In this document: in pieces, positions 1-47,312 of the stretch
Layout of the letters: every line of letters starts with the position of its first letter
How positions within the stretch are numbered: the stretch's first letter is position 1
Virus record (IMG/VR): IMGVR_UViG_3300029977_000004
Location: 1-47,312 of that record
Direction: 5' to 3' (one strand)
DNA length: 47,312 bases
Source: a virus
Program-made: the position numbers and the translations under genes
The notes under the pieces: model-generated
Seen by the model: the letters and a program-made list of their open reading frames with translations, nothing else
The model's database searches: none
Told to the model about the DNA's origin: nothing

Positions 1-1130
1 TTAGACTTAAACTCATCAAATTTCTTGATTGCAGAATCGATTTGCTGACCAGCAGTTAATTTACGATCGACGAGGCTAATAAGTTTAACGTTACCCGTTA
101 CCATATCATTGTAAAACTTTTTAACATACGCAAAAGCCCGCGCTAACTCGTTAAAAACGACGATAATACCTTTCAACTGATTTGCGTAAGTTTTTAACTT
201 CCTGATAATCTCTTCAACATTAGTGGTCACGGGCGCTACAGACACTGTTTCGACTTTAGGAACTGATTTCGGAACTTTTTGAAATTCTGTTTCTTCCTCC
301 GATTCTTCTTCTGGTTCCTCTGGAAGAGGAGGAAGTTCAAAATAAGCGTACTTTTCTCTGAACTGAGGAGTTTCTGTAAATTCCCACCAAGGATATAATT
401 CTTTGTCTTTCTTCAACAAACCACTACCGAATTCAGTATCTGTATGAGGGCCAAAAATATCTTTACGTTCTAACTTATCTTTAGGACCGGTCAACCATTT
501 CCATTTCCTCTTTAGTTCAATATCATCCTTCGTAAAAGAATGTCCATCCTTACGTTCAATAACAGATATTTCTTCAACCAACCAAGCACTCCTGACAGAT
601 CCCTTATGTTTGAACCATTGAACCCTACGTTCCTCAGATAACACTCTCTCTTCAGACGGTTTACGCGGACCAAACCATCTGAGAACTTTCTTAGGATTAG
701 ATCTTGAAACTAAAGCCCATTCAGTACGTTTACGTTTCTTATTATATCTACGAACTAATTTTGCTTCCTTTTCCATCTTTGGTTTAACCTCGTAAACTCT
801 TAAGAAAGGTGTTTCAAGTATATTATCGGAAACTTCAGGGTGTTCGTAAAAGAATTTTCCAAGTTCGTCTTTATACTGATCAGGGTCTACGTCAGGGTTT
901 ATAACGTTAGCAACGATTACTTTTGTACCGTCCTTAAGTTCACCGAAGATTCCTTTCGAATAAGAAGCTTTATCGTCGGGTTTACGACCGAGAGTTTGTT
1001 CGAGAGCACTGGTGTACGATACAGAAAGATCCTCGAACATTACAACTACCGGATCAGTTAACCGATTATCTTTATAAACTATCCAACGACCGACAGGAGT
1101 TATATCGTCTAATCTAATATCGCGAGTCAT
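1..1130 (-). CDS. Unknown phage protein, N-terminal part (gene runs off the left edge)
   Basis: The frame is open from ATG at 1130 to the window edge, giving 376 residues without a stop, so the gene continues outside. Residues 14-115 (GRWIVYK near the start, YSKGIFG near 57) resemble residues 109-200 of the product encoded at 2283-3095 (GHWIIYY, YVKGIFG), so both carry one shared domain. Residues 128-180 are basic and Trp-rich (EWALVSRS, VLRWFG, RRVQWFKH), followed by an acidic Glu-rich linker at about 270-282. I do not recognise a family. It lies 11 bases after the previous gene in the leftward series. No clear ribosome site precedes the ATG, so the start is uncertain. A virion or head-tail role is a guess from position. 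Confidence 0.7.
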   Translation of the reverse strand, partial: MTRDIRLDDITPVGRWIVYKDNRLTDPVVVMFEDLSVSYTSALEQTLGRKPDDKASYSKGIFGELKDGTKVIVANVINPDVDPDQYKDELGKFFYEHPEVSDNILETPFLRVYEVKPKMEKEAKLVRRYNKKRKRTEWALVSRSNPKKVLRWFGPRKPSEERVLSEERRVQWFKHKGSVRSAWLVEEISVIERKDGHSFTKDDIELKRKWKWLTGPKDKLERKDIFGPHTDTEFGSGLLKKDKELYPWWEFTETPQFREKYAYFELPPLPEEPEEESEEETEFQKVPKSVPKVETVSVAPVTTNVEEIIRKLKTYANQLKGIIVVFNELARAFAYVKKFYNDMVTGNVKLISLVDRKLTAGQQIDSAIKKFDEFKS

Positions 1131-1141
1131 AGTTGTTAAAA

Positions 1142-2269
1142 TTATTTGGTAGTTTTGGCGATTTCTTCAGCTTTTTTGGCTTGTAGTTCAGCTAATTCTT
1201 TTTGTAAATCAGCAATTTTTTCTTGTAATTCAGCTATCTGTTTTTGTTTCTCTTGAATATCTTCGTCTAGTCCGCCCTTTTTGCTGATTGGTCCGGTTTT
1301 ACCCGGTCCTTTACCATGATATTTAGTAGGTTTCTCAAGAACTCGTTTAGGTAGTATATCTATAGCAGCTCTAGCTGCATATTCTTCCGACTCACCGCGT
1401 TCTAATGCAGATTCCCATATATGTTTGAATTGTCTACGTATTTTTCTTGGTACTTTTTTCTTCTTAAGGTAATCTAACCATTCTTCTAATGTTCTACCGG
1501 CCATCTTTTGGAGCGTAGCTTCTTTACGAATAACCACTTCTTCCGGAGTTAAAAATTGAGATGTTTCTATAGCACTGACAAGTCTTTCGAATTGTTCCGG
1601 CTCTTCCTTTGCAAATTTTATTAAACTGAGAACGGTGTATCCGATTACGTCTGGTAAAGTTACTTCAGGTATATTAGATTTCTTTTTGATTGGTCTGGTT
1701 TTACTCGGTCTTTTACTGCGGTTCTTAGTAGGTTTTTTCGGAACTTCTCTTGGTAATATATCTATAGCAGTTCTAGCGTATTCCTCTGACTCGTCTTTGT
1801 CGGCTATCTGTTGTGGTAACATTTTGTTGTCCAAACTAAACTGTTTTTGAAAAGGTTTTGCTTTTTCAAATTCTAGATAGTACTTACTAATATCGATCTT
1901 TTCGGCGGGTTGTAATTCGTCAATTTTGAACTCTCTTGCTTTTTGTATACCGCCGCTTTCACCTTCCGGTATATACTTTTTAGGAAGTTTGGTATCGGTA
2001 ATTACTTTTACATCGCCCTCGTCCGGAAAACTCACCTTTTTATCAAAAATCAATTTCTCTTTAGTGCCGAGATCCATTACGTCCTCGAGTTTGAATCTGA
2101 ACTCTTCTATAGCCATCTTTTTGGTAGGATACTGAAGATCACTTTTCATTTCCGGTTCTGATATATAATCTGATTTATTTGATTTAGGCGGTTTCGGATA
2201 TTGTAACTTCTCGACTTCGCCCGGAGTTATATACTTTTCTGTGTCTATCTTTACTTTTGTTACGCTCAT
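1142..2269 (-). CDS. Unknown phage protein with internal duplication and C-terminal coiled coil
   Basis: The product has 375 residues and starts after a strong AAGGAGG site. Residues 160-198 and 293-331 are copies of one segment: ESEEYA, an AIDILP motif, then a Lys/Pro-rich tail. The second copy follows a helical stretch (RRQFKHIWESALERG) that loosely recalls ChaB-like helical domains. The last 40 residues have heptad spacing (IAELQEKIADLQKELAELQ), a clear coiled coil. There is no signal peptide or membrane segment. I do not know its function. The place among late genes and the coiled coil suggest a structural or assembly role, which is inference only. Confidence 0.7.
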   Translation of the reverse strand: MSVTKVKIDTEKYITPGEVEKLQYPKPPKSNKSDYISEPEMKSDLQYPTKKMAIEEFRFKLEDVMDLGTKEKLIFDKKVSFPDEGDVKVITDTKLPKKYIPEGESGGIQKAREFKIDELQPAEKIDISKYYLEFEKAKPFQKQFSLDNKMLPQQIADKDESEEYARTAIDILPREVPKKPTKNRSKRPSKTRPIKKKSNIPEVTLPDVIGYTVLSLIKFAKEEPEQFERLVSAIETSQFLTPEEVVIRKEATLQKMAGRTLEEWLDYLKKKKVPRKIRRQFKHIWESALERGESEEYAARAAIDILPKRVLEKPTKYHGKGPGKTGPISKKGGLDEDIQEKQKQIAELQEKIADLQKELAELQAKKAEEIAKTTK

Positions 2270-2282
2270 GTTTTAAACCTCC

Positions 2283-3095
2283 TTAGATAGGTTTCGTTAC
2301 TTGATGAATTGGTCTCCATAGTTCAGGTTCATTCTTGTTTTTATTCGTATATTCATCGCCAGTTATATCGCCCCAGTCAAATTCTTCGGGTAAAAATTGT
2401 TCGATATAAATCTTTTCCTTTTCAGTTAGTGGTAACATCACTTTAACTTTTATTTTCTTACCTGATACTTTATATATCACCAACGGATCTTTGCGATAAA
2501 GTAACATAGCTTTCGACTTACCCGGAAATTGATCTACCAACTGATCTACAAAAGGGTCAACTTTTAACCCTTCTTGACCAGTTACAATAATAACACCTTC
2601 GCCGGTATCGCGATCAATACCGAAAATACCTTTTACATATTGAGCATCTAATAAAAATCGTCCTAGATGTTTTATAACAAGATCGCGGTGACTTACCGAC
2701 GGATCTGTTTCTGTCAATAAAACCGGTTCTTTAGTTGGTAAAAGATCGTCGTAGTAAATTATCCAGTGACCAATATAATCCGAACCTTTCGTAAATTCGA
2801 CTTGACCATGTCGTCTAATTATAGGTTCGGACAACTTCGGAATTTTTTTTGATTCGATAAAAACCGTTTTAATATTCTCGCCGTATCTTTCTTTGACTTT
2901 CTCAAGAGCGTTTCTCAAGTATGTCTCTTCGCCGAACCCGATCAAAATATCGCCAATCCTAGTAATGTACAAAGAAGGATCCCAAGGTACCGGAACATAG
3001 CTATCGTCGAATAGTTCGGAATACGTTACTTTAAGATCGTTTACGCTTATAACTTTTGGGATTCTTTTTTGATCTTTTTTGCTTAGTACCGCCAT
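2283..3095 (-). CDS. Unknown phage protein sharing a domain with the leftmost gene
   Basis: The product has 270 residues and a mixed alpha/beta pattern, with no signal peptide or membrane segment. Residues 109-200 (GHWIIYY, YVKGIFG, VDPFVDQL) align by eye with residues 14-115 of the protein encoded at 1-1130, including the spacing of the conserved Gly and Trp positions. Only a weak ribosome site precedes the ATG, and the start overlaps the end of the small 85-codon frame upstream, so translation may be coupled. No known family is recognised. It stands among late genes, so a virion role is possible but not shown. Confidence 0.65.
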   Translation of the reverse strand: MAVLSKKDQKRIPKVISVNDLKVTYSELFDDSYVPVPWDPSLYITRIGDILIGFGEETYLRNALEKVKERYGENIKTVFIESKKIPKLSEPIIRRHGQVEFTKGSDYIGHWIIYYDDLLPTKEPVLLTETDPSVSHRDLVIKHLGRFLLDAQYVKGIFGIDRDTGEGVIIVTGQEGLKVDPFVDQLVDQFPGKSKAMLLYRKDPLVIYKVSGKKIKVKVMLPLTEKEKIYIEQFLPEEFDWGDITGDEYTNKNKNEPELWRPIHQVTKPI

Positions 3096-3288
3096 TACCG
3101 TTAACCGCTCTTGACCGTAAATTCATTTCGAATCGTGCTAAAAAACCATCTATTTCGTGCGCAATATGAATAATCAAAGTACGCAGTTCTAAGATAAAAT
3201 TTGCTAAAAATCGTTTTATTTTTTTCATTACTAATGTTTTAGTATTAACAATTTTTATTTCAACTCTTCTTTTTGACCGATTTTCCAT
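3031..3288 (-). CDS. Possible small basic helical protein
   Basis: This 85-codon frame fills the otherwise empty space between the genes starting at 3556 and 3095, overlapping the first by 29 bases and the second by 65. The product has an amphipathic helix of about 30 residues (KRFLANFILELRTLIIHIAH) and a very basic tail rich in KR and KK. No good ribosome site is visible, so it depends on coupling. The helix resembles in character that of the preceding 98-residue product (TFVEETIHFLIRVV). It could be a membrane-active or nucleic-acid-binding peptide, or a chance frame. Confidence 0.4.
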   Translation of the reverse strand: MENRSKRRVEIKIVNTKTLVMKKIKRFLANFILELRTLIIHIAHEIDGFLARFEMNLRSRAVNGNGGTKQKRSKKNPKSYKRKRS

Positions 3289-3556
3289 TGTTCTGACTTA
3301 TCTTTGTAAAAATTAACCCGGTTACCAATTTTACAAGCTCTTCTTCGGATACCACACTAACCTTCTTATCGAAACAATGTGAAACAACTCGGATTAAGAA
3401 ATGGATTGTCTCTTCGACAAAAGTTCGAATTTTTTGATCGATATCTAATGTTCGATCTATTTCTATGATAAACTCTTGATTTTGCTCAAAAAATTTGCCA
3501 AATTCTTTTAGTTTTTTTCGATGTTTTAACTCGCTAAATTTAACTGTAATTTTCAT
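3260..3556 (-). CDS. Small protein of unknown function with amphipathic helices
   Basis: The product has 98 residues. Its ATG overlaps the stop of the preceding gene as ATGA, typical of translational coupling. The N-terminal half is basic and helical (KHRKKLKEFGKFFEQ). Residues 44-65 are hydrophobic and amphipathic (FVEETIHFLIRVVSHCF) but too broken by charge for a confident membrane span. It ends in a lysine-rich tail. It follows a coiled-coil and membrane-anchor protein that looks lysis-related, so a lysis role is possible. No family is recognised. Confidence 0.55.
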   Translation of the reverse strand: MKITVKFSELKHRKKLKEFGKFFEQNQEFIIEIDRTLDIDQKIRTFVEETIHFLIRVVSHCFDKKVSVVSEEELVKLVTGLIFTKISQNNGKSVKKKS

Positions 3557-3906
3557 TTCTTTAACAAAGTAAATAAAATGTTGGCAAGTAAGCCCACAAT
3601 TACTAGCGCAAATTCTATCGTCAAACGTCTCAAAAAATCAATGTTATTTTGTACTTGTTTGTTATAGCCGGCGCGTAGTTCTTTAATATCACAATCGTGG
3701 TTATTAGCGATAGCTTCGATTTCGGCGAGTCGTTCTCTCAACGATTCCACTTTTTCTAACCGTAAACTGACCTTTTCTAACTCAGCAATAAACCGTCCTT
3801 CGATAGAGTCTAATCTTTTTGACATCTCCTCAAGCTTAACAATAATGACCGGTACTTTTGACAAATTTTCGAAATCTTCTCTACGTTTTATTTCGAAATT
3901 ACTCAT
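3553..3906 (-). CDS. XhlA-like coiled-coil protein with C-terminal membrane anchor (lysis candidate)
   Basis: The product has 117 residues. Residues 25-80 form a long heptad coiled coil (LEEMSKRLDSIEGR, LERVESLRERLAEIE-like pattern), and residues 95-114 are one hydrophobic span (FALVIVGLLANILF) followed by LLKK. This layout matches the XhlA/haemolysin family of phage proteins that accompany holins, though those are usually shorter (about 80-90 residues). It would sit in the inner membrane with its coiled coil in the cytoplasm. The start follows an AAAGGAG site. A structural membrane protein or spanin-like role is an alternative. Confidence 0.55.
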   Translation of the reverse strand: MSNFEIKRREDFENLSKVPVIIVKLEEMSKRLDSIEGRFIAELEKVSLRLEKVESLRERLAEIEAIANNHDCDIKELRAGYNKQVQNNIDFLRRLTIEFALVIVGLLANILFTLLKK

Positions 3907-3921
3907 CGATCAACTCCTTTC

Positions 3922-4074
3922 TCAATAAGTTACTTCACGAAAATGCCGTAGTTGTTGGCGTACAGATCGGCTATGTTTAAAATCATTGTACAACACAATC
4001 TCTTTGTTAGGTTCAAGTGTCGTTCCTTTCACGGTTACTATAACTGGTCTAGATGACGCGTTTCTTAGTCTCAT
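3922..4074 (-). CDS. Small 50-residue protein
   Basis: This short frame runs from ATG at 4074 to TGA at 3922. It is preceded by AAAAGGT at a proper distance. It lies between the genes ending at 4087 and starting at 3906, leaving gaps of 12 and 15 bases, as expected for a real gene in this packed series. The product begins MRLRNASSRPVIVTVKGT and is basic at its C-terminus. It looks like a small beta-rich domain. No family is recognised. Confidence 0.55.
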   Translation of the reverse strand: MRLRNASSRPVIVTVKGTTLEPNKEIVLYNDFKHSRSVRQQLRHFREVTY

Positions 4075-4086
4075 TAAATTTACCTT

Positions 4087-4629
4087 TTACTTTAACCTAT
4101 TTGCGATTTCTTGTAAAGTTTTAAAATGTCTTTCTTCGTCCCTAATTATACCTTCGATTTTAGATCTAATCTCGGGATCGTCGGTTTTATCTAAAAGTTT
4201 ACGGTATTCAGAGATACCCTCCTCTTCTTCTTGTATAAGTTCGATAATGTCGTGTTTAAAAACGGACCGTCTTAACCATTTTGCACTAACTGACTTTTGA
4301 GGAACCATCTCGATGATAAAATATCTAAACTTTGCATTTTTGATCTCGTCTTTGGTAAATTCGCGAGCTACGTCTACTCTGAACTGAGGTACCGCAACGA
4401 ATAGTTTAATGTCGGGTGTTAAAGTAACATTTGCTCTGTTAAACGGAATTTCTTTACCAAACTTCGCACTTAATAACTTGGCAGTCGCTTCGTGACCAAC
4501 GTAACTTTCAAAATCATCTCCTAACTCACGGTTAAACGTTTCCTCGTTTACTTCTCTTATACGTAAATTTGCTTCTTCTGAGGCCGGTAACATACTAACG
4601 CTAAAAGTTGTGGTTATAACGTTTTTCAT
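4087..4629 (-). CDS. AcrIII-1-like (DUF1874) ring nuclease domain fused to a ferritin-like domain
   Basis: The product has 180 residues. Residues 1-108 match the DUF1874/STIV B116 family by pattern: FSVSML near the N-terminus, YVGHEAT at 43-49, NR at 64-65, and a following LTPDIKLFVAVPQFR strand. In viral AcrIII-1 the His of the GH motif acts in breaking cyclic tetra-adenylate, the type III CRISPR messenger; here it is H46. The acidic residue that follows the conserved Arg in those enzymes is not clearly kept (RVDVAR here). Residues 117-122 read KWLRRS, then 126-180 form two helices with EEEEG at 134-138 and DEERH at 164-168, the ExxH layout of ferritin-like or rubrerythrin-like iron-binding domains. 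The start follows a strong AAGGAG site. Domain calls are from pattern; activity is inference. Confidence 0.7.
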   Translation of the reverse strand: MKNVITTTFSVSMLPASEEANLRIREVNEETFNRELGDDFESYVGHEATAKLLSAKFGKEIPFNRANVTLTPDIKLFVAVPQFRVDVAREFTKDEIKNAKFRYFIIEMVPQKSVSAKWLRRSVFKHDIIELIQEEEEGISEYRKLLDKTDDPEIRSKIEGIIRDEERHFKTLQEIANRLK

Positions 4630-4640
4630 AAATTTACTCC

Positions 4641-5405
4641 TTACCTCCCTGTTACGTTAAAGATATCAAGTATGTTTAAGATTTGAGCCGTCATCTTACC
4701 ACCCAAAGATAACGGAATTGGTATAGTACCAAATCCAGATCCCATCGGGGTATAGTTCCATTTGTAAGGCAAAATATACTTGTCTACAAAAGAGTTTATC
4801 ATATCTATAGCCGTCTTAACTTTCGTTCCACGGTCTATAGATAAAGACAGACCGTTGTCAGAATACGATAAATCAGTAATTGCAACCGGAACGTACCTTT
4901 GTACGAAAGCGAACATAGCTGCCATCATCAAAACTAACGGTTCTAAGTCTGAAGGTAAATCGGCTATAGTAAAACTAGTCTGCGGCGGATATAAATTGAA
5001 CGCTCTTAACCCAAGCCACAAGCCAGCCAAAATATCGTCGTCGGTTAACATAGCCGATAAAAACGGCGACAACATATTTCGTAATAAAGTACACAACCTG
5101 AGTTCTCTCGGAGACGGTCTTGTATACGCCAAATAATAAATCGTTTCCGAATAATCAGGTCTTACAAACCTAACCAAATAGTGGAACCCGTCTTTGGATG
5201 TAACCGGTACTTGAGCATCTTCGTACTCAGTTTGACTCAGCGGTATAGGATCAGTATTTAACTTAGTGTAGTCGCCGTCTTCGGATTGACTACGATATAA
5301 ATTAACGCCGATATAAGGATCGGGTAACCCTTGTGATCTAGCCCGATCTATCTCTTCTTGTATTTCTGGAGGTATACGCCAATAAACAATAGTGTTAAAA
5401 GCCAT
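4641..5405 (-). CDS. Probable virion protein with N-terminal Fn3-like domain
   Basis: The product has 254 residues. The first 90 residues look like a fibronectin type III or similar beta-sandwich domain of the kind found in phage structural proteins (VNLYRSQSEDGDYTKL, then FHYLVRFV). Residues 100-180 are helical and hydrophobic (LRNMLSPFLSAML, LVLMMAAMFAFV). The C-terminal part is Gly- and Pro-rich. There is no signal peptide. The start is two bases after the preceding stop without its own clear ribosome site, so it is probably coupled. Its exact virion role is unknown. Confidence 0.55.
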   Translation of the reverse strand: MAFNTIVYWRIPPEIQEEIDRARSQGLPDPYIGVNLYRSQSEDGDYTKLNTDPIPLSQTEYEDAQVPVTSKDGFHYLVRFVRPDYSETIYYLAYTRPSPRELRLCTLLRNMLSPFLSAMLTDDDILAGLWLGLRAFNLYPPQTSFTIADLPSDLEPLVLMMAAMFAFVQRYVPVAITDLSYSDNGLSLSIDRGTKVKTAIDMINSFVDKYILPYKWNYTPMGSGFGTIPIPLSLGGKMTAQILNILDIFNVTGR

Positions 5406-5406
5406 G

Positions 5407-5847
5407 TTATTTGTTAATTACTTTAACCAAAATTGCGAATCCGTGTTCTGTTTCGACGCCACAAACTTTTTGCCAACGTTGTTTCTTAGGATTCCATGCC
5501 ATTAGTTGTAGATGTTTTTCTTTCTCATCTTTCTCGGTTTCTGGCAAAACACCGTAAGGGTACACTTTAATATCTTGCTGAATTTTACCAACTTCTATTG
5601 TGAAAATATACTCTTTATTTGGGTCAAGTTCGTTCTCTTCGTGGTTAATCAAACATACTTCAGTGTTATCAGGAATCGTTAAAGCTTCGTCGGTTACTTC
5701 TTGTATAGAACTGGCTATCCTTGCTTTTAAAACTTTACCTTCGAGATAAATCTTGACGTTCTTCTGATCTTCGAGCGGTATGTTCTTTTTATCCCATAAT
5801 AGTATTATGTTTTCTTTTGATCTTCTACATACTCTTGCGTTCAGCAT
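5407..5847 (-). CDS. Unknown phage protein (probable virion accessory)
   Basis: The product has 146 residues from ATG at 5847, preceded by AAAGGAGG. A longer frame begins at 5877 but would overlap the preceding gene and has no ribosome site, so I reject it. The protein begins MLNARVCRRSKENI and is rich in beta strands (NVKIYLEGKVLKARI, EYIFTIEVGKI), suggesting one or two small sandwich domains. No catalytic motif is seen. It sits between genes that look structural, which makes a virion role plausible, but I do not recognise it. Confidence 0.55.
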   Translation of the reverse strand: MLNARVCRRSKENIILLWDKKNIPLEDQKNVKIYLEGKVLKARIASSIQEVTDEALTIPDNTEVCLINHEENELDPNKEYIFTIEVGKIQQDIKVYPYGVLPETEKDEKEKHLQLMAWNPKKQRWQKVCGVETEHGFAILVKVINK

Positions 5848-5851
5848 ACGT

Positions 5852-6565
5852 TTATCCTCCTTTCTCTTCGTCCTCAATCTCTTTTATTCGTTGTAATATC
5901 AAGTTTCGGCATACTATTCGTTTTTCGAGCAGCAAAATGTTACTAAGTAACGTTTTATCGTTGATATTTACTAAAAAATACTTCATAGAACTAACATTAG
6001 GAAGTGAAAACCACTTTTCTATAAGGTCTGCGTTTAATAATCTTAACTTTTTTTTTTGGACAGGAGTAGATAGTTCCTGCGTAGTTAGTTTTTCGAGTTC
6101 TTCCTTTAATTCTTTGAGATCTTGTTCAGCAGCTTCGTTAATAGACACCGCTTCTTTAACGACAGGATTTTCGCTAGACGTTGCTACAACAGCCACTTCG
6201 TTCGGATTTATGTCTTTGTTAGAAACGAACGGTATCTCGGGTGTTACAACCGGAGGTTGCTCAGTAATAATAGGAGACTCTTGTTCGATAGACGGTGTTA
6301 TATAACCTGGGTCTTCGAAAATCTTAGGTTTCTCGGGTTCCGAAGGTGATAGAGCGGGAACCGTCTCTTCGATAACTGCATTTCTACTTGTGGTTTGTTG
6401 TGTAACTTCTTCGGCTTCTTCTTGAACGGTCAAAATTCCTTTATTGATAAGATCTTTAATCTTGGGATCGTTTTCCATCTCAGATGTAAACGGAATGCCG
6501 GTTTTCGGTATATAAAACTTGCCAATAATAAGACCGTTCCCTTTCGTATAGTAAATCTTTTTCAT
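5852..6565 (-). CDS. Unknown protein with small N-terminal domain, acidic linker and helical C-terminus
   Basis: The product has 237 residues and its ATG overlaps the previous stop (ATGA) after an AAGGAGG site. Residues 1-48 (GKFYIPKTGIPF, then IKDLINKGILTV) follow the pattern of short phage proteins with a beta barrel and a PKIKDLI-type helix, often found near head genes. Residues 50-160 are a low-complexity linker rich in Glu, Pro, Thr and Val. Residues 160-237 are helical (LKELKEELEKLTTQEL). The function is unknown; a head-completion or assembly role is a guess. Confidence 0.55.
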   Translation of the reverse strand: MKKIYYTKGNGLIIGKFYIPKTGIPFTSEMENDPKIKDLINKGILTVQEEAEEVTQQTTSRNAVIEETVPALSPSEPEKPKIFEDPGYITPSIEQESPIITEQPPVVTPEIPFVSNKDINPNEVAVVATSSENPVVKEAVSINEAAEQDLKELKEELEKLTTQELSTPVQKKKLRLLNADLIEKWFSLPNVSSMKYFLVNINDKTLLSNILLLEKRIVCRNLILQRIKEIEDEEKGG

Positions 6566-6975
6566 GCTCGACCTCCTTCTAGCTTAATAGTTTTACCTTT
6601 GACTTTTGTAGGTCTTTTGGCTTCAAGAGACGGATATAAAAGTTTAAGACGAAGACCTCTTCGTTGGACTTCTTCCCACGTAGGAACGTAATTTTCTAAA
6701 AAGACGAAATCGTTTAAAGCTTGTATCTCGTAAACGTTAGTACATTTGTCAAGAATAGACTGGATTTGATCAATCTTCTCTTGAGTCATAGCGGGTTCAA
6801 GATTGTGAGCTTTACAGTATTCGCGTTCTGCTTTGATACAGGCAAGAAGATTATCTAAAAAGACGTTTTTAAGATAATTTAACGCAGCAGTTCTGTATTC
6901 GAAATAGAGGAGCGGTATAAGGTTTGGAAATTTTACTTCGACAGTTTCTTTTTTGTTGTTTCTGTCGTTTTTCAT
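6562..6975 (-). CDS. Unknown helical phage protein
   Basis: The product has 137 residues from ATG at 6975, which is preceded by AGAGGTAA. A longer frame from 7014 would begin inside the structured RNA segment upstream and lacks a ribosome site, so I use the shorter start. The protein is mostly helical, with two Cys residues at spaced positions (LLACIKAEREYC) and a basic C-terminus (RPTKVKGKTIKL). It is the first gene downstream of the major capsid gene, separated by about 300 bases of structured sequence. The function is not recognised. Confidence 0.55.
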   Translation of the reverse strand: MKNDRNNKKETVEVKFPNLIPLLYFEYRTAALNYLKNVFLDNLLACIKAEREYCKAHNLEPAMTQEKIDQIQSILDKCTNVYEIQALNDFVFLENYVPTWEEVQRRGLRLKLLYPSLEAKRPTKVKGKTIKLEGGRA

Positions 6976-6998
6976 CGCGTTACCTCTATTATAAAAAT

Positions 6999-7245
6999 AG
7001 GCCCGCCAAGCCATGTTTCAGGCTATACCCCTTATCCAGGTTGATTTGTCGCGGGCCTCTTACTTGTCCGAGAGGGCCCTGCAATAATTTCTATCAGCCG
7101 CGCCAAAGCCGTGTTCCAGGCTGTCCGGCCATATTTCAGGCCAGTTACATCGTTAAACGGTTGTCGCGAGGCTATAACCTTTACTTAAGGTAAATTTTCT
7201 TAACCGTTTGACCTAATTTTTTCAAATAGCAGGGCCCTTGAGTTT
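6999..7245 (-). ncRNA. Structured RNA segment downstream of the capsid gene
   Basis: In the sense of the minus strand this space can form a branched fold. A 10-base stem pairs 7229-7238 with 7073-7082. Inside it, 8 bases pair 7202-7209 with 7155-7162. A second branch pairs 7051-7058 with 6999-7006 over 8 bases. Three small hairpins (7127-7142, 7107-7122, 7009-7024) have 4-base stems, closed by GGCC/GGCC or AGCC/GGCT, and share the loop TGRAAYAY. A fourth type, CCT-(5 bases)-AGG, occurs near 7253-7267, 7178-7190 and 7030-7040. No protein frame fits. It may regulate or protect the capsid transcript, or be a separate RNA. I cannot match it to a known RNA family. Confidence 0.5.
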
Positions 7246-7270
7246 AGTTTAACCCCTTATTCAGGGAACT

Positions 7271-8191
7271 TTATCCGACTATATTTAGTCTTGCAACACC
7301 GGCGGTATTATGAATACCCATGCCGATCTGTTCCCAAGCAACAATGTCAAATTGTTGCTGTGGAACGTTATCCCACACTTTAACTTCGACGGCTTTTCTT
7401 TCTGGTAAACGACCGAGTTTGTCTGGTGTTGTTACACAGTAGATGTAACCTTCTTCCAATTTGGTTGCAAGTATTAATCTTACTCCGTGTAACACACCAA
7501 ATTGACCGGTTTCGATTATCACGTTTAGTGAAACTTGGTCCAAATCTTTTGCGTCCCAGCTAAGAATATCTTCATAATATGCAGGATTCATCAAATATAC
7601 ATAAGGAACAAGTTGCATTTTAGCAATGGTTGCATATAGTTTTGCGAAAGCGTTTCTTGCTAAAGGTCTTGTAACATCAATAGGAGTATTCGGGCTAACA
7701 TCGGAAGCTTTCTTAACTAGTTTGAAAATTTCTAAGTCTTCTGCTATAGCCATTGCTATAGCAACACGTTCTTTTGCTCTGTCGAATACCGGGTATCTTC
7801 TGATCGTTATTTCTTCCCATTTCACAGTTTCGTTAACTGAAATTGGGAAAGTTGGAAATTCAACCCTTTTTACGTTTGTTTCAACGATTGGTGCTGTACC
7901 TCTTGCTGCAATTTTTACAGCACCGTACTCAGGAATATCGAGATCGTATACTGGAATCTCGCCTTGAGGAAGTTCGTCAACAAGTAACAGTTTTCTACCG
8001 ACTGCAACATAGTCTAAACGGTTCTTTAAAGGTGTTTGCATTACAAAAGCTACTCTTTTTGCCCAGTTCGGAGAAGCAAGTAATTTTGCCCATGCTTGCT
8101 CTGCTATTTCTGGGTTTATAGGAACTGTTTCAGAAGCTGCCTTTTTTACGAAAGGTGTACCTGACCAAACTTGTTCGAAATTTGCTGGCAT
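7271..8191 (-). CDS. Major capsid protein, HK97-like fold
   Basis: The product has 306 residues and follows a strong GGAGGT site. The pattern is that of HK97-fold capsid proteins: an N-terminal arm, a long helical spine (DRAKERVAIAMAIAEDLEIF), a P-domain and an A-domain with a late AYYEDILSW element, ending in a beta strand (VARLNIVG). It lies directly downstream of the decoration protein and the protease-scaffold gene, the standard head-gene order. The sequence FVKKAASETVP at 14-24 is a possible maturation cleavage point. The following 300 bases are structured RNA, consistent with a highly expressed transcript. The family call is strong; the arm cleavage is inference. Confidence 0.85.
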   Translation of the reverse strand: MPANFEQVWSGTPFVKKAASETVPINPEIAEQAWAKLLASPNWAKRVAFVMQTPLKNRLDYVAVGRKLLLVDELPQGEIPVYDLDIPEYGAVKIAARGTAPIVETNVKRVEFPTFPISVNETVKWEEITIRRYPVFDRAKERVAIAMAIAEDLEIFKLVKKASDVSPNTPIDVTRPLARNAFAKLYATIAKMQLVPYVYLMNPAYYEDILSWDAKDLDQVSLNVIIETGQFGVLHGVRLILATKLEEGYIYCVTTPDKLGRLPERKAVEVKVWDNVPQQQFDIVAWEQIGMGIHNTAGVARLNIVG

Positions 8192-8255
8192 TTTTGTCTA
8201 CCTCCGGTTAAATGGTCGTCTTCATATCAGGTTCGAGTTGTTAATATCGGGTTCT

Positions 8256-8762
8256 TTATTTCAAAAGTATCAAACATCTTGGATCATCTGCTGTCGGTTT
8301 TCTCAATAAATAACCGACGAATGTGTTGTTATTTGAATCGTCTGATACGGTTGTCAAGGTTCCGTTTGTTAAGTTAACGTATACTTTTGCCATTAACGGA
8401 GCTGTTAAGAAATCGTTCTCGTAGTTAGCTACGACAATCTCGGAACCGTCTGCTGCTGTGAAATAGTTAGGTGAAATTTCAACAAGTCCTGATACCACAA
8501 CTGTTACTAGGCCGGAACCGTACATACCGTAGTCGTTTGAAACTTCGTTAACATATTGGTTTTTGTGTACTCTTACTAAACCGAGTACTTCGGTGTTTGA
8601 AGTTACGGGAACAACTTCGCCGTTTGCGTTCAATGTTACAGGTCTGCCCGCATATAACACAGCGTCTGATGCTGGAGGAAGTGAAAGTGATATATATACT
8701 GGGTGTTTTACTTCAATACCTATTTTACGGCCCCAACTTGTAAATGTTAATGCGTTTGCCAT
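8256..8762 (-). CDS. Capsid decoration (head-stabilising) protein
   Basis: The product has 168 residues and is beta-rich, with repeated short strands and Gly/Asn turns (VLYAGRPVTLNANGEVVPV, LVTVVVSGLVEI). It has no signal peptide or catalytic motif. It starts after GGAGGT with the same leader as the major capsid gene that follows, suggesting similar high expression. A small beta-barrel protein between the protease-scaffold and capsid genes is typically a decoration protein of the lambda gpD or similar class. I rely on position and composition rather than a family match. Confidence 0.65.
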   Translation of the reverse strand: MANALTFTSWGRKIGIEVKHPVYISLSLPPASDAVLYAGRPVTLNANGEVVPVTSNTEVLGLVRVHKNQYVNEVSNDYGMYGSGLVTVVVSGLVEISPNYFTAADGSEIVVANYENDFLTAPLMAKVYVNLTNGTLTTVSDDSNNNTFVGYLLRKPTADDPRCLILLK

Positions 8763-8778
8763 TTCTGTCTACCTCCGC

Positions 8779-11133
8779 TTATTTTTCTAATGATTTCTGT
8801 GCAATTTCGATTATATCGAGTTCAGTATCTTCGTTAGAGATAAAGATTTGAGGAATTGAAGCTTCTTTTTTCACTGGTTTTTCTGGTTTCGCAGGTGTTC
8901 CCTTACCAGGTTCTGGTAACTCTATAACCGGCAATTTTTCTAAAGATTTCTCTGCGATACCTTCTGTAGCTTTCTCAATTGGTTTCACCGAGATAATATC
9001 TATTATCTGACCGATAATGTTCAATTGTGGTAAAGCAAATTTGTTCAAAAGTTCTGTTAGTTTTGTTTTTTGCTCATCTTCTAATTCGGTCATTCCTGAT
9101 ATTTTATCGATAAGGCTTTCGATAACTGCTGCCTTATCTTTCTTCTCGGTCTTTTCTTTAAGTTCTGAAAGTTCCTTTTCAGCTTTTTCACGTTTTTCTT
9201 TCTCTTCCTCTAAAGCTCTCTTCAACAACTCGATTTTTGTCTTAATTATCTGATCCTCCGAAGTCGAAGATTGAATGTTTATGGTCTGAGTTGGTTCGCC
9301 AACTCCTTTACCCGGCAATCTACCAAAATATTGTTTGATTTTAACGGAAGGACCGGTTTCAAGTTTTTCGGCGCTTTCTTTAACTTCTTCAGAACTTATA
9401 GAAACGACAGGCCCTTCTGAAGGCTTTGGTATCTTTATAGAAGGAATTTCCTCTTCGTTAAAAGACCAATCTGCTTCTTTAACAAATTTTTGATTCTCCA
9501 AATAAGCTCTTTTTGCTAAAGTAGGTAAAACTTCTTCTTTCAACTTGTCGAAAGATCCTTTAGCCATTTTTGTAACTTGTTCAATAACATCTTTAGGCTC
9601 AACGACGGTAGGATCGTCTCTTTTGATACGTTCTTGTACTGATAAAGGTATAATATCACTGGCACGTACTTTTATAGCTTTATTCCCTTCAGAGAAAATG
9701 AAATAACTGTTCTCAAAAGTGTCTCCTCTTACATATGTACCTTGCATCTTTTTACCTCCCAATGATGCTGATGTTGTTTTTTCTGGTTTCAACTTTTGAG
9801 CCTTTTCAAATAAAAACTTTTCTTTACTTTTTCGAGGCAAAATTCCGAAATCTTCAGGAACCGGAATAGACCCGATTTTTTGATCGTTTACGTATACTTC
9901 GTAAGAAGTACCTTTCAGTTTAAATACATATGGTTCTGCTATAATTCTTTCGGGATACTCCTTTAGTTTAATTTTTTCGGGAGATTCGAGTAATTTTTTA
10001 ATAGATTTGGTTTGATCAGTATCCTCGACCTTACGAGATTCTTTCTTTACAGGTCCTTGTTCGATAACTTCGGGTATAACATCTTTAGCTTCCTCTTCGA
10101 CCTTTTTAGCTTTCTCGCTTTCTTCAACTTTCGCAGTCTCTTCCTCGGCTTTAGGCGCTACTTTCTCTTCGAGCACTTCAGGAAGTTCTTTCTTCTTCTC
10201 TTCAACCTTTTCTTTGACGGTTACTTCGATCTTAGGTGAAACTGTTTCGTCGATTTTTTGTAAAATCGGATCGATAACTTTGCGCACGTGTTCATCAACA
10301 ATTTGCTTTACGCGGTTCTCTATTTTTGTCTCTATTGTCTTGTCAATAAGTTCGTCAATAGTTGTAGGCTTAGCAGGACCGGGATTTGCTTGTTTTAACA
10401 TTGCCTCTTTTACCATAGCGTATTTCCTAAGATGTTCGATTAACCTCGGATTTTGAACGTCGTAGCTGGCAAATATCTGGAATATATAGGCGGTTGGGTC
10501 GGCTGGAACGTCTACGATAGAATCTTCTATAAACGTTAAACCGCGGTTAATTTCGTAAACTCTTCTGCCGTTAATAACACGACCTTTAATATAATCGGGT
10601 GATTTTGGATTCATGTGTTTACACAAGTCCTCTGGGGATCTAGCAACGCTGCCGCAAACTGAACATATACATTCTTGGACAATCACGGACATCGAGGTCG
10701 TTCTCAACTGACCAGACATAATACGGTTTAACAAACCCGGCCGTTTTTTCTCAACCTCCTCTTTATCTATAGCGGCTAAAATTTGTACGTATTTATCGTC
10801 AGGAAATTTGTGATAGACGGCGTCTAAAATAATACCGAAAGCTTTGTCGGGACTGTCCGAATCGTGGTTATAATAAACGCCTTTGCCGATAAAAGTATGG
10901 TAAGATTTTTCGATCTCAGCGTCTTCAAAGAAATCTCCGTTGTAATTTGACACGTCTGCAGTAATAGCTCTTGCGCGGTAGTATAGAAAATGCTCGGGAT
11001 CCCACTCGAACTCAAAGCTGTTGTAAGGTAAAGTACCCGCTCTTACAAAATTATGCCAACTATGTTTCAAAGATTCAATTTGATTTCCGGTGTAAAAGCT
11101 TCCTATCGCTGTTGCTCTCTTTATGAACGCCAT
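8779..11133 (-). CDS. Prohead protease fused to scaffold-like region
   Basis: The product has 784 residues. Residues 48-235 look like a phage head-maturation protease: ARAITADVSNYNGDFF, an NHDSDSPDKAFG stretch, RTTSMSVIV and a late FIEDSIVDVPADPTAY. A Cys cluster (CICSVCG, then LCKHMN) near 155-178 could bind zinc. Residues 260-380 and 640-700 are highly charged coiled coil (EEKEKREKAEKELSELKEK), as in scaffolds. Several KxA sites (VKEAMLKQAN, FVKEADW, VKKEAS) may be self-cleavage points. The ribosome site is weak, and the start overlaps the preceding zinc-protein frame by 59 bases, implying coupling. Protease-scaffold fusions are known in tailed phages. The catalytic residues are not assigned with certainty. 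Confidence 0.7.
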   Translation of the reverse strand: MAFIKRATAIGSFYTGNQIESLKHSWHNFVRAGTLPYNSFEFEWDPEHFLYYRARAITADVSNYNGDFFEDAEIEKSYHTFIGKGVYYNHDSDSPDKAFGIILDAVYHKFPDDKYVQILAAIDKEEVEKKRPGLLNRIMSGQLRTTSMSVIVQECICSVCGSVARSPEDLCKHMNPKSPDYIKGRVINGRRVYEINRGLTFIEDSIVDVPADPTAYIFQIFASYDVQNPRLIEHLRKYAMVKEAMLKQANPGPAKPTTIDELIDKTIETKIENRVKQIVDEHVRKVIDPILQKIDETVSPKIEVTVKEKVEEKKKELPEVLEEKVAPKAEEETAKVEESEKAKKVEEEAKDVIPEVIEQGPVKKESRKVEDTDQTKSIKKLLESPEKIKLKEYPERIIAEPYVFKLKGTSYEVYVNDQKIGSIPVPEDFGILPRKSKEKFLFEKAQKLKPEKTTSASLGGKKMQGTYVRGDTFENSYFIFSEGNKAIKVRASDIIPLSVQERIKRDDPTVVEPKDVIEQVTKMAKGSFDKLKEEVLPTLAKRAYLENQKFVKEADWSFNEEEIPSIKIPKPSEGPVVSISSEEVKESAEKLETGPSVKIKQYFGRLPGKGVGEPTQTINIQSSTSEDQIIKTKIELLKRALEEEKEKREKAEKELSELKEKTEKKDKAAVIESLIDKISGMTELEDEQKTKLTELLNKFALPQLNIIGQIIDIISVKPIEKATEGIAEKSLEKLPVIELPEPGKGTPAKPEKPVKKEASIPQIFISNEDTELDIIEIAQKSLEK

Positions 11134-11266
11134 TGTTTTGATCCGTCAGAGAAGAAGATTCTTTCTTTTGTTTTTCGCAAATACATTCTTCTTTCGGTTT
11201 TTTACATACAGGACAAATATCAATTTGTTGTAAATCGACGGGAACTCCGTGTTTTATAAACGGCAT
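11075..11266 (-). CDS. Small zinc-ribbon-like protein
   Basis: The product has 63 residues with CPVCKKPKEECICE at about 18-31, a CxxC followed by CxC that could bind one metal ion. The rest is polar and basic, probably disordered. It starts after GCGAGGC and overlaps the start of the protease-scaffold gene by 59 bases. It could couple translation of that gene or act as a small assembly factor. The function is unknown. Confidence 0.5.
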   Translation of the reverse strand: MPFIKHGVPVDLQQIDICPVCKKPKEECICEKQKKESSSLTDQNNGVHKESNSDRKLLHRKSN

Positions 11267-11318
11267 AAGTTTGCCTCGCTAGATACGTTCTTATTGCATA
11301 AAATTAAAGTATACCTGT

Positions 11319-11618
11319 TTAGTATAGCTCGCTTGGTTTAGTTCCGATTATCGGTCCGTTGGTGTAATCGTAATATCGAATATCGGTTCTGATTCCGTAG
11401 TACGGAGGTTGATTCATATACGGAGCATCGTAAACAGTAGGATAATCTTTAACGTACGGATGGAACCGTGTAGGCGATTCTCTATAATCAATGATATCTT
11501 TTAATCTGACAGGAACAAACTTAATCTTGACAGGAATTCTCTTCTTAAAACTGCTCGAAAGATAACGTGATATTGCGGGAATAAGGATGTTACCGACTTT
11601 ATAAGTAGGAATTTTCAT
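11319..11618 (-). CDS. Small Tyr/Pro-rich protein downstream of the portal gene
   Basis: The product has 99 residues. The start overlaps the portal stop as TAATG, so the two are translationally coupled. The N-terminal half is basic (SSSFKKRIPVKIKFVPVRLK). The second half is rich in Tyr, Pro and Arg (YVKDYPTVYDAPYMNQPPYYG) and is probably an extended, bead-like tail. No family is recognised. Coupling to the portal suggests an assembly or minor head protein. Confidence 0.6.
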   Translation of the reverse strand: MKIPTYKVGNILIPAISRYLSSSFKKRIPVKIKFVPVRLKDIIDYRESPTRFHPYVKDYPTVYDAPYMNQPPYYGIRTDIRYYDYTNGPIIGTKPSELY

Positions 11619-13375
11619 TATTTAGCTTCTGTACCCGGACTTGGTTTAGTTTCGGCCGGGATCTCGGGTTTCGTTTCAGATTTCTCAACACCGACCGGTT
11701 TAGTTTCGGTACCTTTCTCGAGAGGTTCTGCTCTCGGAGGTATAGCCATCTTACCGGTCGGAGTAGGAATATATGGCGGAGCTTTCAATTCTTCCAATAT
11801 CGATGGTCTTCCTGGTTTCGTGACGCGCTCACCTTCTTCCGCGCCTTTCTTAACAGCTTCGGGAACAGGTACTCCTTTGATAACTTCGTTTAGAACGCCC
11901 TTGTCTTTAGCTTTTTCTCTAATCGCTTCCCTATAAACCGGATCGAATACTGTAGATTGTTCTTTCTCAAGATCTTTCTTAACCTGGTCATAATCGAGGT
12001 TAAATACTTCACATATAAGTTTGAACGGTACTTCTTGTTTATCACGAAGTCTCATTAACAACTCGCGTTCAGCTTGTTCGTTGAGTAAATTACGTTGTTT
12101 CCATTTAAAGACAGGAAGAATTAAATTACCGTCTTTATCTTTGTATCCTCTGGCAACAGCTATCGGTCTAAAGACTTTGTTAAGAACAACATTTTCAACT
12201 CTCTTTCTAAAAGCGAGGTATCGCATCATAACGAGACGAGTACTAACCGTAGCTGATGCGTATGGAGAAACTGATCCTTTCAGAAATTCGTCGCTCGCCA
12301 TCAAACCGACTAAAATACGTTTGTAAACAAATTCTAACAAGTTAATCGGATTTTCGAATTTACCGACCGGCGTTGGAAAATCGATATTTACAAACGGATG
12401 AGTAACAATAGTAAATGAAGGATCGCTTTGAGCTTGCATTAATAATCGTCTGATTTCTTCGATTTGTTTTTTACTCGGAATTATACCTTTACCGGCGTCA
12501 CCAACTTTTACTAACTTAATCGGAAACATGCTTGTATCTATATACGTAAATAACAATAATAATAACTTTTCCTCGAGTAACAAATATTTTAGGACGCGGG
12601 TTACTAAAGAACTGCCTCTCGCTATATACGCGGCCGGTCTTCTTGACAAAACTATTAAGTTGGCATTATTTAAAATGTACGGTTTACCTTTGAGTATTGC
12701 TTCTTTGAGATCGTCCGGTATCAGCTGCGCTATAGCTCGATCTGTAGCTTTGGAGGAAGTCAAGATCCTTCTCAACTCTTCATCTGGTTTTAAAGCGTAT
12801 ACGACGCCGGGTCCGACGTACGTTTTAAACACTTCGATATTTTCGGGAGGATATTGTACGAAACTTTTCCAGGTTAATTCGGTATCATCCCAATCGCCAT
12901 ACCCTATCGCCTCACCGATCAAAAAATAATCGCGACCTAACTGCATCAAAAACTCATGTAAAGAGACACGTTCTTTGAAATCATTGTATTCCTTTTCTAT
13001 TACTGGGTCTGGACAGCTTAATTCAAAATCGCACAAACTGAATTCGACGTGAGTATCAATAACAGATCCTACGATAGGGTGGTAGTTATAATAATGACGA
13101 AGACGACGGTTCAGTTCACGAATATTTTCCTTCGGGAATAATACAAGGACAGGGTCAAATAAAGGGTCAATGTAGGTTAAAGGAAGGCGCATCGTATCAG
13201 ACCCGGTTCCCCAAACATCTCCGGCCGCGGCTTTCTTCTCGAAAGAAGCTTTCTTAAGGAGAGTGGCGTCTTTTATAGTTTCGCCGTCAGGAACAAAGTT
13301 AATATGAACGCCGGCTGAAGATGGCAACTTTTTCTTTCCTTCAGATTGATTTTCAGGTACGTTTTTCTCAGTCAT
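11618..13375 (-). CDS. Portal protein
   Basis: The product has 585 residues and follows an AGGAGG site. It has the usual portal pattern: an N-terminal region that runs into RRLRHYYNYHPIVGSVIDTH, a helical stretch (LHEFLMQLGRDYFLIGEAI), the wing with WKSFVQYPPENIEVF, then a long stem helix (LLLEEKLLLLLF), and a C-terminal crown-like region rich in Glu, Pro and Lys. Size and position next to the terminase and protease genes agree. The N-terminal segment LLKKASFEKKAAAGD has candidate processing sites of the KxA type also seen in the capsid and protease proteins. The C-terminal 90 residues are low complexity. Confidence 0.85.
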   Translation of the reverse strand: MTEKNVPENQSEGKKKLPSSAGVHINFVPDGETIKDATLLKKASFEKKAAAGDVWGTGSDTMRLPLTYIDPLFDPVLVLFPKENIRELNRRLRHYYNYHPIVGSVIDTHVEFSLCDFELSCPDPVIEKEYNDFKERVSLHEFLMQLGRDYFLIGEAIGYGDWDDTELTWKSFVQYPPENIEVFKTYVGPGVVYALKPDEELRRILTSSKATDRAIAQLIPDDLKEAILKGKPYILNNANLIVLSRRPAAYIARGSSLVTRVLKYLLLEEKLLLLLFTYIDTSMFPIKLVKVGDAGKGIIPSKKQIEEIRRLLMQAQSDPSFTIVTHPFVNIDFPTPVGKFENPINLLEFVYKRILVGLMASDEFLKGSVSPYASATVSTRLVMMRYLAFRKRVENVVLNKVFRPIAVARGYKDKDGNLILPVFKWKQRNLLNEQAERELLMRLRDKQEVPFKLICEVFNLDYDQVKKDLEKEQSTVFDPVYREAIREKAKDKGVLNEVIKGVPVPEAVKKGAEEGERVTKPGRPSILEELKAPPYIPTPTGKMAIPPRAEPLEKGTETKPVGVEKSETKPEIPAETKPSPGTEAK

Positions 13376-13391
13376 GTTCGCCTCCTATTCA

Positions 13392-14495
13392 TTACACATT
13401 AAAATACTGGTTTAAACCTTCTAAGTTTAAACCATATAGTTTACCGTCCTCGCCTTTAAAAGTACCTCTTGTTTCCAATGTGTTATCTTCAGGGTTATGT
13501 ACAAATATCGTTAACCCTTTCTTAGAAATTCCGTCTCTAGTAAAAACAAGTACAACTGCAAAATAAGCTGGTACTTCGAACGTTGTTTTAGAAATTTCGA
13601 CACCTTCAACGGATGGTTGCGCCTCAAAGACTTCGCCTTTTTGTGATCTATACATTAGATCTTTTACTTGAACAGTATAACCGGGAATATTTAAAGATTC
13701 GACATAATCAAAAATAGTTCTGACTGCGTCTACAACGTTCGGAGCAACTTCTTCAGTAGATTCTTCAAAAAATTCGGCGGGTGTTTTCTCGTCTACAAAT
13801 TCTTCTTTTTCGGTCAGTTCGGTAACTACGTCTTTACTAGGTTGCTTTGTGTCTTGATTTTGAGCCGTTTTTATGCCCATCGGCATATCTTCCGGCGAAT
13901 GAATGTTCTTACGAGATATTAAGTCTTTTTCCGTTAAAATACGATCAAACGTGTACAACTTTTTGACCTTACCTTCAAGTTCTTTTAAAGCAGATTCTAA
14001 TGTGTAATGTTCACTAACAATTTCGCGGTCGACACCTTTTTGACCAAAGATACAATATTTATCAATCCATGGCATTATGAAATAATACTCGTACTTACTA
14101 TCCTTAGATTCGCCCCATCCGTAATTTATACCGGGAATTGTTGGAGGTGTATCTAGATACGGCTGCGCATCTAAATAAATGTCTGGTTCAACTCCAGTCA
14201 GTTTTTTGAAAACCCTACGAATTTTGTTTAAATTATACCCGAGACTGACTAGAAAGTTTTCGATGTATTTATAACTGTACTTACCTTCGGCGATAAGATC
14301 GCGCATGTTTTGTTCGAGTTCTAACATTTCTTGCTGAGTAGAAGAACCACTATAAGGTACTTTTTGAAGAATACGAGAAATGTCCCAAGTAAAACCACTT
14401 TCTTTCTTAATATGTTGTTTTAAGGCGGGATCGCTTTCGTAATCAAAATAAATGTCGTCTTCTCCTAAGTCGGTCCATTTTAACGGTTTTGTCAT
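13392..14495 (-). CDS. Unknown head-region protein
   Basis: The product has 367 residues from ATG at 14495, which has GGAGGTG upstream. A TTG at 14516 gives a longer frame but lies within the ribosome-site spacing of the ATG and is rejected. The first 120 residues are acidic and helical (LEQNMRDLIAEGKYSYKYIENFL). The middle has an aromatic beta region (YEYYFIMPWIDKYCIFG), and the C-terminal 110 residues look like a separate alpha/beta domain (VEISKTTFEVPAYFAVVLVF). An IKTAQ site near residue 205 resembles the KxA sites of the head proteins. The function is unknown. Confidence 0.65.
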   Translation of the reverse strand: MTKPLKWTDLGEDDIYFDYESDPALKQHIKKESGFTWDISRILQKVPYSGSSTQQEMLELEQNMRDLIAEGKYSYKYIENFLVSLGYNLNKIRRVFKKLTGVEPDIYLDAQPYLDTPPTIPGINYGWGESKDSKYEYYFIMPWIDKYCIFGQKGVDREIVSEHYTLESALKELEGKVKKLYTFDRILTEKDLISRKNIHSPEDMPMGIKTAQNQDTKQPSKDVVTELTEKEEFVDEKTPAEFFEESTEEVAPNVVDAVRTIFDYVESLNIPGYTVQVKDLMYRSQKGEVFEAQPSVEGVEISKTTFEVPAYFAVVLVFTRDGISKKGLTIFVHNPEDNTLETRGTFKGEDGKLYGLNLEGLNQYFNV

Positions 14496-14522
14496 TGTTA
14501 GATACACCTCCGTCAATAGAAG

Positions 14523-14795
14523 TCATTCTCCTGGTAAAAACAAAGTCTTTTCAGGTACAACAATTCTATTACCGTCAAGTTCAATTTCGTACATTCCGTC
14601 TTCCATAACTTTGGCTATTTTAACTTTACAAACGTTTATACCGCCGTCGTAATAAACTTCGTCTCCTTCATCATATTTAGAATAAAAACCTTGTTTTTGA
14701 ACTTTCTCGATAACCCTCTTTATCTTTCTACTTTTTTTGTCTAATTGCCAAGATGAACCTGCTTTATCGAATTGAGACGGATCTACAAATCTCAT
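14523..14795 (-). CDS. Small SH3/Tudor-like protein
   Basis: The product has 90 residues and follows a GGAGGT site. The N-terminal 35 residues are basic and helical (KKSRKIKRVIEKVQKQG). The rest is a small beta barrel of the SH3/KOW/Tudor sort (EGDEVYYDGG, then CKVKIAKVMEDGMYEIELDG). Such proteins bind other proteins or nucleic acids. It lies among the packaging genes, 16 bases after the 110-residue gene. No specific function can be given. Confidence 0.6.
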   Translation of the reverse strand: MRFVDPSQFDKAGSSWQLDKKSRKIKRVIEKVQKQGFYSKYDEGDEVYYDGGINVCKVKIAKVMEDGMYEIELDGNRIVVPEKTLFLPGE

Positions 14796-14810
14796 CTCAA
14801 ATACCTCCGA

Positions 14811-15143
14811 TCAAAATTCTTCGCGAATAACCGAGGGTTTCTTTTCAATAGTTCCTTTTCCGAAGTACGGTTCTAAGTTGGTTGTGTGTGAAGAAACTCC
14901 GGGACCTGTTCCCTGAGTATGTTCTTGTGGTACAAACTCTTCGTCAAGTACACCAGGACTTGCTGGTAAACCAATACCGGGTTCACGACGCCAAGTCATA
15001 GACCCCCAAGGAAATCTTCTAGGATCAAATCGCCAATATTGTTTTGGTATACGAAATCTTATTGGGAAATAAGGACACAATCTTGGATCTTTTAAACGAA
15101 GACATAGTCTTTGACCAAAATCTCGTACTGATTGACCTTTCAT
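14811..15143 (-). CDS. Small protein next to the terminase
   Basis: The product has 110 residues from ATG at 15143, which overlaps the terminase stop as ATGA. An AAGGAGG lies about 15 bases upstream. A longer frame from 15209 would overlap terminase by 70 bases and is rejected. The N-terminal half is rich in Arg, Phe, Pro and Trp (FRIPKQYWRFDPRRFPWGS), and the C-terminal half is Gly/Pro-rich and acidic. It looks partly disordered. No family is recognised. Coupling to terminase suggests a head or packaging accessory role. Confidence 0.6.
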   Translation of the reverse strand: MKGQSVRDFGQRLCLRLKDPRLCPYFPIRFRIPKQYWRFDPRRFPWGSMTWRREPGIGLPASPGVLDEEFVPQEHTQGTGPGVSSHTTNLEPYFGKGTIEKKPSVIREEF

Positions 15144-16750
15144 TTTTGAATTATAAAACCTCCTTGTTCTACCGGCATAAAATCTGGCGATGCGTCTATA
15201 GAAATCCATCCGGATTCGCTTCTAGATACTATTTTTTGATCGCGTAACATTCGTAAAGCGCAACATAACGAATCAACACGATCTTTAGAATACTGCGGTA
15301 AATGATCGACTTTACTTCCCTTAAGAATTACTAACCGTTTAAGCTCTTCGAGAAATAAAGAATCGGGAATTAATGAGATCTTTTTCTGATAAATTTGCTC
15401 CTTTAAAAACGTATAATCTTGAAAGTTTAGTGTTATATCATAAGAAATTATACCGCTTGATGCAAGTTTCTGGGTTAACCATACAGAATTCCATCGGTCC
15501 GCGATAACGGCAACTATACGAATCTTTTTTGACAATTCAAATATTATTTCTGCAACGTTCTCAAAATCAACAACCTCTTCTTTAGAATAGTCGGGAGTCC
15601 ACGTCAAAAGGAGATCATGTACGTAATACGGGTTATTGTTACGTAGTTCGCAATGTACTACGGAAATACACGCCGAATCGGCTTTGTGCCCAAGATCAAC
15701 ACCAACAACGTGCGGATGAGGACATTCTCTTACGGAACTAACAAGACGTTTTTTGACGCGAGATCCTTCTACATAATCTTCAAACAATGCAAGAGGAACA
15801 GAGTTGGCACATTCGTCAACTCTGTTAGGTAGTTCAATGAAAGGACTTTCAACTTCGGTAGGTTGACACATGTAACAAGTCATCGATCCAAAAGGATCTC
15901 TCTCGAAGTCTTCTTTAAACTCGATAGGTATAAGATGATCCTTAAACCTGAAATACGTTCCTGAAAAACAGGAAGGCGGTTTTACGTCCCAAGTAGCAGC
16001 TTTATCTGTATAAACGTGTAAATCGTCTAAGTACTTTTTGAATAGTTTAATAGAAAACGATTCTTTAGATCTTGGGTATGTAATAACGAACCCTTTATGA
16101 CGATTTCCGAATCTTGAAACAGCTGATGTACGTAACAAACGATATAATTGTTCGGCAACATCTTCCTTCTCGGTTCTCATACCGTCGGCTTCATCAAGAA
16201 CCCAGACTAAAACGTTACGCCCTTCCAGGCTGGCTAAGTTTGTGTGCCCGCTGAAGAGACGTATGTTCTTAGGAAAAATAACGATGTTTTTCTGTATGCT
16301 AACAGTATCGCTCTTGATAACCGGAGGTATATTTGACGAAATAACAACTTTATATTTTTGACGTAACCAGGGCCAGTTTTGGATCCTTCTTTTTAACATT
16401 TCAAAGAAGATTTGTGTAGCTTGTTCGCGGCTCGCCGCCACATTTATTATATCTATAGTATCGATATTAGAAAGACCAAAAGTTTCGGCGGGTGATTCTA
16501 AACATAACAACCAATAAATGAAGTAGCAAAAAAGCATTGAAATAATAGTGTCCTTGCCCGACCCTTTGCCCCATACAACTACAGCTAGATTCCTATTGTT
16601 GTCGAATACGCGAGTTACATCGTTACCGCACATAAATTCTACGAGGCGTAGCTGGCGAGCCGAAATTGCACGAAAATCCATGTGAGAAGGCGATAAAATA
16701 AAATCTTTTGCTGTAAGAGGAATTTCTTCAAAATGACTCAATTTGATCAT
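15140..16750 (-). CDS. terL: Large terminase subunit (packaging ATPase and nuclease)
   Basis: The product has 536 residues. The ATPase half has a Walker A-like motif GKGSGKD at 61-67 and a Walker B motif LVWVLDEADG. The nuclease half has RNase H-like acidic motifs: VVGVDLGHKADSA, AVIADRW and a late KDRVDSLCCALRML. This is the motor that cuts concatemers and drives DNA into the prohead. The ATG overlaps the stop of the preceding gene as ATGA. Length and motif order fit the family, and all expected acidic motifs are present. This is one of the firmest calls in the window. Confidence 0.93.
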   Translation of the reverse strand: MIKLSHFEEIPLTAKDFILSPSHMDFRAISARQLRLVEFMCGNDVTRVFDNNRNLAVVVWGKGSGKDTIISMLFCYFIYWLLCLESPAETFGLSNIDTIDIINVAASREQATQIFFEMLKRRIQNWPWLRQKYKVVISSNIPPVIKSDTVSIQKNIVIFPKNIRLFSGHTNLASLEGRNVLVWVLDEADGMRTEKEDVAEQLYRLLRTSAVSRFGNRHKGFVITYPRSKESFSIKLFKKYLDDLHVYTDKAATWDVKPPSCFSGTYFRFKDHLIPIEFKEDFERDPFGSMTCYMCQPTEVESPFIELPNRVDECANSVPLALFEDYVEGSRVKKRLVSSVRECPHPHVVGVDLGHKADSACISVVHCELRNNNPYYVHDLLLTWTPDYSKEEVVDFENVAEIIFELSKKIRIVAVIADRWNSVWLTQKLASSGIISYDITLNFQDYTFLKEQIYQKKISLIPDSLFLEELKRLVILKGSKVDHLPQYSKDRVDSLCCALRMLRDQKIVSRSESGWISIDASPDFMPVEQGGFIIQK

Positions 16751-17787
16751 AACTCGTTTTTGAGAAATTCGTTAAATAATTGAATAAATAGGTTTTTGTA
16801 GATAAGATCGTTTATAGAAGAATCTTTATGTAATAATTCTTCGATTGCATAAGGATTATTTTCGAGGTCCAAAGAAGCAAGTTTATTTATATAATGGTCA
16901 ACGTACTTCCAGAAAACGTAGTCGTTGTATTTTTGACGAGCAAATTCGGCAAGTTTTTTCAATTCTCCTTTCTTAGTAGGCCATTTTTTACGAAGTTTCT
17001 CGATCGAACGAGATATCTCCTCGGGAGAAAGAGGACGATATTTCTCGGGCGCTTTCTTAACCCGCTCAATAAGTTCCTTTTCTGATTCTAAAGTTTGTTC
17101 AACAGTACTAATCTTTTCTTCGTTCTCTTTGAGGATCTGTTCTGCTTTATTGTATAATACACTGAGAGGATTAAAGTCTACAAAAATAGGTTTGAAAGTG
17201 GGTCCTTTAACTTCTTTTCCCGTATACATCGTAAAAGAAGTTCTGAGAATTTTGAGAACGGTTTCGTCTTTGTAAAGTTTATCCATAAAATTTACTAAAA
17301 TATAGGCAGCTCCTATTTTTGTAGAATCGTCAGATAATAACCTATCGAATTCGTTAACAACTCGTTTTACCGCTTCAGACACTTTTTCACGCAACACTTC
17401 GATATTCTTCCATTCGGTCGGATAAAACGGAACAAGTCCTTCGAATTCGTACCTCAACTCTTCTCGCTCTTTAGCGATACTAGCGATCGCGTCTAGAAAT
17501 TGAAAAATCGAATCTCTTAAGTTTACGAGAGCATCTCGTAAACTGGACGATTCTGCTCCTAATAAAGCTAAAGCTTGAGCTATCGTTTCTTTAAACACCT
17601 CTGAGACCGCGAGACGTTCTTTAGCCCGTATAGTTTGGAAAAAACCGATTTCTGTAGGCTCTATAATAGCTTCGGGTTGTTCCTTTTCGGGAGCTTTTAT
17701 AGGCAATTCGAGTTCTTTGCCCTCTTCGGTTGTATAAGTAAGCGGTACGGTAAGAAATTTATCGGACAGTTTCTTAAAAACAACCAT
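16747..17787 (-). CDS. Unknown helical protein between small and large terminase genes
   Basis: The product has 346 residues from ATG at 17787, preceded by GGAGGT. A longer frame from 17901 overlaps the preceding gene and is rejected. The protein is mostly helical with coiled-coil segments (KAEQILKENEEKISTVEQTLE, then KELIERVKKAPEKY). It has no membrane segment or known catalytic motif. It sits directly before the large terminase (ATGA overlap), so it may be a packaging or portal-associated factor. I do not recognise a family. Confidence 0.6.
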   Translation of the reverse strand: MVVFKKLSDKFLTVPLTYTTEEGKELELPIKAPEKEQPEAIIEPTEIGFFQTIRAKERLAVSEVFKETIAQALALLGAESSSLRDALVNLRDSIFQFLDAIASIAKEREELRYEFEGLVPFYPTEWKNIEVLREKVSEAVKRVVNEFDRLLSDDSTKIGAAYILVNFMDKLYKDETVLKILRTSFTMYTGKEVKGPTFKPIFVDFNPLSVLYNKAEQILKENEEKISTVEQTLESEKELIERVKKAPEKYRPLSPEEISRSIEKLRKKWPTKKGELKKLAEFARQKYNDYVFWKYVDHYINKLASLDLENNPYAIEELLHKDSSINDLIYKNLFIQLFNEFLKNEL

Positions 17788-17846
17788 GGTATACCTCCGA
17801 GAAAAGTTGTTTTTATTGAAACAAAGATTATACCTCAAAAATAAAG

Positions 17847-18353
17847 TTATTCCTTTTTGGATCGTACGATACTTATCGCCCTTAAAAATGTATATACCCA
17901 ATTGTAAGTTTCGGGAGCCGCGGTCTTTAACCTCCTTAAAGCGCAGCTACAAATGAGAGAAATGTTAAATACGGTACAGTTCCTTTCGGCAGCGATGCGG
18001 GCAAACCTGGTTCCGGCTAAAGCTTTACAAAGAACATCGTAAGCGTTCTGAGTACAAACAGATCTGATAACTTCCAAATGTTTTTCGGCATCTTTCAACA
18101 AATTTTTGATCGCGACGATTTTAGTACGACATCTTCTAAGTATGTTACTGACGGTAGGCTGTGACATGTTAACATAATAACCTATCTCGGCTTGAGTCCT
18201 ACCATGTTGTAGATAAAGAGGATAATGTTCGAAAACTTTCTTTTCGCGTTTCGTAAAATAACATGTTCTACAAACTTCGATGATCGCGTAATCTGAAAAA
18301 TCGAAACTTTTAAGGAAAGTTAGTATATCGCGTATGGTCTTAAATTTGCTCAT
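17847..18353 (-). CDS. DNA-binding protein with two HTH motifs, candidate small terminase
   Basis: The product has 168 residues. A helix-turn-helix resembling sigma-70 region 4 lies at about 50-75 (GRTQAEIGYYVNMSQPTVSN), and a second, weaker one at about 113-137 (TRFARIAAERNCTVFNIS). It contains seven Cys residues, unusual here. Its ATG overlaps the stop of the preceding gene as ATGA. A DNA-binding protein just upstream of the large terminase is usually the small terminase subunit, which recognises the packaging site. A late-gene sigma-like regulator is the main alternative. The HTH is visible; the role is inference. Confidence 0.6.
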   Translation of the reverse strand: MSKFKTIRDILTFLKSFDFSDYAIIEVCRTCYFTKREKKVFEHYPLYLQHGRTQAEIGYYVNMSQPTVSNILRRCRTKIVAIKNLLKDAEKHLEVIRSVCTQNAYDVLCKALAGTRFARIAAERNCTVFNISLICSCALRRLKTAAPETYNWVYTFLRAISIVRSKKE

Positions 18354-18700
18354 AACCGCTCAGAATCCTCGGGTTTAAGTGGGCATAATTGTTTCAACAT
18401 CAATATTTTATATTCTTTGTACTTAAATGTGTATACTTTTTTTGACGCCGAAATAAGTTTGATTTTCGGTAAATGAAATATGGTAAAGCTGTCGGGGTAC
18501 CATTCACCTTTAACAAGATCGTTTTTCTCGCCGTAAGATTCAATATCTTTCTCATCGACCGAATCAATAACGGTTAAAGCAATCCCAAGACGTTTCAAAT
18601 AACGTAATACGTCTTCCTCGACTATATAATATTCGTCGTATACAACTTTGATAGCGTATGATGTTAAATCGTAATTACTGTGTATTAGATAGTATTTCAT
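18350..18700 (-). CDS. Small protein of unknown function
   Basis: The product has 116 residues from ATG at 18700, with AAAGGA upstream. A longer frame from 18778 lies inside the preceding primase gene and is rejected. The sequence alternates strands and helices (MKYYLIHSNYDLTSYAIKV, then VLRYLKRLGIALTVIDS) and may be a small alpha/beta domain. It overlaps the primase gene by 26 bases and the candidate small terminase by 4 (ATGA). No family is recognised. Confidence 0.6.
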   Translation of the reverse strand: MKYYLIHSNYDLTSYAIKVVYDEYYIVEEDVLRYLKRLGIALTVIDSVDEKDIESYGEKNDLVKGEWYPDSFTIFHLPKIKLISASKKVYTFKYKEYKILMLKQLCPLKPEDSERL

Positions 18701-19310
18701 ACAGCTTATCCTTTCCGAAAGTTTTAACGTAGGTGTCGGGATCGTACCCTTGAGGTAAGTAAACGGTCTTGCATACAAAACCGAACTCTTTCAACTTAAA
18801 AGTAATTTCGGTACTTTTTGTACGACCTATAGGATCACCGTCAAGTAATACGAAACATTTATCAGTAAATCGGCGTAAAAGGCACATTTGGAATGGATTA
18901 ATATTCGTACCTAACAAAGCACATACGTTAAAAATACCGTGAGAAAGCAAAACGAAAACGTCGAAAGGTCCTTCTACCAAAATAGCACCGTACTTGTAAA
19001 TGAAAGGAAATGTTCTATGTAACCCGAACAGTAAATCCTTTCTGAAAGGTAACGAATCGTACTTGGACGAATCGTTTTTAGATTTCCTGAGATAAAAGGA
19101 TACGATCCTACCGTAAAGATCCTTAATAGGAAATATGAGCCCGGTAGATCCTACAAATTTGCCAGGAATATCGTAGTTAAAATATCCAACAACATGATCA
19201 TTAATAAGTAAACCTATCTCGAACATCTTAGCAATTTTGTCGGAAATACCCTTACTTGACAATATTTCTAAAAACTTCGATGTTTCTCTTTGCAAGTTTA
19301 AGTTGTTCAT
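18675..19310 (-). CDS. DnaG-type primase TOPRIM domain as a separate protein
   Basis: The product has 211 residues and matches the catalytic half of DnaG primase. It shows MFEIGLL, LIFPIKDLYGRIVSFYLR, LLFGLH, a VEGPFDV motif with the catalytic Glu, then LLGTNINPFQ and the acidic LLDGDPIGR motif of TOPRIM. It lacks both the zinc-binding N-terminus and the C-terminal helicase-binding domain. The zinc-binding half is encoded separately at 31874-32326, so primase is split into two genes 13 kb apart. The start at 19310 has only a weak ribosome site and overlaps the DpdA-like gene by 59 bases, so coupling is likely. Confidence 0.85.
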   Translation of the reverse strand: MNNLNLQRETSKFLEILSSKGISDKIAKMFEIGLLINDHVVGYFNYDIPGKFVGSTGLIFPIKDLYGRIVSFYLRKSKNDSSKYDSLPFRKDLLFGLHRTFPFIYKYGAILVEGPFDVFVLLSHGIFNVCALLGTNINPFQMCLLRRFTDKCFVLLDGDPIGRTKSTEITFKLKEFGFVCKTVYLPQGYDPDTYVKTFGKDKLYEILSNTQ

Positions 19311-19989
19311 AGCTCAATTTAAGATCGAAGAACGATATCGGTCTAACTTCTTTGACGGACTTATCTGTTAACTCTTTACCGTAAACAGCAAAAACAATAG
19401 GAAACGATGTGTCGATAGATTCGATAGCTAAATACTTTTTATACTCGTATAAATAACAGATGCGATGTAATCCAAGTAAATGTATCTTTTTATCGGGAGA
19501 TGCGTTTATAATAGATTGTACTTTTTTGAGTCTAACGTCTTCAAAATCGATCGATTCGCCGGGTACATAAAAAGAAACGCCTACAATATCGTAAGGAAAT
19601 TCTCTCATTTTATAATAACACATTAAATACTCGGAGTAGTTTATGCCTTGAGGAACAATCATTGTTTTTACGTTTTTAAGATTAGGTCGTTGCGTAAATT
19701 CTTTATAAAATTCTTCTGTCATTTTCAAAGTCTCTTCGGCGTTACCTAGAACGTCAGGAACAACTATAACATCGGCTTTGATTTCTTCGGCAATGTCACA
19801 TAATTTTTTTACCGATATTGATTTACCAAGTTCGTAAGCAGAGTTGTCCAGAATTTTAAATTTGGAACTCGACATAACGTAATTTTTGTATATTTCGTTT
19901 TCGCATAAATGACTAAGTATAAAAAGATAATCTTGATACTCGTCAAAATCGTAAAGATGATTCAGAGGAACTTCGAATGACATTTTCAT
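19252..19989 (-). CDS. DpdA-like DNA transglycosylase (TGT fold)
   Basis: The product has 245 residues and resembles a compact tRNA-guanine transglycosylase fold of the phage DpdA kind. Visible landmarks: ILDNSAYELG at 46-55 (active-site Asp D48, as in the TDSGGF motif of TGT), VVPDV at 76-80, VPQG at 112-115, DIVGVSF, HLLGLH, and SIDTSFP at 191-197, whose Asp matches the TGT nucleophile position. DpdA enzymes exchange guanine in DNA for preQ0 or a derivative. It is encoded directly after queC (11 bases) and follows AAGGAGG. The family assignment is by pattern; the base made is not known. Confidence 0.75.
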   Translation of the reverse strand: MKMSFEVPLNHLYDFDEYQDYLFILSHLCENEIYKNYVMSSSKFKILDNSAYELGKSISVKKLCDIAEEIKADVIVVPDVLGNAEETLKMTEEFYKEFTQRPNLKNVKTMIVPQGINYSEYLMCYYKMREFPYDIVGVSFYVPGESIDFEDVRLKKVQSIINASPDKKIHLLGLHRICYLYEYKKYLAIESIDTSFPIVFAVYGKELTDKSVKEVRPISFFDLKLSYEQLKLAKRNIEVFRNIVK

Positions 19990-20000
19990 AACACGCCTCC

Positions 20001-20834
20001 TTATAACAGTAATAATAATTGGTCGTTATCGATAAAACTTTTGACCGTAGATATAACTTTGTCATGAACATCTTTATAACTTATATTGAGATTGTAATTC
20101 TTTATGAGAACTTCCCAATTTATCTCGGTATCGTACTTAACCGGATCTACTAAACCAGCTTGAGCAAAAGCTAAAATACGTTCTTGACTAGTTGGATTTG
20201 AACTGTCCGCAATTCTATTTTCTTCGTCTACAACTGCGTAAGATGACCATGTCTTCGAGTAATCGACGCCTAAACCAGTACCGAGTACAACAATCTCGCC
20301 TTTCTTAAGGTTAATAAAAGGAGCGATGACTTTTATCTTGTTTCTACGGTTAAGTTCTGTAACATTGTTAATAGCTTCGACATATTCTGGAGTACAATCC
20401 CAGTAACCGTAAATATCACGTTGTTGAGCACCATAATAAACGACGTCACATTTGTTAGCTTCGGCGTAAGCTAAACAGATACTTAACAAAATGGTATTCC
20501 TAAAAGGTACGTATGTAATAGGTTGATCTTCGTTACCCTTGATCTCTTCTAAAGTAGGTACCTTTACATCGTTGCTAACTAGAGCGGTGCTTTTACCAAG
20601 CAAGTCTTTCATAAAAGAAATATCGACTACCTTATGATCGTAAACTTTTACACCGATCGATTCACCGATTTTCTTAAGTTCGTTTACTTGATACTTAGCC
20701 ATCTCTAGCTCTATCTTGTGTTTCTGACCGTAGTAAAATGATATCGGATATATATCGTTCTTGAGAACTTTAACGACAAAATGTGCTAAAGTTGTTGAAT
20801 CTAAACCGCCTGATATTGAGACTACTGCTTTCAT
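20001..20834 (-). CDS. queC: QueC, preQ0 synthase lacking its zinc-binding cysteines
   Basis: The product has 277 residues. The ATP pyrophosphatase P-loop is intact (SGGLDST at 8-14), as are the family motifs YYGQKH and YVPFRNT at 108-114. QueC turns 7-carboxy-7-deazaguanine into preQ0. Normal QueC binds zinc with a Cys in TWSCY and three in CxxCxxCxxR. Here these read TWSSY (195-199) and DSSNPTSQER (210-219), so all four Cys positions are Ser, Asp or Asn. The flanking family motif AFAQAGLVDP is kept, so the alignment is firm. The start follows AAAAGGAGGT. Either this form folds without zinc or its function has shifted. Confidence 0.85.
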   Translation of the reverse strand: MKAVVSISGGLDSTTLAHFVVKVLKNDIYPISFYYGQKHKIELEMAKYQVNELKKIGESIGVKVYDHKVVDISFMKDLLGKSTALVSNDVKVPTLEEIKGNEDQPITYVPFRNTILLSICLAYAEANKCDVVYYGAQQRDIYGYWDCTPEYVEAINNVTELNRRNKIKVIAPFINLKKGEIVVLGTGLGVDYSKTWSSYAVVDEENRIADSSNPTSQERILAFAQAGLVDPVKYDTEINWEVLIKNYNLNISYKDVHDKVISTVKSFIDNDQLLLLL

Positions 20835-20901
20835 ATTTATTACCTCCTTTTCGTAGAATTATTAAACTTTCAGATTAGGTTCGTCGTTGAACCGTTTTCC
20901 G

Positions 20902-21150
20902 TCATCCTTTGATGATATACCGGATCAACATTGTAATGAGAGCGACAATGCTCAAAATAAAAAACATGTAACCGATTATTATCGATATAAATCCGGGTAT
21001 AACCATATACGCTTTCGAATTAAGAATATTACCGTTTTTATCGATGTTGTTTGCGCCGGTTACGACCAAAAATAATCCGAAACAATATAACCCGATAGAA
21101 ATTAACAGCCATAACCACCAACGCGTTACTACAAATATTATTACGCTCAT
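20902..21150 (-). CDS. Small membrane protein with two spans
   Basis: The product has 82 residues with two hydrophobic spans, about 3-28 (WWLWLLISIGLYCFGLFLVV) and 48-76 (VIPGFISIIIGYMFFILSIV), joined by a polar loop. It should sit in the cytoplasmic membrane. The ATG overlaps the preceding stop (ATGA) and has AAAGGAGA upstream. It could be a holin-like, superinfection-exclusion or host-takeover protein; the sequence does not say which. The 66 bases to queC hold only that gene's ribosome site. Confidence 0.6.
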   Translation of the reverse strand: MSVIIFVVTRWWLWLLISIGLYCFGLFLVVTGANNIDKNGNILNSKAYMVIPGFISIIIGYMFFILSIVALITMLIRYIIKG

Positions 21151-21452
21151 CTTTTGTTTCTCCTTTCTAGTTCTTTTTCGATTTCTTTCTTTAAAAACTT
21201 TAAAAATTCTGTTCTTTGGTTCTTGAAAAACTCTTTAAAGAATATAAGATCGTTTCTGATAATTTTCTCGCCAACAACTTCTTTCATCCTGACAGCTTGC
21301 ATTAAAACCCAACCTACAAGGTCAACTAATTCTTCTTCCCATTCGCGAGACATGTCGTTCAACAAATACGCGTCTTTGTATTTTTGACTACTTTTCTCGA
21401 CTTTTTCAACGACTTTTTGTAGTAAATCTTTGAAAATTTTCTTGTTGTACAT
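21147..21452 (-). CDS. Small helical protein, weakly MazG-like
   Basis: The product has 101 residues from ATG at 21452, with AAGGAGG upstream. A longer frame from 21485 is rejected. The middle (SREWEEELVDLVGWVLMQAVRM) has the acidic helix pattern EExxD of MazG-like nucleotide pyrophosphohydrolases, but the second acidic pair is not clear. The C-terminus is very basic and helical. If the weak likeness is real it would act on nucleotides, which fits the base-modification genes around it. Otherwise the function is unknown. Confidence 0.5.
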   Translation of the reverse strand: MYNKKIFKDLLQKVVEKVEKSSQKYKDAYLLNDMSREWEEELVDLVGWVLMQAVRMKEVVGEKIIRNDLIFFKEFFKNQRTEFLKFLKKEIEKELERRNKR

Positions 21453-21627
21453 AAGTTTCCTCCTTGTCGCGAATTTTCCAACCAAATAAAAGTTTAGCGA
21501 TAACTTTTTGGAGTTTATTGTACTTGCGAGGACTGTATAGTTTAAACCCGTCGATATACATCACTGATTTGATATTATCGCCGAAGTATCTACCTATAGG
21601 AAATTTCTGAACGATTCTTCTTTTCAT
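21406..21627 (-). CDS. Small basic protein of unknown function
   Basis: The product has 73 residues from ATG at 21627, preceded by AAGGAGG. A longer frame from 21678 overlaps folE2 and is rejected. The protein is basic with many Tyr and Phe (MYIDGFKLYSPRKYNKLQKV). Its end overlaps the next gene by 47 bases. No domain is recognised. It lies directly after folE2 in the base-modification cluster. Confidence 0.55.
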   Translation of the reverse strand: MKRRIVQKFPIGRYFGDNIKSVMYIDGFKLYSPRKYNKLQKVIAKLLFGWKIRDKEETYVQQENFQRFTTKSR

Positions 21628-21637
21628 AAACGCCTCC

Positions 21638-22507
21638 TTATACAAAACCGTGTTCGCTTCGATACCATTTACTGCCACGTTTGACTCTTCCGATATAAGC
21701 GATAGCGTTGTGTTTGTGTATAGATTCGAAACTCTCTACTTTGACACGGAACCACTTTACATGCTTCAGCTTTATAACTTTATCGGCGATTCGACGAGCA
21801 AGACCTTCTACAAAAACAGGATTGTCGTACGCGTGTTCCGTAACGTATTTTTCATCAGGTCTCTTAAGAATAACGTAAACGGGAGAGCTGGCGGACTTCT
21901 CAACAATATTTATTAATGTTTCAAAATATACCCCTGGTAACTTGTCGACTTCTACTTGTAAAGTAACCTCGGCACGTTGGTTATGAGCGCCTTTACCTAT
22001 TTGTTTTTCGTGATCAATCATACAAAGTGACCTTGAACACGGACATACTGTTTGAACAGGTACCTTAACTTGAACAAAATATCTAAAAGGGGGATATATG
22101 ATTGATACGGCACTATCATACAACATGATGGCTTTCTTTCGTGTCACGGGAGATACAGACATCTTCGCAAAAGGAAATTCTAGCTTCAAATAAATATCTT
22201 TAAGCTTAAGCCTACGATACAATCTTTTAGCAATTCCTTTAAAAGAACTAACAGTCAGAAACTTACCTACATGTTCGAACAAAACCTCAGGTAACCTTGA
22301 CATGTCAACTCCTTTACGAATTTTGGGTAACCGAGCGTAAGCATCTACTTTAGCAATAACATGACGAATACCGACAACATCGTTTGTACCGGGTTTATAA
22401 ATTATCGATATGGGTACTTCTAGGTTAGTAATACCGGCTTTATCAACGTCCATCTTTATAATATCAGGTAAATGTTGTTCATCTACTAAACCCTTTTGAT
22501 CTTTCAT
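21638..22507 (-). CDS. folE2: GTP cyclohydrolase FolE2-type (first step to 7-deazaguanine)
   Basis: The product has 289 residues and shows the FolE2 (COG1469) landmarks: an N-terminal DVDKAGI-type strand, VCPCS followed by LC near 155-167, KGAHNQRAEV near 180, and SFESIHKHNAIAYI near the C-terminus. These enzymes turn GTP into dihydroneopterin triphosphate, the entry to folate and 7-deazaguanine synthesis. With queC, queE and the DpdA-like gene nearby, the likely role is DNA base modification. The start follows GAAGGAGG and overlaps the polymerase gene by 29 bases. Length is close to bacterial FolE2. Confidence 0.88.
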   Translation of the reverse strand: MKDQKGLVDEQHLPDIIKMDVDKAGITNLEVPISIIYKPGTNDVVGIRHVIAKVDAYARLPKIRKGVDMSRLPEVLFEHVGKFLTVSSFKGIAKRLYRRLKLKDIYLKLEFPFAKMSVSPVTRKKAIMLYDSAVSIIYPPFRYFVQVKVPVQTVCPCSRSLCMIDHEKQIGKGAHNQRAEVTLQVEVDKLPGVYFETLINIVEKSASSPVYVILKRPDEKYVTEHAYDNPVFVEGLARRIADKVIKLKHVKWFRVKVESFESIHKHNAIAYIGRVKRGSKWYRSEHGFV

Positions 22508-24884
22508 ACTCCGCAGCCTCCTTCAATTTTTCCCTAAGTTGGGAAGGATCTGTTATCTGAACACATGATCCTAAACGGTAACCTACTTCGCAATCAAAAG
22601 GAATATCGGTAAAAAACCCTTTTATCCTTGCTCCTAAAATACGAAACATAATTTGTAAAATCTCTTCCCCCTTATCTTCGGGTATCTCGTACGTTAACGA
22701 ATCGTGTACAGTAAGAACGAGACAGCAACCTAAATGTTTGGTCTGTTCATAAACTAGAGACCCTTTATACATTGTGTAATCCGCTACAGTACTTTGTGGT
22801 AAAAAGTTAAGGGCTTGTCGTTCCTCGGCAGATCTTACCTCGAAGTCAGATGAGTTAATACCTGGGAATCGTCTGACCCGGCCAAAAAAATTCTGTAAAT
22901 AACCCTGCTGTCTCGCCAGCTCAACAACTTCTTTATAAAATTGTTTTGATTTCGGAAAACTGTTAAAAAACGAATCTATAATTTTCTGAGCTTCTTCAAC
23001 AGGCATCTTATGCTCTTCAGCTATAGATTTTGCGCGTCTTCCATACAGTAGTCCGTAAACAACAAATTTAGCGAGTCTTCGCCTTTCGTCGTCGACCTCT
23101 TCAATCGGAATCTTGAAAACTAATGACGCAATAGTCTTTAGGGGATCGAATCCGCTTTCGAATGCCTCTCTGAGTTTATCATCTTTAGCGTAGTGACAAA
23201 AAGCTCGTAATTCGGCTTGTTTAAAATCGATATGGGCAAAAAAGTAACCGTTTTCAGCAATAAATATATCTTGCACTTCTTCCTCTCGAGGAATATTCTG
23301 AAGGTTCGGATTACGTGAGCTAAGTCTACCTGTGCGTGTCCCTGTCAACGAATAATCAGTATGTAATCTGTTGTTACTGTCGCATAATTCGATAAAGTTA
23401 ACAAAATACGTACTCAACAATTTCTTCTTTTTACGATAATCCAATATAAGATTTACAATAGAGTGATAATTCCTCAAATTTTCGAGAGTAAAAGTGTCGG
23501 TAGCCGGATTACCTTTTTCAGTTTTGTAAATAACGGGTAATTTGAGTTTTTGGTATAATATACGAGATAAATCTCTTGTAGAATTGATGTTAAAAGTTTC
23601 GCCGGCTTCTTCGTAAACCCGTTTTTCTATATCTACAAGATCTTGATTGAATTTATCGGTCAGTCTTTTCACATAATCAATATCTACTTTGATGCCTTTA
23701 ACGCGGGTATCTACTAACATGTATATAGTAGGTATGTTTAGTTTTAAATGTAGTTTTTCAAGATTGTCAGGTAATAATTCGATAAGTTTTTGGTACAGAA
23801 GATAAGTTGCGTGAGCGTCAGCACAATTATATTTGAGAACAATTGTAGTATCGACACCGCCAGGACGATCTTCGTCGGCTAACGCCGTATAATCGCTTTC
23901 GTAACCACCTTTACCAAGATATTTCCATACGATACTCTTTAAACCGTACCTTTGAGCATTTTCATCTAACAAGTAAGCCATAACAAGAGTATCCCCGCAC
24001 AAATTTTTACATTCCACACCTAGCTCCTTCTTGAGAAAAGTTAAATCGAATAGCGCGTTATGAAAAACTTTGGCAGATTCGTTTGCAAATACTTCCTTCA
24101 ACTTATTAACAATCGCGTTAAGATCTTGATCTGACCAATACATCGAACCGTCAGGTTTCCTGAACGGAAAACCGAATGTTAGATCGCCCGAAGAAAAAGC
24201 TATCGTGAAAATTACGGAATCGAAAGTAATATCTGACGTTTCAATATCGCAACACCATAAAGGTTTCGTGTTTAATAAGTCGAGGTGTTTCAAAATTTCG
24301 TCTTTATCGAAAAGTAATTTATATTCTTCGAAGGACCAGTCGTAAGGATCCTTATCTAACCAGTTTACGACTTTCTCTAACGTCTGCTCAACAATTTTTA
24401 TCTTGGACGGATCTCTTAAAAGAGCTGCCGGATGATAAGTAGGTATATAAATTCGACCATTTTGTTTAAAAGGTACTCCTTCTGAATTTTGTAAATTATA
24501 CCGGGTGCCTAAGAACTTTTTAATAGCGGTGTTACCGAGCAACAGAACTAATTTGGCTTTGACTTTATCGAGTTCACGGTTAAGACGAGCTTCGCAACAT
24601 TTGATCGCGTCTGACGAAGGAGAAACGTTGTTACCTTTATCATCAGTGGGTCTACAAGCTACAACATTCGTAATAAAACATTCGTCCCTATTGATACCTG
24701 CTTTACTTAACAGACCGTCTAATAATTGACCAGATCTTCCTACAAACGGCATACCTTGCTTTTCTTCTTGTTCTCCGGGCGCTTCTCCAACAATTATCAA
24801 TTTTGCGTTATAAGGTCCGTGTCCAAATACAGGTTTCTTACCTTTTAACGGACATTTTTGGCAGATGATATTGATCTCTTCCAT
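22479..24884 (-). CDS. Family A DNA polymerase fused to N-terminal uracil-DNA-glycosylase-like domain
   Basis: The product has 801 residues. Residues 1-170 match family 4 uracil-DNA glycosylases: CQKC at 8-11, VGEAPGEQEE, MPFVGRSGQLLD, two further Cys groups (VVACRP and KCCEARL) that may complete an iron-sulphur cluster, and IPTYHPAALL. Residues 205-390 have 3'-5' exonuclease motifs (WCCDIETSD, VFHNALFDL, YNCADAHA). Residues 400-801 are family A polymerase: TGTGRLSSRNPNLQNIP-like motif A region, DFKQAELR, RRLAKFVVYGLLYG (motif B) and LTVHDSL (motif C). Phage SPO1 polymerase has a related N-terminal domain. This is the replicative polymerase. The start follows AAAGGAGA. Confidence 0.92.
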   Translation of the reverse strand: MEEINIICQKCPLKGKKPVFGHGPYNAKLIIVGEAPGEQEEKQGMPFVGRSGQLLDGLLSKAGINRDECFITNVVACRPTDDKGNNVSPSSDAIKCCEARLNRELDKVKAKLVLLLGNTAIKKFLGTRYNLQNSEGVPFKQNGRIYIPTYHPAALLRDPSKIKIVEQTLEKVVNWLDKDPYDWSFEEYKLLFDKDEILKHLDLLNTKPLWCCDIETSDITFDSVIFTIAFSSGDLTFGFPFRKPDGSMYWSDQDLNAIVNKLKEVFANESAKVFHNALFDLTFLKKELGVECKNLCGDTLVMAYLLDENAQRYGLKSIVWKYLGKGGYESDYTALADEDRPGGVDTTIVLKYNCADAHATYLLYQKLIELLPDNLEKLHLKLNIPTIYMLVDTRVKGIKVDIDYVKRLTDKFNQDLVDIEKRVYEEAGETFNINSTRDLSRILYQKLKLPVIYKTEKGNPATDTFTLENLRNYHSIVNLILDYRKKKKLLSTYFVNFIELCDSNNRLHTDYSLTGTRTGRLSSRNPNLQNIPREEEVQDIFIAENGYFFAHIDFKQAELRAFCHYAKDDKLREAFESGFDPLKTIASLVFKIPIEEVDDERRRLAKFVVYGLLYGRRAKSIAEEHKMPVEEAQKIIDSFFNSFPKSKQFYKEVVELARQQGYLQNFFGRVRRFPGINSSDFEVRSAEERQALNFLPQSTVADYTMYKGSLVYEQTKHLGCCLVLTVHDSLTYEIPEDKGEEILQIMFRILGARIKGFFTDIPFDCEVGYRLGSCVQITDPSQLREKLKEAAEYERSKGFSR

Positions 24885-25081
24885 TTTCTAACAATCTCCT
24901 TTACTTCTTTTATAAAACCTTCGTATCTATATAAAAAGGCGGCTCCGTCTAGTTTTTCGTTCTTTAAAACTATGTACCATAACTTGAAACTAGGATGGTG
25001 CAACAAATATTTCATTAACCGACGATCGTTGGTATATACACCGGGAATTTTGCCATACTTGATATAAACGTTAAGGTTCAT
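24845..25081 (-). CDS. Small protein of unknown function upstream of the polymerase
   Basis: The product has 78 residues, is basic and contains several aromatic residues (LHHPSFKLWYIVLKNEKL). It overlaps the resolvase gene by 11 bases and the polymerase gene by 40, so its translation is likely coupled to both. The ribosome site is weak (GAAAGAAA). No motif is seen. It may be a small partner of the replication genes or a non-essential filler. Confidence 0.5.
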   Translation of the reverse strand: MNLNVYIKYGKIPGVYTNDRRLMKYLLHHPSFKLWYIVLKNEKLDGAAFLYRYEGFIKEVKEIVRKWKRSISSAKNVR

Positions 25082-25601
25082 ATTTTTCTTTCAGTTTACC
25101 AACCAAAGTTGACAACTTCAAAATAATAAAATTATTGCACGCGGAAAACTCTCTCAATGTACTTTTACTCAGGACAAAACTCTTTTTAGATTGTTTAACT
25201 TTATGAACTTGTTCAACTTTATCACCGAAAATCTTTTCATAATCTGATTTACGAATACAACACCACAAACGATCTACTTTAGCACCTTTAAACGAAAAAA
25301 CAAGTAAAGGAATTCTTCCGACGGAATCTGCTTCCTGACTGATCTTGCTAAGCCAAGAAGCATCCAGTCTAAAGATAAAGTCGCCTTTAGCTGATCTTAT
25401 TTTGCGCGATTTACATTCTATCAAAAACTGGAACGGTAAGAAAGGTACGTTAGTAAGTACGTCACCTTTAAGACCGCGAATACTTCCTGACTGAGGAACT
25501 CTGAACGTACGTTCAGACAGCGGAGTTTCTCTTTGCTGACCAGCTAATCTAAGAAAAATATCTTCAACTTCGTGTTCTAAACCGTAACCTTTACGGCTCA
25601 T
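25071..25601 (-). CDS. Hjc-like Holliday junction resolvase (PD-(D/E)XK nuclease)
   Basis: The product has 176 residues. The N-terminal helix carries an acidic residue in YGLEHEVEDIF, followed by a Ser/Gly loop, then the nuclease core: GLKGDVL and FQFLIECKSRK, giving the D-(x)n-ExK pattern of archaeal Hjc-type resolvases. It would cut recombination or replication branch points before packaging. The ATG overlaps the Rad50 C-terminal gene stop as ATGA, so it is part of the same recombination cassette. Another PD-(D/E)XK repair nuclease is the alternative. Confidence 0.72.
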   Translation of the reverse strand: MSRKGYGLEHEVEDIFLRLAGQQRETPLSERTFRVPQSGSIRGLKGDVLTNVPFLPFQFLIECKSRKIRSAKGDFIFRLDASWLSKISQEADSVGRIPLLVFSFKGAKVDRLWCCIRKSDYEKIFGDKVEQVHKVKQSKKSFVLSKSTLREFSACNNFIILKLSTLVGKLKEKYEP

Positions 25602-26176
25602 AGAACAATAGTTTTGTCTCCGTCAAGGTTTACATTTATAATTTTATCGGCGTGTTCCGATATTCTAGATTGATGTGTTATAAGTATAATTTGGACGTCA
25701 AGTTTTTCTGAGAATACTTTAAGTAGGTAACCGAACTTGGATTGATATTCTTTGCTTATATTACTGCCAACTTCGTCTAAGATAAACGGCATTTTGTACG
25801 ACAAATATTTGACGAATACGAATCTTAACAAAGTAGATATAATGTTCCTGATACCACCTCCGTAACACATTAAACTGCGGGAATGGTTGTCTTTACTGAT
25901 CTTGAACGTGTAACCTAACCGTCCGCCGGTAAACGTTTCTTCAACGCAAAAGCGGTAACCTTCGTTGTAAACAAGAGAAATACCGTCTGTTACGAAACTT
26001 TCGATAACGTTCTTTACGTTGTTGTTACTAACGGTTACCGATTCAACGAAAACGTTTTTGACTTTGCGAAGTAATTCTACACGATCTTTTAAATCTAAAA
26101 TTTCTTTAGTTAGATTATTGTACTCTTTTTCCAATATGTCTCGTTTAGCTTTAAGTTGACTAATAATATCTTTCAT
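25598..26176 (-). CDS. Rad50/SbcC C-terminal ATPase half as a separate protein
   Basis: The product has 192 residues. A short coiled coil (residues 5-40) leads to the C-terminal half of an SMC/Rad50 ATPase: the signature motif CYGGGIRN, a Walker B strand with LDEVGSN, and the switch motif LITHQSRI. It has no Walker A; that lies in the protein encoded at 27290-28276. It must therefore work with that protein, as in the T4 gp46/gp47 complex. The ATG overlaps the stop of the coiled-coil gene (ATGA). Confidence 0.85.
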   Translation of the reverse strand: MKDIISQLKAKRDILEKEYNNLTKEILDLKDRVELLRKVKNVFVESVTVSNNNVKNVIESFVTDGISLVYNEGYRFCVEETFTGGRLGYTFKISKDNHSRSLMCYGGGIRNIISTLLRFVFVKYLSYKMPFILDEVGSNISKEYQSKFGYLLKVFSEKLDVQIILITHQSRISEHADKIINVNLDGDKTIVL

Positions 26177-26430
26177 AGTTTACTTATATGATCCTCGACA
26201 AATTTTTTTACTTTCGCCAGTTTAGATTGAATCTCGTTTATCTTGTTTTCGTTTTCTTTGATAACGTTGTCTACGTCGGCTACGGATATACCTAAAGATT
26301 CAAGTTCTCTGATATATTTTTCACGTTCTTTCAGAAGAGTGTCTAAAGTAGCTCGTAAAGATGCTCGCTTTTCGCGTAAACGTATAATATCGTTCTTCAG
26401 AGATACTATTTTATCATACGTTTTATCCAT
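26173..26430 (-). CDS. Coiled-coil middle piece of a split Rad50
   Basis: The product has 85 residues that are almost entirely heptad coiled coil (VSLKNDIIRLREKRASLRAT, then ENENKINEIQSKLAKVKKF). It follows AAGGAGG and overlaps both neighbours, ending in ATGA with the Rad50 C-terminal gene. Its place and composition match the returning arm of a Rad50 coiled coil between hook and ATPase. The three Rad50 pieces total about 605 residues, close to phage gp46-type proteins. It has no zinc-hook Cys. Confidence 0.7.
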   Translation of the reverse strand: MDKTYDKIVSLKNDIIRLREKRASLRATLDTLLKEREKYIRELESLGISVADVDNVIKENENKINEIQSKLAKVKKFVEDHISKL

Positions 26431-27287
26431 AACAATGCTTCCTCCTTAACTCTTGGATCGGATGGGTAAAGTTGGCTCGCCACCTCTTCGACTACTGACT
26501 CGATACTGTAAACGCGGTTAATACAAGAGTTGTCAACTTTAGCAGCAAATTCGATGGTCTCCTGTTCGAAAGAATTAACCGTGAAAGATACGTCAGGAAA
26601 TATGTTTTTCTTATACTTGATAGAAAATGTAGAAGGTTCAAACATAAACTCGAAAAAACCTGATCCGTTATATTCTGCTAAACTCATTTTCATTAAAGGA
26701 CCTGGATTGAAGAAAGCACAGTTTTCGTAAACCTCGATAAACATATAATGAAGATCGCCGCACAAAAACACGCATTGACGAACTTTTTCTGCTATTGAGC
26801 GCGTTAACATTGTTCTGAAAGGAAAAGGTTTCGGCGATATTAAATTATGGGATACTACGATACAGTTCTCGAGATTGTCATATAACGACTCGTCGTGATT
26901 CTTTGTAGGATATACGACATAGACGGGAATACCGTGAATAATATTATGACCGGGTTTAAGAATTTCGACAAGTTCAACTTTGGCCAAAGTACCTACAGAT
27001 GTCCAATCGATGCTCTTAGGTTCGTAACCTACAAGATCATGGTTACCGGGAACAAGATAAATCTTCCTTTTATACTTATAGAGAAGATCTACGACTTGGT
27101 TAAAAAAATTGATATCGTCGCAAATATATGAATCGAAAAAATCGCCGCCATGAATAATAAAATTAGAGTTCGTCGATAATATCGTTTCGACTCTGCCTAA
27201 TAATATCGAACCAAAATTGTCAATATTTATGTTTTGAGAAGGCAAGCTTCTTAAATGCCAATCTGTTGTATAAATAAAAGTTATCAT
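26406..27287 (-). CDS. Mre11/SbcD-type nuclease
   Basis: The product has 293 residues from ATG at 27287, preceded by GAAGGAG; a longer frame from 27365 is rejected. All phosphoesterase motifs are visible: TDWH near 8, HGGDFFDS, VPGNHD, VSHN and CGDLHY, which bind two metal ions in Mre11. The protein pairs with Rad50 to process DNA ends in recombination-dependent replication. Unusually, it is encoded between the two ends of rad50: the N-terminal half precedes it and the C-terminal half follows. It starts two bases after the stop of the N-terminal Rad50 gene. Confidence 0.9.
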   Translation of the reverse strand: MITFIYTTDWHLRSLPSQNINIDNFGSILLGRVETILSTNSNFIIHGGDFFDSYICDDINFFNQVVDLLYKYKRKIYLVPGNHDLVGYEPKSIDWTSVGTLAKVELVEILKPGHNIIHGIPVYVVYPTKNHDESLYDNLENCIVVSHNLISPKPFPFRTMLTRSIAEKVRQCVFLCGDLHYMFIEVYENCAFFNPGPLMKMSLAEYNGSGFFEFMFEPSTFSIKYKKNIFPDVSFTVNSFEQETIEFAAKVDNSCINRVYSIESVVEEVASQLYPSDPRVKEEALLWIKRMIK

Positions 27288-27289
27288 AT

Positions 27290-28276
27290 TTATGCTCCTT
27301 CCAAAATACCGTCGAAGATAAAATCGATAGACTCGCTGGTTAAATGGGATCCACACAAGGGGCAACGAGCTAACTCCTTAAGAAGTGTAATCAGCTCTGT
27401 TACTTTAACATCGATCTCTTCGTTTACCGACCTTAAAGACGCTGAATAAGATGAAATGCGGCGATCTATTTCTTTCAATTGCGATACTTTAGGGATGATT
27501 TCGGAATATAATGTACAAACGTTCAAGTAACCATCGAAATCTACAGAATCTACTTGATCCAGAAGGTGTTTAATAGATGCTATTCTTTTATCTAAATCCT
27601 TTATCTTATCCCGGTAAAAAGAAAGTGTTCGGTTACGCTCTATCAAATCGTTTACTCTCTTCTCAAGTCTTTCGGATTTATTAACCAATTTCTCTAACTT
27701 ATCAACAAACTTTAGTCTGCTAAGTCGGTCTTTGACATCGCTCTTTTTACGTTCAAGTTCGTTGATTCTGTTTGAACATTCCTTAATCTCTGAAGCTATT
27801 TCTTTTATAACTTCGTTTAATAAATCGATACCGACAACTTTACTAATGTAAGCACTGCGCACAGTAGACGGATCGTGTATCAAGAAGGAGTTACTGTCTT
27901 GAGGTCCGATGAACGCTGAACAATCTTCTAACGAAGGTAAAGACGTCAATCTTTTGACTTCGTCAGGATAATCTTTGCCGAAGTTGTCGAATCTAAATTC
28001 TTGTCCGTCCTTTCTGATAATGACGGAATTAACATCGTCTCCTTTTATTCGCTCTAACACGAATTTATCTGTATGGATTACGATTTTACAAGAATTGGCT
28101 CCTTTGCGGATAAATCCCGGATCCCATTCGTTGAATAAAGCAAATAAAATCGCATTGAAGATCGCGGTTTTACCGACGTTAGTTGGCCCAATTATACAGT
28201 TAAAATGAGGATCAAACTCTATAGTCGTGCTCTCATGAGATTCGAAATTTTCTATATGAATCTTCAATATCTTCAT
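27290..28276 (-). CDS. Rad50/SbcC N-terminal half ending at the zinc hook
   Basis: The product has 328 residues. Residues 1-140 are the N-terminal ATPase half: IHIENFESHESTTIEF, a Walker A motif GPTNVGKT near 31-38, and a Q-loop region FIGPQDSN. Residues 150-300 form a coiled coil. Near the C-terminus is CPLCGS, the CxxC of a zinc hook, after which only about 20 residues remain before the stop. The gene thus breaks right at the hook; the return coil and second ATPase half are in separate downstream genes. The ATG has AGGA upstream. Confidence 0.88.
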   Translation of the reverse strand: MKILKIHIENFESHESTTIEFDPHFNCIIGPTNVGKTAIFNAILFALFNEWDPGFIRKGANSCKIVIHTDKFVLERIKGDDVNSVIIRKDGQEFRFDNFGKDYPDEVKRLTSLPSLEDCSAFIGPQDSNSFLIHDPSTVRSAYISKVVGIDLLNEVIKEIASEIKECSNRINELERKKSDVKDRLSRLKFVDKLEKLVNKSERLEKRVNDLIERNRTLSFYRDKIKDLDKRIASIKHLLDQVDSVDFDGYLNVCTLYSEIIPKVSQLKEIDRRISSYSASLRSVNEEIDVKVTELITLLKELARCPLCGSHLTSESIDFIFDGILEGA

Positions 28277-28292
28277 ATCTATATTCCTGTAA

Positions 28293-29234
28293 TTATAGTG
28301 ATAAATACTTGATTAAATCGTCGGTTCGTACGGAATCATACAGCTCGTCGTAACTTAACCAAGATTGATCGCCAAGAATGTATTTACGACCGGATTGAGT
28401 TATTATCCCTTTTTCTAATAAATAATCAATAATTGACTGTTTCTCGTCAACTCCTTTTCCGTAGTAAAAATTTAGTCTAACTTCTTTGTACGGTATACCG
28501 ACTTTGTTCTTTACAACCTTAATGACGATTTGGTGTCCTATCTTGTTCTTGTTCTCATCTTTTATAACCGACCCTTTCTCGACGCGAATACGCACGGATG
28601 CGTAAAACTTAAGAGCGCGGCCTCCCGGAGAATCAGTTGGATCACCGAAGAACATTGCCGGTCCTCGTTCAATCTTCTCCCGAAGTTGGTTTATAAAAAT
28701 TACAGTACATTTGTTTTTCGAAAGAACCGGTGTAATTATCCGGAGCGCTTTAGATAACATTCTTGCTTGAACACCCATAGTCTGATCTTCTATCTCGCCT
28801 TCGAACTCGCTCTTGGGTACAAGAGCTGCGGTCGAATCGACTACGACAAGGCTATACCCATTCTCAGCAAGAACCTTAATACCTTCAAAAACTTGCTCAC
28901 CATAATCAGCTTGTAAAACAAGCAAATTGTTATCTATACTAGGTTCTGACACGAAAACACCTATTTGACTTGCCCAGTTAGGATCAAAACTGTTCTCAAT
29001 GTCGAATAGCGCGACTTTTTTACCAGAACGTTGAGCCGCGGCAAGAGCGAGTAAACTAATATAAGATTTACCGCTGCCTTCGCTACCAAATAACTCAATG
29101 ATACGTCCAACTGGGTAGCCTTTACCAAGGGCTTTATCCAACAAAACTAACCCTGAACTTATATACTCTAAACCATCCTCTGTAACAGGTAATAAACCTA
29201 ATTTTTTGAGGTCTTTTAATATCTCGTCTGTCAT
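28293..29234 (-). CDS. RecA-family recombinase
   Basis: The product has 313 residues with a RecA core: Walker A GSEGSGKS near 51-58, LVVVDSTAAL as Walker B, and the RecA landmarks FINQLREK and SPGGRALKFYAS (DNA-binding loops). The long N- and C-terminal domains of bacterial RecA are short or absent, as in phage UvsX-like proteins. It would form filaments on single-stranded DNA for repair and recombination-dependent replication. The ATG overlaps the preceding stop (TAATG). It leads the Rad50-Mre11 genes. Confidence 0.92.
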   Translation of the reverse strand: MTDEILKDLKKLGLLPVTEDGLEYISSGLVLLDKALGKGYPVGRIIELFGSEGSGKSYISLLALAAAQRSGKKVALFDIENSFDPNWASQIGVFVSEPSIDNNLLVLQADYGEQVFEGIKVLAENGYSLVVVDSTAALVPKSEFEGEIEDQTMGVQARMLSKALRIITPVLSKNKCTVIFINQLREKIERGPAMFFGDPTDSPGGRALKFYASVRIRVEKGSVIKDENKNKIGHQIVIKVVKNKVGIPYKEVRLNFYYGKGVDEKQSIIDYLLEKGIITQSGRKYILGDQSWLSYDELYDSVRTDDLIKYLSL

Positions 29235-29455
29235 TAACTAACTCCTTTCTTCCTGAGAAACGGTATGTCTGTACGCGGATTAACGACTACTTCATAACCT
29301 TCTGGTAACGGAATAGCATCTGTAGGATCAGGACTAAAATAGTAGATAAGATGACTTTTTGTAAGACTGTCGAGTTTACAATGCAAAAAATAAAATTTTT
29401 TACGTTTCTCACTATAGTAAACGCAAATGTTTTTTGGATCAGAATTCGAGTTCAT
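29234..29455 (-). CDS. Small protein between SSB and RecA genes
   Basis: The product has 73 residues and is mainly beta-stranded (ICVYYSEKRKKFYFLHC, LIYYFSPDPTDAIPLP). It overlaps the SSB gene by 17 bases and its stop overlaps the recA ATG as TAATG. The context suggests a helper of the recombination or single-strand-binding proteins. No family is recognised. Confidence 0.6.
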   Translation of the reverse strand: MNSNSDPKNICVYYSEKRKKFYFLHCKLDSLTKSHLIYYFSPDPTDAIPLPEGYEVVVNPRTDIPFLRKKGVS

Positions 29456-30044
29456 CTAAATCGTTAATCTCCTCTATAAAAGGATTTTGTTTCTTGGGCA
29501 TAGTTTGTGGGTTTTGTGTTCGTAATTGAGGCTGAGATTGGGGTTGCTGAAATGATTGAACTTGCGGTTGAGGTTGTTGCATTTGACGAACTTGAGTATT
29601 AGGTTGAGGACTTACAGATACTTGCTGATAATACTCAGGAGCCGCGCCCGATACAGTTGAATATTCCGGATTAACTGAATGCACTCTTCTGATATTGGCT
29701 CTCTTAACATCAACAACGTTAAGATACTCTTCACCGTCAGGTGTAGTTACCGAACTAACGGTAATTATAGCGGAAGCTCCTATAAGAGAAGATATGTCAA
29801 TTGTTTCTGATCTTAGATCCGCTCCTAAAGCTACAAGCCATCTGAACAATTTCGATTTAGGAGTTCTTGCGTTCTTGGAGCATATACCTGATACAGTAGT
29901 TTCGTACCCCGGCTCAGTTATTTCGAACCAAAATCTTAATATGGGTCCGTATTTACCTTGCAACTCTTGCACATCTTTGAGGATGGCCATATAATCGCCT
30001 TCCTCGATGACTTTTTGTCTTGGTATTTCGACTATTATAGCCAT
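29439..30044 (-). CDS. Single-stranded DNA-binding protein
   Basis: The product has 201 residues. Residues 1-125 look like an OB-fold (GDYMAILKDVQEL, ILRFWFEITEPGYETTVSG, ASAIITVSSVTT). Residues 135-185 are a Gln/Pro-rich flexible linker. The end is acidic with a final Phe (EEINDLDELEF), the layout of SSB proteins whose tail binds partner proteins. It follows AAAGGAGGTAA at ideal spacing and lies upstream of recA. The OB-fold is inferred from pattern, but the three-part layout is characteristic. Confidence 0.8.
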   Translation of the reverse strand: MAIIVEIPRQKVIEEGDYMAILKDVQELQGKYGPILRFWFEITEPGYETTVSGICSKNARTPKSKLFRWLVALGADLRSETIDISSLIGASAIITVSSVTTPDGEEYLNVVDVKRANIRRVHSVNPEYSTVSGAAPEYYQQVSVSPQPNTQVRQMQQPQPQVQSFQQPQSQPQLRTQNPQTMPKKQNPFIEEINDLDELEF

Positions 30045-30059
30045 GTGTTTTACCTCCTT

Positions 30060-30569
30060 TTATTTAAGGTTAGAAAATTCTACTTTTAGAACGGCATCTT
30101 TAAGAGATGGTTCAAGATTTAACATTGATCTTACTGTTAAGAATTGTTGAACCAAATTATCGTTCTTTGATTTAAGTTCGTCGTAAATGACGGTTACTGT
30201 TTTGTAATAGGCGTCGGCAACAGCTACTTCTCTCTCTTTCGCTTTTATACGATCGACTAGATCTTTAAGCTCATTGTTGGCAACAGCTAAACGTAATTCG
30301 TTAGACTTTAAAGGTTTAACGTCGTCGCGTACTAAAATTTGAGACAATTTCGACTCGTATTCGCTTTGAAGTATAGATAGTTCGGAATTTAAAGTAACGC
30401 GGTTCCATATCGCTTCTATAAGTAAAGAAAGGACACGGTCGCGGCAACTCTGTATTTCGTAAAACTTTTCGTTAAAATAATTGAGACCTAACGATAAAGG
30501 ATCTTTCTCGAGTTTTGTACTTTCACGAATAGTTTCTAATTCTTTAAGTCTTGAATTATAATCGATCAT
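30060..30569 (-). CDS. Helical coiled-coil protein of unknown function
   Basis: The product has 169 residues and is nearly all helix with coiled-coil stretches (ELSILQSEYESKLSQIL, then NNELKDLVDRIKAKEREVAV). It starts in ATGA overlap with the preceding gene and is followed by SSB 15 bases later. It has no membrane span or catalytic motif. A recombination mediator or SSB partner would fit the position, but nothing specific shows this. Confidence 0.6.
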   Translation of the reverse strand: MIDYNSRLKELETIRESTKLEKDPLSLGLNYFNEKFYEIQSCRDRVLSLLIEAIWNRVTLNSELSILQSEYESKLSQILVRDDVKPLKSNELRLAVANNELKDLVDRIKAKEREVAVADAYYKTVTVIYDELKSKNDNLVQQFLTVRSMLNLEPSLKDAVLKVEFSNLK

Positions 30570-30793
30570 TTCTGTTCACCTCCTATTTCTGATGGTAAAA
30601 ACTGTTTAGCTACTTCTTTCATATCGTTTGCTACGCACCTGAACACTTTTTTGAAAAGCTCGTTAGATATTTCGTCGAGATCTTTATCGTTATCTATATC
30701 AACATCGGCGGTTAATTCTGTACTAAATTCCCACGATTTATAATCATAACTAATTTTTCTTGTGTATCTTTTGGTTATTCTGACTATTTTCAT
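30566..30793 (-). CDS. Small alpha/beta protein of unknown function
   Basis: The product has 75 residues: two or three strands (MKIVRITKRYTRKISY, WEFSTELTADVD), then one helix (ISNELFKKVFRCVANDMKEV). It follows AAGGGG and starts three bases after queE ends. I considered QueD, the missing 7-deazaguanine enzyme, but it lacks the His residues and length of that family. The function is unknown. Confidence 0.6.
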   Translation of the reverse strand: MKIVRITKRYTRKISYDYKSWEFSTELTADVDIDNDKDLDEISNELFKKVFRCVANDMKEVAKQFLPSEIGGEQK

Positions 30794-30795
30794 TT

Positions 30796-31464
30796 TTAAA
30801 CACCCCTTCTGGTATTGAAAGTTTCGATATGTAACCTAGGAGACAAATTAAACCGGTGTTTTAGGGCAAATTCCCAAGCTAACGGTAAATGTTTAAGATA
30901 TACATCGCGGTTCTCGCCCCTGGGCATTATCCATACCTTAAAATTAGGAACGTCGAAACCTTTAACGATTGACAAGATGAAGTTATCGTCATCCGCGTCG
31001 TTGTATACAAACTTAACAGCGTAATTTGCGTAACCTCGAAATATCAAATAACTTAATAGATGCGGCGCGGTATCGACCTCTTTAGTTTGAAATTTTGGGT
31101 TCTTGGGTGAAATTGTCCATAAAGTAACTTTGTTAACTAAATGATCGATGGTTGAAGGAATACAAGTACCGTTAGTCTCAATTTCGATAAATAATGGATT
31201 AACTTCGTTTACGATATAATCGATATATCGGGGACCGTTACCAAAAAGGGGTTCGTTACCCGTAAAAACGATCAAAGGATGATTCTTCATCAAAGAAATA
31301 TCGTCGGATGTTAAGAGACGATTTTCTTCACGAGCATATCTGGAATCGCAAAAACAACACGATAGAGGACAACCTGTAGCAAGACGAACGAAAACTCTGG
31401 GTTGACCAACGTTAACTCCTTCACCTTGAAATGAGTAAAAAACTTCGGTCACAAATATATTCAT
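30796..31464 (-). CDS. queE: QueE, 7-carboxy-7-deazaguanine synthase (radical SAM)
   Basis: The product has 222 residues. It begins with the QueE hallmark FYSFQGEG, then RLATGCPLSCCFCDSRYA, where CxxxCxxC binds the [4Fe-4S] cluster of radical SAM enzymes. FTGNEPLF replaces the more usual TGGEPLL, and IEIETNGTC follows. The enzyme turns 6-carboxy-tetrahydropterin into 7-carboxy-7-deazaguanine, the substrate of QueC. The start has AAAAGGAGG close upstream and overlaps the metallopeptidase stop (ATGA). It lies 10 kb from queC. Confidence 0.9.
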   Translation of the reverse strand: MNIFVTEVFYSFQGEGVNVGQPRVFVRLATGCPLSCCFCDSRYAREENRLLTSDDISLMKNHPLIVFTGNEPLFGNGPRYIDYIVNEVNPLFIEIETNGTCIPSTIDHLVNKVTLWTISPKNPKFQTKEVDTAPHLLSYLIFRGYANYAVKFVYNDADDDNFILSIVKGFDVPNFKVWIMPRGENRDVYLKHLPLAWEFALKHRFNLSPRLHIETFNTRRGV

Positions 31465-31877
31465 TTCTCCTCCTTTTCGCTAAAAGCTTCTTTCATTAAT
31501 GATAAAGCGGATGTCCACGGCCCATACTGTTCAACAACTTTAACAAATTCCTCAACATCATGCTCTCTAGTAATTGTAATCTCGTCGCGTTCGTTACGTC
31601 TGACATGTAACAATTCGTGCAAAACAAGAGCCTCTCTTTGCGTTTGATTAAAGACGGACCAAGCATCTTTATTTATAAGGATTACGAGATCAAGATCTGT
31701 AAGAAATTTCATTAAAGGACTCGTTTTGATAACTTTACCGTAATAACGAATATTACGACCAGATACGAGTAAAAATTTAACTTTGATTCCTGATAAGTTG
31801 ACGGAACGTAATAAGTTTTCGCCGATTGTGTTTAGTTCTTTCGACTCTTCGAATTTTATCTTTTCTTCTTTTTTCAT
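31461..31877 (-). CDS. Putative phage metallopeptidase (HExxH)
   Basis: The product has 138 residues. Residues 85-98 read EALVLHELLHVRR, with the HExxH zinc motif in a predicted helix, and a later REHDVEEF segment may give the third ligand. This matches the pattern of small putative phage metallopeptidase domains. It has no signal peptide, so it acts in the cytoplasm. It is encoded between primase zinc domain and queE with ATGA overlaps on both sides. Substrate unknown; a host-protein target is a guess. Confidence 0.65.
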   Translation of the reverse strand: MKKEEKIKFEESKELNTIGENLLRSVNLSGIKVKFLLVSGRNIRYYGKVIKTSPLMKFLTDLDLVILINKDAWSVFNQTQREALVLHELLHVRRNERDEITITREHDVEEFVKVVEQYGPWTSALSLMKEAFSEKEEK

Positions 31878-32326
31878 CGATTACCTCCTAACGATTTTAA
31901 CTTTTCAATAACTTCAATAGCTTTAGTTAAAGTGATAATCTCGTTATTTTCTATGAAATCGTCAAACTTCTTCATTACCTTGAAAACGTAACCTATCGGG
32001 TATTTTCGTAACATGTTATGAAAAATTTTGGCACTGATTGCGAGCAAATAATTCTTATAATTCCTCGAGCTGATCGTATTGACAGTATGTTGTAATGAAG
32101 ACAAAACAATCTTAAATTGATCGTACCTGGCAGGATCTATCATCTTAACAAATTTAGCTACGTTGCCGAACACTCCACATCCGAAACAATAAAAAGTATT
32201 TGTTTCAGGATAAACAGTAAAACTTGGTCGGGTATCGTCATGGAACGGACACAATCCTTGGTAAACTTTACCAACTTTCCTTAACTTGATACCGTAGGAT
32301 TGTACTGCATTTACAATGTCAATCAT
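31874..32326 (-). CDS. DnaG-type primase zinc-binding domain as a separate protein
   Basis: The product has 150 residues. Residues 22-60 are the CHC2-type zinc domain of DnaG: LCPFHDDTRPSF followed by FYCFGCGVFGNV. The rest is helical and may contact the TOPRIM protein encoded at 18675-19310 or DNA. Normal DnaG has both parts in one chain. The gene follows the helicase gene by 57 bases, and AAGGCGGG precedes the ATG. It presumably provides template recognition for primer synthesis. Confidence 0.85.
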   Translation of the reverse strand: MIDIVNAVQSYGIKLRKVGKVYQGLCPFHDDTRPSFTVYPETNTFYCFGCGVFGNVAKFVKMIDPARYDQFKIVLSSLQHTVNTISSRNYKNYLLAISAKIFHNMLRKYPIGYVFKVMKKFDDFIENNEIITLTKAIEVIEKLKSLGGNR

Positions 32327-32383
32327 AACTTATCCCGCCTTGCTATAATATATAAAAGAGAAGTTTGTTAAAAGTAGTAAACG

Positions 32384-33652
32384 TTATACGGAAACGGTAA
32401 TATCTGATATCTTAAAAATACTAAAATCTGCTCGCAATGAAAAGACAGGACGTTCCCCGTCCCTATCTTTCAAAAACTTACATTTCAATAAACAAGTAGG
32501 AGCTACTTGTAACACGTCGGGATCGTCTATACGGATCGAAAAAACAATGTCGGCATGTTGTATCATCGAAAAAGCGAGGGCAATATCTTGAGCTTCGTAA
32601 AATTCGCGATCGCGCTCAATTGCTTCTCTTCTGACCTGAGCAGCTGTCAAAATAGGAACGTTGTACTTACGAGCAAGGGATCTTACTTTAACAGTCACGG
32701 TGTTCAAACTTTCCCATAAAGATTTGAAAACAGTATCGCTCTTTATAATCGTAAGGTAATCAATAACGACAAAATCAGGTTTAGGCTGAAGTGAAGCTAG
32801 TTTAGAATCTAAATATGAGACCGTACATTCGGGACAATCTACAATATAGAACTTGTTAGGTAAATTTTCCATTTTGCTTATACGTTCTTCTATCTTTTTC
32901 TTTTCTGAAGGGCTAAGATCGTTCGACTTAATCTTTGCGTAAGGAATCCCCGTACATAAAGAATAGAATCGACGCGCAATCTGAACGTAAGGCATTTCTA
33001 TCGAGAAGTAAGCGACATTATAACCTGAAGTAAAAATATTGTACGCGATGTTAAGAAGTAAAGTACTCTTACCTTCGGCAAAACCTGACACTATTATAAT
33101 AAGTTCGCCCGGCCTAAATCCTTTAGTAGCGTTATCAATTACCGAATAGCCCGTTTTAATACCGGTTACGCTTTTGAAGACGGCTTCGTGTACATGTTTA
33201 CTGAACACGTCAACAACTTTCTGATGATCGGTATCAGGAGCCAGCAAAACAACATTCTGAATAGATTCTAAAGCTCTATTTAGATCGCCTTCCTTTAAAC
33301 AATAAACGGCTTTACGTAGAGATGTTGATAGTAGTTTCGACAGATACCTTTCTTTTGCTAAAGCTAAAGTTGTTTCAAAATCTTCGGAAACTTGACTTGA
33401 TAAAACTTGATCTACGAACAACAAGAATTTGGTCCTCTCGTCATCGTCAGAAATGTAAGTATCCGCAAGATACGCCATTAAATTACCGACGTCACTTAGA
33501 TTACCATTAGTAGACGAATTGTATAGAAAATCGAGAAACTGAACGAATCGCTTCTCTTCTTTGGAACTGAACCATCTGAATGAGAGACCTTCCTCTTTTG
33601 CCCTTTGATATAAATTCCGGTTCGTAGCAAGGGCTTTAAGAAAACTTTTCAC
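32384..33652 (-). CDS. DnaB-like replicative helicase
   Basis: The product has 422 residues. The C-terminal 260 residues are a DnaB RecA-like motor: TGYSVIDNATKGFRPGELI, Walker A GFAEGKST, YFSIEMP, a Walker B FVVIDYL, and the later AAQVRREAIERDREF stretch. The N-terminal 140 residues are helical and fit the DnaB N-terminal domain. It unwinds the replication fork as a hexamer. The ATG overlaps the stop of the DnaC-like loader (ATGA), the usual partnership. Confidence 0.9.
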   Translation of the reverse strand: MKSFLKALATNRNLYQRAKEEGLSFRWFSSKEEKRFVQFLDFLYNSSTNGNLSDVGNLMAYLADTYISDDDERTKFLLFVDQVLSSQVSEDFETTLALAKERYLSKLLSTSLRKAVYCLKEGDLNRALESIQNVVLLAPDTDHQKVVDVFSKHVHEAVFKSVTGIKTGYSVIDNATKGFRPGELIIIVSGFAEGKSTLLLNIAYNIFTSGYNVAYFSIEMPYVQIARRFYSLCTGIPYAKIKSNDLSPSEKKKIEERISKMENLPNKFYIVDCPECTVSYLDSKLASLQPKPDFVVIDYLTIIKSDTVFKSLWESLNTVTVKVRSLARKYNVPILTAAQVRREAIERDREFYEAQDIALAFSMIQHADIVFSIRIDDPDVLQVAPTCLLKCKFLKDRDGERPVFSLRADFSIFKISDITVSV

Positions 33653-34263
33653 TTCTTAAACCTCCAATCGGTTACTTTGCGATGATCTATAAAGTAAAAA
33701 CATTCGAAAAGCAAAGAATAAAAACTTTTGCCGAAAATTTCGCCGAGACCGGCCGGATCTAAGAAAGATGTAATTACAGTAGGATTACCTTTGCCGTATC
33801 TTGACTTAATCAAGGCTTCGAATTTATCGATCATAAAAGGAGGAACGTCGTAATGACCGAAATCGTCTACAATAAGGAAATTGTAGTTTTGGAAATAACG
33901 ATTTTCTTTAAAATAATCGAGCGCTTCTAAAAAAGAAACGTAATATACCGAATATTTGGTTTTCCGGATAACCTCTTTAGCGAATAAACAAGCTAAAGCT
34001 GTTTTAGCACTTCCGTGACCACCGTAAATATAAAAACCTTTGCCTCTTATCTTAGGACTATAAATCCCTTTGGTAATAAGAGCATCGATGTACGACAAAA
34101 TCTTCTTTTTGGACGATTCTAATTGAGGACTTTTGAGATCGTCGAGCTCAAGATCGCGATATTGTAAAGGAATATTGGCGTTGACTAGCTCTACGTGCAA
34201 AAAATACTCGTCGCGTTTAGTTTCGTAAATTCTTTTAAGATATTCTATGTCTTCGGGTTTCAT
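33649..34263 (-). CDS. DnaC-like helicase loader (AAA+ ATPase)
   Basis: The product has 204 residues. It has a Walker A motif YGGHGSAKT, in which Ala stands at the usual Gly position before Lys, a Walker B strand FLIVDDFG and a sensor-like VITSFLDPAGL. This matches the DnaC/IstB family of loaders that place DnaB on DNA. The N-terminal 60 residues would bind the helicase. It lies directly before the helicase gene with ATGA overlap, and its own start overlaps the previous stop as TAATG. Confidence 0.85.
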   Translation of the reverse strand: MKPEDIEYLKRIYETKRDEYFLHVELVNANIPLQYRDLELDDLKSPQLESSKKKILSYIDALITKGIYSPKIRGKGFYIYGGHGSAKTALACLFAKEVIRKTKYSVYYVSFLEALDYFKENRYFQNYNFLIVDDFGHYDVPPFMIDKFEALIKSRYGKGNPTVITSFLDPAGLGEIFGKSFYSLLFECFYFIDHRKVTDWRFKK

Positions 34264-34469
34264 TACTTTTTAGGAGATGGTAAGTATAATTTTTTAACAA
34301 TGGCGTATATATGTTTCTCGATACGGCCTAGAATACAATTTGTACAAATGCCAAGGTCAAGTTTTGTCTTAGATGATTGACGAAGACAAACGTTTACATC
34401 CATAAAAGGACACTCGTTCAATTTGACTTGATCTTGTTTGGTTTTTGTTTGATCTTGTCTAACTTTCAT
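34263..34469 (-). CDS. Small cysteine-rich protein
   Basis: The product has 68 residues with four Cys in two groups (ECPFMDVNVC and GICTNC), enough to bind zinc or an iron-sulphur cluster. The N-terminus is Lys/Gln-rich. It is coupled on both sides (TAATG overlaps), and GGAGGT lies upstream of its start. It sits between a phosphoesterase and the helicase loader, so a replication helper is plausible. No family is recognised. Confidence 0.6.
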   Translation of the reverse strand: MKVRQDQTKTKQDQVKLNECPFMDVNVCLRQSSKTKLDLGICTNCILGRIEKHIYAIVKKLYLPSPKK

Positions 34470-35431
34470 TAGAATACCTCCGGTGTTCGTACAACAACGT
34501 CAAGTTCTTTACCGTCGTAATCTTTGATAATAACCCATCCTACTACGGATTGTATCCCTTTTTGTAACAAATATGAACTTTCTCGTTGAAGAGTACCTGC
34601 CATAACAGCATAGTTATTCGGAGGATAGGACCATACACCTAACATGTGCAAATGACCAACAATAAGAAATGTGGGTCGTTCTACCAGATTTCTCAATATC
34701 TTTTGTACCATATATGTCCACGCATATGACGGAGATCCTGACCCATGTACCATAAGAATAGACCATTTGTTTAACGTCAATTTTGCCATATGTCCGTAAT
34801 ATTCGCAATTAACGACTTCACCGGCAATGCGTTTCATAGGATCATGACCTATTTGCCACGAACCTTTCAACTTCTCTTCGTGATTCCCTATAACTAAAAT
34901 TTTACGCATAGATTTAGGTAGCTTATTAAGAAATTTGATCGCGGACTCTTCTTGTTCGTCTATAGACGGTTCTATAATATCCATAGCTTCTACTTTGTAC
35001 ACGCCTAAACCTTGTAACAAATCGCCGGCGTGTAACATAGTCTTAACTTTAAATTTTTCGCAATCCTCGGCAAGTTTATCAAACGCAATAACAGACCATC
35101 CCTTAGACCCGACATGCCAATCGCTTGTTACTAAGATAGGTAGCTCAACTTTGCCCAAGACTTTGTAATATTTATCTTTTTCGAAAGTTCCATACCTTAC
35201 AAGACCTATTTTCTTGACAGTTCCCGAATAAATATGTTTGATATCGTAACCGTCCTTCTCAAGCTCTTTAATAACTTGATCTATAGTGTACTCGGATAAC
35301 AATAAACCTTTATTTTTGAGCTGTTCTTGTATATCTTTTATAGATATCGGGAAAACGCTGTCAATAAGTATACGTAAGATGTGTTTCTTTGCTTCCGTCG
35401 CGGATTGTAATAACAAGTTTTTGATCTTCAT
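34469..35431 (-). CDS. Metallophosphoesterase with N-terminal winged-helix domain
   Basis: The product has 320 residues. Residues 15-75 look like a winged helix (IKDIQEQLKNKGLLLSEY, VIKELEKDGYDI). Residues 93-300 are a calcineurin-like phosphoesterase: TSDWHVGS, LHAGDLLQG, VIGNHEE, MVHGSG and VGHLHMLG, all metal-binding motifs present. The architecture recalls the small subunit of archaeal D-family polymerases and phage nucleases. It could act as a DNA exonuclease or phosphatase in replication. The start at 35431 has GAGAGGG upstream and overlaps the preceding gene by 71 bases. Confidence 0.75.
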   Translation of the reverse strand: MKIKNLLLQSATEAKKHILRILIDSVFPISIKDIQEQLKNKGLLLSEYTIDQVIKELEKDGYDIKHIYSGTVKKIGLVRYGTFEKDKYYKVLGKVELPILVTSDWHVGSKGWSVIAFDKLAEDCEKFKVKTMLHAGDLLQGLGVYKVEAMDIIEPSIDEQEESAIKFLNKLPKSMRKILVIGNHEEKLKGSWQIGHDPMKRIAGEVVNCEYYGHMAKLTLNKWSILMVHGSGSPSYAWTYMVQKILRNLVERPTFLIVGHLHMLGVWSYPPNNYAVMAGTLQRESSYLLQKGIQSVVGWVIIKDYDGKELDVVVRTPEVF

Positions 35432-35882
35432 TTACAACCCTCTCGTACTGAATTTTTTTCTTCGTCAAATAATTTTCGAGGTTCTTCAACCCTATCTTAT
35501 GTCCGTAATACTTCGTTTTACCTACCGAAATATAGTTTTTGAAATAGTCGGACATGGCGCTGCGTAAAGTGGAAAAATTTACGTTTTTGAGTATGTTGCA
35601 TAGTTCGTGCGAAGTAAAAATTTCGTCTTTGTGAGAATAAAAATATGATACGATTCTGACAAGGGTAGGTAGGTTTCTGTATTGATACCATCGATCGAAA
35701 GGAGGCAATTCTCCGCGGTAGGCAAACGCTCTACTTATTCGGTTATAACTTTCTACCTTAAATATTACAACGTAACAACCCCGTAAATCGTAGTTATATA
35801 AACGGGTGGAATATATCGGTACGAATTCGTTATCTTTATCGATACTTTTTTTACGTTTAATAACAATGTCCCGTATGTTCAT
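35361..35882 (-). CDS. DNA-binding winged-helix protein of unknown role
   Basis: The product has 173 residues and follows GGAGG. Residues 92-130 (FTSHELCNILKNVNFSTLRS) have the look of a winged helix, preceded by an aromatic helical region (FDRWYQYRNLPTLVRIVSYF). The C-terminus is basic. It might control transcription or act with the phosphoesterase whose gene it overlaps by 71 bases. No family is recognised. Confidence 0.6.
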   Translation of the reverse strand: MNIRDIVIKRKKSIDKDNEFVPIYSTRLYNYDLRGCYVVIFKVESYNRISRAFAYRGELPPFDRWYQYRNLPTLVRIVSYFYSHKDEIFTSHELCNILKNVNFSTLRSAMSDYFKNYISVGKTKYYGHKIGLKNLENYLTKKKIQYERVVNEDQKLVITIRDGSKETHLTYTY

Positions 35883-35912
35883 TACAATCAGTCCTCCGTA
35901 CAGTTTACAATC

Positions 35913-36755
35913 TTATACAATCTTAGAAGCTTGTTCTAATCCGTGGTAAATACCTTGTCTAATCTTTGAAGGATCAAATTCTAAAGAATCCGATATTTCG
36001 TACTCGGGTTCTATCACTTTTATGTCAATCTTTTTGTAATCTTTGTAAGAACCGAAAGTATCTATAAGATCGTTAATTGTTAACGCCGTTTCTATATCGT
36101 TAATGTAAATTTCGTTCAAAAGGATATCGAGAACGCGCATAAGCACTTCTATAATATTACTGTATCTTTTATACATAGTATTAGGATGTCTCGGAGAACA
36201 TAGTATAACGTAAATCGTATCTGCTCCGAGATCGATAGCTTTCTTCAACGGTATAATATCTCTGACACCACCATCAACCCATTGCTGGTTGGATTTATCA
36301 ACTGTCGTAAAGAATACTGGAATAGTACATGAAGCCAACACATCATCCGCGGTCATATCTTGTTTGTTGACGTAAACGATATTACCGGTCTGTAACGATA
36401 CTTTACCTGCGTAAAAATCGATGGGAGATTTTAGTAATTTATCTTTGGCAAAGAATTTGTTAAGTATCCTCCGGAGACCGTCAAATTCGTAAATACCGTT
36501 TCGTAAGCCCAACAAACATTTTGTATAATTTACAATACTTTTTGTATAAATGTCTGAATCTTTCTTAATATTAAGCCAGATCTCATGTAAAAGATCGATG
36601 TCTTGTTGAGCAACAGCAAGACCTTGTAAAGATCCTGTAGATATGCCTATAACTATATCGGGTGTTATATTCTTAACCTTACATAACCAAATAAGAGCGC
36701 CTACTTGGAAGGCTCCTTTAGCACCGCCACCTGACAGTACAAACGCTGTTTTCAT
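35913..36755 (-). CDS. Patatin-like phospholipase
   Basis: The product has 280 residues from ATG at 36755, which has AGGGAAAG upstream and overlaps the previous stop as ATGA. It begins MKTAFVLSGGGAKGAFQVGAL, with the patatin oxyanion-hole motif GGGAKG, then GISTGS with the nucleophile Ser (GxSxG), and WVDGGV holding the Asp of the dyad. All catalytic parts are intact. It should release fatty acids from lipids at the membrane. In phages such an enzyme might help lysis or alter membranes for takeover or exclusion; which is unknown. Confidence 0.85.
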   Translation of the reverse strand: MKTAFVLSGGGAKGAFQVGALIWLCKVKNITPDIVIGISTGSLQGLAVAQQDIDLLHEIWLNIKKDSDIYTKSIVNYTKCLLGLRNGIYEFDGLRRILNKFFAKDKLLKSPIDFYAGKVSLQTGNIVYVNKQDMTADDVLASCTIPVFFTTVDKSNQQWVDGGVRDIIPLKKAIDLGADTIYVILCSPRHPNTMYKRYSNIIEVLMRVLDILLNEIYINDIETALTINDLIDTFGSYKDYKKIDIKVIEPEYEISDSLEFDPSKIRQGIYHGLEQASKIV

Positions 36756-37417
36756 ACTTTCCCTATAGTAACCCTTGGCGTACAAAATTCTTTTACTTCA
36801 CAATAGTTACATAGTTCTGAAGGTTCAGGTTCTGGTAAAATTCCTTTGTTAATAGCGTTATTTAGTACTTCTAAACGCTCGTGTATGTTTACAGGATCTT
36901 CTTCTACATAAACAACGCTAAATTTTTTGTTAGTAAGAACGATGGCTAATTTTTCGACGGGTAAATCTAACATTTGTTTATAAATGTTAAGTTGACGTCT
37001 ATACCAAGGTTTAACCGACGAACTCGTCTTAAAATCGTATATAGTTTTTGTCTTATAACTGTACAAATCTAACGTACCCGTTAACAGAAAATCACCGAAC
37101 TTTTTCTCCATCTTATATTCAGATAAATATCCCTGTTTAGTTTTAAAATACTCTGATAATCCTTTATGTATAAGAGTACCGTTAACAGCGGCTACGATCG
37201 TATTTATATCTACGAAATAGTCTTTAGTAAACTGTAAAGCTGATCGTCTTAAACAACATGTTATTTGGGAAACCGAAAATTGAGGATGTTCTTCGTAATA
37301 ACGAATTTGGCCGGTAAAATAAACGTCTACGACGAATGACGGAACGCATCTTGTAGCGCATTCTAAACAATCCTTTAACGATACTTTGCCTTGGGAACAG
37401 TTGACTCCTTTAAGCAT
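36752..37417 (-). CDS. Cas4/RecB-like PD-(D/E)XK nuclease with Cys cluster
   Basis: The product has 221 residues. The nuclease core reads GTLIHKGLSEYF, LTGTLDLYSY, TIYDFKTSS and QLNIYKQML, matching the motifs of Cas4 and RecB-family nucleases. C-terminal LCNYCEVKEFC and N-terminal Cys residues could hold an iron-sulphur cluster. N-terminal CLECATRC adds further Cys. It would trim DNA ends. I choose ATG at 37417, about 10 bases after GGTGGG; a GTG at 37432 is possible. No CRISPR array is nearby, so a recombination role is more likely than adaptation. Confidence 0.75.
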   Translation of the reverse strand: MLKGVNCSQGKVSLKDCLECATRCVPSFVVDVYFTGQIRYYEEHPQFSVSQITCCLRRSALQFTKDYFVDINTIVAAVNGTLIHKGLSEYFKTKQGYLSEYKMEKKFGDFLLTGTLDLYSYKTKTIYDFKTSSSVKPWYRRQLNIYKQMLDLPVEKLAIVLTNKKFSVVYVEEDPVNIHERLEVLNNAINKGILPEPEPSELCNYCEVKEFCTPRVTIGKV

Positions 37418-37481
37418 CGCAATTATTCCCACCTTCTAATAATTATAAATGAGATGTCTGTTCTTTGTAGTAAACTTCTAA

Positions 37482-40400
37482 CTAATTTTTGATTAACCAT
37501 AATGCGGATGTTTTCAAGTAAGATGAAATACCTAACTCTTTAGCGTAATCTTTGATTCGTTCAATCATTTCCTCTTTTGTTATATTTGGTTCGCTAAGTC
37601 TTATTTCCTCAACAAATTTTAAAATTTTACCTACCCACGGCCCAGGTGGTAAATTAAACAATCCAAGAATTTCGTCTCCCGTTATGAACCTGGGTTCAAA
37701 AGCTTTTTGATATCTCTCTTTTTGTTCTTTTACCCGTCTTTTCAAATCTTCGAGGTTTTCTAATGATTGTTGAACATATTCACTCTCTGACGACATAACA
37801 TCGATTGTAGCAAATTCTAAAATTTTTTCCAATAAATCTCCCATTTTTGATATAAACCGTCTAATCGCGGCATCGCTCCATTCTTTGGTATATGTGTGTG
37901 GTACCATATGTAAAGAAATCCTTTTTACCACTTCTTCAATAATGTGATTAGGAAATTTTAACCTTTTAAGAATTTCACGAGCTTGTTCACTACTTAAATT
38001 CTCGTGGCCTATAAATCTTGCAACGTTATCTATAATAACTTTCGTTGCTGGTTTTGAGATATCGTGAAGAAGAGCAACAAGCCGGTCTACTAAATCGGCA
38101 TTTGATTTCTCGACAGCATTAAGAATATGAGTCCATACATCCTCTCTGTGATAAGGAGAATCGTGAGAAACGCCGTAAGTTTGAGATAACTCGGGTAAAA
38201 ACTTATCTAGCAAACCTGTTTCTCGTAACAACTCGAAAGCTCTTTTTGGGTTAGGTCCTTCGAGTATTTTTATGAGTTCATCTCTGATCCTCTCAGTTGA
38301 AACAATATCCAACCGGTCCACGTTCTTCTTAATCGCTTCTAACGTTATAGGATCGATATCCATACCGAATTTTACTGCTTGACGTATTGCTCGTAACATC
38401 CTTAACGGATCTTCGAGAAACACAATCTCAGGGTTGTCTGTTGTAGTCCGGATTATACCGTTCTTGATGTCTGTCAAACCCTTACCAGTAGGATCAATGA
38501 TATCAAATGTTTCCAAGTCAAGATATAACGAGTTAATTGTAAAATCTCTTCGGTAAACGTCTTCGTCTAAAGATCCGTAGCTAACAACTGGTTTCCTACT
38601 ATCTGGATCGATGTAAGCTTCTTTCCTAGGAATAATAACATCAACGTTAACACCGTCTATGTTAACTTTACCGGTACCAAACTCTTCAAAGAGAACATAA
38701 TCTTTTAAATCGTATTCTTCTACTAAATGTTTTATGAAATTTGATGTTGCGGACATTCCTTCATCATCTTTTACCACAACTATATCTAGGTCAGATGATG
38801 GTTTTCCCATAACATAGTCACGGACAAATCCACCTGCCGCATATACTTTATATCCGTACTTTTTTGCTACTTTTACAATTTTGTCAATGATCGATTGTAT
38901 CTCAGGACTAATTGGACCTGATTGCTTCAACCACTTTCTTCTTATAGATAAACTACTTTGTTTTTCAAACTCTCCTCGATAACCTTCCCATTTCTTGGCT
39001 GATTCTTGTATTTCAAACGGTATTTTTGATTTGTCGAAGTTTAAATATTCGGAAAATTTGTATGAACATTTAGAATCTGTTGATATACTTTGTATTAATT
39101 CGTTAGGTATTTCTTTACCTAATCTAAGTAGTTTTATAGCAATGCCGTATGAATAATAAGGATCTTTTGACATACCTTGTATTATTTCATTCAGTATATC
39201 TTTACCATATTCAAGCAGTTCTATAGCAAACCGGTATGAACGCCAAGAATCTTTTGATATACTTTGTATTATTTCATTTGGTATTTCTTTATTACGTTCA
39301 AGTAGTTCTATAGCAAAATAGTATGAATATTTAGAATCTTTTGATATACTTTGTATTATTTCATTAGGTATAAAGTTCAGTACTTTGGCGACATTTAAAG
39401 CAATTTTAGGATTTGTTATAGCTTCTTGCCAAATATGTTCTTTAATATCTTCCAAACCTAATTTGTTAGCCGCTATAAACGCGTCCCCCACGAACTCTTG
39501 ATCTAACAGTCTTTCTACAACTTCTCTTATCTCATCTTCTTTACCTTTCCTAAATTGTTTGTTATAAGTTAGAACGAATAGTCTACCTCGATCAGATAAG
39601 GTGTCGTACTCCTTGGCAAAATACTCTGCAAGATGAACTCTATCACGATCACTCATCATATCGGGAGGTATTGATACGGATAAATTCTCTTTAACGAATT
39701 CCATAAACTGTTTGTATCCTATACCTATCTCTTCAAATATTTTCAACAACTCTTGTTCAGGAAATAACAACTTATCGAACGGGTCTCTGATTTCGCCGCC
39801 ATGAGATGCTACAGCGTACGGATATTTGTTTTTGAGAATTACATACAACGGCCCTACTCTCAAATAATCTTTGGCATATTCAAGACTGTATCCGTACTTC
39901 TCTGATCCTGATACGCATACTTCTGTTATATTAAGTAAAGAACAAGTGTCTTGCATAACTTTAGCATCGGTTATCTTTATGATTGTATAAGGAGGTTTAT
40001 CGTAAATAATTTCGGCTCCGGCTGGTAATTTTGACGGATCTGTTAAAGGTTTTAATTGTTTAGGCTCAAACTTGGCTATTATAGGTTGCATAAATTCTAA
40101 GAATTGGTCTACGGTCTTGAACCGGTCTATGTTTTTACCTTCTTCTGGTATGTCTTTTGTCTTCTTAAGTCTATTATGTAACGCTAAAGCTTGTTCTAGT
40201 TTATGTCTTAACGTATCATTCTCCAATATACCAGGTTTATTTTGCTTTCTCAGGTCACGGTCTATTTTAGCTATCCATTTGGTATATTCGGCGTTATTAC
40301 CGGTAGGGTCTAGTTTGTTTAGTTTCCTTACTCGTTCTTCGTCTATACCCATTTGTAAAATATATGGTAGTTTACTTTCTAGATCTGCCGTCTTTAACCA

Positions 40401-40781
40401 TTTATCTCTCGCACTACTTTCTACCTTAAAACTTTGTTCGATTCTGCTCATCAAATCTTGCGGGTCTACTTTCAAAGCGTAATCTGTTGCTGTTTCGTAA
40501 TCACCTGTTGTTCTAACAAAATCCCAGAATTTGTCTACAACATTGGACCAGTGTAAATGAGACTCTAAAGTACGAATAAGGTTTCTCAAATTCTCTTTGC
40601 CAATAACGAATGTAATATAAGGCTCTGCGTGCTCAAATTTTTCAATTAACTCTTTGTAAGGAAACTTTCTGGTTTTCGACAAATACCCTAGTTGTTTAAG
40701 GAAAGGTATAGCATGTTGCAAAAACAACTCTACTTTCTTTCGGTCTATTTTACTCGATCTTTTTAACCATTTATTAATCAT
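37482..40781 (-). CDS. Large multi-domain protein ending in tRNA-nucleotidyltransferase-like and HD domains
   Basis: The product has 1099 residues from ATG at 40781 (ATGA overlap). It begins MINKWLKRSS; KWLK recurs near 127 and 617. Residues 250-350 resemble a domain of phage polyvalent proteins (YLRVGPLYVILKNKYPY, GGEIRDPFD). Residues 473-588 are four 29-residue repeats beginning NEIIQSIS. From about 645 it is a class II nucleotidyltransferase: AAGGFVRD, SSDLDIVV, RRDFTINS, FLEDPLRMLRAIRQ, TERIRDEL, then an HD domain (HREDVWTHI, LLHDISKP). This half resembles CCA-adding enzymes and poly(A) polymerases. Such fusions may enter the cell with the DNA. The substrate is inferred from family. Confidence 0.8.
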   Translation of the reverse strand: MINKWLKRSSKIDRKKVELFLQHAIPFLKQLGYLSKTRKFPYKELIEKFEHAEPYITFVIGKENLRNLIRTLESHLHWSNVVDKFWDFVRTTGDYETATDYALKVDPQDLMSRIEQSFKVESSARDKWLKTADLESKLPYILQMGIDEERVRKLNKLDPTGNNAEYTKWIAKIDRDLRKQNKPGILENDTLRHKLEQALALHNRLKKTKDIPEEGKNIDRFKTVDQFLEFMQPIIAKFEPKQLKPLTDPSKLPAGAEIIYDKPPYTIIKITDAKVMQDTCSLLNITEVCVSGSEKYGYSLEYAKDYLRVGPLYVILKNKYPYAVASHGGEIRDPFDKLLFPEQELLKIFEEIGIGYKQFMEFVKENLSVSIPPDMMSDRDRVHLAEYFAKEYDTLSDRGRLFVLTYNKQFRKGKEDEIREVVERLLDQEFVGDAFIAANKLGLEDIKEHIWQEAITNPKIALNVAKVLNFIPNEIIQSISKDSKYSYYFAIELLERNKEIPNEIIQSISKDSWRSYRFAIELLEYGKDILNEIIQGMSKDPYYSYGIAIKLLRLGKEIPNELIQSISTDSKCSYKFSEYLNFDKSKIPFEIQESAKKWEGYRGEFEKQSSLSIRRKWLKQSGPISPEIQSIIDKIVKVAKKYGYKVYAAGGFVRDYVMGKPSSDLDIVVVKDDEGMSATSNFIKHLVEEYDLKDYVLFEEFGTGKVNIDGVNVDVIIPRKEAYIDPDSRKPVVSYGSLDEDVYRRDFTINSLYLDLETFDIIDPTGKGLTDIKNGIIRTTTDNPEIVFLEDPLRMLRAIRQAVKFGMDIDPITLEAIKKNVDRLDIVSTERIRDELIKILEGPNPKRAFELLRETGLLDKFLPELSQTYGVSHDSPYHREDVWTHILNAVEKSNADLVDRLVALLHDISKPATKVIIDNVARFIGHENLSSEQAREILKRLKFPNHIIEEVVKRISLHMVPHTYTKEWSDAAIRRFISKMGDLLEKILEFATIDVMSSESEYVQQSLENLEDLKRRVKEQKERYQKAFEPRFITGDEILGLFNLPPGPWVGKILKFVEEIRLSEPNITKEEMIERIKDYAKELGISSYLKTSALWLIKN
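39018..39365 (-). repeat. Four tandem 87-base repeats inside the large protein gene
   Basis: Four units of exactly 29 codons follow one another. Each begins with NE[IL]IQ, contains SKD or STD and a paired aromatic (SYYF, SYRF, SYGI, SYKF), and ends near KEIP or KDIL. The predicted form is a helix-turn-helix solenoid. Two related units occur in the small protein encoded at 41743-42225 (RLIQEASKDPAKSYLLAQ and KLIRGISKSPYYSYYF). Base identity between units is high, so expansion is recent. Confidence 0.85.
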
Positions 40782-41686
40782 AACAGCCATTTAGACTTGC
40801 TACCGAATCTTTTCTCGATCTTACTTTCAAAATAACTTTTTATGGTGTTATAAACACGCGAATATAAAGTTGGGAAAGTTTTACCTAACTCTCTCTGAGC
40901 TGTTTCGTTAAGTTGTTGCGCGGTATCTTCGGCTATCTGATCTGCTATTTCGTATAACTGTTTTTTGATAGCTGACTCGGACAAAGTTACATCGAAAACT
41001 AGTTCGTTATATTTCTTTTCGAAAAGACGATCTGCTTTGTCTACTAAATCTTCTATCTCTTTCGTTAGTACGCTGGGTCCAAAAATATTTTGTATCGTGT
41101 CTATAACGTCTTGTTTAACCATTGCTTCTACGTAAAAAGATTTTTTCTTTACGTGTTTAAGAAGCTCGTCGAGAGCATCTTCTTTCTGTTCGAGTTTTTT
41201 CTTGACAACTTCTTCCGTGAGAAAACCTAAAGCTTCGTCGATTTTTCGTTTACGTTTGATCTCTTCGGGGGTTTGTCGTTGAGGTAAAGCAACACTTTTA
41301 GCGTACCATTCTAAATACTTTTTGAACGTATTTTTAACTTTATCTCTATCTTCTTTTGTCCATTGACCAGATACCCATTTTATACCGCTCATATACGTAT
41401 TCGCGGCAGAAAACGCTACTTTATCAATTATACCTGACACGTCAGTACTTGTACTTGTCTTTTCGTATTTCTCTTTAAACTGTTTCTCTAACCATCCCGC
41501 TATATTCTTTCCTTCCGCGTCGGGTATACTAACGTTTCGGTACCATTTAAGAATATCCCTTAACTCGTTAACCATTTCGTTAATCTTTTGTAACCGCTCG
41601 TTTTCTATCGATTGAGTCTGTTCTTCGGATTTCTTCTGCTCTTTTTCGCCTTCTGTTTGAGCTGCTCTTAACCATTTATTTCTCAC
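40778..41686 (-). CDS. Helical protein of unknown function beginning with the KWLR motif
   Basis: The product has 302 residues from GTG at 41686, which has AAGGAGG at perfect spacing. A longer frame from ATG at 41746 has no comparable site. It begins (M)RNKWLRAAQ and ends SKSKWLL, so the motif sits at both ends. Most is charged helix (KKKLEQKEDALDELLKHVKKK, then ETAQRELGKTF). The stop overlaps the start of the large protein (ATGA). No catalytic motif is seen. Its relation to the large protein (shared KWL motif, shared upstream sequence) suggests a common role, perhaps as virion-packaged or injected proteins. Confidence 0.65.
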   Translation of the reverse strand: MRNKWLRAAQTEGEKEQKKSEEQTQSIENERLQKINEMVNELRDILKWYRNVSIPDAEGKNIAGWLEKQFKEKYEKTSTSTDVSGIIDKVAFSAANTYMSGIKWVSGQWTKEDRDKVKNTFKKYLEWYAKSVALPQRQTPEEIKRKRKIDEALGFLTEEVVKKKLEQKEDALDELLKHVKKKSFYVEAMVKQDVIDTIQNIFGPSVLTKEIEDLVDKADRLFEKKYNELVFDVTLSESAIKKQLYEIADQIAEDTAQQLNETAQRELGKTFPTLYSRVYNTIKSYFESKIEKRFGSKSKWLL

Positions 41687-41742
41687 GGATATTCCTCCTT
41701 GTTTTAAACTACTTTGTTTTTCAAATTCGCCGCTGTAACCTC

Positions 41743-42225
41743 TCATCTCTTAGCTGATTCTTGTATTTCAGGCGGTATCTTTGATTTGTCAAAATCAAAA
41801 TATTCAGAGAAATAGTATGAATAATAAGGACTTTTTGATATACCTCGTATTAACTTGATGGGTACTTCTATACCATACTGTTCCGACCGCTGCGCAAGAA
41901 GATAAGATTTCGCCGGATCTTTAGATGCTTCTTGTATTAACCTCTTAGATAATTTGCCTCGGTTGATCAGTTCGCTAACAAATTTCCCTCCCAGGCCAAA
42001 TCTAACGGCGTAGTCTATCGCTTTGTCGGGATATGTGTCAACGTGCTTTAATAACGGTTCTATAAACTCATAAAGGAAAGGTAAGTTGAGTTCTTGATGT
42101 TCGTAATGTAACACGTCGGAAATAAACCTTAAAACGTAGTCGGTCTCTTCCTCGAATACACCGCCCTCAAACGATCTTTCAATTATATCTAGTAGCTTAC
42201 GTGGTTCGAAACGGTCCTTTCCCAT
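41743..42225 (-). CDS. Protein with repeats shared with the large multi-domain protein
   Basis: The product has 160 residues. Residues 90-158 hold two 29-residue repeats and end in FDFDKSKIPPEIQESAKR, nearly the same as residues 581-597 of the large protein. The base sequence at 41706-41866 is roughly 78 percent identical by eye to 38950-39112. In the large gene the frame continues through TGG into GEFEKQSSL; here the Trp codon is TGA and one base is missing, so the frame ends. It is the first gene of the leftward series, preceded by AAAGGAAGG. Confidence 0.65.
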   Translation of the reverse strand: MGKDRFEPRKLLDIIERSFEGGVFEEETDYVLRFISDVLHYEHQELNLPFLYEFIEPLLKHVDTYPDKAIDYAVRFGLGGKFVSELINRGKLSKRLIQEASKDPAKSYLLAQRSEQYGIEVPIKLIRGISKSPYYSYYFSEYFDFDKSKIPPEIQESAKR

Positions 42226-43215
42226 CTTTTAAAAACCTTCCTTTTTAAACCTGCTAAAAGTAGAATCCTGGTACCTTTCTTGATCCCTTTTCCTCTCGGG
42301 GCCCTTTCCTGAAGGATAGGGTTGACCTTTTCTTAAAAATATTTATGCCGCCTAACATTAAATAGGATTTGTTTTTCCGAGTCTTGTCGGAAAATAGTTC
42401 TCGGTAAATAACATATAACCCTCTTTCGATAGGAAAAGTTCCTCCCCGAAAGATTTAAATACAACTTGATCTTCCTGAGAAGCCTTTGGTTCTTTGGAAA
42501 GTCGGCGAGTTTAATCGAAAATACGCCTTTTAGAATGTTAAAGTTGTAAGTAAATCGTTCCTCCTGATCGGAAAGTTTCGTCTTTATTTGAAAATTATAC
42601 TTTCGGGGAAAAGTTTGAAAAATTTCCTGTTTAACCCTTTTTTAAGTAAATAATACAGTTTTTTTGGGAATCCCCTTCCGAAAGTCCCCCACTCCCTCGA
42701 GAAAAAGGCTTCTTTTTAAAACGTGATTTTAATGTTTGATCTTTAGGTGAACCTTTGGGGAAAGTTGAATAGTTGAGAGTTGAAAATATACCGTACTTTT
42801 GAGAGAGCCGTTTTCTTAAAGAGAAAATTTGTCTTTTAATACGAAAGTTGTTAAAAATGTACTCTTAATCGAATAACCTTTTGCCGAAAGTTTGAAAGTT
42901 GTTCCTTTGCTTGGTTGGCTCTCCCGGAGTTAGTTGCCTAAACCCTCCTTTGAAGTTGGGTTTGTACTAACCGTACTATAGTTGTTGACCCGATTACACT
43001 TTTTTTTGTTTGTTACCCCGGAATCTTGCGCCTTTAATTGTACCTTTTGATTGGATTTTGATTGTACCCTTGACCGCGTGCCCTTTCGAAGTTGTCGCTT
43101 TGAAAATGTGCCCTAACCGTACTTTTGGTTTTGATTGGGGTTGGTTGCTTTGATCGTGCTTTTATATCGTACTTTTGATCATATCTTTGATCGGGATTGG
43201 CTGCTGGTGGCAACG
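42226..43215. other. Non-coding divergent control region
   Basis: No convincing gene lies between the leftward and rightward series; the one frame above 60 codons (43034-43252, minus) is Pro/Gln-rich, has no ribosome site and runs into the leader. GAAAGT or GAAAGA occurs about ten times between 42440 and 42900. Between 42790 and 43190 a looser motif GTACYYTTGAYY recurs, together with six copies of TTTGATY (43040-43200). An 8-base hairpin pairs 42373-42380 with 42387-42394. Promoters in both directions must lie here; a possible rightward one is TTGGTT, 16 bases, TATATC (near 43143-43170). The repeats could be regulator sites or iterons of an origin. Confidence 0.5.
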
Positions 43216-43250
43216 GCGGGCCGGTTGGATAGCTTGTCCGATCGGCTCGC
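43216..43250 (+). promoter_or_regulatory. Heptaloop hairpin 1
   Basis: A 14-base stem pairs 43216-43229 with 43237-43250, including three G-U pairs, around the 7-base loop TAGCTTG. It is the first of seven such hairpins in the rightward arm and lies in the leader of the first gene. Confidence 0.6.
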
Positions 43251-43257
43251 AATTTTT

Positions 43258-43283
43258 ATCCGGAGGAAACTTTTCCTCCGGAT
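43258..43283 (+). promoter_or_regulatory. 12-base perfect palindrome in the first leader
   Basis: ATCCGGAGGAAA at 43258-43269 is followed after two bases by its exact reverse complement at 43272-43283. The short centre suits a protein-binding operator as well as an RNA hairpin. It contains GGAGG, but no start codon follows at ribosome-site distance. Confidence 0.6.
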
Positions 43284-43284
43284 G

Positions 43285-43333
43285 ACCGCTAGGTTGATCC
43301 GGCGGGGCCTAGCGGTAGTACATTCTCCGTCGG
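43285..43333 (+). promoter_or_regulatory. Pseudoknot leader, class A, copy 1
   Basis: A perfect 9-base stem (43285-43293 with 43308-43316) closes the 14-base loop TTGATCCGGCGGGG. Loop bases 43299-43307 can pair with 43325-43333 (seven Watson-Crick and two G-U pairs), ending just before the AAGGAGG of the next gene. The same fold with a different stem sequence occurs at 43661-43710. Confidence 0.65.
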
Positions 43334-43350
43334 GAAGGAGGTGAGTAAAA

Positions 43351-43578
43351 ATGGCAGGAATCTACAAAATCGTAGATATAAAAACAGGTCAAGTCGTCAA
43401 GGTTATAGGCTACCTTCGCGACTTAAAAGCAGCGATCCGTTGGAGTGAAACACACAAAGGTGATCCAGACGTTTCCTTGCTAATGAAGCAGATTAATGAA
43501 CAGCTGGAACCTCGCGGGCTCAAACTCATCCGCGAGGACCCACCTTGCAAAATCGACATTAGTGGCTTGCTCGAATAA
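43351..43578 (+). CDS. Small right-arm protein, family 1 (copy 1)
   Basis: The product has 75 residues and follows AAGGAGGTGAG. It begins MAGIYKIVDIKTGQVV, then LRDLKAAI, and ends KIDISGLLE. It belongs to one family with the products at 44984 and 46341: an N-terminal hairpin of two strands, a helix (LMKQINEQLEP) and a C-terminal strand pattern. Inside the coding region CCTCGCGG (43510-43517) pairs perfectly with 43530-43537. No known domain is recognised. As first gene of an outward, probably early, transcript it may act in host takeover; that is inference. Confidence 0.75.
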   Translation: MAGIYKIVDIKTGQVVKVIGYLRDLKAAIRWSETHKGDPDVSLLMKQINEQLEPRGLKLIREDPPCKIDISGLLE

Positions 43579-43584
43579 CTCAAT

Positions 43585-43617
43585 AAGGAGGTAGGGCTGG
43601 TTAGGCTCTACCTCCTT
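43585..43617 (+). terminator. Heptaloop hairpin 2, possible terminator
   Basis: A 10-base perfect stem (43585-43594 with 43608-43617) extends by three pairs (one G-U) to the loop TGGTTAG at 43598-43604. It begins 6 bases after the stop of the first gene. There is no T-run, so transcript-end protection or processing is as likely as termination. Confidence 0.55.
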
Positions 43618-43623
43618 GCTTGC

Positions 43624-43660
43624 CTACCTAAAGGGATCGCTTGATGGTCCCTTTAGGTAG
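43624..43660 (+). promoter_or_regulatory. 13-base perfect hairpin between genes 1 and 2
   Basis: CTACCTAAAGGGA at 43624-43636 pairs perfectly with 43648-43660 around an 11-base loop. It lies directly between heptaloop hairpin 2 and the second pseudoknot leader, making three structures in a row. Confidence 0.6.
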
Positions 43661-43710
43661 ACCTGTCGGTTGGTCCGGCAGGGCCGACAGGTTAAAAATT
43701 CTCTGCCGGA
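43661..43710 (+). promoter_or_regulatory. Pseudoknot leader, class A, copy 2
   Basis: A perfect 9-base stem (43661-43669 with 43684-43692) closes the 14-base loop TTGGTCCGGCAGGG. Loop bases 43674-43683 pair with 43701-43710 over 10 bases with one G-U pair, directly before AAAGGAGG. Compared with copy 1 the stem sequence differs but pairing is kept, and one loop pair changes from G-C to A-T together. A promoter reading (TTGGTC, 17 bases, TAAAAA) is also possible. Confidence 0.7.
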
Positions 43711-43725
43711 AAGGAGGTGATAGGT

Positions 43726-44454
43726 ATGTTAAAAGCGTGGACACCGAGCGACAGTTGCCAAAGTTGGTCCTTGTATCAGAAGATCCGAGATGCGGGGATC
43801 AGCTCAGTCAATCAACTACTGGACACGATCAACGCAAAACTACCTCGCAAGTTGTTCGGTAATAATAACCTCGATGAGAGTGCAACCAGACAAATTTGCA
43901 AGGCATACTGGGACCGCGTTCGTGAAAAGTTCAGGTTTGGGTCGGAATACGAAGGTTGGTTCGTCCCGGTGCAAGTTGTATCAATTGAAGAGTTCAAGGC
44001 CAAGACACTCCAGCTCATCGGGGCTGGATTGTGGAAGTTGAAACTGAACATGTTATCTGAGAGCGACGAAGGTGTAATCCGAGCTCGTTTGACCGCGTTA
44101 AAGGAGGCCGTAAGATTGGCCTCCAAGTTCCGTGAGGTGTATATATGTCAGAGTTGCTATGGGCTCAATATTAGGGATATGCGTCTTGCGGATGTGGTTA
44201 CATTCAGTACTAAAGGCGAGTCTTTCGAGCGGCTGTTACTTGGAGAAGATCAGGTGTGGTTTGTAAAACATACAAGGGGGGACTACACCTGGTACGTTTA
44301 CTTCGGGGACGGAAACGTTCCCGAAACGCTGGATTATCGGGTTGATGTGAAAGTTGATTCTGGCGGGAACTTTTACATCTTCCCGCTGGATGATCTCAGC
44401 GAACTGCTAGATCCGCAAGACTTTGAAACGATTAAAGCCTTGGTCGGCAAGTAA
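43726..44454 (+). CDS. Unknown right-arm protein
   Basis: The product has 242 residues from ATG at 43726, after AAAGGAGGTGAT; a GTG nine bases earlier is inside the ribosome site and is rejected. It is the largest gene of this arm. It is mixed alpha/beta, with a basic helical middle (FRSG-like EKFRFGSEYEG, LTALKEAVRLASKF), one CQSC pair near residue 145 and an aromatic beta region (VWFVKHTRGDYTWYVYFG). No family is recognised. The base composition is richer in G and C than the leftward genes, and several perfect inverted repeats lie within it (for example around GGAGGCC near 44104-44126). Confidence 0.7.
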   Translation: MLKAWTPSDSCQSWSLYQKIRDAGISSVNQLLDTINAKLPRKLFGNNNLDESATRQICKAYWDRVREKFRFGSEYEGWFVPVQVVSIEEFKAKTLQLIGAGLWKLKLNMLSESDEGVIRARLTALKEAVRLASKFREVYICQSCYGLNIRDMRLADVVTFSTKGESFERLLLGEDQVWFVKHTRGDYTWYVYFGDGNVPETLDYRVDVKVDSGGNFYIFPLDDLSELLDPQDFETIKALVGK

Positions 44455-44470
44455 GGCCAAGGCTTTTTTT
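44434..44470 (+). terminator. Intrinsic terminator overlapping the end of gene 2
   Basis: AAAGCCTTGG at 44434-44443 pairs with CCAAGGCTTT at 44457-44466, and a run of seven T follows (44464-44470). The stop codon lies in the loop. This is the only classical terminator with a T-run found in the rightward arm, so it probably divides the arm into two transcripts or attenuates it. Confidence 0.75.
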
Positions 44471-44550
44471 GCCTTCCTCGCTGACTGATTGACCCGTTTA
44501 AGAGGACCGACCTCCAAGAACAAAAAGGAGGCCGGGGGAGGTAAATAAAC

Positions 44551-44847
44551 ATGAAAAAACAAAAACAAAAACAAAACAAGGCGGTTGTAAGACCGCCGAA
44601 AGTGACCACGATCGCACAAAAGATCGTGGTCGTCAAAAATTACTTGGCGGAGCAATTCCGCCAAGTAGGCATTGAGGAGGCGAATACAAGCCTCCTCAGT
44701 AAAGTCGTAGTTGCAGTCCTCAGCAAGGTGGCTGAGGCTGAGGGCTGTAAGATTGAGGACTTGTTGACAGAGGTACGAGTGGTAAAACCCACACCTTCTG
44801 ACCCGGCCATAATGTTTAGAGGCCGGGTCGTTGTGTGGTGGTTATAA
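44551..44847 (+). CDS. 98-residue protein whose coding region is a chain of hairpins
   Basis: The frame follows GGGGGAGGT and encodes a basic N-terminus (KKQKQKQNKAVVRPPK) and a helical middle (TIAQKIVVVKNYLAEQF, LLSKVVVAVLSKVAEAEG). The base sequence is odd: perfect inverted repeats of 6, 10, 11, 9, 7 and 9 bases follow one another from 44580 to 44829, and an 8-base palindrome covers the stop codon. The frame may be translated and the RNA also functional. The alternating hairpins could equally mean that the main product is a structured RNA. No protein family is recognised. Confidence 0.6.
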   Translation: MKKQKQKQNKAVVRPPKVTTIAQKIVVVKNYLAEQFRQVGIEEANTSLLSKVVVAVLSKVAEAEGCKIEDLLTEVRVVKPTPSDPAIMFRGRVVVWWL

Positions 44848-44852
44848 CCACC
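44580..44852 (+). repeat. Array of consecutive perfect hairpins within a gene
   Basis: Arms: 44580-44585 with 44592-44597; 44604-44613 with 44622-44631; 44641-44651 with 44657-44667; 44673-44681 with 44690-44698; 44718-44724 with 44731-44737; 44800-44808 with 44821-44829; 44837-44844 with 44845-44852. Each is perfect, with loops of 5-12 bases except the last, a palindrome. The arms are unrelated to one another, so this is not a CRISPR or simple tandem repeat. Confidence 0.75.
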
Positions 44853-44873
44853 GTACGGTCCTCGGCAACGGCG

Positions 44874-44966
44874 GACGAGCCTGTTGGGCTCGTCTGACCT
44901 AGGCCGGTTAGCCAGACCGGTCTAGGTCAGGCCGCGGGCTCCGTAAGGAGCCCTAATCCGGGCCTG
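44874..44966 (+). promoter_or_regulatory. Leader of gene 4 with heptaloop hairpin 3
   Basis: Three structures follow each other: an 8-base hairpin (44874-44881 with 44887-44894); a 14-base stem with one G-U pair (44895-44908 with 44916-44929) around the heptaloop TAGCCAG; and a 7-base hairpin with GTAA loop (44936-44942 with 44947-44953). The last is enclosed by CAGGCC (44928-44933) with GGCCTG (44961-44966). The final strand lies immediately before AAAGGAGG. Confidence 0.65.
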
Positions 44967-44983
44967 AAAGGAGGTGATTAAGT

Positions 44984-45217
44984 ATGAGACTGTACAGAAT
45001 CGTCAAGAAAGATACAGGCGAGGTAATAAAAGAGATCGGACATTTGTCCGATCTCAAAGCTGCGGTCGGGATACAGCCAAGTCAGTTTGTGATCGTAAAA
45101 CAGCTCATCCGCACGATTAATGCTCAACTCGATCCGAAAGGTCTTCAACTCACATGGATCGAGGATCCTAATGCTGGTCTTGGTGCAAAAATCGATGTTG
45201 AAAATTTGTTAAAATGA
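44984..45217 (+). CDS. Small right-arm protein, family 1 (copy 2)
   Basis: The product has 77 residues and follows AAAGGAGGTGAT. It begins MRLYRIVKKDTGEVIKEIG, then LSDLKAAV, IRTINAQLDPKGLQL and ends KIDVENLLK. It is clearly related to the product at 43351 and more distantly to that at 46341. Within the gene GAGATCGGAC (45032-45041) pairs perfectly with 45046-45055, and CTCGATCC (45128-45135) with 45156-45163. The second hairpin is at the same protein position (LDPKGLQL) as the one in the first copy, but with different bases. The function is unknown. Confidence 0.75.
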   Translation: MRLYRIVKKDTGEVIKEIGHLSDLKAAVGIQPSQFVIVKQLIRTINAQLDPKGLQLTWIEDPNAGLGAKIDVENLLK

Positions 45218-45241
45218 TCCGGCCGCAGTCTTAGTCCATAG

Positions 45242-45266
45242 GGGGCAGGAGGTGTACTCCTGCCCC
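45242..45266 (+). terminator. 10-base perfect hairpin after gene 4
   Basis: GGGGCAGGAG at 45242-45251 pairs perfectly with 45257-45266 around a 5-base loop. Two T bases follow, too few for a strong terminator. It lies 25 bases after the stop. Confidence 0.5.
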
Positions 45267-45284
45267 TTACCTCGCCAGGTCTGT

Positions 45285-45355
45285 TTACATAAGCTGACTA
45301 GCTGGGTCAGTTTATGTAACCGGGCTCTGGTCGGTAAGACCAAATCTAAGCCCGG
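45285..45355 (+). promoter_or_regulatory. Leader of gene 5 with heptaloop hairpin 4
   Basis: A 14-base stem with one G-U pair (45285-45298 with 45306-45319) closes the heptaloop TAGCTGG. Directly after it CCGGGCT (45320-45326) pairs with AGCCCGG (45349-45355), enclosing a 5-base hairpin (45328-45332 with 45338-45342). The arrangement and the 14-base stem match the leader of gene 4, although the stem sequences are unrelated. The last strand ends just before AAAGGAGG. Confidence 0.65.
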
Positions 45356-45372
45356 AAAGGAGGTGAATAACC

Positions 45373-45681
45373 ATGACAGATAAAGAGAAATGTATAGTAT
45401 GTGACCGAGTTGTGGAAGACGGATGGGCGAAAATCAACGGAACAACCGTCTGCGAAGAATGTTTGTTCAAACTTGTGAAAGCCGTGACACGCGGGTTGGA
45501 TTGGGACTGGGTACGTGGTGATTGTATTGTGTGCGAACATGAGTACGAAGGTGCTCCGGTGAGTATGAACTTGATCGTGTGCAAAGAATGCTTGTTTGAT
45601 TTGTTATCTTTGTACTTTGATACTGACGGAACATGGTCCGACGAGGAAGAAACTGAGGAAGTCGAAACTGAGGTTAAATAG
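45373..45681 (+). CDS. Double zinc-ribbon protein
   Basis: The product has 102 residues and follows AAAGGAGGTGA. It holds two copies of one motif: CIVCDRVVEDGW with VCEECLFKLV, and CIVCEHEYEGAP with VCKECLFDLL. Each is CxxC-(about 16-17)-CxxC and should bind one zinc ion. The C-terminus is strongly acidic (DEEETEEVETEV). The duplication is evident from the repeated ECLF. Such small zinc proteins often bind host proteins or nucleic acids; no specific target can be named. Confidence 0.75.
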   Translation: MTDKEKCIVCDRVVEDGWAKINGTTVCEECLFKLVKAVTRGLDWDWVRGDCIVCEHEYEGAPVSMNLIVCKECLFDLLSLYFDTDGTWSDEEETEEVETEVK

Positions 45682-45694
45682 TCTTAGTAATTCG

Positions 45695-45719
45695 GGGCGG
45701 GTCTTGTTAGGACCCGCCC
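45695..45719 (+). terminator. Heptaloop hairpin 5
   Basis: GGGCGGGTC at 45695-45703 pairs perfectly with 45711-45719 around the 7-base loop TTGTTAG. It begins 13 bases after the stop of gene 5. There is no T-run beyond TTGTAT. Confidence 0.6.
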
Positions 45720-45749
45720 TTGTATAGACCTGGAAAGGAGGGTAATCTT

Positions 45750-45950
45750 ATGAAAAATTTGGCTGAAGAATTAACTGAGACCTGGGTCAATTTTAGGTAC
45801 AAAGATCCGTACGAGACGGTTTATCGGAAAGCTGTAAAAGTTACCGAAGAATGTGATCGTGTAGTCAGACTGTGCAAATGGGCCAAAGAACTTGTTAGTA
45901 ACCTCGAAAGAAAACTTGAGGAAAAAGAATCTGTAACCAAGTCTAGTTAG
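45750..45950 (+). CDS. Small helical right-arm protein
   Basis: The product has 66 residues from ATG at 45750, after GAAAGGAGGGT; an earlier in-frame start lies before the ribosome site and is rejected. It is a charged helical protein (RKAVKVTEECDRVVRLCKWA, then LVSNLERKLEEKE). The stop codon TAG forms the last three bases of the heptaloop of the next hairpin. No family is recognised. Confidence 0.65.
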   Translation: MKNLAEELTETWVNFRYKDPYETVYRKAVKVTEECDRVVRLCKWAKELVSNLERKLEEKESVTKSS

Positions 45951-45958
45951 GACTTGGT
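45936..45958 (+). terminator. Heptaloop hairpin 6 overlapping a stop codon
   Basis: ACCAAGTC at 45936-45943 pairs perfectly with 45951-45958 around the loop TAGTTAG. The 5' arm is coding sequence and the loop ends with the stop codon of the preceding gene (45948-45950), so a terminating ribosome would cover or open the hairpin. Confidence 0.6.
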
Positions 45959-45997
45959 CTGTAACCAAATCTAGATCAAGTAAGGAGGTAATTAGGT

Positions 45998-46252
45998 ATG
46001 AAAGTCGCGTTACGAGTATCTATAGACGATACGCCAGGTCTAACTGAGCAGCTTGTTGCAATGTTCGGAATACCGGTGTGTTCAGAATATCGTACCTACT
46101 GGTTTCGTTATACCTGGATATTCGATAGCATGGAAGAAGCGTTGAAAGCTGAAAAGATTGCTCAAAGTATCGTAGGTGAACATGGAAGTACTGAGATATT
46201 AGGACCTGATGATAATGTCGAAGAAGAAGAAAAAAATGAGGATGAAGACTAA
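45998..46252 (+). CDS. Small acidic right-arm protein
   Basis: The product has 84 residues and follows AAGGAGGTAA. The first 70 residues look like a ferredoxin-like alpha/beta fold (MKVALRVSIDDTPGLTEQL, YWFRYTWIFDSMEEALKAE). The last 15 are nearly all Glu and Asp (NVEEEEKNEDED). Acidic tails of this kind occur in small phage inhibitors and DNA mimics, but no target is evident. No family is recognised. Confidence 0.65.
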   Translation: MKVALRVSIDDTPGLTEQLVAMFGIPVCSEYRTYWFRYTWIFDSMEEALKAEKIAQSIVGEHGSTEILGPDDNVEEEEKNEDED

Positions 46253-46270
46253 ATCAAGACTTGGTTTACC

Positions 46271-46323
46271 AAACGTAACCTTACCTTGACCGGGTTACGT
46301 TTGTAACTAAATTCAGGTCAAGG
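46271..46323 (+). promoter_or_regulatory. Pseudoknot leader, class B, copy 1
   Basis: A perfect 10-base stem (46271-46280 with 46293-46302) closes a 12-base loop. CCTTGACC in the loop (46284-46291) pairs perfectly with GGTCAAGG (46316-46323), which lies directly before AAGGAGG. TTGACC, 16 bases, TAAATT could instead be read as a promoter. A near-identical copy lies at 46874-46924. Confidence 0.7.
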
Positions 46324-46340
46324 AAGGAGGTGAATAAAGA

Positions 46341-46553
46341 ATGAGAATCTACAAAATAATACGTAATAGCGATGGTCAAGTTGTGTTCCAAGGTAAACTT
46401 TCTGAACTTAAGACTTACTTCAATGTTGACCCTAAGAAAAATGTAGTTGTGAAATCTTTCCTTAACAAAGTTCAGAAAGTACTTGGCGACAAATATACTT
46501 TGTCCGTAGAAGAGTACTCGTCACTAACTCTACCTAAAGACCTTACCGAATAA
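46341..46553 (+). CDS. Small right-arm protein, family 1 (copy 3)
   Basis: The product has 70 residues and follows AAGGAGGTGA. It begins MRIYKIIRNSDGQVVFQGK, then LSELKTYF, VKSFLNKVQKVLGD and ends LTLPKDLTE. The N-terminal pattern and spacing place it in the family of the products at 43351 and 44984, though it is the most divergent. A 6-base hairpin (GACAAA with TTTGTC) lies in the coding region near the position of the hairpins in the other copies. The function is unknown. Confidence 0.7.
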   Translation: MRIYKIIRNSDGQVVFQGKLSELKTYFNVDPKKNVVVKSFLNKVQKVLGDKYTLSVEEYSSLTLPKDLTE

Positions 46554-46578
46554 AAGGTAAGGTTGTTATAAGGTAGAG
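46528..46578 (+). terminator. Nested hairpin over the end of gene 8
   Basis: CTCTACCT (46528-46535) pairs with AGGTAGAG (46571-46578); inside, ACCTTACC (46540-46547) pairs with GGTAAGGT (46556-46563). Both stems are perfect. The stop codon of gene 8 lies in the inner loop. No T-run follows. Confidence 0.55.
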
Positions 46579-46585
46579 AAATAAA

Positions 46586-46624
46586 GGAAGTACTGGGGCC
46601 TAGTTAGGGTCTTTGCGTACTTCC
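46586..46624 (+). promoter_or_regulatory. Heptaloop hairpin 7
   Basis: GGAAGTAC at 46586-46593 pairs perfectly with 46617-46624. Inside, six further pairs including G-U pairs lead to the heptaloop TAGTTAG at 46601-46607. It lies between genes 8 and 9, 30 bases before the start of gene 9. Confidence 0.5.
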
Positions 46625-46653
46625 GTAAATTTAAAAGAAAGGAGGTGATCGAA

Positions 46654-46875
46654 ATGAAAGAGATAGTGGTAAAACCTGTCGTAAATACTGACAAACTAAG
46701 TGTAACACTAGAACAAGAAGATGTTGATCCTGATACATGGTCCCGTTTAATCTCCGGCGATAAAGAAGTTGCCAAAGAGTTGTACATCGAAGTAATCCGT
46801 GACTTCTTTGCCGATATCAACAACGTGGATTTTGATAGTATAATACAAGATGTTACAGTAGAAACCGAAAAATAA
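46654..46875 (+). CDS. Small right-arm protein of unknown function
   Basis: The product has 73 residues from ATG at 46654, after AAAGGAGGTGAT; a GTG nine bases earlier is within the ribosome site and is rejected. It has two N-terminal strands (KEIVVKPVVNTDKLSVTLEQ) and an acidic helical part (KEVAKELYIEVIRDFFADI). The stop codon overlaps the first stem of the next pseudoknot leader by two bases. No family is recognised. Confidence 0.65.
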   Translation: MKEIVVKPVVNTDKLSVTLEQEDVDPDTWSRLISGDKEVAKELYIEVIRDFFADINNVDFDSIIQDVTVETEK

Positions 46876-46924
46876 CGTAACCTTACCTTGACCGGGTTAC
46901 GTTTGTAACTAAATCTAGGTCAGG
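46874..46924 (+). promoter_or_regulatory. Pseudoknot leader, class B, copy 2
   Basis: A perfect 9-base stem (46874-46882 with 46895-46903) closes the same 12-base loop as copy 1. CCTTGACC (46886-46893) pairs with GGTCAGG (46918-46924) over seven pairs including one G-U. The element starts within the stop codon of gene 9, ends just before AAGGAGG, and is nearly identical over about 55 bases to 46272-46328. Confidence 0.7.
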
Positions 46925-46941
46925 AAGGAGGTGATCAAAGA

Positions 46942-47312
46942 ATGAGAAAGAAATGTCCGTATTGCGACAATAAAACGGAACTCGTTGACGTAATCCTTGC
47001 TCAGGCCGTAGTCAAGTTCTACGAACTCGATGTTAAGTCGGTACGTGAGTTAGAAGAATACCTTTTCTGGAAAAGTGATGATAGTATAATTGTTAGTCCT
47101 ATAGGTCAACTGTACAAAGGACTTGCTTGTTCTGAATGCGACGGATTTTTGAAAGTAAGAAAGTTTGGTGTCGTAAAATCGAGCAAAGAATACAATCGGT
47201 TCTTGAGTGTAACGACTAACTTGACGTCGGCCTGGGTTACCAAAAATCTTGATAAGATAACGAGAGATATCTATTTTGGTAACCCTACTTATAAAAAGTT
47301 GCCTGAGTCAGT
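46942..47312 (+). CDS. Zinc-ribbon protein, N-terminal part (gene runs off the right edge)
   Basis: The frame is open from ATG at 46942, after AAGGAGGTGAT, to the window end, giving 123 residues. It begins MRKKCPYCDNKTELV and later has LACSECDGFLKV, a CxxC pair at each end of about 60 residues, which should bind zinc. The insert between the pairs is acidic and helical (VRELEEYLFWKSDDS). The rest is basic. It may belong to the same group of small zinc proteins as the product at 45373, though not closely. Function unknown; C-terminus missing. Confidence 0.65.
   Translation, partial: MRKKCPYCDNKTELVDVILAQAVVKFYELDVKSVRELEEYLFWKSDDSIIVSPIGQLYKGLACSECDGFLKVRKFGVVKSSKEYNRFLSVTTNLTSAWVTKNLDKITRDIYFGNPTYKKLPES

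Follow-up and report, generated by a model that had tools for sequence, protein, structure and literature searches.

By definition, QueC is a zinc enzyme with the motif C(x)8CxxCxxC, and its zinc is described as required (PMC13329287); zinc-free canonical members are not described in the main text of that paper. The window, that is the whole stretch of 47,312 nucleotides (47.3 kb) of an IMG/VR virus contig analyzed here, encodes a single QueC from which the four cysteines of this motif are missing. The question raised by this locus is whether such a protein is still a preQ0 synthase and, if so, what stands in for the metal. The open reading frame matches Pfam QueC (PF06508) with an E-value of 3.4e-49 and scores 143.9 bits against TIGR00364, slightly below the 150.3 cut-off of that model. 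A megablast of the window against phage records returned zero matches. The gene, its motifs and the pathway genes are located in Table 1.

Table 1. Features of the queC locus and of the pathway genes in the window.
Feature	Position	Strand	Remarks
queC (7-cyano-7-deazaguanine synthase family), zinc site absent	20001..20834	minus	277 aa, ATG to stop
SGGLDS ATP pyrophosphatase loop, residues 8-13	20796..20813	minus	SGG-DS invariant in 82 aligned QueCs
TWSSY, residues 195-199	20238..20252	minus	Ser198 in place of the first zinc Cys; Tyr199 kept, the counterpart of essential E. coli Y189 (PMC13329287)
DSSNPTSQER, residues 210-219	20178..20207	minus	Former CxxCxxCxxR; three Cys gone, Arg219 kept
C-terminal tail past Arg219, 58 residues	20004..20177	minus	Modelled helices 240-247 and 253-267
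Short DpdA-like DNA transglycosylase, 245 aa	19252..19989	minus	Downstream of queC by 11 bases; NCBIfam DpdA at 2e-7 falls short of the model cut-off
Conserved 112-aa ORF between folE2 and queC	21147..21485	minus	In all five relatives and L039; no Pfam match over cut-off
FolE2, GTP cyclohydrolase IB, first pathway step	21638..22507	minus	Pfam GCHY-1 2.6e-66
QueE-like radical SAM enzyme, 222 aa	30796..31464	minus	PHROG 2076 QueE-like 1.7e-36; NCBIfam QueE 5e-18

The initial annotation had read the usual TWSCY and CxxCxxCxxR as replaced by TWSSY and DSSNPTSQER, and both the translation and an alignment with gp124 of Vibrio phage KVP40 bear this out. In that alignment, SLTCYDPNEAGESCGKCPSCAERI of gp124 is paired with TWSSYAVVDEENRIADSSNPTSQERI of the window protein, placing the first Cys at S198, the second at D210/S211, the third at N213 or in a two-residue gap and the fourth at S216, with a register that is uncertain by 1-2 residues at the second and third. 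The C(x)8CxxCxxC motif is absent, with zero Cys in residues 195-219. The three cysteines that the protein does have are at 120, 129 and 147, the last being part of the kept YWDC. Relocated Cys ligands were also considered and ruled out, as the loop has gained neither Cys nor His; the annotation had named other cysteines placed at the site as a finding that would count against it, and none are seen there. The P-loop, YVPFRN (residues 108-113) and AFAQAGLVDP (222-231), described as kept, were all found in the translation. The signature YxQxHxxE, VPxRN, YxDC and TxxY reads YGQKHKIE, VPFRN, YWDC (where the canonical form is YPDC) and TWSSY, in columns that are invariant or nearly so.

The same loop is present in five IMG/VR relatives that are 80-97% identical to window QueC. 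dN/dS was 0.024-0.045 between window QueC and four of the five relatives (residues 1-240) and 0.06 between two relatives, with one relative (L004, a near-copy of L003) left out and dS saturated in one comparison. Within the 40-residue loop there were 0-5 nonsynonymous differences per comparison, amino-acid change being as rare there as in the whole protein. Window QueC and its relatives are under purifying selection, and sequencing error or decay as the source of the Cys loss is ruled out by the five relatives together with the dN/dS values.

For a wider view, 291 comparable QueC sequences were assembled from scans of viral and cellular collections and from annotated phages. Cysteine counts in the zinc region were 4-5 in 195 of these homologues, 0-1 in 96 and 2-3 in none, proportions that come from a query-biased sample and do not equal population frequencies. 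These bimodal counts, the loop shared by the five relatives and a dN/dS of 0.02-0.06 support the earlier proposal that the metal site was lost as a whole rather than by random decay. Three parts make up the zinc-free set: the window clade, a virus of 89.7 kb (L016), and a large marine group (group M), one member of which comes from the isolated Flavobacterium phage immuto. Serine occupies the first Cys position in all 95 zinc-free sequences counted, the positions once taken by Cys repeatedly carry Ser, Asp or Asn in both zinc-free groups, and each of the eight zinc-free records checked (8/8) has one QueC. No zinc-free QueC was found in cellular genomes among 80 sampled loci picked by similarity to the query. 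All four cysteines are kept in the QueCs of CAjan, CPt10, CC_R7, KVP40, pf16, Sonali, Finch, TA17A, phi38:2 and HCTV-1. The annotation had conceded that phage QueCs of proven activity with the same substitutions would make the case unremarkable; in CAjan, CPt10, KVP40 (for nt-1), TA17A (for Rosebush) and HCTV-1 (for HVTV-1), which either have measured 7-deazaguanines themselves or are closely related to phages that do, QueC has four cysteines.

In a QueC tree built without the zinc columns, the window group and group M fall in different supported clades, the former with KVP40-type and other four-Cys viral QueCs (95/97) and the latter on the side of Sonali and TA17A. One ancestral zinc-free clade is rejected by the AU test (p 1.4e-40), therefore at least two losses are required, and judging by this tree the zinc site of viral QueCs has been lost at least twice. 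The suggestion of a zinc-free QueC class is supported as regards the class, but not as a single clade, since the site was lost separately in the window group and in the marine group (AU p 1e-40). The window clade and L016 as one clade were not rejected (p 0.55). A four-Cys branch, L202, lies inside group M in the tree, and a group M without it was not rejected (p 0.44). L202-L214 are all four-Cys QueCs, and the position of their representative L202 within zinc-free group M may be a regain or a misplacement. The four-Cys sequence nearest to window QueC by path, L090, is 50% identical to it. Its contig carries what we take, from reading its open reading frames, to be cellular-type genes such as biotin carboxylase.

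Outside the metal site, the columns invariant in 82 aligned QueCs are S8, G9, G10, D12, S13, Y35, Q37, R112, N113, D140, D146, K178, Y199, R219 and D230 (window numbering), and Y144 is nearly invariant. Four E. coli residues that are essential by mutation, Y35, R99, Y131 and Y189 (PMC13329287), correspond to window Y35, R112, Y144 and Y199. Among the positions more than 85% conserved in four-Cys QueCs, only the four cysteines and one adjacent Gly are changed in the zinc-free sequences (291 homologues). An AlphaFold model of window QueC has a mean pLDDT of 91, with about 94 in the former zinc loop and short strands at 201-203 and 208-209; a group M QueC (L195) was modelled with a pLDDT of 94. 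The window model superposes on 2pg3 with Z 21.4 (203 residues, rmsd 2.4), as expected for a QueC fold, and on 3bl5, Cap9 and QatC with Z 20.4, 19.4 and 17.2. The zinc-free window QueC is thus predicted to be ordered and to have the canonical QueC fold. It shares with canonical QueC (E. coli and B. subtilis 3bl5; cluster 1 of PMC13329287) the fold (Z 20-21), SGGxDS, YxQxHxxE, VPxRN, YxDC, the TxxY Tyr, the Lys and the pathway neighbors, and differs from it in the absence of C(x)8CxxCxxC and in a longer C-terminal tail. The tail after the site is 57-64 residues in the window clade, 58 in L016 and 37-50 in group M, against medians of 25 in viral and 19 in cellular four-Cys QueCs, although five four-Cys QueCs also have long tails, so that a long tail is not strictly tied to the loss of zinc. 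The longer tail may make up for the absent zinc. In QatC the fold is described as being completed by the four-Cys zinc site (PMC13279940). This is consistent with a structural role of zinc, and such a role is probable in QueC.

The gene stands in a run of one direction, polA (with a UDG domain)-folE2-orf112-orf82-queC-dpdA-primase, in which all members but orf82, seen among the relatives only in L002, are conserved in the five relatives. The polymerase (22479-24884, minus strand) is of family A with an N-terminal uracil-DNA glycosylase domain, and a similar protein adjoins the 7-deazaguanine genes of L015. The DpdA-like protein is 27-31% identical to the 'DNA guanine transglycosylase' of immuto and to Campylobacter phage CPt10 and CP220 proteins. 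It has no CxCxxC site, but this feature is not special since CAjan DpdA also lacks it. L015 has two adjoining open reading frames (11971-13448; 246 and 268 aa), the first matching window DpdA by tblastn and the second resembling, by eye, a paralogue of the first. Virus-encoded FolE2 had tblastn matches in only 3 of 50,697 phage records. Neither the window nor any of its five relatives (records that may be fragments) yielded a QueD, and the virus-encoded pathway is incomplete unless the host supplies this step. QueF was not found in the window. No class II GATase was found in the window or the five relatives, again possible fragments, using tblastn with four phage/viral GATases and a scan for N-terminal Cys; a PF13522 search was too weak, missing the GATase-like open reading frame of L016. 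No CD-NTase or QatABD partner genes were seen among the part of the window open reading frames scanned against Pfam.

Other zinc-free loci have fuller gene sets. In the stored flanks of group M, QueD was found in 71/89 loci, QueE in 68/89, DpdA in 67/89, FolE in 61/89, QueF in 9/89 and GATase in 0/89, where the DpdA counts are from tblastn (NCBIfam DpdA was unmatched in immuto and other records searched). A GATase lies near 53 of 115 viral four-Cys QueCs versus 0/89 in group M and 0/5 in the window clade; these locus counts ignore relatedness and the flank lengths differ. Like the window protein, the QueC of Flavobacterium phage vB_FspM_immuto (MW353177, immuto136C_28) has none of the four cysteines, and the phage has a full preQ0 pathway with DpdA (FolE, QueD, QueE). 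It differs in belonging to the separate group M, in its motif SDYKSASSVER and shorter tail, and in the additional presence of QueF and a formyltransferase-like gene. KVP40 gp124 and pf16 gp78 belong to the same broad clade as window QueC (35-39% identity) but have the four cysteines, and their genes are followed by a class II GATase-like open reading frame of a kind undetected in the window. Such a frame (8842-9477) also follows the zinc-free QueC of L016, and a second frame in L016 (6991-7566) shows weak similarity (29%) to the first over its residues 64-194, with no N-terminal Cys.

We propose, with a probability of about 0.72, that window QueC is a functional preQ0 synthase whose structural zinc site gave way to a protein-only scaffold. 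The basis is the loss in sequence, the selection, the independent origins, the otherwise intact signature, the gene context and the predicted fold; activity without metal and preQ0 as the product are what we infer from them. The enzyme would convert 7-carboxy-7-deazaguanine, ATP and ammonia to preQ0, and the DpdA-like enzyme encoded beside queC would place this base in the viral DNA. The four-Cys site, which closes the C-terminal lobe in QueC, Cap9 and QatC, would have been replaced by a remodelled, ordered loop with Ser, Asp and Asn for cysteines, together with the extra stretch at the C-terminus. Unchanged are the ATP loop and the residues for the substrate, among them the essential Tyr next to the first of the lost cysteines, and the replacement would have evolved at least two times in viruses. 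The DNA of the window virus would most likely carry dPreQ0, or dADG, with the QueD step coming from the host.

The initial annotation had offered a different 7-deazaguanine side chain as another possibility, which gained no support: the conserved substrate and ATP residues are all kept, and zinc-free QueCs lie in ordinary preQ0/DpdA gene sets, some of which include QueF, a preQ0 consumer. It is unlikely that QueC halts after the first half-reaction and releases the amide ADG, giving dADG in viral DNA, even though ADG is an intermediate of the QueC reaction (PMC13329287), the window DpdA-like protein has relatives in CPt10 and CP220, phages whose DNA is reported to contain dADG (PMC8306585), and the window has no QueF and no detected GATase. 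The QueCs of CPt10 and CC_R7 have all four cysteines, therefore dADG does not track zinc loss; QueF, which needs preQ0, occurs in immuto as well as in the nine group M loci, and the catalytic positions are all unchanged. Zinc loss as the cause of dADG is ruled out by the four-Cys QueC of the dADG phage CPt10. Still less probable is a new job, either protein deazaguanylation like that of Cap9 and QatC or direct archaeosine synthesis with a GATase partner. The QueC family has been repurposed at least twice (PMC13329287) and L016 has its GATase-like neighbor, but Cap9 (of type IV CBASS) and QatC, which share the fold, keep the Cys site (PMC13329287, PMC13279940), have a protein-modifying role and sit in different operons, the GATase counts run the other way, and the neighbors of zinc-free QueCs are preQ0/DpdA genes.

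The host could supply preQ0 while the viral QueC does something else. That the protein is an inactive remnant in a virus dependent on host preQ0 is very improbable: QueD is absent and all four zinc ligands are gone, but the dN/dS of 0.02-0.06, the intact invariant residues and the repeated survival in many viruses with full pathways speak against it. We give just as little credence to a loop that still holds metal through non-Cys ligands; the recurrent Ser, Asp and Asn would favor this, yet His and Cys are missing from the window loop and no more than one Asp stands at the positions in question, so that typical zinc ligands are absent. A functional, zinc-free preQ0 synthase remains our preferred reading. 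A doubtful extension of it is that the window virus group has a zinc-independent 7-deazaguanine pathway (FolE2 for FolE, zinc-free QueC, a short DpdA without CxCxxC and no QueD) selected by zinc avoidance during infection. FolE2 is a GTP cyclohydrolase without a need for zinc (PMC7873864). Pathway-wide zinc avoidance as a general rule is ruled out by the zinc-type FolE (CSHH motif) kept in immuto and L016, so that the window group is the only one to which it could apply.

The zinc that has long counted as a hallmark of QueC seems from these sequences to be dispensable. With natural forms in two or more viral lineages that have none of the site, the role of zinc can be tested directly and told apart from that of the essential neighboring Tyr. 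Zinc-free QueCs are also candidate enzymes for making modified DNA bases, and Cys-based rules for functional QueC would overlook a large set of viral enzymes.

Several other features of these records were seen. In the window, a minus-strand gene at 37482-40790 encodes a protein of 1102 aa in which about 640 residues with no Pfam match over the cut-off precede a CCA-adding/poly(A) polymerase module (649-1073). On the same strand, 4087-4629 encodes a STIV B116-like domain, known from an archaeal virus, with a weak rubrerythrin-like C-terminus, and 35913-36785 a patatin-like phospholipase, here on a virus contig. A ribonucleotide reductase-like open reading frame in L016 (11390-14587) contains an apparent intein, recognized by reading the sequence.

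Follow-up and report, generated by a model that had tools for sequence, protein, structure and literature searches.

The window analysed here is the whole 47,312-nt viral record IMGVR_UViG_3300029977_000004, which carries an array of ten small rightward genes. Gene 1 (43351..43578, + strand) encodes a 75-aa paralogue of the gene 4 and gene 8 products without a family match, and gene 3 (44551..44847, + strand) encodes a 98-aa protein with a basic, lysine-rich N-terminus. A classical intrinsic terminator, with a 12-bp stem followed by a T run, lies over the gene 2 stop codon (44434..44475, + strand). The first 2.1 kb of the array is dense with hairpins, within genes too, and inverted repeats occurred once per 112 nt in 43200-45330, compared to once per 1,240 nt elsewhere. 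Perfect hairpins follow one another along the gene 3 coding sequence (z = -9.6 vs synonymous codon shuffles), and the coding sequence of gene 2 is also over-structured (z = -4.5). The array proteins yielded almost no matches, and no RNA-binding candidate emerged among them. The gene 3 protein, folded in search of a loop reader, gave a poor model (pLDDT 55), and the gene 4 family protein gave a fair one (pLDDT 80) with no structural neighbour at E <= 0.001. The phage also encodes QueC and FolE2, which serve the synthesis of 7-deazaguanine precursors.

The leaders of seven of the ten genes, gene 1 included, contain a hairpin with the loop TNGYYNG (U-N-G-Y-Y-N-G in RNA), located 5' of the Shine-Dalgarno (SD) sequence and here termed H7. 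A sequence-only reading of the window had pointed out these seven stem-loops, and all of them were present at the sites it gave and folded as it described; four had exactly the extents proposed, while the perfect stems of the other three (genes 2, 4 and 6) were slightly longer. On the + strand, they lie in the leaders of gene 1 (43216..43250; 14 bp, loop TAGCTTG, then AATTTTTATC), gene 2 (43584..43618; 14 bp, loop TGGTTAG), gene 4 (44892..44932; 17 bp, loop TAGCCAG), gene 5 (45285..45319; 14 bp, loop TAGCTGG), gene 6 (45694..45720; 10 bp, loop TTGTTAG), gene 7 (45936..45958; 8 bp, loop TAGTTAG), and gene 9 (46586..46624; 6 bp plus U·G, a 1x3 internal loop and 8 bp, loop TAGTTAG). Stem length ranges from 8 to 17 bp, and stems of at least 14 bp number four, not the three of 14 bp counted before. 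In 7/7 loops a conserved U·G pair closes an N-G-Y-Y-N pentaloop (AGCUU, GGUUA, AGCCA, AGCUG, UGUUA, AGUUA, and AGUUA). Each of these leaders holds one H7, and the leaders of genes 3, 8 and 10 hold none. The distance from H7 to the SD is variable (about 16-93 nt), and the offset from the upstream stop codon ranges from within the hairpin up to +67 nt, the stop codon of gene 6 being the last TAG of the gene 7 loop. A blind enumeration of hairpins with stems of at least 8 bp found no further TNGYYNG loop on either strand of the window.

The sharing of the loop proved to be far beyond chance. The alignment of the seven loops scored 68.9 bits; sets of seven 7-mers drawn at random from the region never exceeded 47.5 bits in 200,000 trials, and 0 of these trials reproduced the three invariant loop columns. 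When the score was built from six H7 hairpins and the seventh was ranked among 94,558 positions on both strands, the ranks were 1, 1, 1, 1, 1, 1 and 2, the rank of 2 being a tie. The stems had been said to differ completely yet remain paired. Pairing with covariation was borne out, with 98.4% of stem cells paired (shuffles reached 60%) and double changes at seven of nine stem pairs, but the difference is not complete, as all seven have G-C or G·U three pairs below the loop. A covariance model gave 23.8-28.2 bits to the same seven hairpins on which it had been trained, with 14.6 bits for the next-best site of the window, and its search of the minus strand of the window found no match comparable to H7. 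Since the loops are alike far beyond chance on unrelated stems, the loop is probably read by something that thereby controls these genes. In this one genome, prediction and covariation show the structures, and loop conservation, + strand sense and position in the leaders are likewise shown; the earlier view of a + strand RNA element with its loop under selection on a drifting stem is supported.

The strand assignment comes from wobbles, with 9 G·U vs 2 A·C in stems of the dense region and a U·G closing all seven loops, and from the lack of a comparable minus-strand match; these favour + strand RNA. Read as G·T in DNA, the same counts disfavour a cruciform or other DNA-level role for H7, as do the loop-closing pairs, which are all U·G. 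The hairpins had also been proposed as transcript-end signals. In a scan for a G+C-rich hairpin followed by a T run, 43216-43250 alone was terminator-like; it has a U-rich tail, and the other six have no T run. Because six of the seven are without a U-tract and one is without an upstream gene, the H7 hairpins are not transcript ends. That first hairpin (43216) is separated by ~1 kb from the nearest other gene, which is on the opposite strand, and this leaves a 5' leader element as its only possible role.

A helix ending 1-2 nt 5' of the SD was found in 7/10 array leaders, compared to 0/26 leftward control genes, and four of these seven helices belong to H-type pseudoknots (genes 1, 2, 8 and 10). 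All features of this kind lie on the + strand. The gene 1 pseudoknot (43285..43334; p = 0.004) is formed by P1 ACCGCTAGG/CCTAGCGGT and P2 TCCGGCGGGG/CTCCGTCGGG, and the gene 2 pseudoknot (43661..43710; p < 0.002) by P1 ACCTGTCGG/CCGACAGGT and P2 TCCGGCAGGG/CTCTGCCGGA; in both, P2 stops 1 nt 5' of AGGAGG. The pseudoknot in the gene 8 leader (46270..46323; p = 0.004), with P2 CCTTGACC/GGTCAAGG and linker TAACTAAATTCA, and that in the gene 10 leader (46874..46924; p = 0.006) stand without H7 and are 96% alike over 49 nt. Class B pseudoknots had been noted at genes 7-8 and 9-10 and the terminator at gene 2-3, all places where H7 is absent, and the elements were accordingly suggested to be interchangeable. 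H7 and an H-type pseudoknot occur together ahead of gene 1 and again ahead of gene 2, and with that the idea of interchangeable signals fails.

The remaining three SD-adjacent helices are in closer contact with H7. In gene 4 (44927..44967; p = 0.016), TCAGGCC/GGCCTGA encloses a GTAA-capped hairpin and shares the outer pairs of H7, so that the two overlap. In gene 5 (45320..45355; p = 0.002), CCGGGCT/AGCCCGG encloses a small hairpin and directly adjoins H7. In gene 7 (45952..45981; ACTTGGTCTG/TAGATCAAGT; p = 0.002), the helix takes the 3' arm of H7, making the two mutually exclusive at near-equal predicted energies of -10.4 and -10.1 kcal/mol. A clear exclusion of this kind was seen only in gene 7, and the rival helix in gene 6 is weak. 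The predicted accessibility of the SD went up in genes 1, 5, 7 and 8, stayed flat in genes 2 and 6, and went down in genes 4 and 10. A general on/off switch of the SD by the adjacent helix was rejected on account of this inconsistency between genes.

Searches beyond the window returned little. H7 was found in 0/5 relatives, of which only G004 keeps a comparable array, composed of different genes; G005 has the array start only, and the other three have no array sequence. The SD-adjacent helix in G005 was not significant (p = 0.50), although a nested hairpin can be drawn there by eye. No homologue was found with the array DNA and proteins as queries. A search for relatives by the leader DNA pattern gave one chance match, inside a coding region of the unrelated contig L030, and then none, and a search of bacterial genomes by terminase found no host or prophage relatives. 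Rfam 15 had no match in the window at the gathering score, and relaxing the limit to E = 10 yielded just four sub-threshold matches in 42200-47312, all of them unrelated, with no riboswitch and no preQ1 family among them.

We propose, with a probability of roughly 45%, that H7 is a cis-acting element in the leaders of polycistronic small genes, whose loop is read by one trans-acting factor that sets translation or stability. Recognition by one such factor would be the natural reading of a conserved loop on a drifting stem. The recognized information would be the N-G-Y-Y-N pentaloop with its closing U·G; any stem of at least ~8 bp would do, provided that its third pair contains G. The factor, most likely a phage or host protein, would bind this loop in the + strand transcript and set the translation or stability of each cistron 3' of H7, and the SD-abutting pseudoknot or helix would act as a second control layer that partly overlaps H7. 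Co-transcription of the genes, the action of a single factor, its protein nature and the direction of its control are presumed in this proposal. Like known operators, the array has structured elements in the leaders 5' of the ribosome-binding site, namely seven H7 hairpins and seven SD-adjacent helices. The loop kept on covarying stems, the wobble bias, the leader position and the contrast with the control genes speak for an operator; the lack of a fixed SD spacing, genes 3, 8 and 10 without H7, the five relatives without it and the lack of an RNA-binding candidate speak against one. Much of the same evidence would also suit metabolite binding or a purely structural role.

Among the closest known parallels are translational operators of a DNA phage, the T4 gene 43 hairpin with its conserved loop and the T4 gene 32 pseudoknot (PMC3014915). 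Like those in the array, they are leader structures 5' of the ribosome-binding site, but each T4 operator is dedicated to a single gene and that gene's product, whereas the H7 loop precedes seven genes, often together with an SD-adjacent helix, and no sequence relation was seen. In phages, protein-read leader hairpins and pseudoknots have so far been known gene by gene. A 2010 review stated that the gene 32 pseudoknot may be the sole viral pseudoknot autoregulating translation (PMC3014915). Here, a single genome presents one loop seven times independently, each time on an unrelated stem, plus four SD-abutting pseudoknots. More tentatively, and with a good deal of doubt, U·G-closed NGYYN-loop hairpins, in combination with pseudoknots or helices that abut the SD, might form an undescribed RNA motif class, and the array one post-transcriptional regulon with cistrons separately controlled by one factor. 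The H7 copies could serve directly as baits in pull-downs to identify the reader, possibly revealing a new orthogonal RNA-protein pair, though the claim rests on one uncultured phage genome.

H7 could instead be a processing site, where a nuclease, on recognizing the hairpin or its loop, would cleave close by and split a long early transcript into its cistrons, the new 5' ends being guarded by the downstream pseudoknots. H7 sits between most cistrons, and the strong SD-adjacent structures downstream are as expected for stabilized 5' ends. Bacterial RNase III is not known to depend on a loop sequence, and conservation of the H7 loop would thus call for another enzyme. T4 RegB cuts early phage transcripts in such a manner (PMC3014915). 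We consider processing unlikely, given that H7 also occurs 5' of gene 1 with no cistron upstream, and given the variable length of its stem.

Still less probable is the absence of any specific reader, with hairpins pervading the first 2 kb to stabilize the mRNA at high temperature or to limit R-loops, and the loop favoured for its stability only. The density of inverted repeats and the over-structured genes 2 and 3 would fit such a role, but hairpins neighbouring H7 or within coding sequences do not have its loop, and genes 6, 7 and 9 keep H7 in surroundings that are barely over-structured.

We regard as very improbable a ligand-sensing role, through loop-loop dimers of the guanidine-II type or through the SD-adjacent pseudoknots. 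Mini-ykkC is a counter-example to inferring protein binding from repeated hairpins: its small repeated hairpins were once taken to suggest protein binding (PMC2864571), yet it is the guanidine-II riboswitch, in which the loops dimerize to bind guanidine (PMC5486947). Like H7, guanidine-II has short hairpins close to ribosome-binding sites, with a conserved loop (PMC5486947). Guanidine-II, however, has two neighbouring hairpins that dimerize through ACGR loops and is associated with guanidine-metabolism genes, whereas H7 has U·G-closed NGYYN loops (UNGYYNG), one per leader, mostly non-complementary to one another, before genes without assigned function. The SD-abutting pseudoknots look like translational riboswitches, in particular PreQ1-I, an H-type pseudoknot with its 3' strand against the SD, and the phage has genes of the preQ0 pathway. 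Against this stand the lack of any riboswitch match in Rfam, the separate H7 hairpin, the inconsistent SD switching among genes, and the array itself, which encodes ten small proteins and not a metabolic pathway.

We also give little credence to antitermination, in which an N-like factor on H7 in the nascent RNA would let RNA polymerase through the gene 2 terminator: the terminator within the array and the gene directly after it, gene 3, whose small product has a lysine-rich N-terminus, would fit, but seven sites in 3.4 kb exceed the requirement. The boxB hairpins of lambdoid phages, which are linked to boxA in early transcripts and read by a phage protein, also have a conserved pentaloop, but theirs is GNRA-like and none of the H7 pentaloops is. 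The H7 loops were also compared by eye with anticodon arms, and mimicry was rejected as position 33 is mostly other than U. By the same means, loop-loop kissing was set aside, the only 4-nt complement being between the loops of genes 4 and 5.

In this virus record of 47,312 bases from IMG/VR, leftward genes of the tailed phage type (terminase, family A DNA polymerase) extend up to 42225, and a long non-coding stretch (42226-43350) divides them from ten small rightward genes, an array that continues past the right end of the window. Seven plus-strand hairpins with one loop pattern (43216-46624; hereafter H7) lie upstream of genes 1, 2, 4, 5, 6, 7, and 9. All seven, as proposed in the sequence-only reading, were found in the sequence. 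Blind hairpin enumeration (stems of at least 8 bp) recovered six of them, the remaining one having an internal bulge, and a loop-directed scan of both strands of the window returned only the seven and one 5-bp chance hairpin. The agreement among the loops was never approached in random draw. In a leave-one-out ranking of 94,558 positions, which avoids circularity, each omitted hairpin took first place, with a tied second place for the weakest. A covariance model trained on these same seven scored the lowest of them at 23.8 bits versus 14.6 bits for the next site.

The claim that the unrelated stems stay paired also held. Covariation was strong, with 98.4% of cells paired compared to 60% in shuffles and double-sided changes at seven of nine pairs. 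The alignment showed a G in every hairpin at the 5'-side base three below the loop, giving the consensus G-N-N-[U-N-G-Y-Y-N-G]-N-N-Y, in which the outer U·G is a pair and the true loop is N-G-Y-Y-N. The U·G closure was present in all seven loops, and departures from Watson-Crick pairing in stems of the structure-dense region comprised nine G·T versus two A·C, which together point to H7 acting as plus-strand RNA, in the same sense as the genes.

A second leader element was located directly upstream of the Shine-Dalgarno (SD) sequence, and the sequence-only reading had noticed only a part of it. It is a helix with a 3' strand that stops 1-2 nt short of AGGAGG and in most cases follows a linker like AAATCTA or AAATTCT. 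The helix was significant at genes 1, 2, 4, 5, 7, 8, and 10 (p < 0.02 each), compared to none of 26 leftward control genes and one of 14 leaders in the related contig G004. At genes 1, 2, 8, and 10 it forms stem P2 of an H-type pseudoknot (three unrelated P1 and two P2 sequences among the four), a small hairpin sits within it at genes 4 and 5, and at gene 7 it and H7 are competing folds of nearly equal energy. Genes 8 and 10 differ, but their leaders (46272-46320 and 46874-46922) shared 96% identity across 49 nt, suggesting a recent duplication or exchange that involved the leader only.

The best-supported reading is that H7 is a leader element whose loop would be recognized by one factor, with control exerted after transcription. 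Our confidence in this mechanism is modest, one reason being that the small repeated hairpins of mini-ykkC, which had suggested protein binding (PMC2864571), turned out to bind guanidine (PMC5486947); we infer both the protein nature of the H7 factor and its action. The earlier suggestion that H7 and the pseudoknots are interchangeable fails, because the leaders of genes 1 and 2 contain both.

RNA structure was pervasive in part of the array. From 43200 to about 45330, strong inverted repeats occurred once per 112 nt, whereas the leftward part had one per 1,240 nt, and plus-strand folding z-scores were as low as -7.7. The structure continued into coding sequence, where genes 2 and 3 were far more stably folded than their synonymous codon shuffles (z of -4.5 and -9.6), compared to -0.7 to +1.5 for eight leftward genes; gene 10 showed this as well (z of -3.5). 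Gene 3 (44551-44847) is a chain of perfect hairpins, folding 49 kcal/mol better than the shuffle mean. The other hairpins of the dense region lack the H7 loop, and H7 is not a mere by-product of this structure, since it is present in unremarkable surroundings at genes 6, 7, and 9.

H7 was found in none of five related contigs, identified via terminase and polymerase. A comparable array was present in G004 only, but with different genes and leaders; G005 held the array's first genes only, and there was no array sequence in the other three (G003 stops short of it, and the coordinates of G001 and G002 do not extend to it). Searches for homologues of gene 1, the paralogue family (genes 1, 4, and 8), gene 2, the neighboring 1,102-aa protein, the array DNA, and the leader patterns found none. 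These absences do not refute conservation of H7 across phages, and the evolutionary evidence for H7 is solely the independence of seven stems in one genome. Three leaders of G004 have in common another SD-proximal hairpin, tipped by TGAATGTC (L024:8541-8557, 9083-9105, 11722-11738), possibly a second leader motif; two of the three have TATAAT-containing sequence upstream.

The nearest functional precedents are the leaders of T4 genes 43 and 32 (PMC3014915), and H7 is akin to phage leader operators, a known kind. A literature search found no description of the motif and Rfam gave no family match; the chance that H7 is a new motif class is real but unproven.

Nine of the ten array proteins had no Pfam match above the family cut-off. 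The exception was the small Cys-rich product of gene 5 (45373-45681), which matched Gin, an inhibitor of sigma-G, and may be an anti-sigma protein of an early array; G004 encodes a Cys-rich protein resembling it (L024:8588-9031). The ~1 kb of non-coding sequence between the divergent gene blocks (42226-43215) carries many similar short motifs of the TTGAAAGTT and GTACTTTTGATC types and is perhaps a control region or replication origin. The C-terminal half of the 1,102-aa protein (37482-40790) is a poly(A) or CCA-adding polymerase and includes an HD domain (Pfam matches PolyA_pol, PolyA_pol_RNAbd, tRNA_NucTran2_2, and HD). Genes at 19252-22507 and 30796-31464 suggest a phage with 7-deazaguanine DNA modification: QueC and FolE2 were identified by Pfam, 30796-31464 resembles QueE (Radical_SAM match under the cut-off), and 19252-19989, without a Pfam match, resembles a DpdA-type transglycosylase.
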